Of a stretch of DNA of 64,000 bases, positions 1 to 64,000 are shown piece by piece. Below the pieces are notes generated by a model. That model was given only the letters and a program-made list of their open reading frames with translations, searched no databases and was not told the origin of the DNA. Source of the DNA: Siphonodentalium dalli. Lineage: Eukaryota; Mollusca; Scaphopoda; Gadilida; Siphonodentaliidae. Position 1 is the first letter of the stretch. Every line of letters begins with the position of its first letter. The position numbers were made by a program, and so were the translations under genes. The stretch is from contig CP136063.1 of assembly GCA_032622095.1 (NCBI GenBank), forward strand, positions 79,771,980 to 79,835,979, in the 5' to 3' direction.

Positions 1-167
1 AATGCACTGGCTTACAAGGTCAAAGTAAATATTGTTAGGCCAATATATCCTCTTATATATCCAAGGTTCCCTATGGGAGACTCGCATATAAGAGAATGCA
101 TTAGCACAGGGTTTTTTGCAAAATTTAAAGAAGCTCCAATCATGGACAGGTCAACAATAAAATATGT
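1..167. repeat. Family F1 foldback repeat, fragment cut by the window start
   Basis: This is the inner hairpin of repeat family F1. Two arms of the type GCATTCTCTTATATATGCGA face each other around a short GGGA loop, followed by the conserved CACAGGG and AAGCTCCA(A/G)TCATG tail. The tail normally ends in AAAGGGTTAA. The 5' end lies outside the window. No coding capacity. Confidence 0.7.
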
Positions 168-640
168 TTAACCCTTTCAGTGCCAGGTTATCGGCCCTAA
201 TTTACGGTCTGCAAAATCGTCCCTAAAAAAATTAAAAAATTAAAAACAATTTTTTTTGATTTTAGGTTGAATTTTGTTTGGGTTAAATTTTGTTTGGGTA
301 TGCTTAAGCATGCTATAGCGAATTTAAAAACAAACTGGATAAAACCTTAGGGACTTGTTATAACTCAAAACTATCACCAAGTATTGATAGTAATAATTTT
401 GATGCCCATGAAAAACGTAAGATTCCCTGGCACTAAACCTACAAAATAAGTCTGTTAAAGAATATAAGAAAAAATAATTAAAATTGTAAAAAATAATAAC
501 AAATGATGAAACATTGTTAGGCCAATGCATTCTCTTATATATGCGAGGCGACCTATGGTCGACTCGCATATATAAAAGAATGCATTGGCACAGGGTATAT
601 GGGTTGATACAAAAATCTGACCTGGCACTGAAAGGGTTAA
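168..640. mobile_element. TTAA-flanked foldback element (piggyBac-like, non-autonomous)
   Basis: A 473-bp element starts TTAACCCTTTCAGTGCCAGG and ends in the exact reverse complement, so it has ~20-bp terminal inverted repeats flanked by TTAA. TTAA targets and CCCT-type ends are typical of piggyBac-like elements. No transposase is encoded. A second, nested F1 hairpin sits at about 515-590. Confidence 0.6.
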
Positions 641-673
641 ACCATATCAGTTCATTCTGACATTATGTTGTAG

Positions 674-845
674 GACTCTATTGAGTGGAAGACGTTTCCA
701 TCGGACGTAACATCATACATCATGCCAGAGATGGAGGACTATGATAGCTATATCTTTGGCATCTCAACCATATATGACAGTGATGATATGGGTTCCGTCA
801 GCACTGGTCTAACATGGAATACATGCGTGTACAAATTCTCAAAAG
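674..845 (+). CDS. Receptor exon: C-terminal half of a fibronectin III domain
   Basis: Acceptor ATGTTGTAG precedes GAC; donor is AAAAG|GTAAGC. Reads DSIEWKTFPSDVTSYI through FSK and ends in phase 1. The GSVSTGLTWNTCVY stretch resembles the strand F-G region of gp130/Domeless fibronectin domains. Confidence 0.75.
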
Positions 846-3800
846 GTAAGCTAAGTTACTTAGGCTTAAAGGCCCACTTAATTTTCGAACCCTTAGATTA
901 CTTTATATAAAATATATGCCATATTATATACCATTTGAAAGATGAAGCTCCAAAACATTGTATTATCAACTTATCCGGTGTAATAAACTGTGGACATGTT
1001 GTTTTTGTTGAGTTTTGTTAACAAGATTGAAGTAAAAATCAGTATTATTTTCAATGCAGGGGGAATAACTCTATATATTAAAGATAGAGTTCTTCCCCTT
1101 TCATTGAAAAAGTTTGAATTCTGTTGCATTCTGGGTTTCAGAGGGGGGAAGTCTTCAGCAGTTTTCTATTTCTCTGTGGGCATCTTCTGAAACACAGATG
1201 TTTCAAGTAGTGATAAATTATAGTATTTTAATCATATTTTATGGCATAGATTGTTATTAAAACCGTATATCAAGTCACTATAAAAAAATAATCGGAGACT
1301 CGAAAATTAAGTGGGCCTTTAATCTGTGGGCCAGTTTGCTTGAATCGTGTGTTTCTAAACTTTATATGGAACTTTGGGGTGACCACTAAATGCGAGCCAT
1401 CAAATTTTACCAAAATTCGTTGAAAACATCTTGAATTTTGCTCTCTGCATGATTAAATCCTCAGTGCACACTGCAGGCTACATCAATCATTCAAATGTCA
1501 CCAAACTTCATATAGATTTTCGGGGAGACCTTTAGATGGGAGCCATCAATTGTTACCTAAATTCATTTAAAAACATAGCCACCAACAGCCAGCTTGCATT
1601 TCATATTTAATTCTATCGGCACACCCTGCAGCCCACATTTATCTGAGAAATATTTTGAAACTTTACAGGCATGTTTAGGATCACCTCTTGATAGGAGCTA
1701 TATAATTTTTCATGATTTCCGCCAAATAACATGGACGCCAGCAGCCATCTTTGATTTACTCTTTGCATGAACAAATCCTTTAATTGGCACACCCTACTGA
1801 CCATATCCCTTATCGAATCGTCCCCAAACTTCACATGGTTCTTCAAAGTGACCACCAGATGGGAGCAATACAAATTTTCCAAATTTACTCTTTGCATGAC
1901 TAGATCCTTCGGGTCATCCTACATTCCTTATCAAATTATTACCAAACTTTGTATTAATATTCGGGTTGACCTACAGATGGGAGCCTTCAATTTTTTCACA
2001 TATTCGCTGATATTCGTTAAAAACACATGGTCTCAAACATTGGCACATCATGCAGTCCGCATTTATTGGAGAATTGTTTTGAAAATTTATAGGCATATTT
2101 AGGTTCACTTCTAGATGGGAGTCTAAAGAATTTTAATAATTTTCAATGAAAAACATGACTGCCGGCAGCCATCTTGGATTTTACTCTTTTCATGACACCC
2201 TACAGGCAGCATTTTTCATCCAATTGACCTCAAACTTCATATGCATGTTCGATGTCCAGCTGTTAAATCCTGGTATGGTCCCTTAACCCTTTCATGATGG
2301 GAGCTGCGCTGGTGCAGCATTAACCCTTTCAGTGCCAAGTCCGATTTTTGTATCAACCCATATTTCCTTGATCATTTTTCAAATTTATTGATTATAATAA
2401 TGTGATACATTGATGGAAAGAGCTCTAAGACCCTGTTCCAGCGCGTTCTATATACATGTATATATGAGTCTCCCATAGGGAGCCTCGCATATATAAGAGA
2501 ATGCACTGGCTTACAAGATCAAGGTAAATATTGTTAGGCCAATGCATTCTCTTAAAAATGTGAGGCATCCTATGGGCAACTCGCATATATAAGAGAATGC
2601 ATTGGCACAGGGTTTTTGCAAAATTTCAGGAAACTCCAGTCATGAAGGGGTCAAAATAGAGATTTCATAACACTATGGAAATCTACATATGATTCATAAC
2701 TAGTGATGTACCGATTATCGGTATCGGTTATCGGATCTGGCCGATATATATGGTATCGGCAAGATATCGGTATCGGCAAAAGTTAGTGTCCCGACCGATA
2801 TCGTCAACCGATACTTGTAGCGTCCTTTGTGAACGTTGTGACACCAATTCCTACTTTGATATTAAATGAATGACGGGAATTTCCAGAACAATACTAGTAG
2901 CGACTATTTTACCCACGGGACAGACCACCCTCACACACGGTGCTGTACCCATCATAACATCATAACAACATCAACTTGGTCACTTGAGACTGCTGGTACA
3001 TGCATGACCCAAATACACATTTCAATTACCGCAATTACGTACCGTAGTTCCCTGCGCTTAATAATTAAAAGTTAAAACAAAAACTGTATACAATTACAAT
3101 TACGCCGGAGTGTAGCACATGTTGAGATCTTGTTGAGTCCTGTTCAGTGCAAAATACAAGGGTTAACGGGAGGTCACAATGTGCCGGGGATCAGGTGTGT
3201 GTGAATTGTTTGACGTCACAGTCACAAAATATTAAGTTTGCCACTGTTTGGCGGTACATCAAATGCTAAATCACCGAAGCCTGGAAACTTGCGACAATGT
3301 ATCATTGTCTGCCCGAGACCAGAAACATCATGTGTTAACAATATTTAACTGGGTGTGTTTAAAGTGCCTTTGATTCAAATTGATTGACATTCTGGTATAC
3401 GATGACTGCAGATAGAGGAGGTGACATACTTGTTTGATGGAACCATCCGATCCAATCAGAGTGCTTGATGGGTGGGATTTGTATCTGCCGTCAAGACATG
3501 GGCAAAGAAAGTGTCAACAATCTATGCAGTACATTGCGGGTGTTATTAAATGCAAGTTTAACTTCGGAATCAAACAAATATTGAGGAAATCTTTTCATTT
3601 TGAATCAATTGAATGCAACGGAATGTTGAATCGTTTTGCCAGGATTTGTGGAGTGTAAGCTAAACCGTTTTTGCGACCAGGGTATCCGTTCTTTGCCGTT
3701 AATACTTTGCAATTTAAAAGACAAATTCAAATTGATACGGAAATTTGTTCTGTTTCTTCCAAGCTTTTTTCACATACAAGACGAATCGGTATCTGTATCG

Positions 3801-6800
3801 GATCGGCAGATAATTATTTTTTTAATATCGGCTTTTACCGATAACCCCCGTATCGTTACATCACTATTCATAACATTTATTTCTCATTTTCTTTTCTAAT
3901 TCAGTTCCTCAATTCCCACCAGAGAATTTGTTTTTAGTTGCTGCTAACGGCAACATAGAGTTGAAATGGGACTCATATGAATGCCTGCAATCTCAAGGAT
4001 ACGTCTCCAGCTATGTAATTAGATACTGTGTGCTTGACAAGAACGAGAACAAGAAGTGCTCAGGTACATCTATATTTTATATTTAAAGGTACTCAATCTG
4101 ATCAGACACTCCTAAATTACTATTTCTTTGGCTGCGGGGGTAAAAAATGTTTGATTCGAGTCGAGGAACCCACACATTAAAGCTCAGAGTGATCAGATAT
4201 TGATTTTTGAAGTTATTTCTCGAGATGTGCAATTATTTGTGGCCAAGAAAAACGTAGTCAAACGGACGGTCTCGGACAAAATTGTGGATGAAGAAGGATA
4301 ACTTCTAAAATCAAGTGGTAATACGGTCCGTTTGACCACATGTTTCTGGGCCACATATAATTACGCATCTCAAGAAATAACAAACTTCAAAAGTTGATAT
4401 CTGATCACTCTGAGCTTTGATGGGTGGGTTCCTCGACTCGAATCAAATATTTTTTACCCTCGAAGCCAAAGAAATAGTAATTTAGGAGCGTCTGATTGGA
4501 TTGAGTATCTTTAAGCCAGTATAAAACAAATGTTATATTATCATCCCCTCCCAAAAATATTTTTGGTATCCTCCTCAACAAGCCTGAGTTTAGTGCGCCT
4601 GTCATTTGCAGAATGAGGTCGTCAGATTGTGAATTGAGTGACGCTATCCCACATAGTGGGCTAGCACCAAATTCTCCCTCCGGGGATGTCATTCCCAATG
4701 GCCTCATCTGCTATGGGAGACGTAGACTGGGATGGAAGTTCCCAAATGGTGAATATTGTGATGTACACCTATTGGGAACCTCGATTATGCTATGTATCGT
4801 CTGCCAATTTGGGGTTATATAGAAACTAAACTAAGAAATGGAATCTATGTGAAGAAGTTTCTATAGAAATTTGATAATAAAGAAACTTTGCAGAGAAGAT
4901 GAGGCCTAAGCAGAATGAGGTCCCCAGAGGGTGAATTTAGTGATGCTAAGCGGGATAGCATCACTAAATTCACCCTCTGGGGACCTCATTCTGCAAATAA
5001 TCGACAGGCACACTAAACTCAGACATGGATTCAGAATATGTTGATAACTCTTACTTTAAGTTATGTGCAGAGACTCTTTATACTAAACTTACACACCATG
5101 CAATAAAGTTACTGAGAGCTGATATAATAGAAACATATATATATAGTGCGCTATTCTGTTCTCAGTTTGTGACATTATATCGTATGTTTATTTGATAAAT
5201 ACGAATTACATATTCTATTTATCGTATAACAATGTCCAAAACTATATATTTCAAGATTATAATTGTGAGAATTTGGCATCGCGTTGATTGACACGCACGA
5301 ATTTGACCTGCATTTAGTTAGAGATACGGCTCGGCGCCGGCTGCCATTCAGCCAATCAAAACACACTTTTTGTCAACAAACCAATCAAATTATTGGAAGG
5401 TGATATGAACTAGTAGTTCATATGAAATTGATTTATGACATACTTTCCAACGTAAATAATGATTGAGTCATATGATAAATAGTCAATATGTGGCATATAC
5501 AATATAGACTTCAGACAATCAAACTACAAGGCAACCAGAGGGCATGCATATAAACTTCAAACAAAAATCAAAAGGACGTAAGGAAGTTCTCATTCTCAAA
5601 ATGAGTATGTTTGGAATGGAACAGTTTACCCGAGTATGTGGTGCTACATTAAAGGCGCACTTAATTTTCGAACCCCCAGGTTACATATATAAAATATATG
5701 CCATATTATATACCATTTTAAAGAGTAAGCTCTAAAACTTGGTATTATCGACTTATCCGGTGTAATAATCTGTGAACATGTTGTTTTTGTTGAGTTACCA
5801 ATGTGTTATTTTGCTAAAGTTTCATCTAGATTTTAGTAAAAAGTGTATTATTTCCAATGAAGGGGGTAATAACTCTATTTTTTAAATATAGAGTTATTCC
5901 CTTCCATTGAAAATACATCTTTAGTTTGAATTCTAGCTGTTACATTCATGGCGCCAAATTAAATGGGGGGTATCTTTCTATGATTTCAGCTGTTTTCTAT
6001 TTCAAATGGTGGTAAATATAGTATTTTAATAATATTTTATGGCATATATTGTTATTAAAACTGGATATCAAAAAAATAATTGTTGCCTTTAATGCATTTT
6101 GTTGAGAACCTGGACAGATAGTTCGAGCATGACCTCATGAACCAATATCGACTACACGGACGTGTATTCCAGTTCGATCTGCCACGATGGTAAACTTTTG
6201 TTGAATGTTTTATGTATATGGAACCAAAATCCAGTTTTGATTGTTTCAATTAAATATATATAACATGCATTGACGAGAATTTAATTATATGAACTTTTTG
6301 GAAAGCCATTTCTTTACTGAGATTCACTTTAAAAGGAAACGCTTTGAATATGATTTTTCAGGATTTAGTTGGAAATATGGCTTGTTGCCATTCATCGGAA
6401 AGCTGTAATCGACTCCATAAAATGTCTTCAATAGACAATATAACTACAATCAAAATATTTTACATTCCAGGGAAAGATGAGACTGTTTTCACAAGAAATA
6501 ATTCAGTAGATTACGAGTTGGAGAATTTAGAACGTGGCAATGAATATCAGTTCAGGGTGGCTGCCCGGACTCGGTCAGGAAATAGTCTGTTTAGTGAACC
6601 CAAGACTGTAATGCTGTCAGCTGAAGGTTTGTACCTCGATAAACCACTCAGTGTGGCTGATTGATTAAGTTACTGTGTATCAGATGTTAGGGTGACATAA
6701 GGTCTTGCGAATATTATAGATTTGATTCGATGTTGTCATCAGTCCACTGATTCAGATAGCAAATGTCAAATATCTGACTTACTCAAAAAAGGTATACAAA

Positions 6801-9800
6801 TTTTCTTGCTTCATGACAGTTGTGTGAATAAAGTTATTAGTTTTTAATTGAAATTTAAAAAAAAATAATTTAATAAATACATTGTCATCGTAGACATTTT
6901 ATGACTGGGATATTGAATACACCGCGCTTCATCTGACATCCATACAAAGCACAAAAATAAACAAACTTATCTGTGTTAATGCATTTCGATAAATTTGCGC
7001 TTTATTGTCAGACAGAGTTGGCAAGATTGTTTTGGATGCGCAATATTCCGAATGTATGTATATATATTGCCCTCATATATACATGATACAGACTATGAAA
7101 ATAAACATATGTATCATATCATATATGCTAATGGTGTAATATAATTTATTAAATCTCACAACAATAAACCAAATTGTTTTTGTTATACAGCATTACAATA
7201 AATTAAAACAAAACACTCTTTATTGCCACATGACTATAAGGGCATCTGTGGAATGTTTTTGAGATGATCACTGTCTAACGCTTTTATGTATAAGTTTGCA
7301 AGTCTTTGCATATATGCACTCTGTATGTGAATACAATATATATAAAATAACTTAGACTATTCCAGTAACGAAAAGATGAGAAGCACGAGCACATGTGTTT
7401 GTAAATTTAGATAACTGTGCATAAAACCGAAATAATATACGATAATTTATTAATTATTTAATTGTCCCGTCTCATGTAACAAGCCCCTTTTAATTTAGAT
7501 ATTAGCTGCTGCATACCGGTATATAAACTCAAGCAGTGACCCCATTGATCCCACAAGTAGACTAATTTTCTTTCATCATTTCCAGATCCTGGCTTTGAAG
7601 ATTATATAGAGCTGATAATAGTTGTGTCTGCTGTGTTCCTCTTGGCAATAATTATTTCAGTCGTGTGTGTATGCAGGTGGGTTCTGTAGTATTATTCTTA
7701 TTCGATTTTCTGGGAAGAGGCAAGCACTATATAATCAACATTGATGTAGCTGATGCTTCACTTCCAGTGTTCGCTCTGGTCCAAAAAAAAGCTTATAGCC
7801 AAAATTTTGGTATTTCCATATTTTTTTTAGCCGAATGAAAACATTTTAAGCCACTTCCCCCCCCCCCCCCCCCCCCCCCCCGAGGGTATAATCAACATTT
7901 AATAACACAGATTTTTTAATTCATTATTTATATTGTCCCTGTTACTATAAATGGTTCAATATCAGTCAAATCGATAATATATAGAAAATTGAAATAATTT
8001 AGGATATTGTGCAATTGCAATTGGCTGAATTCATGGTAATTATATATCTGCGACATGATGGCTTGAGGCCAACGACACTGTCTTCTATGCCATTAGCCAT
8101 TTTTTTTTGCCATTTCACAAGTTATTTTAGCATGTACATGTATATCTATTTTTTTTTTTTGCATTTGGCTACAATGGCTAATGGCAGCGCATCTATCTGT
8201 TCCGGAAAATATCTATAGTGATTGAGAGTTATATAGCCAGAACACAACGTGCATCTAAATCAACAATCTTTTATCGAATGAGTTTTGTATGGCACAAGGA
8301 TATAGCTTTTGGGCAAAAGATTGTACGAAGTATGTAAATTGTATGAGAGGCAAAAAAAAGAAAAGATTTACAACTAGTGTTCATTTTAGGCTTGAAGATT
8401 ATGATTGGCTTTAAATATAAATAACCTTGTTCATCCAGGTCCCTGAAGCATATGCAAAAGAAGTGCACACACGTACGAACGGAAGCTACCATTGGTGAAC
8501 TTCCACCATTGCCCAAGGGTGAAGTGAGTATATAATTATTAATTAATTTGGTTTATTCTGGTTTATTGTCATTTCAGCCATTAGTCCATATTGTGTCAGT
8601 TTTACGGGTAGATGAAAGATGACGCAAATTTCTCTGGGAAATCACTCCAACCCCCGGAAAGCATCTGACAAACTTGCCCAGATATACAAATTTTCCTTTT
8701 GTGTTGACCACAAATGTGTGTTTAATGGAATTAAAGTGAGAAATAACTGTTGAGAATTACCTATTTCTGCATTGATAGCACCCATATATACCCATTTAAG
8801 CATGAATATGCATCAAACCTAGTCATTGGTGTGTAAACCAAGATGGCCACCAAGGTTGTGTGACATCTATGGTGTTGACATGCGTGGCTATGGACTTGTG
8901 ATGCCTTTGTCTAATCACATATGAAATTTCAACAAATTATTCCAAGCGATACTTGAGGTACACAGTGTTACTCATATACTCCCATATACGCCAATAATAT
9001 TTGTGTACATGCATGGTATTCTTGGCAGTTGGGAATCCGTCTGTGGTGCTGAGTAGCAGCGAAAGAGATATGAGAGAAAATATTAGCCTAACAATATTTA
9101 CCTTGACCTTGTAAGCTAGTGCATTCTCTTATATATGCGAGGCTCCCTATGGGATATATACATATACATAAGAGAATGCACTGGCAGAGGATCTTTAATG
9201 CTGCACCAGCGCAGCTCCCATCATGAAAGGGTTAATACCAGTATACGAGTAGTGACTGGACATAATTCGACCAGCCAAAGTAAAGTACAGTAATGCCCTA
9301 AATAATCGACTCCTTAACCACAGCAGAATTATGGATAATTGTTCAGGATTTAGTCGGAAATATTGCTTGTTGTCATTCAGCAGAAAGCTCTCAGCTCTCA
9401 ATTACCCATAATTCTGCTGTGGTTAAGGAGTCGGTTATTTAGGGCATTACTGTAACTTTCCCGCTTTTCAGGCAAAAAAATTGTGAAATGAATTTGCGCG
9501 TTTATTCATATTTTATTATTTATTTTTCTGGGGAAAGCACTAAGAAGCATTCAACCTTTGCATGAGCTAGCTCTGTGTCTAATTTATGGTGCGTGTGGCC
9601 ATTATATCTCGAGCAGAGTCCGTAAAAAGTTAGCTGATAGTTTCCATGCGATTTATTTCATAAAAAATCGCCAAGTCAGGTACATGTACTATTTTTAACT
9701 GAGATTGTAGTCGCAATCCATCACATGTTTAATATAAAATGTGTGTTTTTTCCCCCCAGAGTTTCACCTATAGCCATCATCATCAAGATGATTATTACTC

Positions 9801-12800
9801 TGATGTAAAAGATTTACCAACAGACACCTTGATACCTGGCTATGTGAGTATATAACCAAAATTATCCATGTCAAATTTATAAGTTTAAGTGCCACCGCAC
9901 ACGCTGCGATTAAAATCGTAAGTGGGGAAAATCGCAGGTGGAAGCATCCAATGCGCATACCCACGACAATATCGTAGCCAAATCGTAGCAATCATGCACT
10001 GTTTGATTTTACCAGTCCCCATCTCAACAGATTCCAACAACAACAATCCGATCAGAGGGTCCTATATTACTATTTCTTTGGCTTTGGGGGTAAAAAATAT
10101 TTGATTCGAGTCGAGGAACCCATCAAACAAAGCTCAGAGTTATTAGATATTGATTTTTGAAATTTGTTAATTGCTCGAGATGAGTACTAATAACTGCCGT
10201 CAATTTGGTAACCTGCTCGAGATTTTACACCAAAACTCTATTCAAACAGACAAGGATGGATAACTCTATAATCAAGTGGTAATAATAACGAAATTTTGAC
10301 TGTCTTCTGGGCCAGAAAGAATTCCCGATAATGAAAAATAATAGATTTCTAAAATCGATATCTAACAAATCTGAGCTTTGATGGGTGACTTCCTCGACTC
10401 GAATCAAATATTTTTGACCCCCGAAGCCATTGAAATAGTAATTGAGAGGAGTTTTATCGGATTGAGTACCTTTAATACCACGAAAAGAAAACATTCAAAA
10501 ATGGCGGAAAGTTTACAAACTTCTTGCACTTACAAAAACGAGGCCACATTGGTGGAGATGTGGCACGACAGGGAGTGCAGGCCTATACCACATATCAGGC
10601 AAGGAGTAGAGGGCTGCCGCAATTGTTGAAATTCAATTGGGGCAGCTGAGCCTGTTGAGTTGACAGGTACAAAAATGTAAAAAATAAAAAAATATTCAAT
10701 TTCACTAGAAAATTGAGATACATGCCATGCATATGTATCTAGTTGCATAATGCGGAGAATGTGGTATAACATTTTGCTATCATGAGATCGATCACGTGGA
10801 TAAAATCGTAGCTGCAAACATCGCAGCACCGTAGCGTCTGCGGGCAAGCTACGATTTCTCCACCTACGATTTTCCCCACTTACGATTTTAATCGTAGCGT
10901 GTGCGGTGGCACTAAAGAAGGTTTCTCAAAGTACGGACCGTTCCCAATCTGATGTTACCAGGACGGTTCCGGTGGTCAGATATACTGGCCCCCGTTCCGG
11001 TGCTGATAGTCTCAATTGATGATATTGTACAGTAATGCTCTAAGTAATCGACTTCTTAACCCCAGCAGAATTATGGGTAACTTTTCAGGATTTAGTCGGA
11101 AATATGGCTTGTTGCCATTCATCGGAAAGCTCTCAGGGAGCTTATATGCCACGTTATGTTAATGTTTCCATTCTTCATAGAAGCATTATTAAACGGATCT
11201 CTTGTGTTGAGACCGACTGTGGCACCTGATGATATATGCAGATGTGTGTGCTAACATCACCAAATTCACCCTCTGGTAACCTCATTCTGCTTAGGCTTCA
11301 ACTGCCTTGGGAGACCTAGGATCAGATTGAAGTTCCCCAGTTGAAATTGGTGATGTTCACCCATTAGTCACCTTGATTAATATGCATTTTATCTTCTGAC
11401 AATTAGGGGATATAGAAACTGAACAGAAGGGGGAAAAGGTAACTAAAAACAATGTTAATTTGAGACTATAGATACTTCCCAGAAGATGAGGCATAAGCAG
11501 ATTGAGGTCCCCAGAGGGTGAAGTTCTGTGTGGGGTAGCATCACTAAATTCACCCTATGGGGACCTCATTCTGCAAATGTCAGACAAACTATTTCAAGGC
11601 TTGCTTATGCAGTAATGCCCTAATTAATCGACTGCTTAACCACAGCAGAATTATGGGTAACTTTTCAGGATCTAGTCGGAAATATGGCTTGTTGCCATTC
11701 ATTGGAAAGCTCTCGGTGAGAGCTTTCCGATGAATGGCAACAAGCCATATTTACGACTAAATCCTGAAAAGTTACCCATAATTCTGCTGTGGTTAAGCAG
11801 TCGATTAATTAGGGCATTACTGTATGTGCTGATTTTATAATGAAACTCAAACTGATGCCTTACTTCAATTATATTGTAGAACTACTCCGAGGAACCAAAG
11901 AAATTTGTGTACCAGAGCAATAAATCGAAGGAGTTTACATCATCAAAAATGTCATTACTTCACATCTCAGACGATAACTCCGATACGTCACAAAAAACAC
12001 CACCGCCAGATAACGAAAACATGGATGACACATATGAAATGTCTGAACATCCTTACGAGGATATCGAGGAAGTTTTAAAGAAGAAACGCGAGCTTAGCCG
12101 AAAAGAGGAATTAAATAAAAAACTAAAGATGAGTAGTGACAAGATTGATAATAGTGCTTATCGCCACATTCCACAGAATATTTATTCTGGCAACAAACTT
12201 ACAACATTTAATCCCGTTAAAATTCCACGGAAAGATGACGGTTATGTTTCTTCTGGTGACAAAAGTTCTGGAGTTGTATTAGATGACACCTCGTCTTCAT
12301 ATATGAGGGTCTCATCATGTGACAATTTAGACCGGAGTGACGGATCAAATCCCTCAAACCAAATCTCCGCCTATACACAGTTCGGCTCTTGTGGGAATAT
12401 ACTGACTAACAACCCACAAACGGATTATGTTAAAACTGATAATGTTCCTTCGTCTGGGTTTTATGGTTTTCGTAACTTGGTGGAGAACTATCCAATCACT
12501 CACGAGCAGAAGACGCTTCCGAGACCTGGCCGCTTCGTTACTGATGGATATTGCCCATTTCTTGAAGGTGATAAACTTATCGGAAGTTTGCCATTGGAAA
12601 ATTCATCTGTTACTCAACATGGATCATCATCATCTAACTCTCCACAATCTGTCTCCGTTACCGGTGGTGATTCGTATGTTCCGAATGTTAACATATTGAC
12701 AAGTACACCATCAACTACCGACAGTGAAACCTATGTGCCAACAAAGGACATCATAAAGAAGCTACCTGCAGAATATTTCAAAGACAGGAAACACCACCCC

Positions 12801-12824
12801 GATATGCAACTGACTGAGTTATAA
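674..12824 (+). CDS. Type I cytokine receptor-like transmembrane protein (gp130/Domeless type), 5' part outside window
   Basis: This is a spliced gene with exons 674-845, 3905-4063, 6471-6626, 7586-7676, 8439-8523, 9760-9843 and 11880-12824, all with AG/GT borders and compatible phases (1,1,1,2,0,0). The joined frame gives about 563 residues and a TAA stop. In order it reads: the second half of one fibronectin III domain (YDSYIFGISTIYDSD..GLTW), a complete fibronectin III domain split over two exons (start PPENLFLVAANGNIELKW, end LERGNEYQFRVAARTRSGNS), a ~23-residue transmembrane helix, a Box1-like LPPLPKGE soon after the membrane, and a ~370-residue tail with about 20 tyrosines. This is the layout of gp130/LIFR/Domeless receptors, which bind cytokines and signal through JAK and STAT. 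The assignment to that group is inference from layout and the aromatic/GLTW pattern. The ligand-binding domains and any WSXWS motif would lie upstream of the window. No YxxQ motif occurs in the tail. Other fibronectin III receptors remain possible. Confidence 0.8.
866..1322. mobile_element. Family F5 TTAA-flanked element 20 bp past a splice donor
   Basis: A 457-bp element starts TTAAAGGCCCACTTAAT and ends in the inverted copy, with the AATTTTCGA inner TIR also conserved. TTAA at both ends suggests a piggyBac-like MITE. Inside is a shorter hairpin (AATAACTCTAT.. with its complement near 1085). It lies only 20 bp after the exon's GTAAGC. Related copies are at ~5645 and 63837. Confidence 0.65.
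1370..2275 (-). repeat. Family F6 diverged tandem repeat, about 190-bp monomers
   Basis: Recurring blocks in the reverse orientation carry the same string of motifs: CATATGAAGTTTGG, (A/G)TGTGGNCTGCAGGGTGTGCC, AATCCAAGATGGCTGCC and GATGGGAGCCATCAA. About five degenerate units. Other tracts of F6 are at 19130-19770 and 28190-29270. No coding capacity. Confidence 0.6.
2283..2654. mobile_element. Family F1 element with inner hairpins
   Basis: Begins TTAACCCTTTCATGATGGG, contains the GCTGGTGCAGCATTAA block, then a second CCCTTTCAGTGCCA start (a nested end), two GCATTCTCTTA hairpins, and the ACTCCAGTCATGAAGGGG tail. The right TTAA has decayed to TCAA. Confidence 0.6.
2693..3874. mobile_element. 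Non-autonomous hAT-like transposon with 8-bp target duplication
   Basis: The element spans 2701-3866 (1,166 bp). Its left end is TAGTGATGTACCGATTATCG and its right end, read in complement, is TAGTGATGTAACGATAC. It is bracketed by exact 8-bp copies of TTCATAAC at 2693-2700 and 3867-3874. An 8-bp duplication and TAGTGATGTA-type ends are hAT hallmarks. Subterminal regions are packed with TATCGGTATCGG motifs, probably transposase-binding sites. No transposase frame is seen; the longest open frames (~70-90 codons) look random. It sits in an intron of the receptor gene. Confidence 0.88.
3905..4063 (+). CDS. Receptor exon: N-terminal half of the membrane-proximal fibronectin III domain
   Basis: Acceptor TTTTCTAATTCAG, donor TCAG|GTACAT. 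159 nt, phase 1 at both ends. Shows the P-P-x-N-L start, the IELKW strand-B tryptophan, and strand C/C' SSYVIRYCVL..KKC. Two cysteines could pair within the domain. Confidence 0.85.
4083..4514. mobile_element. Family F4 TTAA-flanked foldback element
   Basis: Starts TTAAAGGTACTCAATC and ends GATTGAGTATCTTTAA. The whole element is a long imperfect palindrome with arms carrying ATTACTATTTCTTTGGC, GATTCGAGTCGAGGAACC and GATCAGATATTGA blocks. 432 bp. The TTAA ends suggest a piggyBac-type target site. It lies 20 bp after the 4063 splice donor. Confidence 0.65.
4596..5015. repeat. Family F3 palindromic repeat
   Basis: Arms of the type CAGAATGAGGTCCCCAGAGG and GTGAATTTAGTGATGCTA meet head to head at about 4915-4995 as a near-perfect 80-bp palindrome. 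A degraded partner arm lies at 4612-4700, with the AGGCCTCATCT and GAAGTTCCC blocks between. Non-coding. Copies also near 11.25, 14.1, 16.5 and 32 kb. Confidence 0.6.
5115..5480 (-). repeat. Family F7 dispersed repeat, inverted partner of 31076-31405
   Basis: About 340 bp match 31076-31405 in inverted orientation with few differences. The region includes the conserved block around GACCTGCATTTAGTTAGAGA and the GGCTGCCATTCAGCCAATCA block. No open frame of interest. Confidence 0.65.
5645..6085. repeat. Family F5 element, degenerate
   Basis: Starts ATTAAAGGCGCACTTAATTT and carries the same inner CATATTATATACCATTT, CAACTTATCCGG-like and AATAACTCTAT hairpin blocks as 866-1322. The right terminus is eroded (GTTGCCTTTAA). 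Confidence 0.5.
6354..6417 (+). repeat. Family F2 fragment
   Basis: Short remnant of the Tc1/mariner-like F2 arm: TCAGGATTTAGTTGGAAATA through CATTCATCGGAAAGC. It ends about 50 bp before the next receptor exon. Confidence 0.55.
6471..6626 (+). CDS. Receptor exon: C-terminal half of the membrane-proximal fibronectin III domain
   Basis: Acceptor TACATTCCAG, donor GAAG|GTTTGT. 156 nt, phase 1 both ends. Strand E-F-G pattern YELENLERGNEYQFRVAAR followed by SGNSLFSEP is textbook fibronectin III. No WSXWS, as expected for a membrane-proximal domain of the gp130 group. Confidence 0.88.
6627..7585 (+). other. Receptor intron without recognisable elements
   Basis: AT-rich sequence with short TATA-rich runs (around 7050-7130). 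No known repeat family of this window and no convincing exon seen. Confidence 0.5.
7586..7676 (+). CDS. Receptor exon: transmembrane segment
   Basis: Acceptor CATTTCCAG, donor GCAG|GTGGGT; enters in phase 1, leaves in phase 2. Encodes an acidic stalk (DPGFEDYIE), then LIIVVSAVFLLAIIISVVCV and Cys-Arg, a clear single-pass helix with a basic stop-transfer side. Confidence 0.88.
7677..8438 (+). other. Receptor intron with long poly-C tract
   Basis: Contains an uninterrupted C run of roughly 20 or more bases near 7857-7880 and several T runs. No repeat family or exon recognised. Confidence 0.5.
8439..8523 (+). CDS. Receptor exon: juxtamembrane Box1-like segment
   Basis: Acceptor GTTCATCCAG, donor GAA|GTGAGT. 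Encodes SLKHMQKKCTHVRTEATIG followed by ELPPLPKGE. The proline pair with flanking hydrophobics, about 20 residues from the membrane, fits a Box1 JAK-binding motif. This function is inferred from position and pattern. Confidence 0.78.
8524..9084 (+). other. Intron stretch without recognised family
   Basis: Ordinary AT-rich intron. One AACCAAGATGGCCACCAAGG block near 8837-8856 belongs to the recurrent GATGGCNNCC motif noted among the findings. Confidence 0.4.
9085..9235 (-). repeat. Family F1 element, half copy
   Basis: In inverted orientation it carries the F1 hairpin, the GCTGCACCAGCGCAGCTCCC block and the terminal ATCATGAAAGGGTTAA. The other half is missing. Confidence 0.6.
9286..9454. mobile_element. 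Family F2 Tc1/mariner-like foldback MITE, internally deleted
   Basis: TA-CAGTAATGCCCTAAATAA at the left and its complement ending ACTG-TA at the right. The two arms are unequal: the second arm lacks the GGATTTAGTCGGAAATA part. TA target duplication and CAGT ends fit Tc1/mariner-type elements. Confidence 0.68.
9760..9843 (+). CDS. Receptor exon: cytoplasmic segment
   Basis: Acceptor TTTTTTCCCCCCAG, donor TAT|GTGAGT; 84 nt, phase 0 both ends. Encodes SFTYSHHHQDDYYSDVKDLP followed by TDTLIPGY, acidic with four tyrosines. It could hold a Box2-like region but no clear motif is visible. Confidence 0.75.
9886..10915. mobile_element. PIF/Harbinger-like non-autonomous element with TAA target duplication
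   Basis: Element 9889-10912 (1,024 bp) begins GTGCCACCGCACACGCTGCG and ends in the inverted copy. The ~53-bp TIRs match at nearly all positions. TAA stands on both sides, and a 3-bp TWA duplication is typical of PIF/Harbinger. An F4 foldback (about 10035-10475) is nested inside. No transposase frame. It begins 43 bp after the 9843 splice donor. Confidence 0.75.
11028..11140 (+). repeat. Family F2 MITE, single arm
   Basis: TA-CAGTAATGCTCTAAGTAA followed by the complete left arm to CGGAAAGCTCTCA. The facing arm is absent. Such single arms may come from deletion or gene conversion of the hairpin. Confidence 0.6.
11235..11600. repeat. Family F3 palindromic repeat
   Basis: Arms CATCACCAAATTCACCCTCT at ~11256 and GAGGTCCCCAGAGGGTGAA with its complement at ~11503-11575 surround a spacer with TCACCCATTAGTCACCTTGA. 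It ends in the AATGTCAGACAAACTATTTC block. Same architecture as the 32-kb copy. Confidence 0.55.
11610..11824. mobile_element. Family F2 foldback MITE, complete
   Basis: A 215-bp near-perfect palindrome with ends CAGTAATGCCC / GGGCATTACTG. Arms contain ACAGCAGAATTATGGGTAAC and GGCTTGTTGCCATTCAT, with the centre at GAAAGCTCTC. TA follows on the right; the left is TG (mutated). It ends 56 bp before the last receptor exon. Confidence 0.75.
11880..12824 (+). CDS. Receptor last exon: tyrosine-rich cytoplasmic tail and stop
   Basis: Acceptor ATTATATTGTAG. The frame opens AAC TAC TCC GAG and runs 314 codons to TAA. The tail is serine- and asparagine-rich with about 16 tyrosines in short repeated contexts (DGYVSS, SSYMRVS, SAYTQF, TDYVKT, DSYVPN, ETYVPT), and a charged stretch EDIEEVLKKKRELSRKEEL. 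YV(P/K/S)T/S motifs could be SH2-docking sites, which is inferred. YRHI resembles the vertebrate gp130 YRHQ motif but lacks the Gln needed for STAT3 docking. Confidence 0.85.
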   Translation, partial: NYSEEPKKFVYQSNKSKEFTSSKMSLLHISDDNSDTSQKTPPPDNENMDDTYEMSEHPYEDIEEVLKKKRELSRKEELNKKLKMSSDKIDNSAYRHIPQNIYSGNKLTTFNPVKIPRKDDGYVSSGDKSSGVVLDDTSSSYMRVSSCDNLDRSDGSNPSNQISAYTQFGSCGNILTNNPQTDYVKTDNVPSSGFYGFRNLVENYPITHEQKTLPRPGRFVTDGYCPFLEGDKLIGSLPLENSSVTQHGSSSSNSPQSVSVTGGDSYVPNVNILTSTPSTTDSETYVPTKDIIKKLPAEYFKDRKHHPDMQLTEL

Positions 12825-12936
12825 TGATGATATATCAACCCATTCTATACTAAATCAGTTCTCCCATTCAGTTATAAAAGTATACAACGGGGTCTATTAT
12901 TCATTTTGAGAGATGTTAAGGTGATAAAAGCAGACA

Positions 12937-12946
12937 AATAAATAAA
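12937..12946 (+). promoter_or_regulatory. Polyadenylation signals of the receptor gene
   Basis: Two overlapping AATAAA hexamers (12937-12942, 12941-12946), about 115 nt after the stop. A candidate mRNA end lies shortly downstream. Confidence 0.6.
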
Positions 12947-12976
12947 AGTGCAGAAGGAGCCCTATTTATCGAGGGA

Positions 12977-13045
12977 AATGTTCAGATAATAAGTTCAACA
13001 AACGACTTATGGTCGTTTGTTGAACTTATTATTTGAACATTTCCT
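12977..13045. repeat. Perfect-type short hairpin
   Basis: AAATGTTCAGATAATAAGTT and its inverted copy meet around CAAACGACTTATGGTCGTTTG. A partial arm recurs near 30060 (GGAACTTATTATCTAAACAT). It lies just past the receptor poly(A) signal, so it is outside the likely mRNA. Confidence 0.55.
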
Positions 13046-13529
13046 ATAGGATAACTACTCATCAATGATGATATAGTATAGAAAGGGTTAAAGATCCACT
13101 GTCCTATTTGAGTTTCCTTGTTACAACAACAAAAGTATTTCTTCAAAAGCCATGTTGGTGATAAATATTAGTTTATCACCAGTAAATAATCACAACAATA
13201 CGAAGTATCATAGTTGACAAAAAAGTCATATACTAAAAAAAATTCATGGCAATTTGAATGCCAAGCGAGTGTGGTTGACCAATTTAATATATGATGACCC
13301 CCCAGGTTCGAACTAGAATTTCCAAGCATGTGTCATCACAAACGTCTACTTGCATGTGTAATCGCCATGGTGTTATCAATTGTCTATTTTCCTGAATGAA
13401 ATGGATTACTGATTCAGGAATATGTGTAATGTATGTATCTGCACGCCAACTATCACAAGATATAGAGTATACAATCAAATTGGTTCTGGCAATAATTTTC
13501 ATCATGTTTTATTCTGAAAATCATTAATA

Positions 13530-13719
13530 TACAGTAATGCCCTAAGTAATCGACTCCTTAACCACAGCAGAATTATGGGTAACTTTTCAGGATTTAGTCG
13601 GAAATATGGCTTGTTGCCATTCCGATGAATGACAACAAGCCATATTTCCGACTAAATCATGAAAAGTTACCCATAATTCTGCTGTGATTAAGGAGTCGAT
13701 TACTTAGGGCAGTACTGTA
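13530..13719. mobile_element. Family F2 foldback MITE, complete with TA duplication
   Basis: Ends TA-CAGTAATGCCC and GGGCAGTACTG-TA, arms as in the 11610 copy, but the loop is shorter (GAAAGCTCTC lost on both sides). A short F4 fragment (CTCTGAGCTTTGA.. to ..GATCTTTAA) follows at 13720-13834. Confidence 0.72.
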
Positions 13720-14049
13720 GCTCTGAGCTTTGAAAGCTAGGTGACTTCTTCAAATAAAAAAAAGATTTTGTTCTCCTTGCAAGCCAAAGAAATAGTAATT
13801 TTGGGGTCTCAAATCGGAGTGTGGATCTTTAATACATGTATCATCATGATTAGTCCAAGTTTTCTTCGACGAGAATCAGCTAGTGAAATTTGTAGGGATA
13901 TTGTTGGTTTATGTCTAAGTACTGTTGCCTTGCTCTTCTATAGCAGACAAGTGTAAATCACTCGCTCATCTAACTCACCAATGACGGTAATCATATGTCA
14001 CAATTGTGACAGTAAACCGGTTTATTCCATAGAAAGCATTATATTTGTA

Positions 14050-14160
14050 CAAGCCTTGAAATAGGGTGTCTGTCACTATGCGGGGTAGCATCACTAAATT
14101 CACCCTCTGGGGACCTCATTCTGCAAATGACAGACACCCTATTTCAAGGCTTGTATTTGT
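14050..14160. repeat. Family F3 fragment with flanking inverted arms
   Basis: ACAAGCCTTGAAATAGGGTG TCTGTCA at 14049 is mirrored at 14127-14153. Between them is one F3 arm (GCATCACTAAATTCACCCTC). The outer arms mark the true ends of this family's larger unit. Confidence 0.55.
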
Positions 14161-14589
14161 ACTGAACTCCACTAGAGTTTTCTGCTGAAAGTAGCAATTT
14201 AATGTGAAAAATATATTTATCACAATGTTTACATAAATCCAAAAGAAAACAAACTCATTTGACCTTGCGAATGTCATAGCAATTAGGGTATTCTCTAGAT
14301 GTATTAACAAACAGATGTGAAGATATTCCTATTTACATATCATGTGTATAATTTAACACGTCAGTTAGATTATAACACATCATTATGACCGCAAGATCTT
14401 ACTCTTTCCAATAAATGTAGCATTTTGTATTGATTTGCATGATAAAGTCAATTAAAATTAATGAAAAATCCCACCAATGGATCTGTGCATAAGGTCCACA
14501 AAAGAAGAGTGAGCCAACTGTACTTCGATGTAAACCAGTGCTATCCCTACTGATATCACTAGCTGATTTACGTAGAAGAAAACCTGGAC

Positions 14590-14805
14590 TACAGTAATGC
14601 CCTAAATAATCGACTCCTTAACCATAGCAGAATTATGGGTAACTTTTCAGGATTTAGTCGGAAATATGGCTTGTTGCCATTCATTGGAAAGCTATCACTG
14701 AGAGCTTTCCGATGAATGGCAACAAGCCATATTTCCGAATAAATCCTGAAAAATTACCCATAATTCTGCTATGGTTAAGGAGTCGATTATTTAGGGCATT
14801 ACTAT
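14590..14805. mobile_element. Family F2 foldback MITE, complete
   Basis: TA-CAGTAATGCCC left, GGGCATTACTA-TA right, 216 bp with flanks, arms nearly perfect around GAAAGCTATCACTGAGAGCT. Confidence 0.75.
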
Positions 14806-14942
14806 ACATGTATATATAAATTGATATTCACAAAAATTTCATATATGCCAGAATAACTATAGTGCAGTTCTAAATAATGTATTGTGTGAATGTGATAAAA
14901 TGATATTGGATGCTTTAAGTGTGCCGAAATTCTATTATACCT

Positions 14943-15191
14943 TTAACCCTTTCATGATGGGAAGCTGCTCTGGTGCAGCATTAAAAATCCTGTGCCAGTG
15001 CAGTCTCTTATATATGTGAGTCTTCTGTGGGGAGTCTGGCATATATAAGAGAATGCACAGGCTTACAAGGTCAAGGTGCATATTGTTAGGCCAATGTATT
15101 CTCTTGTAAAATGAGAGGCTCCCTGTGGGAGAATGCATTGGCACAGGGTTTTTCGCAAAATTTCAGGAAGCTCCAGTCATGGAACGGTTAA
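14943..15191 (+). mobile_element. Family F1 element, complete
   Basis: 249 bp from TTAACCCTTTCATGATGGG to CAGTCATGGAACGGTTAA, with both inner hairpins. The best complete representative of F1: TTAA at both ends, short CCCTTTCATGA-type TIR, no coding capacity. Confidence 0.7.
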
Positions 15192-16489
15192 TAGGACTGT
15201 ATGAAATTCATCTTGTTGGAATAAAATAAATTTTATTTAAATGTTAATATTTTATAATAACAATATCTCTTAGTTATTTACTTACTGGAACCTATACCTT
15301 CTGAATATAGTTGGAATTTTGATGAGGTCTTTTATGGAAAAGCATGTAAGCCGTTCCTTGTGGCATGCATACAAGTTTGATTGTACATATATGACTAGAC
15401 ACTGGCTACATTGTTCCACTTTGCACGCCATCATGATATGAGAAACCAGTGCAATCCATCCGCCATTATTACATCAACCTGGCTATTTTCAGCATGAGTC
15501 GTGACGTAATAATTTACAACTGGAAATTGCAAATATTCCTCTATACACGTCACTGTAAACAATGAAACTTGAACTGTTTATGTGCTCCGTTTTGCAAAAC
15601 AACTATAAACGGTGATACAAAAGGCTACGTGAAACATCTCAGAAACAAGATGTCTATGTTTAGACAATCTTTTAAAAAGTTTTTGGTTTATTTCAGCTGT
15701 AGTTTATTGCTGTCGGAACCGATCGACTGCAGCCCAAAATGTCAAATAGCAGAGCAATGGATTTTTATAGAGCCAGCATGTAGTCTAGCCTGATTATAAG
15801 CATTACGTCAAGAATATTGCCCTAAAATAATTTAAAGTTATCAACTCATTTGAGTTTGTGATGGACAAAATGACCAGAATGGGTTTTTCCCTGATCTTAG
15901 TAAATTTAACTATATACATGTAATGATGGGATTACACATATTCTACATCAAAGTTTTTTTTGGTTCTTTTTTAAATAAAACGCACAATAATATTCCCAGC
16001 TTTAATAACAGGTGTGGTCACTGACTATATATGCAGTCACTATCGTGTTCAGAGAAATCCATGAAATTAATTTTTCTACGACTCAATCTTTTAGAATGAA
16101 AGTTCTAGACCAAATAAAATCTGCAAATAGCGGCCTGCGTTTGGCTCTTACACAGTAAAATTAAAAAAATACATACAAAGTGACAAATTTATCCTCAAAA
16201 GATTGTTTATTTAGTGATTTGTTTCTCTGAGTATTTCCCACTATTTTGACCTACTCGATATCGGTATAACCTATACCCAATAGTAATTTTTTCAGTCATT
16301 TTGACCTAATCCGTGCAGACAATTATAATCAGACTTGATGCAATACCAACGAATATGTCAAATTAAAACCCACAAGGAGCAGTGAGTACTTGCAGACAAT
16401 GAACTGATGACACAAATTGTACTGTTCACCAGCTACCCTACCGCCAAATTAGGATCCGTGCTCTTCAGGTCTGAACATATGGTGCTGGA
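15192..16489. other. Intergenic, no element recognised
   Basis: AT-rich DNA. Short open frames here show no recognisable domain. No palindrome or family member of this window found. Confidence 0.45.
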
Positions 16490-16605
16490 AATTTGCAGAA
16501 TGAGGTCCCCAGATGGTGAATTTAGTGATGCTACCCCACACTGCAGGCTAGCATCACTAAATTCATCCTCTGGGGACCTCATTCTGCTAAGGCCTCATCT
16601 TCTCT
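16490..16605. repeat. Family F3 palindrome
   Basis: GCAGAATGAGGTCCCCAGAT and its inverted partner to ~16590 around TACCCCACACTGCAGGCTAG. The AAGGCCTCATCTTCTCTAGA continuation matches the 4.9-kb copy. Confidence 0.6.
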
Positions 16606-17002
16606 AGAAAGTATCTTTATTATTCTGAATGATCAAAAACATTTTCGACATGACAGGAATGTTTGGCGATCATATGAATCAGCTGACCATTGGTAACTAT
16701 TAAATAGCGACCAAAGTTTTAAGTTTTCCATTTTACAATATAAACCCCCCCAGAATGTGCATGATTATGAACTACCTACCAAATTCAATCTTTTCTTGAT
16801 GTGTAAATTTGACTGTATGAGGTTAATTGCCTATAGATAGGCAAGGTGATAAAAAGCCAACTGTGCTTGAAAAATGGTTGTGATTGTTTTTATTGTCTTT
16901 TAAAATTTAAGTGTTTCTGTATTAGACCCAGACATAAGAGTTTGTCGTTAAGAAAGCGAGTAAAAGATATAGATTAATAAAAATTTATATATAGAGGATC
17001 TA

Positions 17003-17147
17003 CAACGAGTCCCCAGTTTATAGCGGAATTTACAAAACGAGTCCAGTAAATTAGGTCTGGACCGAGCCTTTGGCGAGGTTCAGACCTAATTTACTGGACG
17101 AGTTTTGTAAATTCCGCTATAAACTGGGGACAAGTTGTAGATTCTAT
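17003..17147. repeat. 145-bp hairpin, unique family
   Basis: CTACAACGAGTCCCCAGTTT through GACCTAATTTACTGGAC forms two almost perfect arms of about 65 bp around CCGAGCCTTTGGCGAGG. Neither arm recurs elsewhere in the window. Confidence 0.65.
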
Positions 17148-18176
17148 TTATTACATGATCCAAAACTTTGACAAAACATTCTTAAATCAACAAATAGGAC
17201 GCAAAACTTAAGATCGGCTTCTATAAGGCATGCGATGACGTTTCACTGAACTATGCATTGTTTGTCCGCGTAAAGAAATAGTCCCAGATAAATAAAGACT
17301 CTTTGGCATATTTAATAGCGTATATTTAATGACATAACTTTTCAAACTCTTTATTCATTATAGTTTGTTGGAAAAATATCGGAAGCCATATTATTTTAAG
17401 ACGTAGCGTACGGAATGTAAACATATGAGAAACCGGAAGTCAAATGTCACCTGGCACTATTTCCTGTTATTAAACGAACGTTTAATATCACAATTTATAG
17501 AATGGGTTTATTGAATGGAATAATGGTAGTATCATGTAATAAAAATAATTATGAAGCATTTAATATGTCACTAGCGATGTGTTCGTTAAAGTGGCACCCT
17601 CATTTTTATTAATATTTTTTGTTTTTTTGTTTTTTACTTAACGACAAGCCCCTGTGCCCTGAGACTTCTACGGCTGAAATGTAGTCACGAGGGTCTAGAC
17701 TAATGTTAATTTCCAGTTATATAAACTTGAACCTGAACAAATCATGCTACATGTCCCACTAATACTGTTGTGTTCCAAATCAATTTGCAGAGCGGAAATC
17801 CTGATAAATTTTAATAAACATGCAGATGGAAATAAACATACATGCAGCTTAAGAAGGTTTGGGGCAAGATCCTAGTGACACCCCCCCCTTATTTGGAACA
17901 CTAGAGGACCCACTAATACTAGGTCAAACAGCATGACATATCAATCAGTTAATCGATTTCAATGTTAGTTGGTTTGTTTATGAAGTTATCACAGGTTTAC
18001 TGTAGATTTAACCCCTGGCCTGGACCCGTGACTAGCCAATGACTGCCTCAACGGTACTCCATCTCATTTTTAAAGTTATGTGTAATATCCTTACAATAAT
18101 TAAATAAAAGACTGATACTTAATTGTGAAATTTGTGAATAATTATGAAAATCTTGCCTCTTGTAACTTCATATATT
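17148..18176. other. Intergenic, no element recognised
   Basis: AT-rich DNA with no gene, palindrome or repeat family seen. Confidence 0.4.
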
Positions 18177-18690
18177 TACATACTAAGTGTTGTCATCACT
18201 AAATCCAGCATTCTGATTGGTCGGCGCCCACGTAGCTAGTTGCAGTTATTTCTCGGTGAATGCGCAATGGCTCATAACACCAAGCTCATAACACCATCGA
18301 TACGTCATTGGATTTGGAAAGACGAACGCGTAATGTTTTGGGCGCATTTGGACTCGCGCAGGATTGACATAATAAATCATCGGGTTTCAATATGAAGAGA
18401 AATTGTTCCTATTAACTTTTGCCAAGGGTGCTATTGGGTATTTTGGCTGTTTTTGTCACGATACACTTTTCGATTTAAATACATTTACAAAAGTGGCTTT
18501 TTCGCTAAATGTATATAAATATAAGGATTAACTGTCATGTGGACTAATTTTATGGAGATGTAACTGTGAGGTAAGTGGTCATAATTTGTATGTAAACCCT
18601 TCGGGTTTTACACAAGTTATGTCCACTTACCTCACGGTTACATCTCCATAAAAACAGTCCACATGACAGTTAATCCTTATGTATTTCCTT
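18177..18690 (+). repeat. Family F8 repeat ending in a 160-bp hairpin
   Basis: A lead part (AGTGTTGTCATCACTAAATC, GATTGGTCGGCGCCCACGT) is followed by a near-perfect foldback at ~18520-18686. Its arms are AAGGATTAACTGTCATGTGG, GGAGATGTAACTGTGAGGTA and the centre AACCCTTCGGGTT. Closely related copies lie at 49438-49949 and 56999-57511, and the lead part also ends the first 4.26-kb unit (45180-45300). Confidence 0.7.
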
Positions 18691-19129
18691 ACAGGCTTCG
18701 CAATCATAATCAGGAATCAAGTGGCGTCAAGAATATGAATACCACAAAATATAAATGGCAGGTTGTTTGAAAATATAAAGAAAACAAAAGCATCGATGGC
18801 CGGTTGCTATTAAAATATAATTTACTGTATAAATGATATTAAATAATTTTAATTCTCAGTTGAAAAATTGCTGTAACTCATGTAAAAATTCCAACCTGGC
18901 TCGTATTTTTGGTTGAGAAACACGCATACCATATTTTATTCAGATCAAATAATCCAAACTGGTATTAATTGGAAATCAAAATGTAATGAAATTGGGCAAA
19001 TTCTAAGTCAAATGAAAGTGTCAATGACACTGTAGCTCAGCTTGGGGAGGCATTGATAATTTTATGCTGAGCGGTCAATAGAATGATAAAAAAAGTTTCA
19101 ATTAAGGGATTGTATCGTGCAGATGGAAT

Positions 19130-19770
19130 TATTTACATTTGAAACATTTCTCCAATAAATGTGGGCTGCAGGGTGTGCCATTGGATTCAAATATGAAATC
19201 CGAGATTGGTGCATTTTTCAGAAAAATTGGGACAGCTCCCATCTAGAGGTCACCCCGAAGAACCATATGAAGTTTGGTGATTATCAGAAGAAGGGATTTG
19301 GCATGTAGGGTGTGCTGAAGGATTTAGTCATGAAAAGAGTAAAATCCACTGGCGGCCATGTTTGCCACTGGTGGCCATGTTTTTCAATTAAATTAGGAAA
19401 CATTTGATGGGTCCCATCTAGTAGTCACCCAGAAGATCCATATGAAGTTTGATGATGATCAAATGAAGGATGTGGTCTGTAGGGTTTGCCAAAGGAGTTA
19501 GTCATGAAAATAGTAAAATCCAAAATGGTTGCCATCGGCCATGTTTCTCAACGAAATTCGGAAAAAAATGATAGCTCCTATTTAGCGGTGATACTAAACA
19601 TGCCTGTAAATTTTTTAATTATTTTTCTGATAAATGCGGGCTGCAGGGTGTGCCATGATTCCAATTGGATATCCAAGATGGCTGCTGGTGGCCATGTTTT
19701 TTAACAAATTTCAGAAAAAATTGTTGGCTTCCATTTAGATGTCATCCCGACAATGGGCATATGACTGACT
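19130..19770 (+). repeat. Family F6 diverged tandem repeat
   Basis: At least three monomers in the direct orientation with CATATGAAGTTTGGTGAT, GTGTGCCA, AGTCATGAAAA, AAATCCAAGATGGCTGCTGG and GGTGGCCATGTTTTTCAA blocks. Spacing is about 180-190 bp. Confidence 0.6.
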
Positions 19771-20399
19771 ATATTCTGCATTCGACGATACTCCATTTGT
19801 GCAGATATACTCAATAGTTTTCTTTAAAGATACGGATGGACTTCACAGTGTGTTTTGCTGTTAAAATAGTCACATCTGTTAGAACTGCCATAGACAGAAA
19901 GAATATTAAAATATAGCCGACTTTGTTCTTATACCTATCGAAATATTGCATACATAGTATGTTATTGTCAAGTTTGTATGCTGTGTTAGTAAACAAAAGC
20001 CATGTTTTGTTACAGTACAGTACGTAAAGAGGATGCGATTATCAAAACACTCAACACCAGGGAGTCCCCACTAATGGAAGTTTGGTTAAAATTTCCACCA
20101 AGTTGTTTACAAGATACCGGCATAGCGGTTGCTAATCCTCACACTCAAGTAGATTTCAGTGTTGAATGGGTCACCTTGAATCGCTCTCCTAAAAAAAATC
20201 GTCATGGTGTTGGGTGTTTTGCTTATCACTCACTATTTACGTGCTGTATATAAACAAACACTCGACTCACACAAAGTGTGTTTTGTGGAAATATCGCATT
20301 CATTCTATCTTTATATCATACTATTACTACATTTTTGAGAAAATGTTCATAATTTGGAAACAGTTATTTCTAAATTATAACCTGTAACTACGGTCATCC
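19771..20399. other. Intergenic, no element recognised
   Basis: Contains an ordinary 83-codon open frame (20002-20253) without recognisable domain. No repeat family seen. Confidence 0.4.
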
Positions 20400-20990
20400 G
20401 TGCCTTTAATATTCTTGCCAAAGGTTCACTCCACAAATCACAATAAGAGCCTTGCTGGGGCGTGGCAAAATACGCCCATGATAATTTCAACCAGCCATAA
20501 TGAGTAATGCATATGCCAAATTTGAAAACAAACATAACTACACATGTATAACTAAAGCTGTCACCCGGAAACCAAAATAATCATCAAATTATGTCAACAA
20601 GGACCATAAGTTCATAACTCTGGTTAAAATAGGCGGATGGAACCCAAATCGAACTTGACCTGTATTTTTATATGAGTAATCCACAAACCAAATTTGAAAA
20701 CAATCAGATAACTAAAACTAAATTTATCACCCGGAAACCAAAATAATTGGCCAATTTGAAGTCGACAAGGACCATAACTCGGGACAAAAATTGGACATGG
20801 AACCCAAATTTGAACTTGACCTATATTTTGGGCTATTAAGCTCACATACCAAATTTCATTCCATTCAGTTCAGACTTACTAAAGTTATCATCCGAAAACG
20901 AAAAAAGCAAATGGACAGACGGATGGATGAACCAATAACATAATATGTTCCATTTTTTCAAAATGGGCATATAAAAAGTATATCAGCGCA
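20400..20990 (-). repeat. Tandem repeat of about 170 bp
   Basis: CACCCGGAAACCAAAATAAT occurs at ~20563 and ~20733 with matching ACAAGGACCATAA, TGGAACCCAAAT and CTTGACCTATATTTT blocks. It ends AAGCAAATGGACAGACGG. ACCAAATTT.. and GGACAGACGG-type units often form the 3' ends of LINE/SINE-like repeats in marine invertebrates, but that link is not shown here. Confidence 0.5.
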
Positions 20991-21449
20991 AATGAAATAT
21001 CAGTATGTTTAGAATCTGCCAATTCTATTTTAACTTGAGGTCATGCCATTCCTGTTTGAAACATGTTTGCTAACCAAGGAGCATGGGTGAAAATGTTGCC
21101 CACTCTCATTTAAAGTTGCGTTGGTAATATCTCTGGTGGTGGTTAAAGTTGCAATGTGATTTTCAATATCTGAGAACCCTGATGTATCCAGATTAAAGGG
21201 ACATGGTCATTTGTGTAGGCCTATGTGCACTATGTGTACGTAATTTTTGGCAAAAACAAAAAATACTATTTTAGTCATAATTGCAAAGTTTAGATTGGAG
21301 AACATCAAACTTCATTCATCAACAGACTATAATACACCATGTGTTCAGGAAAAACTACAGATGGTTGGACTAAGGTATACACCTGTATTCAACATGTTAT
21401 TCCAATGAAGTAGCCATTACCATATATTGGGCACTGAAATTATCACCCT

Positions 21450-21915
21450 GGAGAATTACGTGGTTTCAAGTTGATGAGTATCATGCATTCAATGGGACTA
21501 GAAACGAGGAGAAAGGTAATACACTAGGATAATGACATATTACATAGTATTTTTGGCAGCAAAGAGCATATGCTATACTATTTTTCAAACAAGCTGATAC
21601 CTCATTTGTGTCCAAACTCACAGTTGTTTGCTCTACTATTCTGACCAAAGTTGTCAGGCGAAGGATTATCCTAGATGTATGGACTGGTATATTCCAAGAA
21701 CCTATGACTGGCAACTTTGTTCAGAATATTACAGAAAACTACTGAGTATTTCCAAACAAATAAGGTATCTACTTGTTTAAAAATTAAGCTACATGTATAT
21801 TCTCATATCAGTCAACATGCTATGTTTTGTGTCAGTTACTCATATATAATTTTTGTGTGCGTTTGCACTCGCCTCTGCCATTTTGAATGCATGGTACTCA
21901 CCAACATCAAACGTC
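21450..21915 (+). repeat. Foldback repeat, diverged sister of 28548-29021
   Basis: Colinear with 28548-29021: GTGGTTTCAAGTTGATGAGT, TATTACATAGTATTTT, TTTGTGTCCAAACT, TTCTGACCAAAGTTGTCA, and the mirrored second half. The terminal GTGGGGAATCAC has been lost here. Confidence 0.55.
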
Positions 21916-23559
21916 AAGAGGTAAAATATTATTGTGAAAAAGACTGATTTCCAAATTGCAAATGGGGTCAGCTTCTCATTTTTGAATCTTTACAAGATTT
22001 CTGAATAGGAAAAACAAAAAAATTCTCAGTCTAAAGAGGGGATAACTCTGCCAAAAAAGTCAGCCGGACCTCATAATCGCAGGTGCACAGGGTTCCCTTG
22101 GTATATCTGTTTAAAAATAATTGACAGAAAAATGTAGGAATAAAAGTTCGGACAAAACTCTGCATTTTGCGAACATTTTCTAAGTTAAAAAAGGGGGATA
22201 ACTCCACAAAACAAGTCTGATGGACCTCACAATTAGTTAGGGAGCCCGCATATGTTCTATTTACACTTTTGCGTACAAAAGGTTCGACCCCCTAAGGTTG
22301 GTACCAATAATGGAACATTCTGAAAAAACGATTTCTTAAGTTGCGCATTCCTGGGGTTTAGGGGCCGCTGAACCCCAAAAAGTGCCAAAAATCACTTCTA
22401 TTTACACTTCCGCGTACATTGATGAATTTTGGTTTGATGATACTCCTAAGTGTACTGATTAAGAAAACACAACTTAAGAAAGGGATTTTCCTGGGGTTTT
22501 CAGATAAGAAAGGGGGTCCCATGCTGAACCCCAAAACGTGATTTTTCACTTTTTTTTATACTTTCGCGTACATCCATAATTTTTTGTCTCAAAGTACTTT
22601 GATATATACTAATTATAAAAACACAACTTAAGAAGCAACTTTTCCTGGGGTTTTAAGATAAGAATGGGGTCATCGGGTCACCCCTCAAAACGTAAAAAAT
22701 CACTTTTATTTACATGATTGCATTCGTCCAACGTGTGTGTGTATTTGCGTACACCCCTGGAACGTTGCACTATTACAACCAATACATCCCTAAATCGATA
22801 CGATCAACTTAAGAAATATATAGTCATGTCGTTTTCTGATAAATGGTAAATATTGCCCCAGGGTGTCCTGCAATCGCTTACAAGTTGTGGTTGATGTACA
22901 CAATTGACTAATCTGTTTTCTATACATTGCATACTAACATGTCTGATGCACCATGGATCATTTTTACTATTGTCACCACTGACATCACCTGAAATATTGG
23001 ATTTTTCTCTCACAAACTTGACATAAATATCGGCAAAAATTCACTTTTCAGGGTTCGATCATTTGTTCAAGTAAAATGTAACTATCTTTGGATTGAAAGG
23101 TGTTTATTGTTTTGGTCTATCTTAAATGTATCACACTACGGTGTTTATAGACTAAATTGCTCAAGATGGCTTCCAAAATGGCAACCAAATTTGTAAAAAG
23201 TTAAAAGTTAACATATCCCGAACATTATTCTCTGCATTATCCGAAAAAATGTGGCAAATTGTGACTCACTTGGTTATTGTACGTGTTAGTTACAATGTAA
23301 TTAACTGACAACTACGTTCTATTATGTTTGTCCCAGTTCCGTATGGGGCATGACAAATTCATTTTAAAGTTGCAGTATGGAATTTTGCGGAAAACCTCTT
23401 TTGTGCTTCTGGTCATATTATTGAAAGGGAATGGGCAGAACTTTGAGACGGAATTGAGATGAGCCATGATATGTGGGTATTCTGGCCCATTATGATAAAA
23501 ATTTATCAACTGGATACAGGGTGGAAGTTAAGATGGCAGCCAGGGAGTTACTCAATGAT

Positions 23560-24185
23560 CATAGATGATGATAATAGGTATACACGGAGTTATCGTATGG
23601 TCATGAATGATGTGTGGGTATAAAGGGAGTGCCCTGTTTGTAACGGTGGGACGTATATTTATATATGTTGTGGATGTGTTATCATTGGTGGTGTATGGGG
23701 AGTAGATTTATTATCATGGATGGCGTGTGTGAGTATGGCAAGTATGGAACCTATGAGTGGTCGTATGTGCGGATATTGGTATATCTGGAAGGGATCACCA
23801 TTGGTGGTGTGCATATGTATACCTGGATTGACTCTATGGTCATGTGTACGGCGAATAGGTATACATGTAGTGGCTGTATGGTCCACGGTGAGGTGAATAT
23901 GTATACAATGAGTGACTGTATGATCGTGAATGTAGTGAATATGTATACATAGAGTGACTATATGGTCATGTGTCGGGTGTATGTGTATACCTGGTGTTCA
24001 TGCATGGTGACTCGTGGCTGTATCGTCATTTGTGGTATGTACGGGTATAACCAAGTATAGGGCTGTACGATCAGGTGTACTAGTACATGTACGTGTATAA
24101 AGTGGGTGACTGTGTTGTCATTTGTGTGGTGTTTATGTACATATGGAGTGACTGGGGTAATGGATGGGTTGTACATGTGTACCTT
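23560..24185 (-). repeat. Degenerate ~60-bp minisatellite, left arm of palindrome
   Basis: Recurring GTATACATGTAGTGACTGTA, TGGTCATG and GGTGTGTATGTG-type phrases every ~50-65 bp. It is the inverted, shorter counterpart of 24285-25930. Confidence 0.6.
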
Positions 24186-24189
24186 GGGC

Positions 24190-24275
24190 GGTTATCGCTT
24201 TCCACAATAACTCAAGGATATGTTAATCAATAGAGAGGTCATGTCATATCGTGGAAAGCGATAGCCACCCATTAT
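24190..24275. repeat. Central hairpin of the 5.5-kb palindrome
   Basis: GGCGGTTATCGCTTTCCAC and its near-exact inverse GTGGAAAGCGATAGCCACC flank ~37 bp of loop. This is the symmetry centre between the two minisatellite arms. Confidence 0.6.
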
Positions 24276-24284
24276 CACACAGTC

Positions 24285-25930
24285 ATTACATATATACATA
24301 AACACCACAGACATAACAATATAGTGACCCACTGTATATATGTACACCTGACCACGGATGACCATACAGCCACGCGTCACAATGCAGGCACACCGGGTAT
24401 ACTCCTAAACATGACACATAACCATATAGTCACTCCTTGTATATCCATTCATCTCACCATTGGCCATAAGGTCATCCCCTGTATACCTATTCTCCAAACG
24501 CATGGTCAAATATACAATCAATATAAACATCAATACCACAACAATGACCAAAAAGTCACTCCGGTATACATATGCACATCACCAATGGCCATATAGCCAC
24601 TCTCTTCATACATATACCCTCACCCATGTTACCTGGTATACTCCTTCACCTGGCCTATGGCCATATAGTCACCCCGTGTGTACCTATTCAAAACATTCAT
24701 ACACGATCATGGTCAATCCTTGTATACATATTCACCTCAACATTGGACATGTCAATCCCTGTATCCCTATTTGTCACACCATAGCCGAATAGCCACTCAA
24801 GATATACTAATACACCCAAGCCATGACATGTCAGTATAGTCACTCCATGTATGCATATGCACCTCATCCATGGCCATATAGCCACTCGCTATATACACAT
24901 GTCCCTCGCCCATGACAATAAAGCAACACGTGTGTGTACTGGTATAACCTACACATGATGATACCGACACGAGTCACCAAACAGGAACACCAGGTACATG
25001 TATACTCATACGCCTGTCACCCCCTGTATAGATGTTCATTACATTTATGATCATACAGCCACTACTTGTATACCTACATGTAATCATATCACCATTAACC
25101 ATACGGTCACTACCTGTATACCTATTCGACACTCATAGTCACATAACCACTCGATATACATATGCAGCCCACCCTAGACCATAAATTCACTCCAGGTATA
25201 CATGTAAACCTTACGAATGGCCATTCAGCCCTTCCAGATATACAAAAAACCCGCACAAACGACCACTCAAACAATCCATACTTGCATATACACCTCACGC
25301 ATGACAATTCAGCATTTCACTGTATAATCATACACGCCATCCATGATAATAGAGCTAAGCCATATACACCCACCAATGATAATACATACACGAGATATAT
25401 AAATATACATCCCACCGTTACCACAAGGACACTCCCTATGTACCCACACGCTCGATAATGTCCACCCAGCTTACTCCAGGTATTCATATTCAATCATGAC
25501 CGTACAGTCATTCCATGTATACCTATACACATTACCCGTAACCATAACATCACACACCCCATCCATGATCATACATACAACGCATGTACATCCCACCCAT
25601 GACCTTACAGTCACTCCATATATACATAATCAACACATATATGACCATGTAGCTATATACATACACCACACCAATGACCATACAGGCACACCGGGTGCAC
25701 CCGTACTGGATATACACAATAATACACCATACAGTCACTCCATGCATACCGATTCACCTCACATCTGACCATGACCTCTCCCTGTATACCTAGATGCATC
25801 TTACCATGGACAACCCACTCATAACCATATAGTCACTCATTGTATACCTACTCACATCAGTCATGGCATACAATAACTCCCTGTATACCTATTCACCTCA
25901 CATATGATCACAGAGTAGCTCCCTGGCTAC
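24285..25930 (+). repeat. Degenerate ~60-bp minisatellite, right arm of palindrome
   Basis: More than 20 diverged units of the form CTGTATACCTATTCACCTCA, CCCATGACCATATAGTCACT. Unit length is near 60 bp, so spurious frames show a ~20-residue periodicity (HIVTPCIPIH-type). Not coding: frames are short and break repeatedly. Confidence 0.65.
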
Positions 25931-27871
25931 GATCTTGACATCCACACTGTATCCTGTTGGCATTTTTTTTTATCATAATGGACCAGAATAGCCAAAGATT
26001 ATGGTCCATCTCAGTTCTGTCTCAAAGTTCTGCCCATTTCCTTTCAATAGATATGGCCAAAATCACAAAAGAGGTTCTCGGCAAAATTACATACTTTAAA
26101 ATGAATTTGTCATGCTCCATACGGGACTGGGACAACTGGGAATAGAACATGTAGTTGTCAGTTAATTAACTAACACGTATAATAACCAAGTGAGTCACAA
26201 TTTGCTACCTTTTCGGATAATGCAGAGAATGTTCGGGATATATGTAAAAAAAAATACATTTTGGAAGCCATCTTGAGCAATTTGGTCTATAAACACTGTA
26301 GTGCGACACATTTAAGATAGACCAAAACAATAAACACCTTTCAATCCAAAGATAATTATAGTTTACCTGAAAAAATTGTCCAAACCTGTAAACTTAATTT
26401 TTGCCAATATTTATGTCAAGTTTTTTAGAGAAAAGTCCAATATTTTTGACGATGTCATTGGTGAAAATAGTAACAATTAACCATGGTGCATCAGATATGT
26501 TAGTATTCAATGTACAGAATGCAGAATAGCCCATTATATACATCAATACAACTTGTAAGTGATTGCAAGACACGCTGTGTAATATTTACGATTTTTTTCC
26601 ATATTTTGGCGGCCATATTGGCAGCCATTTTGAGCCAAAGTAAGAATTTTGGTTCCAGTGATTTGGAATATTCATAGGTAATGATATGCCTCACTTACAT
26701 TACAAAGTTCTGCTCATTTCTTGTTGAAATATGAATAGAATCCCAATTGTATTTTTTTGTGAAATTTTATACCGCATTCTGTACAATCGAATTTTTGAGG
26801 GATCGGAAGGGTTAGGACCCCAATAATTACATATTTAATTGCTGCAATGATCAGTTAACATACAAAACACAAAATAAAGTTGCATTACTCAACCAGTTCC
26901 AAACAGCATGAATTGATTTAGAAGATATTTGTGAAAAAATGTCATATTTTCAACTTCCGGCGGCCATTTTGGTGGCCATCTTGGATGGTGAGTTTCAATT
27001 TTGGCCCCAAAAAGTGTCATTATGTCTTAGCTTCACGAAAATATATACATTTGTATACATTTTACTAGATTTTCATAAAACTGGCTCACTTATAGTTCTA
27101 GAAAATGGATCGGGTTGGGGGGGGGGGGGGGGGGGGGGTAACAAGTCTCGTTCTTATCAGAAAACGACATGAATATATATTTCTTAAGTTGATCGTATCG
27201 ATTTAGGGATGTATTGGTTGTAATAGTGCAACGTTCCAGGGGTGTACGCACATACACACACGTTGGACGAATGCAATCATGTAAATAAAAGTGATTTTTT
27301 ACGTTTTGGGGGGTGACCCGATGACCCCCTTCTTATCTTAAAACCCCAGGAAAAGTTGCTTCTTAAGTTATGTTTTTATAATTAGTATATATCAAAGTAC
27401 TTTGAGACCAAAAATTATGGATGTACGCGAAAGTATAAAAAAAAGTGAAAAATCACGTTTTGGGGTTCAGCATGGGACCCCCTTTCTTGTCTGAAAACCC
27501 CAGGAAAATCCCTTTCTTAAGTTGTGTTTTCTTTATCGGTACACTTAGGAGTATCATCAAACCGAAATTCATCGATGTACGCGGAAGTGTAAATAGAAGT
27601 GATTTTTGGCACTTTTTGGGGTTCAGCGGCCCCTAAACCCCAGGAATGCGCAACTTAAGAAATCGGTTTTTCAGAATGTTCCATTATTGGTACCAACTTT
27701 AGGGGGTTAAACCTTTTGTACGCAAAAGTGTAAATGGAACATATGCGGGCTCCCCAACTAAATCACAGGTGCACAGGTTCCCATGGTACTAAATATCTGT
27801 GCCAAGTTTAAAAAAATTTACCAAAAAATATAGGAATAATAGCTTGGACGTCCGGACGGACAAGCCGATTC

Positions 27872-28087
27872 CAGTATGATGCCCTAAATAATTGACTCCT
27901 TAACCACAGCAGAATTATGGGTAACTTTAAGGATTTAGTCGGAAATATGGCATGTTGCCATTCATTGGAAAGCTCTCACTGAGAACTTTCATATGAATGG
28001 CAACAATCCATATTTCCGACTAAATCCTGAAAAGTTACCCATAATTCTGCTGTAGTTAAGGAGTCGATTATTTAGGGAATTACTGTA
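27872..28087. mobile_element. Family F2 foldback MITE, complete
   Basis: Arms as in the other F2 copies, ends slightly eroded (CAGTATGATGCCC left, GGGAATTACTG-TA right). Inserted right after a GGACGGACAAGCCGATTCC tail of the repeat that flanks the 5.5-kb palindrome. Confidence 0.7.
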
Positions 28088-28189
28088 CCACCCCACAACT
28101 CAGGGGGGAGGTATAAAAATACCAGTAGTGAGATGGCTATACTCTATTTTCAGAACAGAATCAGTAGGTTTCTTAGTCAACAGGCAGTT

Positions 28190-29270
28190 TAGAGATGTAC
28201 CATCTAGAGGTCCCATCTAGAGGTCACCCCGAAGATCCGAATGAAGTTTGGTGATGACGGATGTGGCCTGTAGGGTGTGCCGAATGATTTAGTCATGCAA
28301 AAAATAAAATCCAAGAAGAATGCTGGCGGCAATGTTTTTCAATGCAATTTGGAAAAACTTGATGGCTCCCATCTGGTGGTCACCCCGAAGATCCATATGA
28401 AGTTTGGTGGCGATCGAATGAGGGATATAGTCTGCAGGGTGTGCCAAAGTATTTAGTCATTCAGAGTAAAATTCAAGATGGCTGCCAGTAGCGATGTTTT
28501 TCATTGAATTTTTTTTTAATTTGATAGCGCCCATCAAGACGGTGGGGAATCACTTGGTTTCCAGTTGATAAGTATCATGCATTGAAAATGGCCGAGGCAA
28601 TCGCAAATGTGACCATAAACAAGGGAAAAGGTAATATACTATGATAATGATATATTACATAGTATTTTGGCATGCTATGGGCATATGTTATACTATTTTT
28701 TAAACAAGCTGATACCCCATTTGTGTCCAAACTTACAGTTGTTTGCTCTGAATTCTGACCAAAGTTGTCAGTCAAAGGATTCTCCTAGATGTATGGACTT
28801 GTGTATTCACGAACCTCTGCCTGGCAACTTTGGTCAGAATGTTATAGAAAACTACTGCATATTTCCGAGCAAATAAGGTATCAACTTGTTTTAAAAATAA
28901 ACTAGCATATGCTCATAAAAGTCAAAATGCTATGTTTTGTGTCAGCTCCTCAAAGTTTTTGTGCATTTGCACATTTTGGATGCATGGTACTCACCAAACT
29001 CGAAACCACGTGATTCCCCACTGTGATCTAGAGGTGATGCTAAACATGCCTGTAAATTTTCAAAATATTTCTCCATTATTGCGGGCTGCAGGGTGTGCTG
29101 ATCGATTCAAAGTTGAAATCCAAATGGCTGCAGATGGCCATATTTTATATAAATTTCGGAAAACATTGATGGCTCCCATTTAGATGTCACCCCCAAAGAT
29201 CCATATGAAGTTTGGTGATGATCGGATGAGGGATGTGGCCTGTTGGGTGTGCCAAATTAAATTGTTGAAA
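28190..29270 (+). repeat. Family F6 tandem repeat interrupted by a foldback element
   Basis: F6 monomers at 28190-28545 and again at 29022-29270 (CCGAAGATCCATATGAAGTT, CTGCAGGGTGTGCC, CAAGATGGCTGCCAG). The break is filled by the 28548-29021 element. Confidence 0.62.
28548..29021. mobile_element. 474-bp foldback element inserted in F6
   Basis: Left GTGGGGAATCACTTGGTTTC and right end inverse of GTGGGGAATCACGTGGTTTC. Inside, ACAAGCTGATACCCCATTTG and TTCTGACCAAAGTTGTCA are mirrored in the second half. No transposase and no clear target duplication seen. Confidence 0.62.
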
Positions 29271-29778
29271 GACGGATGCCAACCCATGGTAATAGATCAA
29301 ACTTGACTTGATCTGAAAATAGGGCCATATGGTTCCTATAATAGGTAGCCCAAGATACCAGTAGATATATATTGTGGAATTAAATGCAAGTTCAATCAAG
29401 GAAGGAATAACTTTATTCAATGCATGAAGATCTCATCTTGAATCTTGCTATTATCACAGACAGGTAACAATACATTTAACTGATTTTTATACAATCAATT
29501 TATATAGACATATTTATAACAAATAATATACTTGAAATACTAGTTTAATATTTTGATGACCTCAACTTAGATATCTGGATAAACCAACATATAACACTGA
29601 ATAAGATGAAAAGGTTCATTCCATAGATATTGACACCTGGTGGTCATCACTTGTGACCCTATTTCAATTAGGTAAATTTTTCATTTGGGTAATTCAGACA
29701 TTTTGTGGTCCTCAAAGGCATATTGTGTTCTTATTTCAGTTATCATTTGGATAGTTTTATTACCCGTTCTATACTATA
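29271..29778. other. Intergenic, no element recognised
   Basis: AT-rich. A short minus-strand frame across 29187-29420 overlaps F6 and is not believed. Confidence 0.4.
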
Positions 29779-29995
29779 TACAGTAATGCCCTAAGTAATC
29801 GACTCCTTAAACACAGCAGAATTATGGGTAACTTTTCAGGATTTAGTTGGAAATATGGCTTGTTGCCATTCATCGGAAAGCTCTCCCCGAGAGCTTTCCG
29901 ATGAATGGCAACAAGCCATATTTCCAACTAAATCCTGAAAAGTTACCCATAATTCTGCTGTGGTTAAGAGGTCGATTACTTAGGGCATTACTGTA
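29779..29995. mobile_element. Family F2 foldback MITE, complete with TA duplication
   Basis: TA-CAGTAATGCCC to GGGCATTACTG-TA, 217 bp with flanks, almost perfect arms. One of the cleanest copies of the family. Confidence 0.78.
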
Positions 29996-30695
29996 ATTAT
30001 GATGAGTATTTCCCTTAGGAATTTTCATGTACTAGTAGTAAGTTGAAAAAACTACCCATGGAACTTATTATCTAAACATTTCCCCACCAATGAATATGAA
30101 TCATTCTGCACTTGTCTAATCATTTCATCTAGCTGTTGTCTGCTCATATATCCTTAACATCCCCCAAATGAATAATAGACCATTCCAATGTATACTTTTA
30201 GAATGGAGTGAGAGCAAAGGGTTAAGCACTCAGACATGATGCCTGCTTGAAGAATGTAACATTCAATTAGTAGACGGGTTTAGATTGAGAAATTCGAGCT
30301 TCAATCTTCAGGCACTGTCTGCAACCAATGGTCAGATGTGATCGCCAGATGTTCTCGCATATCGACAAGCTCGAGGTTATTTGATAGTCAGTTTAGAGTA
30401 AATCGCCGCATCACGTTTTTGCCCCGAACCTCCAATGGACAGATGAACAGACCTAAATTAAGTTAAAGTTAAGTTAAACAAGGGCCAAAACTCTGGTAAA
30501 AATGAATGGACGAAAAGTTGGGTGTATAATTATTGCGCATCGCGCATCAGTTGTTCAAAATCTTGATTTAATCTACCGGTAAACATAATTTTAATCAACT
30601 GTGGCCTAATGATGGATCATATTTATCCAAACATGAAAAAGATTCATAACGGATCAGGTGACCATAGGCAGCTAACAGTGACTGGTATTTGAAGT
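29996..30695. other. Intergenic, no element recognised
   Basis: AT-rich. Holds a short stray arm (GGAACTTATTATCTAAACAT) like the 12977 hairpin near 30060. Confidence 0.4.
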
Positions 30696-30796
30696 TACAG
30701 TAATGCCCTAAATAATCGACTCCTTAACCACAGTAGAATTATGGGTAACTTTTCAGGATTTAGTCAGAAATATGGCTTGCTGTCATTCATCGGATG
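30696..30796 (+). repeat. Family F2 MITE, single arm
   Basis: TA-CAGTAATGCCCTAAATAA to CATTCATCGGATGCC. No facing arm. Confidence 0.6.
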
Positions 30797-31075
30797 CCAT
30801 GAGTGAAAATTTAATATTTCTTTCCAGACATGAATGAGATGTTTCAGGTATTCAAACAAAAAACTGGAGGTAATCTTTTTATTATATGGGCTTAAGAGTT
30901 AAGACCGCCAGCAAGGTACAGAAAAATAACGAAATCTCTACATTTCAGTAATTTTTCGCTACCTGTATATTATAGGCAAGCATATACTAGTAGTGATACT
31001 ATTTTCCTTTATCAGTTCTGAGAAATACATGTAAATACAATTTTGGTTACACATAAATATAATATAATATATTAT

Positions 31076-31405
31076 CATATGACTCAATCATTATTTACGT
31101 TGGAAAGTATGTCATAAATCAATTTCATATCAATTACTAGTTCATATCACCTTCCGATAATTTGATTGGTTTGTTGACAAAAAGTGTGTTCTGATTGGCT
31201 GAATGGCAGCCGGGGCCGAGCCGCATCTCTAACTAAATGCAGGTCAAATTCGTGCGCGTCAAATCAACGCGATGCCGAAATTCTCGCAATTATAATCTTG
31301 AAATATATAGTTTTGGACATTGTTATACGATAAATAGAATATGTAATTCGTATTTATCTAATAAACATACGATATAATGTCACAAACTGAGAACAGAATA
31401 GCGCA
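31076..31405 (+). repeat. Family F7 dispersed repeat
   Basis: Inverted near-identical partner of 5115-5480, 26 kb away. It includes CATATGACTCAATCATTATT, GATTGGCTGAATGGCAGCC and GTCACAAACTGAGAACAGAA. It is followed at 31540-31720 by a related palindrome. Confidence 0.65.
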
Positions 31406-31539
31406 CTATATCTTCGCGTGCATATTATTTCTGCTAGTTCACCAGGTGTTATTGGGCTTCCGAAGGTGTGATGTCACATTAACCTTTTGCTGCCGATGTC
31501 ATATAGCTATTTAGTGATTTGTGTGCGTTTTGGACATTA

Positions 31540-31720
31540 TAATCAATTTATAGGTGTCATATGATAAATAGAATATGTAATTCGTGTTTCTCTCATATGA
31601 TATTTATGAAACTCATCACGAATTTTCTGTTTTCTCTCGCCAGAGGCTCGAGAAAACTGAAAATTCTTAGACTCGTTTCATAAATATCACACGAGAGAAA
31701 CACTCATTTTATATCCTCTA
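31540..31720. repeat. Palindrome of about 170 bp
   Basis: GTGTTTCTCTCATATGATAT TTATGAAAC and ATTTTCTGTTTTCTC are mirrored after the centre CGCCAGAGGCTCG. It shares the GATAAATAGAATATGTAATT phrase with F7, so both may be parts of one family. Confidence 0.55.
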
Positions 31721-31939
31721 TTTCTGCTGGTTATGAGATACAGTACTTCACAAATAATACTAGTAGCTGTTATTTCTTGATGACCAAACAAATGAGAACA
31801 GCTCCCACCGCACATGTCTTCCTTAGCCTCTTCTTAACTAATGTTGTGTGCTGAGTCATTAACGTTTCAGCCATTGAAAAATTTTAAAATGCTAAAAGTT
31901 ATTGTGGTTCATTGATAGTAAAACAGTGTGACATTGATG

Positions 31940-32775
31940 GCTTGTAGTCAAGCCTGCAAATAGAGTGTCTGTCATTTGCAGAATGAGGTCCCCAGAGGGT
32001 GAATTTAGTGACGCTATCTTAAAGGCATCACCAAATTCACCCTCTGTGAACCTCATTCTGATTAGGTCTCAACTGCTGTGGGAGACTTAGAATCAGATTG
32101 AAGTTCCCTAATCCCCATTTGAGTGATGTTCACCCATTAGTCACCTCGATTTCACCCATTAGTCAGCTCGATTTAACCCATTAGTCACCTCGATTTCACC
32201 CATTAGTCATCTCGATTATGCATTTTATCTTCTGCAAATTAGGGAATATAGAAACTTCCCATAAGGGAAAAAGTAACTAAAAACAATATTAATCTGAGAC
32301 TGTAGATACCAAAAGAACAGGCCTAATCAGAATGAGGTCCACAGAGGGTGAATTTGTTGATGTTAGCCCACTGGGGTCATTGTCGTTATGTTTTATACAT
32401 AAATGCACAACAGTCTCGCGTAGTGTCATGTGACATGGGTCATTGTCGTAAGGTTTTCTACATAAATGCACACGGGTTGATATGTTTTGTAAGTTCATTT
32501 TCTTCCGTTCATCGATCAAACAACCATGCAGTTCTTTCGGTCCCAATTTAATAATAGGAGCAATATGCGACCAATTATCAATTTTATTGCAGTTTCATCA
32601 ATGAGATAAAAGAATGCCTTTATCAGAAACTTCGAAAGAAAAATAGAAATGCACACGGTGTGCATTTATATCTAAAACGTTACGACAACGACCCCATCAG
32701 CCTCACTAAACTCACCCTCTGGGGACCTCATTCTGCAAATGACAAGACACTTTATTTGCAGGCTTGCTTGCAGTT
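31940..32775. repeat. Family F3 composite palindromic unit
   Basis: Outer arms AAGCCTGCAAATAGAGTGTC (31950) and their inverse (32750-32770) enclose F3 arms (GAATGAGGTCCCCAGAGGGT), a four-fold short repeat of CACCTCGATTTCACCCATTA at 32120-32220, and a mirrored GGGTCATTGTCGTTATG.. block at 32373-32700. This is the most complete F3 copy in the window. Confidence 0.6.
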
Positions 32776-34165
32776 TATGTTTAATTAAAGATGTATTCAG
32801 GGTTTCGTAAATATGGAACAGCTAGAACACTGTAATTCTATGAACAAGTGTGTAATAAAAATTAGTATGGAATCCTGAATATATCTTTGGTTAATAATAT
32901 ACCGGTAGGCTCCATGCTGTAGATGCCACACCTTATCACCATCCATCGACAACTACGGATATGAAATAGACCTTTTGCAGACAGCTCGGATCATCCAGCT
33001 TTAACCAAAGTAAAATTCCAAAACTAAAATTGATCATTTGAGAAAGACCAGAACATTTTCTCAAGATCAGTAAACTGTTGGCAAATAGATCATCATGCAG
33101 AAAATGTTCTGTATATTACAAGTTAATAATTGCTCAGATTCTACATACCGGTACAATGGAGATGGTGATATTCACAAATTTTCGCCAGATTGATCCAGAG
33201 TAAATTCTTTGTTAAAAAAGAAACTTGGATTAACAACAATGCATTCAGAGAATAGTTCATTGAAAACATATTCAGATATTAATTGTTCTGATTAAAGAGC
33301 AAAGCCTTTACATAAATGATTTCGCATCAATTTACTTGTTGGTTCCAATCCAAACTGTTATCTCTCTTCTGGGGGTCAAGCAACAGCATTGAACATAAGC
33401 ACATTGAGGTCATGGTTGTTATTTTCACAAAAACTAATATAGTTGTTATAACGAATAAAAATGAAACATTACTATTCTACTGTACGTTTCTAAATCTGGG
33501 TTGCTCTGATTTTGAAAAGAGGTAAGTAATGTTTTTGAAAACATCCAAACAAATTGGATTATAACTGGAAAACTGGATGGATGTACAATGCAAACATCCA
33601 TTGCGTAAGCGGCATACAGTATTTTAAGCCTTCAAGCTCCAAATTAAGCCTACCATTATTAATTACTTGCTTGCCAAGTCACAGGTATCAAAATTGGTCA
33701 ATAATTATACAATATACTTATATCACATGAAACCCCTATAATATCATTGAAAAATCCATTAGATATTTTCTTATCTCTCACTAGTGTATAATCGCGGTGT
33801 GCTTCCTGGGATACTTGGCATGGCGCCAAGTAAATTACAGCAGGGATTAATACTATTTATAAAAGCCGCACTTGAAACCAATACCAGACATTGCAAAATG
33901 ATTGCTTTGTTCATTAAAGTGCAATTATTGTCAAACTTAGTTGCACTAAGAAAATAGACACAAAAACAAAGAGACAAATTGGGGGACTATATGTTTCATC
34001 GCAAGGCAGGGCAAGCAATACTGTCGTATACGGTTGTGAAGCGTCTCAGCCAACGCCATGCATGTATGCATTTTACATGCATTTTTCAGCTTTTTAAAAA
34101 GATTTTGATTTGTTAAAAAGGCATTAAGCTCTAGTTTTTTTCATCTGATATACAAGATCTTCAAC
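32776..34165. other. Intergenic or intronic stretch with one doubtful exon
   Basis: No repeat family recognised. A plus frame ending 33521 reads TNKNETLLFYCTFLNLGCSD FEKR and stops at a good donor (GAGAG|GTAAGT..). It is discussed as a weak candidate exon in the findings. Otherwise nothing seen. Confidence 0.35.
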
Positions 34166-34167
34166 TC

Positions 34168-34305
34168 GTTATGTTGGGATATAAGATTTTATGAAATTTG
34201 TTTCATAAATTTGAATCACAACTTGTCTACGACTTGTTGTGAATCAAATTTATCAAACTCTTTTCATAAAATCTTCTATCTCAAGTTCCCAACATAATTC
34301 ACTGG
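34168..34305. repeat. Hairpin of about 135 bp
   Basis: TTATGTTGGGATATAAGATT TTATGAAA and AAATTTGAATCACAAC are mirrored around TTGTCTACGACTTG. Confidence 0.6.
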
Positions 34306-34317
34306 ATATCCTCTATA

Positions 34318-35095
34318 CATGTACCCCGCTGGACAAAACAAGTGTCCATTGGCACTGCGGTGTATTTGCCGTTCAGCCGCGGTGTCAGAGTTTGTAACTG
34401 CAGTTGAGCACCGCGGCCGAACGGCAAGTACCCTGCAAGTACCCTGCTGGACAAAACAAGTGTCCACTTAACCGCGGTGCGGTTAGCGTTGCCACCGCGG
34501 CCGAAATGCAACTACACTGCGGCTCCACCGGCTAACAACAGTTGGGCTGCGGTGTACTTGCCATTCGGCCATGGTGTAGTTGCAGCGGTGTACGTTCATT
34601 AAACTGAAAAAAGATGATACAAACCCGAAATCTAACCACGATGTACATGCCATTCGGCCGCGTTGTAGTTGCCTTTCGGCCATGGTGTACTTGCCGCTCG
34701 GCTGCAGTGTACTTGCCGTTCGGCCGCGGTTCTCAACTGCAGTTACAAACTCTGACACCGCGACCGAACGGCAAATACACCGCGGTGCCAATGGACACTT
34801 GTTTTGTCCAGCGGGGTACACTGCGGCAAGTACACCATGGCTGAAAGGCAACTACAACGCGGCCGAATGGCATGTACATCGTGGTTAGATTTCGGGTTTG
34901 TATCATCTTTTTTCAGTTTAATGAACGTATACAGCGGCAACTACACCATGGCCGAATGGCAAGTACACCGCAGCCCAACTGTTGTTAGCCGGTGGAGCCG
35001 CAGTGTAGTTGCATTTCGGCCGCGGTGGCAACGCTAACCGCACCGCGGTTAAGTGGACACTTGTTTTGTCCAGCAGGGTATATGTACATGTACAT
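34318..35095. repeat. Nested GC-rich inverted repeat with CCGCGG/CGGCCG motifs
   Basis: The block GGACAAAACAAGTGTCCATT.. (34331-34430) reappears inverted at 34715-34813. The block GGACAAAACAAGTGTCCACT.. (34450-34640) reappears inverted at 34880-35082. The phrases CCATTCGGCC(A/G)(C/T)GGTGTA and ACCGCGG recur many times. Both arm pairs end in the same GGACAAAACAAGTGTCCA hairpin, so the element is two interleaved foldbacks. GC content is far above the surroundings. All open frames are by-products of the repeats. Confidence 0.68.
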
Positions 35096-35238
35096 AAAGA
35101 CATTATATACACTAAAAAGTGATAGAAATTTATATAACTGTTTTCAACTTTACCCACAGTGGCAATATAATACGACTTCCCCGTCGAGAAAATTTGTCGC
35201 CCAATGTTTTGAGTTTTTCAAAGAAATGTAACTCTAAC

Positions 35239-35286
35239 ATACCCGTTATTTAGTAAAAAATCATTTTTACTAAATAACGGGCATAC
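35239..35286. repeat. 48-bp perfect hairpin
   Basis: CCCGTTATTTAGTAAAAA and TTTTTACTAAATAACGGG around a TCA loop. Confidence 0.65.
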
Positions 35287-35705
35287 CCAAAGAAGCACAC
35301 CACAGAGAGACACATTTCAAGAATACTATAGAAAATAAACTTGGCAGGGTGGGTGGGCTTGGGGGAGGCGGGCGGTACTGTCTAACAAACTTCAGCCCAA
35401 AATGTTCTCGACAGGGAAGTCGTATGAGATTGCCCCTACAGTACAAAGGTGAGAAATATGCTAGGGTATAGCATCTGCCTTTTTCCCCATTTGATTGGTG
35501 TCAATGTATTTATTTTTGAGTGATTTTGCATGGACTTATTTGTCATCAACATTGTACAAAGGGCCACCAGGTAATGGTATGTAGCCTAATAGTAGCTGTA
35601 CATGTATATACATGTACCGGTACCTGGCAGCCTGTTCTATCTTGACCCCCATAATGTGACAAAGGCAAGTAATAGTGATGGTATGTTTAACTTTAGGATT
35701 GAAAA

Positions 35706-35815
35706 TTAACCCTTTCACAACAGGAGCTGCGTTGGTGCATCGTTAATGATCCTGTGCCAGTGCATTCCCTTACTAGTATATACCGGTATGCGAGTCTACC
35801 AGGGAGCATACCAGT
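35706..35815 (+). repeat. Family F1 element, half copy
   Basis: TTAACCCTTTCACAACAGG, CTGCGTTGGTGCAT, GATCCTGTGCCAGTGCATTC and the first hairpin. The right half is gone. Confidence 0.6.
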
Positions 35816-35885
35816 TTTGCAAAGTTATCTATCCTGGAAATACTATTAAACCTTCCGATAAAAGCCTGCGCCTTTCCTTGTCTAT

Positions 35886-35891
35886 TTTATT
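35886..35891 (-). promoter_or_regulatory. Possible polyadenylation signal of the CEP95-like gene
   Basis: AATAAA on the minus strand, about 295 nt after the stop codon. It is the nearest canonical hexamer seen, but the distance makes it uncertain. Confidence 0.35.
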
Positions 35892-36185
35892 TTATATTAG
35901 TTTCCCTGGATACCTACATGTACATACAGCAATGGAAATTTTGTAAATTCCTCTATTTTTTCGTATTTAAATTATACATACATATATATATATACCGGTG
36001 TATGTTATCAATGAGATATGAATACAAGAATAAACATATTTGCGACTAAACAAAAGTGAGCTCGGAAAGGCGCTGATGGTTATCTCTTATGTTGACATTT
36101 CCATGATAGATAACTCTGCAAAACCAACGAAAACTACACATTATGCAGTATTGTTTGAAAAAACGAATGCATGTGACATTTAGCA

Positions 36186-38813
36186 CTATATTTTTGAGTT
36201 ATATTTCACAAGTTGGAGTTCATGTTTGACTCTATCAGCATCAAGCTGTCTAAAGTAAGCATCATCTTCATCACGGTACATCTGATCCTGTAACTGCTGA
36301 ATCTCACCCTCCATCTTCTTGCGCATTTCTCTTTTTGTCTGAGCAATGACACGCTGTTGTGCCTTCTCTCTTATATCCAGATCATGTTTCTCACGAGACA
36401 TGTTCTCAAGCAGAATATCAAAATTGTTCCTGTAATAATTCTCCAAGGATGACAAAGCATTAGCTTGTTGCTCATCGCGATTCTGTCTCTTCTCTTTGGT
36501 GTACTTTTTCATGTCACGAACACGATCTTTCTGAATCTCAAGGCCCTCTTTGAATAAACTCTTAAACACCATCTCCTCCCTCGTTCTTTTTCTCAAGATC
36601 CTCGATTTCTGTCTCACTTCATAGTCATCATAATATTTTTTACACTTGTTGGTCTGAATTCTCTTGTCATGCATTTTGTTTTTAAACGCGATCTCCTTAG
36701 CCTTCCTATCCTTGACGTCGCGCAACCTCTGAGTATGCTCAAGCTCTTTCTTGACAATTTTAATCAGAATCTCTTGACGCCTCTCGGCATCATCAAGCTC
36801 TGTTTGTGCATGACGTTTCTTGTTCTTTACTTCCTGGTGGGCTTTTGTAATCTGTTCAATTTCAGAAATCCCTTTGCGCCACAACTCATGCCATGTATGA
36901 GGAGACAAGTACAGATGAGGAAATTCTTTCAATAATTCTGGCAGAATACCGTTGGCACTAATTTCTGCTGGCATGTCATCTGCGGGGGTAGGAGCACTGA
37001 TATATTTGGAAGGTTTAGAAGCAGCCATGGGCTTGACAACACGTGACTTCTTGATGGCAATCACAGTCCTGCTTTTTGGAGTAATCTTTGACTTAGTTGG
37101 TTTAGGACATTTCATTTTGGGTTTCTGTGTCTTCAGCTTGTCTTCCGTCTCTTTCAGCTTTTGCAATTCTTTCCGGATATGAGCTTTAACTTCTCCAACA
37201 ATTTCATTATAATCCTCCTTGTATACTTTTTTGAGAAAGTCTGTCCTCCTGTTAAAATAATCATCTTCTTTTTTCAGTTGTCGATTGGCAAATGATATAT
37301 GGGTTATATGTTCTGGTTTGGAAGACATCTCATTAGCTACACGATCTTGATTTTCAAAGTCATCACACATTAGCTTGTTGAACTTTTTCTTCAATTTCAA
37401 ATGATAAGAGTCATTTTTGGATGTCCTGTTATTCTTATTCTGAGTAACAATTTCATCCAAATCATCAATGATCAAAGGTGGACTCCTTGTATCCTTCCGA
37501 TTGTTTATCTTCCCATTTGAATAACTGAGATCGGTATCAGAAGCTGATCTTTCATCCACAAAAGATACTTTCCGACCTGCTCTAGCATCATCAGTCAGTC
37601 CACGGTCCCCCCTAGTCTCAGGATCATACTCATTTCTATGTCCATGGAGTGATAGCGCAAAATTATCCAATCGATCATTTATAGCCTTTGTTCTGCTGGC
37701 AAGAGAATCTAATTTCATTTCATATACATCATTATTATCATCTTCTTGTTCAGGATAATCATTGTTAATCGCTTCCCTTGCCAACCTTGCTGTCTTTTCA
37801 AGTGTCTTCTCAATTGCCTCATATTTGGCTATATCTGCTTGTAGAACCTGTTTGTTTCGATTTTCCTTGCCGCTTCTTGAGGAATGGCTATTGAGCTTTG
37901 TGAAATCAGACAATGCTGACTTGTCGCTCACATGTCTGAATGAAGATGGCACATGATATCTTGGTGCTCGAGCAACATCTGAGAGCAATGATTTGTCATC
38001 ACTGTCATTGCCATAGCGATACACATTAGACTGAAGATGTCTTCTGTTAAAGTCTAGATAGTTTTCTTTAGAAGACAGTGGCAAGTTTGTTGTCTCCGTT
38101 TGTGAATTGCCAACAGCATTTTGTCTCCGAATATCTTGAAGCTGTTGCTCTATTATATCAGCTTCCTGTATTATACTTGTCGTTGTGTCCAAGGCGTCTT
38201 TGCTCATGTCAGCATCATAAGTTTCATCTCCAATGTTGAGAAGTTCTTGAGTATCGTTAACGAAATCTGCTGCTTGAATTTTATCATTAAATCCATCTGG
38301 TGACACTGCAAGTGTTCGGAATTTGGCATCAACTTCAGGAAGACTATCTTTGAATTCTGACTTTAAAAAATCATTCATGTGGTCTATTGTCAACATGTCA
38401 GGGTCATTGGCAATAGAATCTCTGTCAGTATTCATTGAACTTTCAGGGTCAATTTTGTTCAGCATGTAGTCAAGGAGTCCTGAGAATATTTCAAGAATGT
38501 TCGATATGGCAGTGCGGTCATTTTTAATAATGATTTTTCTTCCAGAAATGTGTGATAGTGACGTATTAAGAATGTCTGCTGCAAGTGCATCTATCACAAT
38601 TTGACAGTTATGTATTTCATCTTCTGCAGTAACCGGATCGCGAACAACACTTATGAGTTTTTCACCACACAAACCCTCGAACAGCGTCACAAAAATGTTT
38701 GGGATCTCATCGAAGGATTCAACTTTGTTTCGAACATGGAGTTTTTGCAGCAATGAGTTTGCTAAATCAATCAGTTCTCTATCAAATCCTAACATTGGAT
38801 CCGAAGACGTCAT
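36186..38813 (-). CDS. CEP95: CEP95-like centrosomal protein, single open frame
   Basis: An uninterrupted 875-codon frame. The N-terminal ~125 residues match the conserved calponin-homology-like head of vertebrate CEP95: NIFVTLFEGLCGEKL, then the region HNCQIVIDALAADILNTSLS followed by HISGRKII, and NILEIFSGLLDYML. The middle (about 130-640) is low-complexity, acidic or basic. The last ~220 residues (from about HEVQ/HTWHELWRKGISEIEQ on) are charged and heptad-rich, as expected for the coiled coil. Human CEP95 is of similar length (~820 residues, from memory) and localises to centrosomes and spindle poles. The start is well fixed: ATG with A at -3 and an in-frame TGA about 30 nt upstream. The absence of introns is unusual, since the vertebrate gene is multi-exonic and the neighbouring receptor gene has many introns. 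The frame is fully intact, so it looks functional. Confidence 0.85.
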   Translation of the reverse strand: MTSSDPMLGFDRELIDLANSLLQKLHVRNKVESFDEIPNIFVTLFEGLCGEKLISVVRDPVTAEDEIHNCQIVIDALAADILNTSLSHISGRKIIIKNDRTAISNILEIFSGLLDYMLNKIDPESSMNTDRDSIANDPDMLTIDHMNDFLKSEFKDSLPEVDAKFRTLAVSPDGFNDKIQAADFVNDTQELLNIGDETYDADMSKDALDTTTSIIQEADIIEQQLQDIRRQNAVGNSQTETTNLPLSSKENYLDFNRRHLQSNVYRYGNDSDDKSLLSDVARAPRYHVPSSFRHVSDKSALSDFTKLNSHSSRSGKENRNKQVLQADIAKYEAIEKTLEKTARLAREAINNDYPEQEDDNNDVYEMKLDSLASRTKAINDRLDNFALSLHGHRNEYDPETRGDRGLTDDARAGRKVSFVDERSASDTDLSYSNGKINNRKDTRSPPLIIDDLDEIVTQNKNNRTSKNDSYHLKLKKKFNKLMCDDFENQDRVANEMSSKPEHITHISFANRQLKKEDDYFNRRTDFLKKVYKEDYNEIVGEVKAHIRKELQKLKETEDKLKTQKPKMKCPKPTKSKITPKSRTVIAIKKSRVVKPMAASKPSKYISAPTPADDMPAEISANGILPELLKEFPHLYLSPHTWHELWRKGISEIEQITKAHQEVKNKKRHAQTELDDAERRQEILIKIVKKELEHTQRLRDVKDRKAKEIAFKNKMHDKRIQTNKCKKYYDDYEVRQKSRILRKRTREEMVFKSLFKEGLEIQKDRVRDMKKYTKEKRQNRDEQQANALSSLENYYRNNFDILLENMSREKHDLDIREKAQQRVIAQTKREMRKKMEGEIQQLQDQMYRDEDDAYFRQLDADRVKHELQLVKYNSKI

Positions 38814-39250
38814 CTTTTTCTCGGTTTTAAACTCAATATATCAGACATTAATGGGACAAACTGCAATTCTGTTGTCAATGACGCAACGAGCTGAAACAAG
38901 TTTGGACAAAAAGCGGCTTTTCCCCAAGAACGATAACCGAACATACAAGTCCAAAATGTCGAATCCGGAAACGGATATTTGGTGCGGTAAAAGACGGTAG
39001 CAAAAACACTGCTGTTCAGCCAAGCTCCACGAGGAGTTCAGTCCCCTACACAGGACTTGCCGCCGCACACGTAATGTGAAGAAATGTCGCATTTATTTAT
39101 GTAGGTTACAATTCATTCTGCATTATTCTGAGAAACTGAACTGTCCATATGCATTTGAAAATTGTCTAGATCAAGCCAGAATGAATTGTAACTGACAAAA
39201 CACTTCAATAAAAAATGTTAGATTTAATTAAGACATGAAGATAGATATAT
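38814..39250 (-). other. Upstream region of the CEP95-like gene
   Basis: No repeat family recognised. More GC-rich near 38880-39070 than its surroundings. No TATA box or certain promoter motif identified. Confidence 0.35.
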
Positions 39251-40700
39251 ACCCCAAAAGATATACTCAAAGGATGGTCGAATCACTTTAAAAACTTGGC
39301 AACTCAGTTTGGTTACACCAAAAGAAGGTCTACAACACTGCAGCTGCTACACACACTAGATAAATGGACCAAATCTATGGACAGCGGACATCCAACTCAT
39401 GTAGTAATAATATACATGGACTATATGAAAGCCTTTGATACCGTCCCACATAGGAGGTTGGTAAAGAAGACTAGCAGTTATAACATCAGAGGGATCATCC
39501 TAGGCTGGATACAAGATTTTCTAACAGAAAGGAACAACAAGTCATAGTAAACGGAACATCATCAGAGAAACATCCTCAAGGAAGTATACTTGGCCCACTG
39601 CTGTTTGTCCTGTATATATCAATGACTTACCTGAATGTGTAAAATCAGAAGTGATGCTGTTTGCAGATGATACAACAATTTATAAGGAGATAACAGAGGA
39701 AAATGATATGGATACACTGCAAAGCGACCTTGATTAATTCCAAATGTGGTCAAACAACTGGTTACTAAGATTCCATCCAGAGAAATGTGTTGTCATGAAT
39801 GTTGGGAAAGAGGAGTATCAGCCAAATTACAACTTGAAAGACAAGAATGGGAGTGAAACTAAATTAAAACAGGTGGAAAAGGACATAGGAGTAACCACAG
39901 ACATAAATCTATCATTTGAAGACCACATAAACGAAAAAATACAGAAAGCCAACAGTGTTCTTGGAGCCATCAGTTCTAAGATCATTCACCTACTTAGACT
40001 ATACCACAATGGCAAAACTCTATATAAAGGACTGGTAAGACCATTACTCGAATATGTTCAACCTGCTTGGAGACCATATCTAAAAAAAAACACAGTTCCA
40101 ATGGAAAAAGTTCAAAAGAGAGCAACAGAACTAGTATACCATGCAGGACTAAAAGATATGGGATATGAGGATAGGCTAAGAAAAATGGAACTACCAACCG
40201 TCCAACCCTGATGTACAGAAGCCACCGATGTGATATGATTGAATGTTTCAAAATATTCAACTGCGTCGATCCTGAAGTATAAAACATTTTTACAAGAAAC
40301 ACCGAATCTCGGACCAGAGGCCACAACTATAAACTGTACAAAGAAAGATCTAACTATGACGTGAGAAAACACACATTCAGCCAAAGAGTGGCCACAACTT
40401 GGAACAATCTACCAGACGAAGTGGTGTATGCTGAAGATATAAACCAATTCAAAAACAGACTAGATCATCATTGGAGAAATCAGGATGTTAAGTATGACTA
40501 TAAAGCGGAATTGGTGACTGATTTCCAACCATGCAACCCAAATATGTCTAGAGATGCAGCCGAATACGGTGAAATAACACAATGTGAGGTGGATACAGTG
40601 GCAAACTACCAGCGTCCACTACATACGTAAGGTAACTCATACAAATGACCCATACCACAAAGAAAACATAGACCTTGACCTATATATATATACTACTAGC
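39251..40700 (+). mobile_element. 5'-truncated LINE (CR1/L2/Jockey-like group)
   Basis: A non-LTR retrotransposon piece starts inside the reverse transcriptase and runs past its end. The 5' part (endonuclease, first ORF) is missing, as usual after incomplete reverse transcription. It ends in a short TATATATATATA run at ~40681-40692, which may be its 3' microsatellite tail. It lies just upstream of the CEP95-like promoter region, in opposite orientation. Confidence 0.75.
39266..40630 (+). pseudogene. Decayed LINE reverse transcriptase
   Basis: Motifs in order: QFGYTKRRSTTLQLL (RT block 2), YMDYMKAFDTVPHRRL (catalytic Asp block), PQGSILGPLLFVLYI, FADDT (the YxDD box, at 39660-39671), WLLRFHPEKCVVMNVG, EKDIGVTTDINLSFEDHI, LVRPLLEYVQPAWRPYLKK, VQKRATELV, and the C-terminal FSQRVATTWNNLPDEVV and WRNQDVKYDYKAEL. 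At least two frameshifts (near 39540 and 39618) and two in-frame stops (TAG at ~39545 in the first frame, TAA at ~39735) show it is dead. Confidence 0.85.
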
Positions 40701-40702
40701 CG

Positions 40703-41250
40703 ATAAGCCCGACGTTGTCCGGGCTATTCAAAAACCAAATTTCAAGTCGATAGCTCTACCCAGCCCGACGTTGTCCGGGCTATTCAAAAACCAAATTTCA
40801 AGTCGATAGCTCTACCCGTTTCCGAGATCTGGTCTGCGCATGCGCGAAGCTGACGTCGCACGGGCTCGGCGACCCGATAAAATTCGTATCCGTGGCAAGA
40901 TACATTCACATACCAAATTTCAAATCGATAGCTCCACCCGTTTCCGAGATCTGGTCTGCGCATGCGCGAAGCTGGCGTCGCACGGGCTCGGTGACCCGAT
41001 AAAATTCGTATCCGGGGCAAGATACATTCACATACCAAATTTCAAGTCGATAGCTCCACCCGTTTCCGAGATCTGGTCTGCGCATGCGCGAAGCTGACGT
41101 CGCACGGGCTCTGCGACGCGATAAAATTCGTATCCGGGGCAAGATACATTCACATAGCAAATTTCAAGTCGATAGCTCCACCCGTTTCCGAGATCTCGTC
41201 TGCGCATGCGCGAAGCGGGCGCCGCACGGGCTCGCCATTACGACAACGTC
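40703..41250 (+). repeat. 122-bp tandem repeat array
   Basis: TCGATAGCTC starts recur at 40803, 40925, 41047 and 41169, a strict 122-bp period. Each unit has TTTCCGAGATCTGGTCTGCG, the palindrome TGCGCATGCGC and the ACCAAATTTCAAGTCG tail. At the left end a 56-bp subunit (AGCCCGACGTTGTCCGGGCT) is doubled. Two more units open the second 4.26-kb copy at 45301-45490. Confidence 0.75.
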
Positions 41251-42018
41251 CGCCGCCTGGTCAAACTACACACACGTACCAAGTTTCGTCCCGATCGGTC
41301 GAGAATCGTAGATTTGTATAAATGACAAACATACAGACAAACATGCAAACATACAGACAGAGGTCTTCAAAATATATATGAGATACATTGAAGACTTCTG
41401 CCTTAAGCAAGAAGAATCCATCGATAAAATCACACAGAAGAAATTTCAAAAGCAATAACAATATCTGTATCTGTATCCATGTTCTACCACCACGGCCGAG
41501 TAACTTTATAACCCTGTGGTGACTCCAGTCTTAGCGTTCTTTAACGTGCATTAACGTGCACACACCGAGGCGTGTACACGGGTCAGCCATTAATGTCCGC
41601 GCCCGATCGGACAGCGTACTGCACCACGACAACATACTTGGACTAGTGTTGTAATGGGGGGGGGGTCGGCATTTTGCATTCAGATCTTTATTCAGTTATC
41701 TCGAATGAGACTTTTCAGCCTGACAAACATTACATGGTATCTGACCGAGTTCTGATTTTTGTCAGAATATCCTGACCAGGTTGCGATCCCCGGTCCGCTA
41801 TAGCACGAGAGACCATGCAGTACGATACCCCTCGGCTACCGATTTCACCTAAACGATAAGCCTCTGACTGCATGGGACTCGCTGCAGAACACCTGAAGTT
41901 TGCCCAAGACAGACATCGAATATTACCGATTCAAACTCCTCAACTCCACAGTACAAGGGAAAGCACCAGAGATTCTGAAGGATGGAATGGTAACATCAGT
42001 CTTTAAGAAGGTGACTTT

Positions 42019-42815
42019 TAAATTCAATTATTAGTACTCATCTCGAGTAAATAACAAATTTCAAAAATCAATATCTAATAACTCTGAGCTTTGTTTGATG
42101 GGTTCCTTTGACTTTTAAATTCAATTATTAGTACTCATCTCGAGTAAATAACAAATTTCAAAAATCAATATCTAATAACTCTGAGCTTTGTTTGATGGGT
42201 TCCTTGACTCGAATCAAATATTTTTTACCCCCAAAGCCAAAGAAATAGTAATATAGGACCCTCTGATCGGATTGTTGTTGTTGGAATCTGTTGAGATGGG
42301 GACCCTCTGTTCGGATTGAGTACCTTCAAAGGTACTCAATCCGATAAAACTCCTCTCAATTACTATTTCAATGGCTTCGGGGGTCAAAAATATTTGATTC
42401 GAGTCGAGAGTCACCCATCAAAGCTCAGATTTGTTAGATATCGATTTTAGAAATCTATTATTTTTCATTATCGGGAATACTTTCTGGCCCAGATCTCAGT
42501 CAAAATTGCGTTATTATTACCAATTGATTTTAGAGTTATCCATCCTTGTCGGTTTGAATAGAGTTTTGGTGTACAAATCTCGAGCAGGAAACGAAATTGA
42601 CGGCAAGTATTAGTACTCATCTCGAGAACATAAGAATTTTCAAAAATCAATATCTAATAACTCTGAGCTTTGTTTGATGGGTTCCTCGACTCGAATCAAA
42701 TATTTTTTACCACCAAAGCCAAAGAAATAGTAATATAGGACCCTCTGATCGGATTGTTGTTGTTGGAATCTGTTGAGATGGGGACCCTCTGGTCGGATTG
42801 AGTACCTTTAAGGAG
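42019..42815. repeat. Family F4 composite foldback in U1 (also 46279-47075 in U2)
   Basis: Several F4 arms (CTCTGAGCTTTG, TTCCTCGACTCGAATCAAAT, ACTATTTC..TGGC) in both orientations, including a head-to-head joint GAGTACCTTCAAAGGTACTC. It ends GAGTACCTTTAA. A 105-bp block (TTTTAAATTCAATTATTAGT) is doubled at its start. Confidence 0.65.
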
Positions 42816-42891
42816 ATATCAGTTGTCACAAAATCAAGTGTAACACCAGTGAACAAATGTGAGTGATCCTAAATATACCTACAGAAGAGAA

Positions 42892-45076
42892 TAGCGAGTT
42901 TGCGATACCCGTCGGACGGGTACGGGTACCGGTAGATCCAGGTAGATCGGTGAAAATCGTCACGGTCATTTGCGTACTTTGCATGCAGCACATAAAGCGA
43001 TAGGGATTTGGAACGGGTAGATGTATCCCATTGACTGGTAGTCTTTCGCTAAAGTTTTCTCACTCAAAAGTACATTAGTTCTACGAAATAACTGTCAGCT
43101 ATGCATTAATCTATTTATTGCACGATTTCATTGCCAAATCTCATTGATACATTTGTCATTTAAGCCATGTTTTATGTTCAAAGTATCGAGGCGGCTTCTA
43201 ACACTAAGATAACTATGGAACGCCGATTTGTTTACTGACAACTGTCTTCACTCAAGTAATGACATGTTATGATTAAGAGAGTGGGTTGGCGGTGCTATAC
43301 GCAGTCTCGACACAGGGACGTAATTATAGGGGGTCTCCGCGTTGAGAAGGTGTGTCCATCTTCAAATTCCCAATTATACACCCCCTTAAACCACACCAAA
43401 CAGAGGTTTGTGTGTAATTCAAATTGTGCACGCCGTTGGGCTCTGATTTCCCCAACTGATCCTTCACTGTCCTGAATATTATTGTGGACTGTTCTAAATG
43501 GATCAGTAGTCTTGTTGCAGAAGTCCTGTGATGGGGGGGGGGGGGTCCACCTTGCCGACCATGCAGTACGAGAACAGTTTTGTAGATATGAACCTGGAAA
43601 TAGCAATATCATAACATCTAGTGGTCTAACACCAGGCAAATTCACGCCCTGGTTTGTTTTTCACAAATTAATGATCAGTATTGACGAGCCACTGAATGTG
43701 GTTAGACCAGGACATACCGGGTCGACCATGGTTCGGTCTGGTGTGAGAACGTTTTGAAATCTGAACATGAAAATTGATAAATTATTGACTTTCCTCAAGC
43801 TTTACATTTGTTGGATATTTCCAACCTGCTGTTGACCATATAACCCGAATGTTTTTCTACCAAAAGTAGGAATATTTGCAAATGTTGGTCTAAAACTATA
43901 AAAAAAAATCCCCACTAATACATTTTTGGAAAATCAAACTGAATGACAGAATAATTTCAACGTATGTTTTGGTGTGTTAGGTATATGCAATATCCAACTG
44001 TTGACAAAAGTTGGGGTGATACACCCCACCCTCTCGCCACGTCCCCTATCGACCCTTTGTGCATGGTCATAAGTACACCGTGAATGTGTTACACGATTGA
44101 ATACAACCGTTCAGTTATTGTACCTTATGTGGTGGTGACTGATTTCTCATTTTAATATAGATATTTGACTTTTGAACGGACATGGCGCATTTGAACCCCA
44201 AGACTGTTGTGTATTGTAGTGGCCGATAGTGACACCAAATACTGATATACATGCACCTCATACTCGGCACAATCTTACCGTCATCAGAGCGACTTTTAGC
44301 TGTTTTCTTTGTTTCGCACAGACGTGAAGCAAACGCTCTTTATTCGAACCATATAATGAATAGTGTACCATTAAACACCCTTTATATTTAACAAGTTTGA
44401 TTTTTCTACCTACATCCGGGTTTAGACCCAGACAAATATCCAAGTTCTTGGGATGAATATTCCCTTGCCCGACCCTTCGAAAGATTCCAACCCGTTACCA
44501 GTTATATGACTAAATATTCCCCAACTAATATAAGGGGCAATTTCGGTCTTATATCTGACTAAAAGTGCATGCATGTAGGACATTCTTGGACCCTGGGTCT
44601 AAACCAACACATTTTACACCGAATAATGGTTGGATTATTAAATTAGCGTAATTGTATATTTGTGCTATCATAACATATTTTCTCAGTCAGAAAATTCCAT
44701 CTGTTCTAGACGACACTCGAACGGTCTGGGAAATTACTTATGAAAGCTAATTATTGAAAATGTTACCAAAATGAGTCAAAGAAAGACGCCAACCCCTTCC
44801 ACTTTCGCCTCGTCCCTGGTTAATGCAATCCATTATCCACGAAGATGTCCATCATATAACCATAACAGCAAGTATAACGTCGGCCAAGAAAGCGAATGCG
44901 GATAACATTTTCTCTATATCATATCTATTGTGCTGCAATTGGCTCACCATACACTACCCGTCGATATGCTTAATTCTACCCGTAAAACAGTTTGCGATTT
45001 CAAAACGTGTACCGGTACGGGTAGCTACCAGTACCCGTACCGGTACCCGTACCCGTTTGAAATCGCAAACTCGCTA
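42892..45076. mobile_element. 2.18-kb TIR element, copy in U1
   Basis: TA-GCGAGTTTGCGATACCCGT at the left and ..AAATCGCAAACTCGC-TA at the right. Subterminal GGTACGGGTACCGGTA-type stacks lie at both ends. No transposase: the longest frames (91-140 codons) show nothing known. TA borders would fit a Tc1/mariner-like or related group. Confidence 0.62.
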
Positions 45077-45300
45077 TTATATATCCTTGGCTATTATCAT
45101 AACGATAACCACAATATTCAAATATTTGCATTCGTATGGAAAGTTTAGAAATCCAGTAAAACGAATTACATTGCAGTATATTTACATACTAAGTGTTGTC
45201 ATCACTAAATCCAGCATTCTGATTGGTCGGCGCCCACGTGGCTAGTTGCAGTTATTTCTCGGTGAATGCGCAACGGCTCAATAACACCAAGCTCATAACA

Positions 45301-48300
45301 AGTCGATAGCTACACCCGTTTCCGAGATCTGGTCTGCGCATGCGCGAAGCTGACGTCGCACGGGCTCTGCGACGCGATAAAATTCGTATCCGGGGCAAGA
45401 TACATTCACATAGCAAATTTCAAGTCGATAGCTCCACCCGTTTCCGAGATCTCGTCTGCGCATGCGCGAAGCGGGCGCCGCACGGGCTCGCCATTACGAC
45501 AACGTCCGCCGCCTGGTCAAACTACACACACGTACCAAGTTTCGTCCCGATCGGTCGAGAATCGTAGATTTGTATAAATGACAAACATACAGACAAACAT
45601 GCAAACATACAGACAGAGGTCTTCAAAATATATATGAGATACATTGAAGACTTCTGCCTTAAGCAAGAAGAATCCATCGATAAAATCACACAGAAGAAAT
45701 TTCAAAAGCAATAACAATATCTGTATCTGTATCCATGTTCTACCACCACGGCCGAGTAACTTTATAACCCTGTGGTGACTCCAGTCTTAGCGTTCTTTAA
45801 CGTGCATTAACGTGCACACACCGAGGCGTGTACACGGGTCAGCCATTAATGTCCGCGCCCGATCGGACAGCGTACTGCACCACGACAACATACTTGGACT
45901 AGTGTTGTAATGGGGGGGGGGGGGGTCGGCATTTTGCATTCAGATCTTTATTCAGTTATCTCGAATGAGACTTTTCAGCCTGACAAACATTACATGGTAT
46001 CTGACCGAGTTCTGATTTTTGTCAGAATATCCTGACCAGGTTGCGATCCCCGGTCCGCTATAGCACGAGAGACCATGCAGTACGATACCCCTCGGCTACC
46101 GATTTCACCTAAACGATAAGCCTCTGACTGCATGGGACTCGCTGCAGAACACCTGAAGTTTGCCCAAGACAGACATCGAATATTACCGATTCAAACTCCT
46201 CAACTCCACAGTACAAGGGAAAGCACCAGAGATTCTGAAGGATGGAATGGTAACATCAGTCTTTAAGAAGGTGACTTTTAAATTCAATTATTAGTACTCA
46301 TCTCGAGTAAATAACAAATTTCAAAAATCAATATCTAATAACTCTGAGCTTTGTTTGATGGGTTCCTTTGACTTTTAAATTCAATTATTAGTACTCATCT
46401 CGAGTAAATAACAAATTTCAAAAATCAATATCTAATAACTCTGAGCTTTGTTTGATGGGTTCCTTGACTCGAATCAAATATTTTTTACCCCCAAAGCCAA
46501 AGAAATAGTAATATAGGACCCTCTGATCGGATTGTTGTTGTTGGAATCTGTTGAGATGGGGACCCTCTGTTCGGATTGAGTACCTTCAAAGGTACTCAAT
46601 CCGATAAAACTCCTCTCAATTACTATTTCAATGGCTTCGGGGGTCAAAAATATTTGATTCGAGTCGAGAGTCACCCATCAAAGCTCAGATTTGTTAGATA
46701 TCGATTTTAGAAATCTATTATTTTTCATTATCGGGAATACTTTCTGGCCCAGATCTCAGTCAAAATTGCGTTATTATTACCAATTGATTTTAGAGTTATC
46801 CATCCTTGTCGGTTTGAATAGAGTTTTGGTGTACTAATCTCGAGCAGGAAACGAAATTGACGGCAAGTATTAGTACTCATCTCGAGAACATAAGAATTTT
46901 CAAAAATCAATATCTAATAACTCTGAGCTTTGTTTGATGGGTTCCTCGACTCGAATCAAATATTTTTTACCACCAAAGCCAAAGAAATAGTAATATAGGA
47001 CCCTCTGATCGGATTGTTGTTGTTGGAATCTGTTGAGATGGGGACCCTCTGGTCGGATTGAGTACCTTTAAGGAGATATCAGTTGTCACAAAATCAAGTG
47101 TAACACCAGTGAACAAATGTGAGTGATCCTAAATATACCTACAGAAGAGAATAGCGAGTTTGCGATACCCGTCGGACGGGTACGGGTACCGGTAGATCCA
47201 GGTAGATCGGTGAAAATCGTCACGGTCATTTGCGTACTTTGCATGCAGCACATAAAGCGATAGGGATTTGGAACGGGTAGATGTATCCCATTGACTGGTA
47301 GTCTTTCGCTAAAGTTTTCTCACTCAAAAGTACATTAGTTCTACGAAATAACAGTCAGCTATGCATTAATCTATTTATTGCACGATTTCATTGCCAAATC
47401 TCATTGATACATTTGTCATTTAAGCCATGTTTTATGTTCAAAGTATCGAGGCGGCTTCTAACACTAAGATAACTATGGAACGCCGATTTGTTTACTGACA
47501 ACTGTCTTCACTCAAGTAATGACATGTTATGATTAAGAGAGTGGGTTGGCGGTGCTATACGCAGTCTCGACACAGGGACGTAATTATAGGGGGTCTCCGC
47601 GTTGAGAAGGTGTGTCCATCTTCAAATTCCCAATTATACACCCCCTTAAACCACACCAAACAGAGGTTTGTGTGTAATTCAAATTGTGCACGCCGTTGGG
47701 CTCTGATTTCCCCAACTGATCCTTCACTGTCCTGAATATTATTGTGGACTGTTCTAAATGGATCAGTAGTCTTGTTGCAGAAGTCCTGTGATGGGGGGGG
47801 GGGTCCACCTTGCCGACCATGCAGTACGAGAACAGTTTTGTAGATATGAACCTGGAAATAGCAATATCATAACATCTAGTGGTCTAACACCAGGCAAATT
47901 CACGCCCTGGTTTGTTTTTCACAAATTAATGATCAGTATTGACGAGCCACTGAATGTGGTTAGACCAGGACATACCGGGTCGACCATGGTTCGGTCTGGT
48001 GTGAGAACGTTTTGAAATCTGAACATGAAAATTGATAAATTATTGACTTTCCTCAAGCTTTACATTTGTTGGATATTTCCAACCTGCTGTTGACCATATA
48101 ACCCGAATGTTTTTCTACCAAAAGTAGGAATATTTGCAAATGTTGGTCTAAAACTATAAAAAAAAATCCCCACTAATACATTTTTGGAAAATCAAACTGA
48201 ATGACAGAATAATTTCAACGTATGTTTTGGTGTGTTAGGTATATGCAATATCCAACTGTTGACAAAAGTTGGGGTGATACACCCCACCCTCTCGCCACGT

Positions 48301-49558
48301 CCCCTATCGACCCTTTGTGCATGGTCATAAGTACACCGTGAATGTGTTACACGATTGAATACAACCGTTCAGTTATTGTACCTTATGTGGTGGTGACTGA
48401 TTTCTCATTTTAATATAGATATTTGACTTTTGAACGGACATGGCGCATTTGAACCCCAAGACTGTTGTGTATTGTAGTGGCCGATAGTGACACCAAATAC
48501 TGATATACATGCACCTCATACTCGGCACAATCTTACCGTCATCAGAGCGACTTTTAGCTGTTTTCTTTGTTTCGCACAGACGTGAAGCAAACGCTCTTTA
48601 TTCGAACCATATAATGAATAGTGTACCATTAAACACCCTTTATATTTAACAAGTTTGATTTTTCTACCTACATCCGGGTTTAGACCCAGACAAATATCCA
48701 AGTTCTTGGGATGAATATTCCCTTGCCCGACCCTTCGAAAGATTCCAACCCGTTACCAGTTATATGACTAAATATTCCCCAACTAATATAAGGGGCAATT
48801 TCGGTCTTATATCTGACTAAAAGTGCATGCATGTAGGACATTCTTGGACCCTGGGTCTAAACCAACACATTTTACACCGAATAATGGTTGGATTATTAAA
48901 TTAGCGTAATTGTATATTTGTGCTATCATAACATATTTTCTCAGTCAGAAAATTCCATCTGTTCTAGACGACACTCGAACGGTCTGGGAAATTACTTATG
49001 AAAGCTAATTATTGAAAATGTTACCAAAATGAGTCAAAGAAAGACGCCAACCCCTTCCACTTTCGCCTCGTCCCTGGTTAATGCAATCCATTATCCACGA
49101 AGATGTCCATCATATAACCATAACAGCAAGTATAACGTCGGCCAAGAAAGCGAATGCGGATAACATTTTCTCTATATCATATCTATTGTGCTGCAATTGG
49201 CTCACCATACACTACCCGTCGATATGCTTAATTCTACCCGTAAAACAGTTTGCGATTTCAAAACGTGTACCGGTACGGGTAGCTACCAGTACCCGTACCG
49301 GTACCCGTACCCGTTTGAAATCGCAAACTCGCTATTATATATCCTTGGCTATTATCATAACGATAACCACAATATTCAAATATTTGCATTCGTATGGAAA
49401 GTTTAGAAATCCAGTAAAACGAATTACATTGCAGTATATTTACATACTAAGTGTTGTCATCACTAAATCCAGCATTCTGATTGGTCGGCGCCCACGTGGC
49501 TAGTTGCAGTTATTTCTCGGTGAATGCGCAACGGCTCAATAACACCAAGCTCATAACA
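45301..49558 (+). repeat. Tandem segmental duplication, unit U2
   Basis: Second copy of the 4.26-kb unit, abutting U1 directly. Its right part is at the same time the left part of the larger V1 unit. Confidence 0.85.
47152..49334. mobile_element. 2.18-kb TIR element, copy in U2/V1
   Basis: Same ends and content as 42892-45076. The equivalent point in V2 (around 56895) reads AGAAGAGATTATATATCC with no element. Confidence 0.65.
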
Positions 49559-49949
49559 ACATCGATACGTCATTGGGTTTGGAAAGACGAACGCGTAATG
49601 TTTTGGGCGCATTTGGACTCGCGCAGGATTGACTTAATACATCATCGGGTTTCATTATGAAGAGAAATTGTTCCTATTAACTTTTGCCAAGGGTGCTATT
49701 GGGTATTTTGGGCTGTTTTTGTCACGATACACTTTTCGATTTAAATACATTTACAAAAGTGGCTTTTTCGCTAAATGTATTTAAATATAAGGATTAACTG
49801 TCATGGGGACTATTTTTATGGAGATGTAACCGTGAGGTAAGTGGTCATAACTTGTATGTAAAACCCTTCGGGTTTTACACAAGTTATGTCCACTTACCTC
49901 ACGGTTACATCTCCATAAAACAGTCCACATGACAGTTAATCCTTATATG
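49438..49949 (+). repeat. Family F8 repeat with terminal hairpin
   Basis: As 18177-18690. The hairpin AAGGATTAACTGTCATG.. folds around AAAACCCTTCGGGTTTT. Confidence 0.72.
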
Positions 49950-50239
49950 GGGCTGTAACGATACACTGGGTTACGAAACGATACATGATCAACGATATGA
50001 TTCATACCACGATATACACTAAATTAGCGTTCCCTAATGAATATACCACCTGGATTATCAGAACCAAGATGTCTAAAACTGGAGACAGCGTTCATTTTAA
50101 ACAGAATGCAGTTTAATGGTTAAGTAGATTAGTCAAAACACATAAAATACATGTAAATTTGAGAGAACGTTGCAGGTTTTGCTCTTTTACACTTGCCCAT
50201 CTTCATAAAGTACTTGATTTCCTGTATAGCGATGCACAC

Positions 50240-53128
50240 GACACAATATAGTCCAGGATATATTGGTCGACCTCTGCACCCCCCCCCCCCCCCCCAGGAC
50301 TTAACTTCGCCCCACTAATATTCTTCCTTAAGGTCTCCTCTAATTTTTGTCACTTGTTAACAAGAAAAAAAGTGGCCACAGAGACTCCAGACAAGATGGC
50401 GTCCATCATGGCGGCCATTTTTTTTTAATGCACCAGGTCTCTTTGATCGCCATTATAGTAAAGATGATAGCAGATGCGGTCTTGTTTTCCGCTCGATTCG
50501 TTATGCTAATATACAACCCTTACAAATTAGCCAAAAATCCGACACCAGAATCCAATATGGCGGCCAAGATGGCCGCCGAAATGTGAAAATATGCTATTTT
50601 TCTGACATGTTGCCCCCTTTCGTTTGTCTCTGTGGGGAAATGTTAGAATTTTTGCGTCATGTTATACATTTATCATATAGAGGAGTAATTGGCGAACACA
50701 TGGGGACCATAATATGCATTCTTTGCGGGATATTTTTGTCCGATATCACGTTTTCCCAAATGCCGGTATCATAGGTCAAAGCCGAATCTCCGTTAATAAC
50801 GCGATGTTATGTTTCGAATCAATGAATGTTATTGCTATTATAACAACACCCATGCATATATATTTGCAGGAGATACTCGAGCTAGGATTCCTCTTATACC
50901 TGAGTTGAGAAATATTTACCCAAATCCAAGATGGCCACCAGAAATAAAAAATCGCCGAAAATCGCTGATTTTAACATCAGTGCGCATTATTGTCATGACA
51001 ACTCCACACCTGCTTACTATTGTAAGTTGTGAACACCTAGGCGAAGAACTTTCCTTGTACCATATCCAAATAAAAGTCCCCCAAATCCAAAATGGCGCCC
51101 ACAATGGCGGACAGATTTTGAAAAATCACCGAAATTCCCTCATATTCACATCATTGGGCATTATTGTCGAGACATCTCCATCCACGCGTACAGTTGAGTT
51201 GGAAACACTGAGGTGAAGTAATTACCTTACATCTCATGCAAGAAATGGTTTTCCAAATCGAAGATGGCGGCCAAAATTTGAAAACACGCCTACATTCCTT
51301 TACTTTCTTAGGATGGGCGTTATTGTTTCGCGATTTCTACCCACCATTACATGTTGATATGTATGAATTATTCATTAGGGTTTGGCAAGTGATACTCACA
51401 GTCAATATGGCGGCCAAACTGGCGGGCAGAAATTGAAAAGAAGCCGATATTATCACATACTAATTTCAACTTTTTGTCATAATATTGATTTGTATAAACG
51501 AAACGGTACATAACATAAGCCATCTATTAGTTCCAATGTAAGTCGTAGCCCTTTGGAAGGATGAAAACCCACAATCGCGATGTGGCATTTCAAAATCCAT
51601 TCTCCACTAAGGGCTCATACTGGCCGTAACCGTATATAGGTGCGCCGAATAGTCATATTATGACTTCCAAGAATCAAAACAACAGTACCTGAGCTTATTC
51701 TGAATTGCCACATTCAGCATTATCTAGACTCGTTTCCGTCTCTTCGTCAGATTAATCTATCTCACTTACAACAACAGTTCACTACTCTTCTTTGTAGGAG
51801 GGTGCCACTAATCGGAATGTTTCAAACAATACATATGCCGGTGTCCAGCTCACGTGTTTGTTTTGAAAGCTTGGAATTCTTAGCGAGCTTCATTCGTGGT
51901 ATAGCTTATGGTATAATTCAGATGCTACATATGGGGTAAATGCGTCATCTTGTGCGATACACTATAAAGGTATTCGGTCGACGCGTATACTAGCTTCCAG
52001 AAGGACCTATCTATCTGCGTATTGTCAGCTTTGGTGACCTAATGGGGATAACAACGTGTACAACTGGTGATCTTCCCAAACAGCCACTTCTCAATATATG
52101 GTTCTTCGATTTAGAAAACAATTTCTTGCATGAGATGTAATGTAATTACTTCACCTCAGTATTTCCAACTCAATTGTAAGCATGGGTGGAGTTGTCTCGA
52201 CAATAATGCCCAATGATGTGAATATGAGGGAATTTCGGTGATTTTTCAAAATCTGTCCGCCATTGTGGGCGCTATTTTGGATTTGGGGGACTTGTATTTG
52301 GATATGGTACAAGGAAAGTTCTTCGCCTAAGTGTTCACAACTTACAATAGTAAGCAGGTGTGGAGTTGTCATGACAATAATGCTCACTGATGTTAAAATC
52401 AGCGATTTTCGGAGATTTTTTATTTCTGGTGGCCATTTTGGCCGCCATCTTGGATTTGGGTAAATATTCCTCAACTCAGGTATAAGAAGAATCCTAGCTC
52501 GAGTATCTCCTGCAAATATATATGCATGGGTGTTGTTATAATAGCAATAACATTCATTGATTCGAAACATAACATCGCGTTATTAACGGAGATTCGGCTT
52601 TGACATAATTATGATACCGGCATTTGGGGAAAACGTGATATCGGACAAAAATATCCCGCAATGAATGCATATTATGGTTCCCACGTGTTCGCCAATGACT
52701 CCTCTATATGATAAATGTATAACATGACGCAAATATTCTAACATTTTCCCACAGAGACAAACGAAAGGTGCTAACATGTCAGGAAAATAGCATATTTTCA
52801 CATTTCGGCGGCCATCTTGGCCGCCATATTGGATTCTGGTGTCGGATTTTTGGCTAATTTGTAAGGGTTGTATATTAGCATAATGAATCGAGCGGAAAAC
52901 AAGACCGCATGTGCTATCATCTTTACTATAATGGCGATCAAAGAGACCTGGTGCATTTTTTTTAAATGGCCGCCATGCTGGACGCCATCTTGTCTGGAGT
53001 CTCTGCGGCCACTTTTTGTTCTTGTTAACAAGTGAAAAAAATTAGAGGAGACCTTAAGGAAGAAAATTAGTGGGGTAAAGTTAAGTCCTGGGGGGTGCAG
53101 AGGTCTACCAATATCTCCTGGACTAATA
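50240..53128. mobile_element. 2.9-kb foldback element with ~1-kb inverted arms
   Basis: Left arm 50240-51264 and right arm 52098-53128 are near-identical inverted copies. The outer ends carry ATAGTCCAGGATATATTGG and the C run; the inner ends carry CTCATGCAAGAAAT. The 0.83-kb centre is unique. Arms carry six or more ATGGCGGCC-type boxes in a degenerate tandem arrangement. No transposase. Frames of 130-190 codons in the arms, repeated on both sides, are by-products of the repeats. Confidence 0.7.
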
Positions 53129-53390
53129 CGATATACGCGTATCGTTTGAGAGTGTATCGCGATACATCAAATTCACATTTAAAGGCACGGGCGGCGTTCG
53201 TTGCAGAAATATTCATTTTTGTTCAAATCGCCATCAACAGAAGGAATATTAAAATATATATAATTTATGTAGTTTTGTCCATATGACAAACATATAATAA
53301 GCGCGTAAATAGTATATTGTCGCCAAGACGTACGATGGTGTACGTAAACAAGAGCCTGCTCGTGTTACAGAAGTTTTGCTTCTGTTTACA

Positions 53391-54240
53391 ATAACACAAC
53401 TCAATTCTTTTGGTTAATCACACACAAATGATATAAACGCTCTTTATTATTTCCATATCAGGAAAACAGTAACAAATAACGCTCTTTATGTTTACCATAT
53501 CCGGATTAAACAAAAGCCAGGTTCTGTAACTTTTTTGCTTTTGTTTACATAACAAAGGAAAGACACGTGACAATAACAAACTGTTTATGCCATATTTCTG
53601 ATTGGTATAAGAACAAGTTCTGTCTATATTATGGAATCCTATTAGGGCCACATGCTAATGGCGCTTTCGGCGCCGAAAGCGACAAAAGGTGCGCCATTAG
53701 TAACGCGCCGAAAGCGACAAAATATGCGCGGTTACGCGCACTTTTTGTCGCTTTCGGCGCACTTTTTGTCGCGCGCCGAAAGCGACAAAATGTGCGATAT
53801 TAGCGCATGTTTCGGCGCGTTACTAATGGCGCACTTTTTGTCGCTTTCGGCGCGCGCCGAAAGCGCCATTATGCATACTATTAGGTCCACTCCCTAATGG
53901 CGCGCGCCGGAAGCGACAAAAAGTGCGCCATTAGGGTATGTTTCGGCGCGCGCCGAAAGCGACAAAAAGTGCGCCGAAAGCGCCATTAGCAAGTGGCCCT
54001 AATAGGATTCCATACTATATTTTACTATTCTTTCTGTTTATGACGGTTTTTGAGGGAGGTGCATATTTTAACAGCATACCCACCGCCAACGCCGCCCGTA
54101 TCTTTAATTGTTAAAGCCCTGCATTGCAATGGAAGCTACGGTGGAATGCAGTTCAGCTGCAGAGGCATTGAAGTAGATTACATGACACAAAAGGCTTTCA
54201 ATTCAATTCAAATTACATATTTCAATTCAACTAATTTACA
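53391..54240 (+). repeat. 850-bp tandem duplication, first copy
   Basis: Both copies start ATAACACAACTCAATTCTTT and are preceded by TTTACA, so the joint shows 6-bp microhomology. V2 has only one copy of this stretch. Confidence 0.85.
53633..54011. repeat. GGCGCGCC / AAAGCGAC palindrome cluster, copy a
   Basis: Outer inverted ends GGAATCCTATTAGGGCCAC enclose a mosaic of short direct and inverted copies of CGCCGAAAGCGACAAAAAGT, GCGCCATTAG and GGCGCGCGCC. Very CpG-rich within AT-rich DNA. It can fold into many alternative hairpins. Confidence 0.75.
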
Positions 54241-55090
54241 ATAACACAACTCAATTCTTTTGGTTAATCACACACAAATGATATAAACGCTCTTTATTAT
54301 TTCCATATCAGGAAAACAGTAACAAATAACGCTCTTTATGTTTACCATATCCGGATTAAACAAAAGCCAGGTTCTGTAACTTTTTTGCTTTTGTTTACAT
54401 AACAAAGGAAAGACACGTGACAATAACAAACTGTTTATGCCATATTTCTGATTGGTATAAGAACAAGTTCTGTCTATATTATGGAATCCTATTAGGGCCA
54501 CTTGCTAATGGCGCTTTCGGCGCCGAAAGCGACAAAAAGTGCGCCATTAGTAACGCGCCAAAATATGCGCGGTTACGGCGCACTTTTTGTCGCGCGCCGA
54601 AAGCGACAAAATGTGCGATATTAGCGCATGTGTCGGCGCGCCGAAAGCGACAAAATGTGCGCCGTAACGGCGCACATTTTGTCGCTTTCGGCGCGTTACT
54701 AATGGCGCACTTTTTGTCGCTTTCGGCGCGCGCCGAAAGCGCCATTAGGCATACTATTAGGTCCACTCCCTAATGGCGCGCGCCGGAAGCGACAAAAAGT
54801 GCGCCATTAGGATATGTTTCGGCGCGCGCCGAAAGCGCCATTAGCAAGTGGCCCTAATAGGATTCCATACTATATTTTACTATTCTTTCTGTTTATGACG
54901 GTTTTTGAGGGAGGTGAATATTTTAACAGCATACCCACCGCCAACGCCGCCCGTATCTTTAATTGTTAAAGCCCTGCATTGCAATGGAAGCTACGGTGGA
55001 ATGCAGTTCAGCTGCAGAGGCATTGAAGTAGATTACATGACACAAAAGGCTTTCAATTCAATTCAAATTACATATTTCAATTCAACTAAA
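54241..55090 (+). repeat. 850-bp tandem duplication, second copy
   Basis: Near-identical to 53391-54240 outside the palindrome cluster. After its end the sequence continues into AAATTGAGATAATTATGG, the continuation shared with V2. Confidence 0.85.
54483..54866. repeat. GGCGCGCC / AAAGCGAC palindrome cluster, copy b
   Basis: Same outer ends as copy a, but inner modules are rearranged: it contains a CGGCGCACATTTTGTCGCTT module that copy a lacks and lacks others. Confidence 0.75.
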
Positions 55091-55557
55091 TTGAGATAAT
55101 TATGGATACACTTGAATGGAATTCCAGCATGATTTACACCGAATAGCCTTGTCCGGAAACGCTTCTTTCAATTAATATTTATTTTATTTAGATTTTTATG
55201 TATGAAATGTACAACATTGGGACAGTTTTACGGGCTATTTTTTAGAAGAGATCGGCCATGAAACTTCAGACTATCTCGCGGAAACGTTTGGAACGCAACG
55301 AGCGGGAGATATATATCCTGTTAGCACTCACCACCAAGGCAAAATGTCAGATATTTTGCTCTGTAACATCAGGAATAAACCACTTTATAGACAAAATAAT
55401 ATATCCAATCTTCAGTTTGTCAGTGTTTTATACACAGAAAACGTTTTTTTACAGTCTTGAAATCGGGTTTTATAAAAAAAATATCTTGCTGTGGTCCAGG
55501 AGAGATACTGCAGAAAAAATGGTCCAGAACTTAAAAATGCATTATCCGAATTAACGC

Positions 55558-55790
55558 TCCCAAATTACTATTTCTTTGGCTTCGTGGGTAAACAATATTT
55601 GATTTGAGTCGAGGAACCCACCCATCAAAGAGTGATCAGATATCGACTTTGGAAGTTTGTTATTTCTCTAGATGTGCAATTATTTGTGGCCCAGAAACAC
55701 GTCGTCAAACGGACAAAATTGCGGATCAAGATGGATAACTCTAAAATCAAGTGGTAATACGGCCAAATTTCGTGATACTCAATTGATAAT
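55558..55790 (+). repeat. Family F4 fragment
   Basis: CCCAAATTACTATTTCTTTG, GAGTCGAGGAACCC, GTGATCAGATATCGA and the TAACTCTAAAATCAAGTGG block, one arm only. Same fragment in V2 at 63130-63370. Confidence 0.6.
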
Positions 55791-56029
55791 ACGGCCATAT
55801 TTAGTTGTACAAAATGTTGACAAATAACACATATTGGGAAATTTGATACCATAGTAGACAGTGGTTAGCATTATTTTGTTGCAATTAATCACCATATTCG
55901 AACTTGACCCGTGTCTTCTCAAATGTGACCCATATAGCAAATATCAAGAAATTCTGTTGAATACTAAATTTATCTTCCAGACAGTGGATTGAAGCCCCCC
56001 CAATCTGGGAAGTAGTGGGGTGTGAGATA

Positions 56030-56194
56030 TTAACCTTTACATGACTGGAGCTTCCTGAAATTTTGCGCAAACTCTGTGCCAATGCATTCTCCTATATATG
56101 CGAGTCCTCCACAGGGAGCCTTGCATATATAAGAGAATGCAGTGGCCTAAAAATATTTACATTCATCCTGTAAGCCAGTGCATTCTTTTAATAT
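56030..56194 (+). repeat. Family F1 element truncated at the V1/V2 joint
   Basis: TTAACCTTTACATGACTGG, first hairpin, CCTGTAAGCCAGTGCATTCT, then a break into GTTTGATGGGTTCC. The complete version is at the end of V2 (63605-63840), so this truncation is the duplication breakpoint. Confidence 0.72.
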
Positions 56195-56998
56195 GTTTGA
56201 TGGGTTCCTTGACTCGAATCAAATATTTTTTACCCCCAAAACCAAAGAAATAGTAATATAGGACCCTCTGATCGGATTGTTGTTGTTGGAATCTGTTGAG
56301 ATGGGGACCCTCTGTTCGGATTGAGTACCTTCAAAGGTACTCAATCCGATAAAACTCCTCTCAATTACTATTTCAATGGCTTCGGGGGTCAAAAATATTT
56401 GATTCGAGTCGAGAGTCACCTATCAAAGCTCAGATTTGTTAGATATCGATTTTAGAAATCTATTATTTTTCATTATCGGGAATACTTTCTGGCCCAGATC
56501 TCAGTCAAAATTGCGTTATTATTACCAATTGATTTTAGAGTTATCCATCCTTGTCGGTTTGAATAGAGTTTTGGTGTACAAATCTCGAGCAGGAAACGAA
56601 ATTGACGGCAAGTATTAGTACTCATCTCGAGAACATAAGAATTTTCAAAAATCAATATCTAATAACTCTGAGCTTTGTTTGATGGGTTCCTCGACTCGAA
56701 TCAAATATTTTTTACCACCAAAGCCAAAGAAATAGTAATATAGGACCCTCTGATCGGACTGTTGTTGTTGGAATCTGTTGAGATGGGGACCCTCTGGTCG
56801 GATTGAGTACCTTTAAGGAGATATCAGTTGTCACAAAATCAAGTGTAACACCAGTGAACAAATGTGAGTGATCCTAAATATACCTACAGAAGAGATTATA
56901 TATCCTTGGCTATTATCATAACGATAACCACACTATTCAAATATTTGCATTCGTATGGAAAGTTTAGAAATCCAGTAAAACGAATTACATTGCAGTAT

Positions 56999-57511
56999 AT
57001 TTACATACTAAGTGTTGTCATCACTAAATCCAGCATTCTGATTGGTCGGCGCCCACGTGGCTAGTTGCAGTTATTTCTCGGTGAATGCGCAACGGCTCAA
57101 TAACACCAAGCCCATAACAACATCGATACGTCATTGGGTTTGGAAAGACGAACGCGTAATGTTTTGGGCGCATTTGGACTCGCGCAGGATTGACTTAATA
57201 CATCATCGGGTTTCATTATGAAGAGAAATTGTTCCTATTAACTTTTGCCAAGGGTGCTATTTGGGTATTTTGGGCTGTTTTTGTCACGATACACTTTTCG
57301 ATTTAAATACATTTACAAAAGTGGCTTTTTCGCTAAATGTATTTAAATATAAGGATTAACTGTCATGGGGACTATTTTTATGGAGATGTAACCGTGAGGT
57401 AAGTGGTCATAACTTGTATGTAAAACCCTTCGGGTTTTACACAAGTTATGTCCACTTACCTCACGGTTACATCTCCATAAAAACAGTCCACATGACAGTT
57501 AATCCTTATAT
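56999..57511 (+). repeat. Family F8 repeat with terminal hairpin
   Basis: Near-identical to 49438-49949. Confidence 0.72.
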
Positions 57512-57802
57512 AGGGCTGTAACGATACACTGGGTTACGAAACGATACATGATCAACGATGTGATTCATACCACGATACACTAAATTAGCGTTCCCTAATG
57601 AATATACCACCTGGATTATCAGAACCAAGATGTCTAAAACTGGAGACAGCGTTCATTTTAAACAGAATGCAGTTTAATGGTTAAGTAGATTAGTCAAAAC
57701 ACATAAAATACATGTAAATTTGAGAGAACGTTGCAGGTTTTGCTCTTTTACACTTGCCCATCTTCATAAAGTACTTGATTTCCTGTATAGCGATGCACAC
57801 GA

Positions 57803-60800
57803 CACAATATAGTCCAGGATATATTGGTCGACCTCTGCACCCCCCCCCCCCAGGACTTAACTTCACCCCACTAATATTCTTCCTTAAGGTCTCCTCTAAT
57901 TTTTGTCACTTGTTAACAAGAAAAAAAGTGGCCGCAGAGACTCCAGACAAGATGGCGTCCATCATGGCGGCCATTTTTTTAAATGCACCAGGTCTCTTTG
58001 ATCGCCATTATAGTAAAGATGATAGCACATGCGGTCTTGTTTTCCGCTCGATTCGTTATGCTAATATACAACCCTTACAAATTAGCCAAAAATCCGACAC
58101 CAGAATCCAATATGGCGGCCAAGATGGCCGCCGAAATGTGAAAATATGCTATTTTTCTGACATGTTGCCCCCTTTCGTTTGTCTCTGTGGGGAAATGTTA
58201 GAATTTTTGCGTCATGTTATACATTTATTATATAGAGGAGTAATTGGCGAACACATGGGGACCATAATATGCATTCATTGCGGGATATTTTTGTCCGATA
58301 TCACGTTTTCCCAAATGCCGGTATCATAGGTCAAAGCCGAATCTCCGAATGTTATTGCTATTATAACAACACCCATGCATATATATTTGCAGGAGATACT
58401 CGAGCTAGGATTCCTCTTATACCTGAGTTGAGGAATATTTACCCAAATCCAAGATGGCCACCACAAATAAAAAATCGCCGAAAATCGCTGATTTTAACAT
58501 CAGTGCGCATTATTGTCATGACAACTCCACACCTGCTTACTATTGTAAGTTGGGAACACCTAGGCGAAGAACTTTCCTTGTACCATATCCATATAAAAGT
58601 CCCCCAAATCCAAAATGGCGCCCACAATGGCGGACAGATTTTGAAAAATCACCGAAATTCCCGCATATTCACATCATTGGGCATTATTGTCGAGACATCT
58701 CCATCCACGCGTACAGTTGAGTTGGAAACACTGAGGTGAAGTAATTACCTTACATCTCATGCAAGAAATGGTTTTCCAAATCGAAGATGGCGACCGAAAT
58801 TTGAAAACACGCCTACATTCCTTTACTTTCTTAGGATGGGCGTTATTGTTTCGCGATTTCTACCCACCATTACATGTTGATATGTATGAATTATTCATTA
58901 GGGTTTGGCAAGTGATACTCACAGTCAATATGGCGGCCAAACTGGCGGGCAGAAATTGAAAAGAAGCCGATATTATCACATACTAATTTCAACTTTTTGT
59001 CATAATATTGATTTGTATAAACGAAACGGTACATAACATAAGCCATCTATTAGTTCCAATGTAAGTCGTAGCCCTTTGGAAGGTAGTCCCAGTCTTCTTG
59101 TACTAAAACCAGCTAAGATATTGGGATGGCGATTTGCTGTTTTTAGTCCCAGCCCGCTTGCATACCAATCCTATCACACGAGTTACGCCCACGATCTGTG
59201 GCGGGAATCTGTGGTGTATTTTACTCGATTTACCTAATGAATCAATACATGATGCTATATACATCGGAAAGAGAGACATATCATGGTCATAATGGTGTAT
59301 AATAATCTAACTTTCATGTTAAATTACGCATAGAATATTCCGGTTGATTGTCACCAACATCGCTGTTTTTTCTGTTTGTTTACTTAACTGAAAGCCGAAC
59401 TCAGGTTCCGAAGAACTTCGGCATTGTCCGGTGTTTGTTTTGGCCGAGACGAATTTCGATACAAACAAAATGGCGGCCCCCATGATATTCTAATGGTCAT
59501 TGTGTTTACACTGTTTTAAACTGTGAGATGGTTATAATTCCCGTAATTTATTTAATGTATTACATTTATATCTTCAATATGTATTTAATCTATGTAATAA
59601 TTTATTTATTGTCACGTATAATTACGATTACAATGGAGAATTCATCGTGCGTGGTTGATTGAAAATCTACGGAATATTTTCACCGGAAAATGCCGAACGC
59701 AGTTCGCAAGGTCAACTGAGTTCGCATACTTTAAAAAATATGTAAACACTGCGGCAAAAGTTTCTTTTCACATTAAATTACCGCTTTCAATTCACAACCG
59801 ATGTGGGTTTCAGATCAAATAGCATGTCTTCTGCGGAAACTATCCGTTTATTGTAGCAATTGTGATATTTTATTTCATATAATTGTGGTTTTATTTGAGC
59901 GGGTCACTAACGATTAACTCGTGTCAAAGGAGACCATGGGCCTGGAACTCGGACTAAAGACCGGCACCGCCATCCCAATATCTTAGCCGGTTTTAGTACG
60001 AGAAGACTTGGACTATTTGGAAGGATGAAAACCCACAATCGCGATGTGGCATTTCAAAATCCATTCTCCACTAAGGGCTCATACTGGCCGTAACCGTATA
60101 TAGGTGCGCCGAATAGTCATATTATGACTTCCAAGAATCAAAACAACAGTACCTGAGCTTATTCTGAATTGCCACATTCAGCATTATCTAGACTCGTTTC
60201 CGTCTCTTCGTCAGATTAATCTATCTCACTTACAACAACAGTTCACTACTCTTCTTTGTAGGAGGGTGCCACTAATCGGAATGTTTCAAACAATACATAT
60301 GCCGGTGTCCAGCTCACGTGTTTGTTTTGAAAGCTTGGAATTCTTAGCGAGCTTCATTCGTGGTATAGCTTATGGTATAATTCAGATGCTACATATGGGG
60401 TAAATGCGTCATCTTGTGCGATACACTATAAAGGTATTCGGTCGATGCGTATACTAGCTTCCAGAAGGACCTATCTATCTGCGTATTGTCAGCTTTGGTG
60501 ACCTAATGGGGATAACAACGTGTACAGCTGGTGATCTTCCCAAACAGCCACTTCTCAATATATGGTTCTTCGATTTGGAAAACAATTTCTTGCATGAGAT
60601 GTAATGTAATTACTTCACCTCAGTATTTCCAACTCAATTGTAAGCATGGGTGGAGTTGTCTCGACAATAATGCCAATGATGTGAATATGAGGGAATTTCG
60701 GTGATTTTTCAAAATCTGTCCGCCATTGTGGGCGCTATTTTGGATTTGGGGGACTTGTATTTGGATATGGTACAAGGAAAGTTCTTCGCCTAAGTGTTCA

Positions 60801-61590
60801 CAACTTACAATAGTAAGCAGGTGTGGAGTTGTCATGACAATAATGCTCACTGATGTTAAAATCAGCGATTTTCGGAGATTTTTTTTTTCTGGTGGCCATT
60901 TTGGCCGCCATCTTGGATTTGGGTAAATATTCCTCAACTCAGGTATAAGAGGAATCCTAGCTCGAGTATCTCCTGCAAATATATATGCATGGGTGTTGTT
61001 ATAATAGCAATAACATTCATTGATTCGAAACATAACATCGCGTTATTAACGGAGATTCAGCTTTGACATAATTATGATACCGGCATTTGGGAAAACGTGA
61101 TATCGGACAAAAATATCCCGCAATGAATGCATATTATGGTCCCCACGTGTTCGCCAATGACTCCTCTATATGATAAATGTATAACATGACGCAAAAATTC
61201 TAACATTTTCCCACAGAGACAAACGAAAGGTGGTAACATGTCAGGAAAATAGCATATTTTCACATTTCGGCGGCCATCTTGGCCGCCATATTGGATTCTG
61301 GTGTCGGATTTTTGGCTAATTTGTACGGGTTGTATATTAGCATAATGAATCGAGCGGAAAACAAGACCGCATGTGCTATCATCTTTACTATAATGGCGAT
61401 CAAAGAGACCTGGTGCATTTTTTTTAAATGGCCGCCATGCTGGACGCCATCTTGTCTGGAGTCTCTGCGGCCACTTTTTGTTCTTGTTAACAAGTGAAAA
61501 AAATTAGAGGAGACCTTAAGGAAGAAAATTAGTGGGGTAAAGTTAAGTCCTGGGGGGTGCAGAGGTCTACTAATATCTCCTGGACTAATA
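57803..61590. mobile_element. Foldback element with ~1-kb inverted arms, V2 copy
   Basis: As 50240-53128, with a 932-bp Mutator-like insertion in the centre. The left arm lacks the short GTTAATAACGCGATGTTATG-region segment found in the V1 left arm near 50790-50825. Confidence 0.7.
59075..60024. mobile_element. Mutator-like non-autonomous element with 9-bp target duplication
   Basis: Element 59084-60015 (932 bp). TIRs of 48 bp begin TAGTCC(C/A)AGTCTTCT, continue through the CTAAGATATTGGGATGGCG block and differ at about three positions. Exact 9-bp duplicates TTTGGAAGG lie at 59075-59083 and 60016-60024. The unoccupied target is at 51552-51560 in V1 (..CCC TTTGGAAGG ATG..). 9-bp duplication with long TIRs is typical of Mutator-like elements. 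No transposase frame. Confidence 0.9.
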
Positions 61591-62094
61591 CGATATACGC
61601 GTATCGTTTGAGAGTGTATCGCGATACATCAAATTCACATTTAAAGGCACGGGCGGCGTTCGTTGCAGAAATATTCATTTTTGTTCAAATCGCCATCAAC
61701 AGAAGGAATATTAAAATATATATAATTTATGTAGTTTTGTCCATATGACAAACATATAATAAGCGCGTAAATAGTATATTGTCGCCAAGACGTACGATGG
61801 TGTACGTAAACAAGAGCCTGCTCGTGTTACAGAAGTTTTGCTTCTGTTTACAATAACACAACTCAATTCTTTTGGTTAATCACACACAAATGCTATAAAC
61901 GCTCTTTATTATTTCCATATCAGGAAAACAGTAACAAATAACGCTCTTTATGTTTACCATATCCGGATTAAACAAAAGCCAGGTTCTGTAACTTTTTTGC
62001 TTTTGTTTACATAACAAAGGAAAGACACGTGACAATAACAAACTGCTTATGCCATATTTCTGATTGGTATAAGAACAAGTTCTGTCTATATTAT

Positions 62095-62444
62095 GGAATC
62101 CTATTAGGGCCACTTGCTAATGGCGCCGAAAGCGACAAAAAGTGCGCCATTAGTAACGCGCCGAAAGCGCCAAAATATGCGCGGTTACGGCGCACTTTTT
62201 GTCGCGCGCCGAAAGAGACAAAATGTGCGATATTAGCGCATGTTACGGCGCGTTACTAATGGCGCACTTTTTGTCGCTTTCGGCGCGCGCCGAAAGCGCC
62301 ATTAGGCATACTATTAGGTCCACTCCCTAATGGCGCGCGCCGGAAGCGACAAAAAGTGCGCCATTAGGGTATGTTTCGGCGCGCGCCGAAAGCGACAAAA
62401 AGTGCGCCGAAAGCGCCATTAGCAAGTGGCCCTAATAGGATTCC
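62095..62444. repeat. GGCGCGCC / AAAGCGAC palindrome cluster, copy c
   Basis: Single V2 copy, 350 bp, shorter than a (379) and b (384). Ends identical, inner modules again different. Confidence 0.75.
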
Positions 62445-63129
62445 ATACTATATTTTACTATTCTTTCTGTTTATGACGGTTTTTGAGGGAGGTGAATATT
62501 TTAACAGCATACCCACCGCCAACGCCGCCCGTATCTTTAATTGTTAAAGCCCTGCATTGCAATGGAAGCTACGGTGGAATGCAGTTCAGCTGCAGAGGCA
62601 TTGAAGTAGATTACATGACACAAAAGGCTTTCAATTCAATTCAAATTACATATTTCAATTCAACTAAATTGAGATAATTATGGATACACTTGAATGGAAT
62701 TCCAGCATGATTTACACCGAATAGCCTTGTCCGGAAACGCTTCTTTCAATTAATATTTATTTTATTTAGATTTTTATGTATGAAATGTACAACATTGGGA
62801 CAGTTTTACGGGCTATTTTTTAGAAGAGATCGGCCATGAAACTTCAGACTATCTCGCGGAAACGTTTGGAACGCAACGAGCGGGAGATATATATCCTGTT
62901 AGCACTCACCACCAAGGCAAAATGTCAGATATTTTGCTCTGTAACATCAGGAATAAACCACTTTATAGACAAAATAATATATCCAATCTTCAGTTTGTCA
63001 GTGTTTTATTCACAGAAAACGTTTTTTTACAGTCTTGAAATCGGGTTTTATAAAAAAAATATCTTGCTGTGGTCCAGAAGAGATACTGCAGAAAAAATGG
63101 TTCAGAACTTAAAAATGCATTATCCGAAT

Positions 63130-63370
63130 TAACGCTCCCAAATTACTATTTCTTTGGCTTCGTGGGTAAACAATATTTGATTTGAGTCGAGGAACCCACA
63201 CATCAAAGAGTGATCAGATATCGACTTTGGAAGTTTGTTATTTCTCTAGATGTGCAATTATTTGTGGCCCAGAAACACGTCGTCAAACGGACAAAATTGC
63301 GGATCAAGATGGATAACTCTAAAATCAAGTGGTAATACGGCCAAATTTCGTGATACTCAATTGATAATAC
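63130..63370 (+). repeat. Family F4 fragment, V2 copy
   Basis: Counterpart of 55558-55790. Confidence 0.6.
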
Positions 63371-63604
63371 GGCCATATTTAGTTGTACAAAATGTTGATA
63401 AATAACACATATTGGGAAATTTGATACCATAGTAGAGTGGTTAGCATTATTTTGTTGCAATTAATCACCATATTCGAACTTGACCCGTGTCTTCTCAAAT
63501 GTGACCCATATACCAAATATCAAGAAATTCTGTTGAATACTAAATTTATCTTCCAGACAGTGGATTGAAGCCCCCCAATCTGGGAAGTAGTGGGGTGTGA
63601 GATA

Positions 63605-63840
63605 TTAACCTTTACATGACTGGAGCTTCCTGAAATTTTGCGCAAACTCTGCGCCAATGCATTCTCCTATATATGCGAGTCCTCCACAGGGAGCCTTGCA
63701 TATATAAGAGAATGCAGTGGCCTAAAAATATTTACATTCATCCTGTAAGCCAGTGCATTCTCTTATGTGGGAGACTCGCATGTATAAGAGAATGCACTGG
63801 CACAGGATCTTTAATGCTGCACCAGTCACGAAATGGTTAA
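63605..63840 (+). mobile_element. Family F1 element, complete
   Basis: TTAACCTTTACATGACTGG to CAGTCACGAAATGGTTAA, 236 bp, two inner hairpins. Confidence 0.68.
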
Positions 63841-64000
63841 AGGCCCACTTAATCTCCAGATCACAATGACTTGTTGCTGAATAATGATGATATATACAAC
63901 ATATTCCATATTATATATCATTTGAAAGAGAAAGCAAATTATTGTATTATCAACTTATCCGGTCAAATAAACTGTGAACATGTTGTTTTTGTCAAGCTAC
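63837..64000 (+). repeat. Family F5 element, cut by the window end
   Basis: TTAAAGGCCCACTTAATCTC and the CATATTATATATCATTTGAA, TTATCCGGTC inner blocks. Its left TTAA is the same four bases as the right TTAA of the preceding F1 element. Confidence 0.62.

Follow-up and report, generated by a model that had tools for sequence, protein, structure and literature searches.

Overlapping head-to-tail copies in a transposon-rich stretch of assembled animal-like DNA

Among the copy-number variants (CNVs) of Drosophila and human treated in the sections of PMC4056370 used here, microhomology and filler sequence are among the breakpoint classes. Tandem duplications account for 2 of the 50 polarised insertions in those sections, so the breakpoint classes rest mainly on other types of event. 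False duplication by assembly is described in the available part of PMC9516828. There it is mainly heterotype, the exception being an older hummingbird assembly in which the homotype share is larger. In older assemblies 7-24% of false duplications were on the same scaffold, and in three newer (VGP) assemblies same-scaffold false duplication came to 22.2 of 24.1, 4.8 of 5.8 and 3.4 of 5.6 Mbp; wrong gap filling sometimes joins the falsely duplicated copies.

The stretch described here (~23 kb) lies in a window of 64,000 bases, which is the whole of the DNA analysed. It is transposon-rich, animal-like DNA in which at least two overlapping head-to-tail copying events appear to have given a younger pair of 4.3 kb (U1 and U2) and an older pair of 7.6-9.7 kb (V1 and V2). 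Its junctions are blunt, have microhomology of a few bp or include a small number of extra bases, and its breakpoints are without long homology, as in the non-homologous CNVs (NHEJ, MMEJ, replication-based template switching) of the sections of PMC4056370 used. It differs from those CNVs in that several tandem events of very different sizes overlap in one 23-kb stretch, and from that population survey in being one assembled sequence. In the portion of PMC3744419 drawn on, reversed-ends transposition of Ac in maize likewise gives tandem direct duplications in TIR-transposon DNA; here, however, the U and V breakpoints lie off the ends of the delimited inverted-end elements, so this route is without support. 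Adjacent copies, allele-like divergence and insertion differences are shared with heterotype false duplication as it appears in the available part of PMC9516828, but here the copies follow one another without a gap and the join has no overlap. No full match for nested tandem duplication was found in the literature searched, which does not prove its absence from print.

It is somewhat more probable than an even chance (about 0.57) that the repeat-rich DNA of this stretch was truly duplicated in tandem twice, by non-homologous joining.

Layout and divergence of the two pairs

There is no N in the window and thus no assembly gap between the copies. Self-BLAST of the window matched 41043-45308 to 45299-49567 with 99.74% identity and split the V pair into a left block of 705 bp and three more collinear blocks. 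The length and identity of these matches are far beyond chance expectation. The two overlapping tandem systems claimed in a preliminary description were thereby recovered. The U unit lengths given there were exact, with the breakpoint set before the shared CAA, its estimates for V (~9.7 and 7.6 kb) agree with the measured lengths (Table 1), and the left part of V1 is indeed the right part of U2 (46449-49556).

Table 1 Features of the stretch (window coordinates)
Feature	Position	Strand	Method	Remarks
56-bp perfect tandem pair	40706..40817		TRF, lag scan, flank check	left edge of 122-bp array; blunt junction (0 bp shared)
122-bp array	40782..41234		TRF	3.7 copies; carries U left breakpoint
U1	41043..45298	+	self-BLAST, alignment	4,256 bp
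U2	45299..49556	+	self-BLAST, alignment	4,258 bp
U1/U2 junction	45299..45301	+		CAA common to both breakpoints (3-bp microhomology)
97-bp perfect tandem pair	46272..46465		TRF	U1 copy at 42012-42205
V1	46449..56190	+	self-BLAST, alignment	9,742 bp
~2.18-kb element	47154..49332	+		13-bp inverted ends GCGAGTTTGCGAT; missing from V2
Inverted-arm element	50249..53125		self-BLAST	arms ~1 kb; arm divergence 4.2-4.3%
855-bp tandem pair	53385..55092	+		inside V1; single in V2 at 61847-62670
V1/V2 junction filler	56191..56193	+		ATA; in-register match in neither parent flank
V2	56194..63765	+	self-BLAST, alignment	7,572 bp
932-bp element	59084..60015	+		inverted ends TAGTCC...GGACTA; missing from V1
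Intact F1 hairpin	63749..63801			18-bp perfect arms, 17-base loop

The copies had been called nearly identical. This holds for U throughout, but the V blocks range from 94.3 to 99.3% in self-BLAST, in which small gaps are counted; by substitutions alone, large insertions aside, V identity is 99.26%. Between V1 and V2 there are 55 substitutions over 7,424 aligned sites (0.74%), a count in which the 855-bp region enters twice (both V1 copies against the single V2 copy); omitting the second comparison gives 50/6,630, or 0.75%. Four segments of V show even divergence (0.57, 0.78, 0.79 and 0.69%; chi-square p = 0.92), which points to a single event. The difference in length between V1 and V2 is mainly due to the 2.18-kb element and the extra 855-bp copy in V1 and the 932-bp element in V2.

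U1 and U2 are separated by three substitutions, each a transversion, and by the lengths of two poly-G runs (two gap events with exact ends, three if the ends are taken slightly longer). Their divergence of 0.07% is about tenfold below that of V (Fisher p = 5e-8), so the youth ascribed to both events differs by degree.

As the preliminary description foresaw, an assembly artefact is the chief alternative, since 0.74% also fits two alleles. V1 and V2 would then be the two alleles of one locus, placed one after the other during assembly (heterotype false duplication), and U would be a genuine duplication on one allele or a further error of assembly. We consider this unlikely, while giving it more weight than any other rival. 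An even 0.74% accompanied by presence/absence insertions has the look of heterozygous alleles, and the end of V1 sits in a dispersed repeat (F1); contigs often terminate in repeats. The divergence is within ordinary heterozygosity (cf. 0.95% in zebra finch, from the available part of PMC9516828), which counts against a real V duplication, and the false duplications reported in that part, mainly heterotype, are often on one scaffold. Against the allelic explanation, the window is free of N, although this does not clear V because wrong gap filling sometimes joins copies (PMC9516828, same part). The V junction has a 3-bp filler and no overlap, which suggests that there was nothing by which two alleles could be joined, and V2 would have to start arbitrarily in the middle of a 97-bp repeat.

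For U only, the copies might be under-collapsed, error-bearing reads of one sequence (homotype false duplication). So few differences over 4.26 kb could be read errors. However, polarity can be assigned to two of the three substitutions. The U1 base is shared by V2 and an outgroup copy at 42575 and by the remaining array copies at 41056. Both look like real mutations of U2, as errors in U2 also would, and the U1/U2 junction shows a clean microhomology of 3 bp. We think a homotype origin improbable.

Breakpoints and the joining of the copies

All copies are direct and head-to-tail with abrupt junctions, as produced by tandem duplication through non-homologous joining, and the breakpoints are without long homology, with CAA at the U junction and the 3-bp filler at that of V. 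When breakpoint neighbourhoods were compared with 300 random pairs from the window, similarity was at chance level, with an equal or higher score in a fraction of 0.23 of these pairs for U, 0.67 for V and 0.33 for the 855-bp pair.

One U breakpoint is in the 122-bp array, at 41043, and one V breakpoint cuts F1, within its hairpin; both placements had been proposed beforehand, the second at ~56190. These positions would suit unequal crossover between repeats (the 122-bp array, F1 or the 97-bp repeat). The partner breakpoints, however, fall outside the repeat concerned: the U breakpoints have 3 bp in common and those of V share nothing in register. Their neighbourhoods are alike only at chance level, and the junctions as they now stand make such an origin very improbable. 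In neither pair do the two breakpoints fall in copies of a single homologous repeat, the arrangement expected of NAHR, and for a crossover within the 122-bp array the partner breakpoint falls outside the array. That paired breakpoints are non-homologous argues against this crossover and fits end joining or template switching.

The assembled copies, their order by divergence, their presence/absence differences and the junction sequences are direct observations. From them we infer the joining mechanism, and the existence of the junctions in the organism rather than in the assembly alone. If the duplications are genuine, the route would be end joining or microhomology-mediated template switching. 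The V unit, with the 97-bp repeat at its left end and the F1 hairpin at its right, would have been duplicated first, after which the V copies would have changed separately: the 932-bp element would have entered V2, the 2.18-kb element would have been gained by V1 or lost from V2, and an 855-bp piece would have been doubled in V1. Much later, duplication of a 4.26-kb piece across the left edge of V1 would have given U. The stretch would then hold an ordered series at one place, from the inverted-arm element (4.2%) through V (0.74%) to U (0.07%), and large tandem copies would begin without homology, ahead of any unequal crossover. If it is an artefact, an allele pair mimics a segmental duplication, and repeat and copy-number counts are inflated.

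Structural differences between the V copies

The 2.18-kb element, of which the U1 copy is at 42894-45074, has a probable TA target duplication. The V2 site is 3 bp shorter than that duplication predicts and may therefore be an excision scar. A perfect 9-bp target duplication, TTTGGAAGG, flanks the 932-bp element in V2; V1 has this sequence once. Terminal inverted repeats and a 9-bp target duplication are marks of the Mutator-like family, and the element is a candidate non-autonomous member of it. The stretch 13851-14591 has similar ends, but a 9-bp target duplication is not evident there and it adds no strength to the family assignment. An insertion with its target duplication implies separate histories for V1 and V2, which alleles would show likewise.

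The three 855-bp copies contain a palindromic GC-rich block, with indels of 9, 20, 21 and 55 bp among them. Their junction in V1 has 0-2 shared bases, depending on the placement of one mismatch.

Small arrays, hairpins and element content

Head-to-tail copies of five sizes lie in the stretch: 56 bp, 97 bp, 855 bp, 4.3 kb and 7.6-9.7 kb. A lag scan of the window outside the stretch, covering ungapped tandem pairs with periods of 45 to 1,499 bp at ≥93%, gave none (pairs with indels, <300 bp, being outside its scope). It is conceivable, if doubtful, that 40.7-63.8 kb is a duplication-prone site with overlapping copies of five sizes made by non-homologous joining, a complex satellite arising from a transposon cluster; most likely the events are ordinary repair-driven duplication. 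The stretch may be the array in active growth that had been suggested. It shows two large events besides some small ones, no large unit reaches three full copies, and only the 705-bp piece does so in self-BLAST (U1, U2 and V2). Self-BLAST also returned an old tandem self-match (69.7%) at 19237-19738.

The stretch had been described as made almost wholly of mobile elements. Inverted-end elements, the inverted-arm element and dispersed repeats bear this out for part of the DNA, but no Pfam domain was found in 13 tested ORFs (of 24 of ≥80 aa in 45299-60020), so the recognisable elements look non-autonomous. Rfam gave no match at gathering scores, and no tRNA genes were found.

The counterpart of the inverted-arm element in V2 is at 57810-61587, the 932-bp element included. 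Gene conversion between the inverted arms was discarded, as none of the 52 variable ungapped sites sets both arms of one V copy apart from both arms of the other.

The F1 core is present at nine positions left of 16 kb. The V right breakpoint coincides with the arm/loop border of the F1 hairpin. As a common cause of the breaks hairpins make a weak case: with breakpoints entered to within 7 bases, only this one of the four outer breakpoints is at a hairpin arm end, and 1.5, 2.1 and 3.8% of positions are at such ends for minimum stem lengths of 14, 12 and 10 bp, respectively.

The V left breakpoint, 46449, is within the second copy of the 97-bp pair. TRF gives this pair 2.1 copies. The exact run is 97, however, which makes the junction blunt by strict count; on reading, the word TGACT is seen at either end, out of register by one base.

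Copies, divergence and order of events

The window has 38% G+C and zero N in 64,000 bases. The preliminary description had claimed two overlapping direct duplications, and comparison of the window with itself recovered both where they had been placed: U, the younger head-to-tail pair, and V, the older one. U1 and U2 differ by 3 substitutions and in the lengths of two poly-G runs; a run of 25 C is also seen at 7857-7881. V1 and V2 are collinear in four segments, with 4/701, 17/2,179, 21/2,655 and 13/1,889 substitutions, giving 55/7,424 (0.74%) overall, a figure into which an 855-bp region enters twice. As divergence does not differ among the four segments (chi-square 0.48, p = 0.92), V looks like a single event. 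BLAST identity of some V blocks is lower (94.3-98.1%), indels being the main source. The divergence of U (3/4,255) is about ten times below that of V (Fisher p = 5e-8).

An element whose inverted arms diverge by 4.2-4.3% was copied along with the rest of V; between V1 and V2 its left arms pair at 1.1% and its right arms at 0.9%, and no site supporting arm-to-arm conversion was found in these copies. Ordered by divergence, the inverted-arm element would come first, then V, then U.

Features located in the window
Feature	Position	Strand	Source	Remark
U1	41043-45298		self-comparison	abuts U2
U2	45299-49556		self-comparison	abuts U1
V1	46449-56190		self-comparison	
V2	56194-63765		self-comparison	
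Perfect tandem pair, 56 bp	40706-40817			same stretch as U/V
Perfect tandem pair, 97 bp	42012-42205			same stretch as U/V; copied in U2
Fibronectin type III match	6293-6664		Pfam scan	
884-aa ORF	36186-38840	minus	Pfam	DUF5745, E 1.6e-19; uninterrupted over 2.65 kb

How V1 and V2 differ in structure

One element of 2.18 kb, bounded by 13-bp inverted ends, is present in U1 and U2/V1 and missing from V2. Its flanks suggest a TA target duplication, with the V2 site 3 bp shorter than predicted; either a small deletion or a scar left by excision could account for the shortfall. V2 alone carries a 932-bp element with inverted ends; since the 9-bp word TTTGGAAGG lies on both sides of it and once at the V1 site, it is a clean insertion postdating the separation of V1 and V2. 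A 741-bp stretch at 13851-14591 has inverted TAGTCCAAGT-type ends resembling those of the 932-bp element, with no evident 9-bp target duplication.

The 855-bp piece is a tandem pair in V1 and a single copy in V2. The second V1 copy is intermediate, as aligned sites differ at 6 positions between first and second, 5 between second and V2 and 10 between first and V2; the doubling of the piece and the V event are similar in age and may have come in either order. GC-rich palindromic blocks at 53655-54015, 54510-54860 and 62110-62430, built from words such as CGAAAGCGACAAAA and AATGGCGC, vary by indels of 9, 20, 21 and 55 bp across three young copies and are a fast-changing structure.

Junctions and the possibility of misassembly

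Breakpoints had been claimed in the 122-bp array and in F1, a dispersed hairpin element, and the left breakpoint of U indeed lies inside the array and the right breakpoint of V inside an F1 hairpin. Their partners sit in other sequences, so repeat-to-repeat crossover was ruled out as the maker of these junctions. The parent breakpoints of U have only CAA in common, and the V junction has three added bases (ATA) and zero shared sequence in register. Local similarity of paired breakpoints was about that of random pairs from the window, the share of 300 such pairs scoring at least as high being 0.23 for U, 0.67 for V and 0.33 for the 855-bp pair. In a survey of Drosophila and human copy-number variants, the main breakpoint classes are joins that are blunt, that use short microhomology or that gain or lose a few bases; tandem duplications made up only 2/50 polarised insertions (PMC4056370).

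The locus is of an ordinary kind, either repeat-rich DNA duplicated in tandem step by step or a look-alike assembly duplicate. Judged from sequence, real duplication by non-homologous joining is probable (about 0.57). That V1 and V2 are instead two alleles set in series, an allelic false duplication, seems rather unlikely: their divergence falls in the ordinary heterozygosity range, they differ by insertions and one breakpoint is within a dispersed repeat, but there is no gap between the copies, the join is without overlap and the junction carries filler. The V figures agree with duplication and with serial alleles alike. A survey of false duplications names half depth, inter-copy gaps and single-copy k-mers as their marks; false copies are mostly gap-separated, sometimes linked via wrong gap filling, and the larger part of the false duplication in its newer assemblies had both copies on one scaffold (PMC9516828). 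Whether U is a homotype error is a separate question, and we think this improbable; 2/3 U substitutions are polarised as U2 changes, which both real mutations and errors in U2 would produce.

Neighbouring repeats and sequence content

An ungapped scan for tandem pairs (period 25-1,499, at least 93%, low-complexity units excluded) recorded nothing beyond the U/V stretch except, at 32.1 kb, a 22-bp minisatellite picked up at period 44; the 122-bp array, like the two perfect pairs, is in that stretch. The scan is blind to indel-bearing pairs such as the 855-bp pair, found via BLAST rows above 300 bp, as was an old tandem self-match (69.7%) at 19237-19738. The concentration of tandem pairs in the U/V stretch relative to the rest of this one window is suggestive, and a bolder reading might be that the site repeatedly produces tandem copies of many sizes.

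Rfam and tRNA scans gave zero matches, and Pfam none for the 13 ORFs scanned out of 24 that are 80 aa or longer and overlap 45299-60020, the two longest of which are readings of the V2 inverted-arm element. A region made up almost entirely of mobile elements, as proposed, is structurally plausible (inverted ends, target duplication, dispersed relatives, the last at 10015-10473 and 18171-18683 by self-comparison), short of a base-by-base demonstration. The fibronectin type III and DUF5745 matches are compatible with an animal genome; the ORF with the DUF5745 match is perhaps a CEP95 relative.

The ORF at 39738-40211, without a Pfam match, looks like a C-terminal portion of a non-LTR reverse transcriptase. 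It sits just upstream of the 122-bp array (within 40706-41234), possibly the 3' repeat belonging to this putative element. A large inverted repeat at 22233-27761, with 610-bp outer arms (96.9%), inner arm stretches (81.6% and 64.6%) and a core with strong C skew and a 42-bp repeat, is probably a large TIR element.
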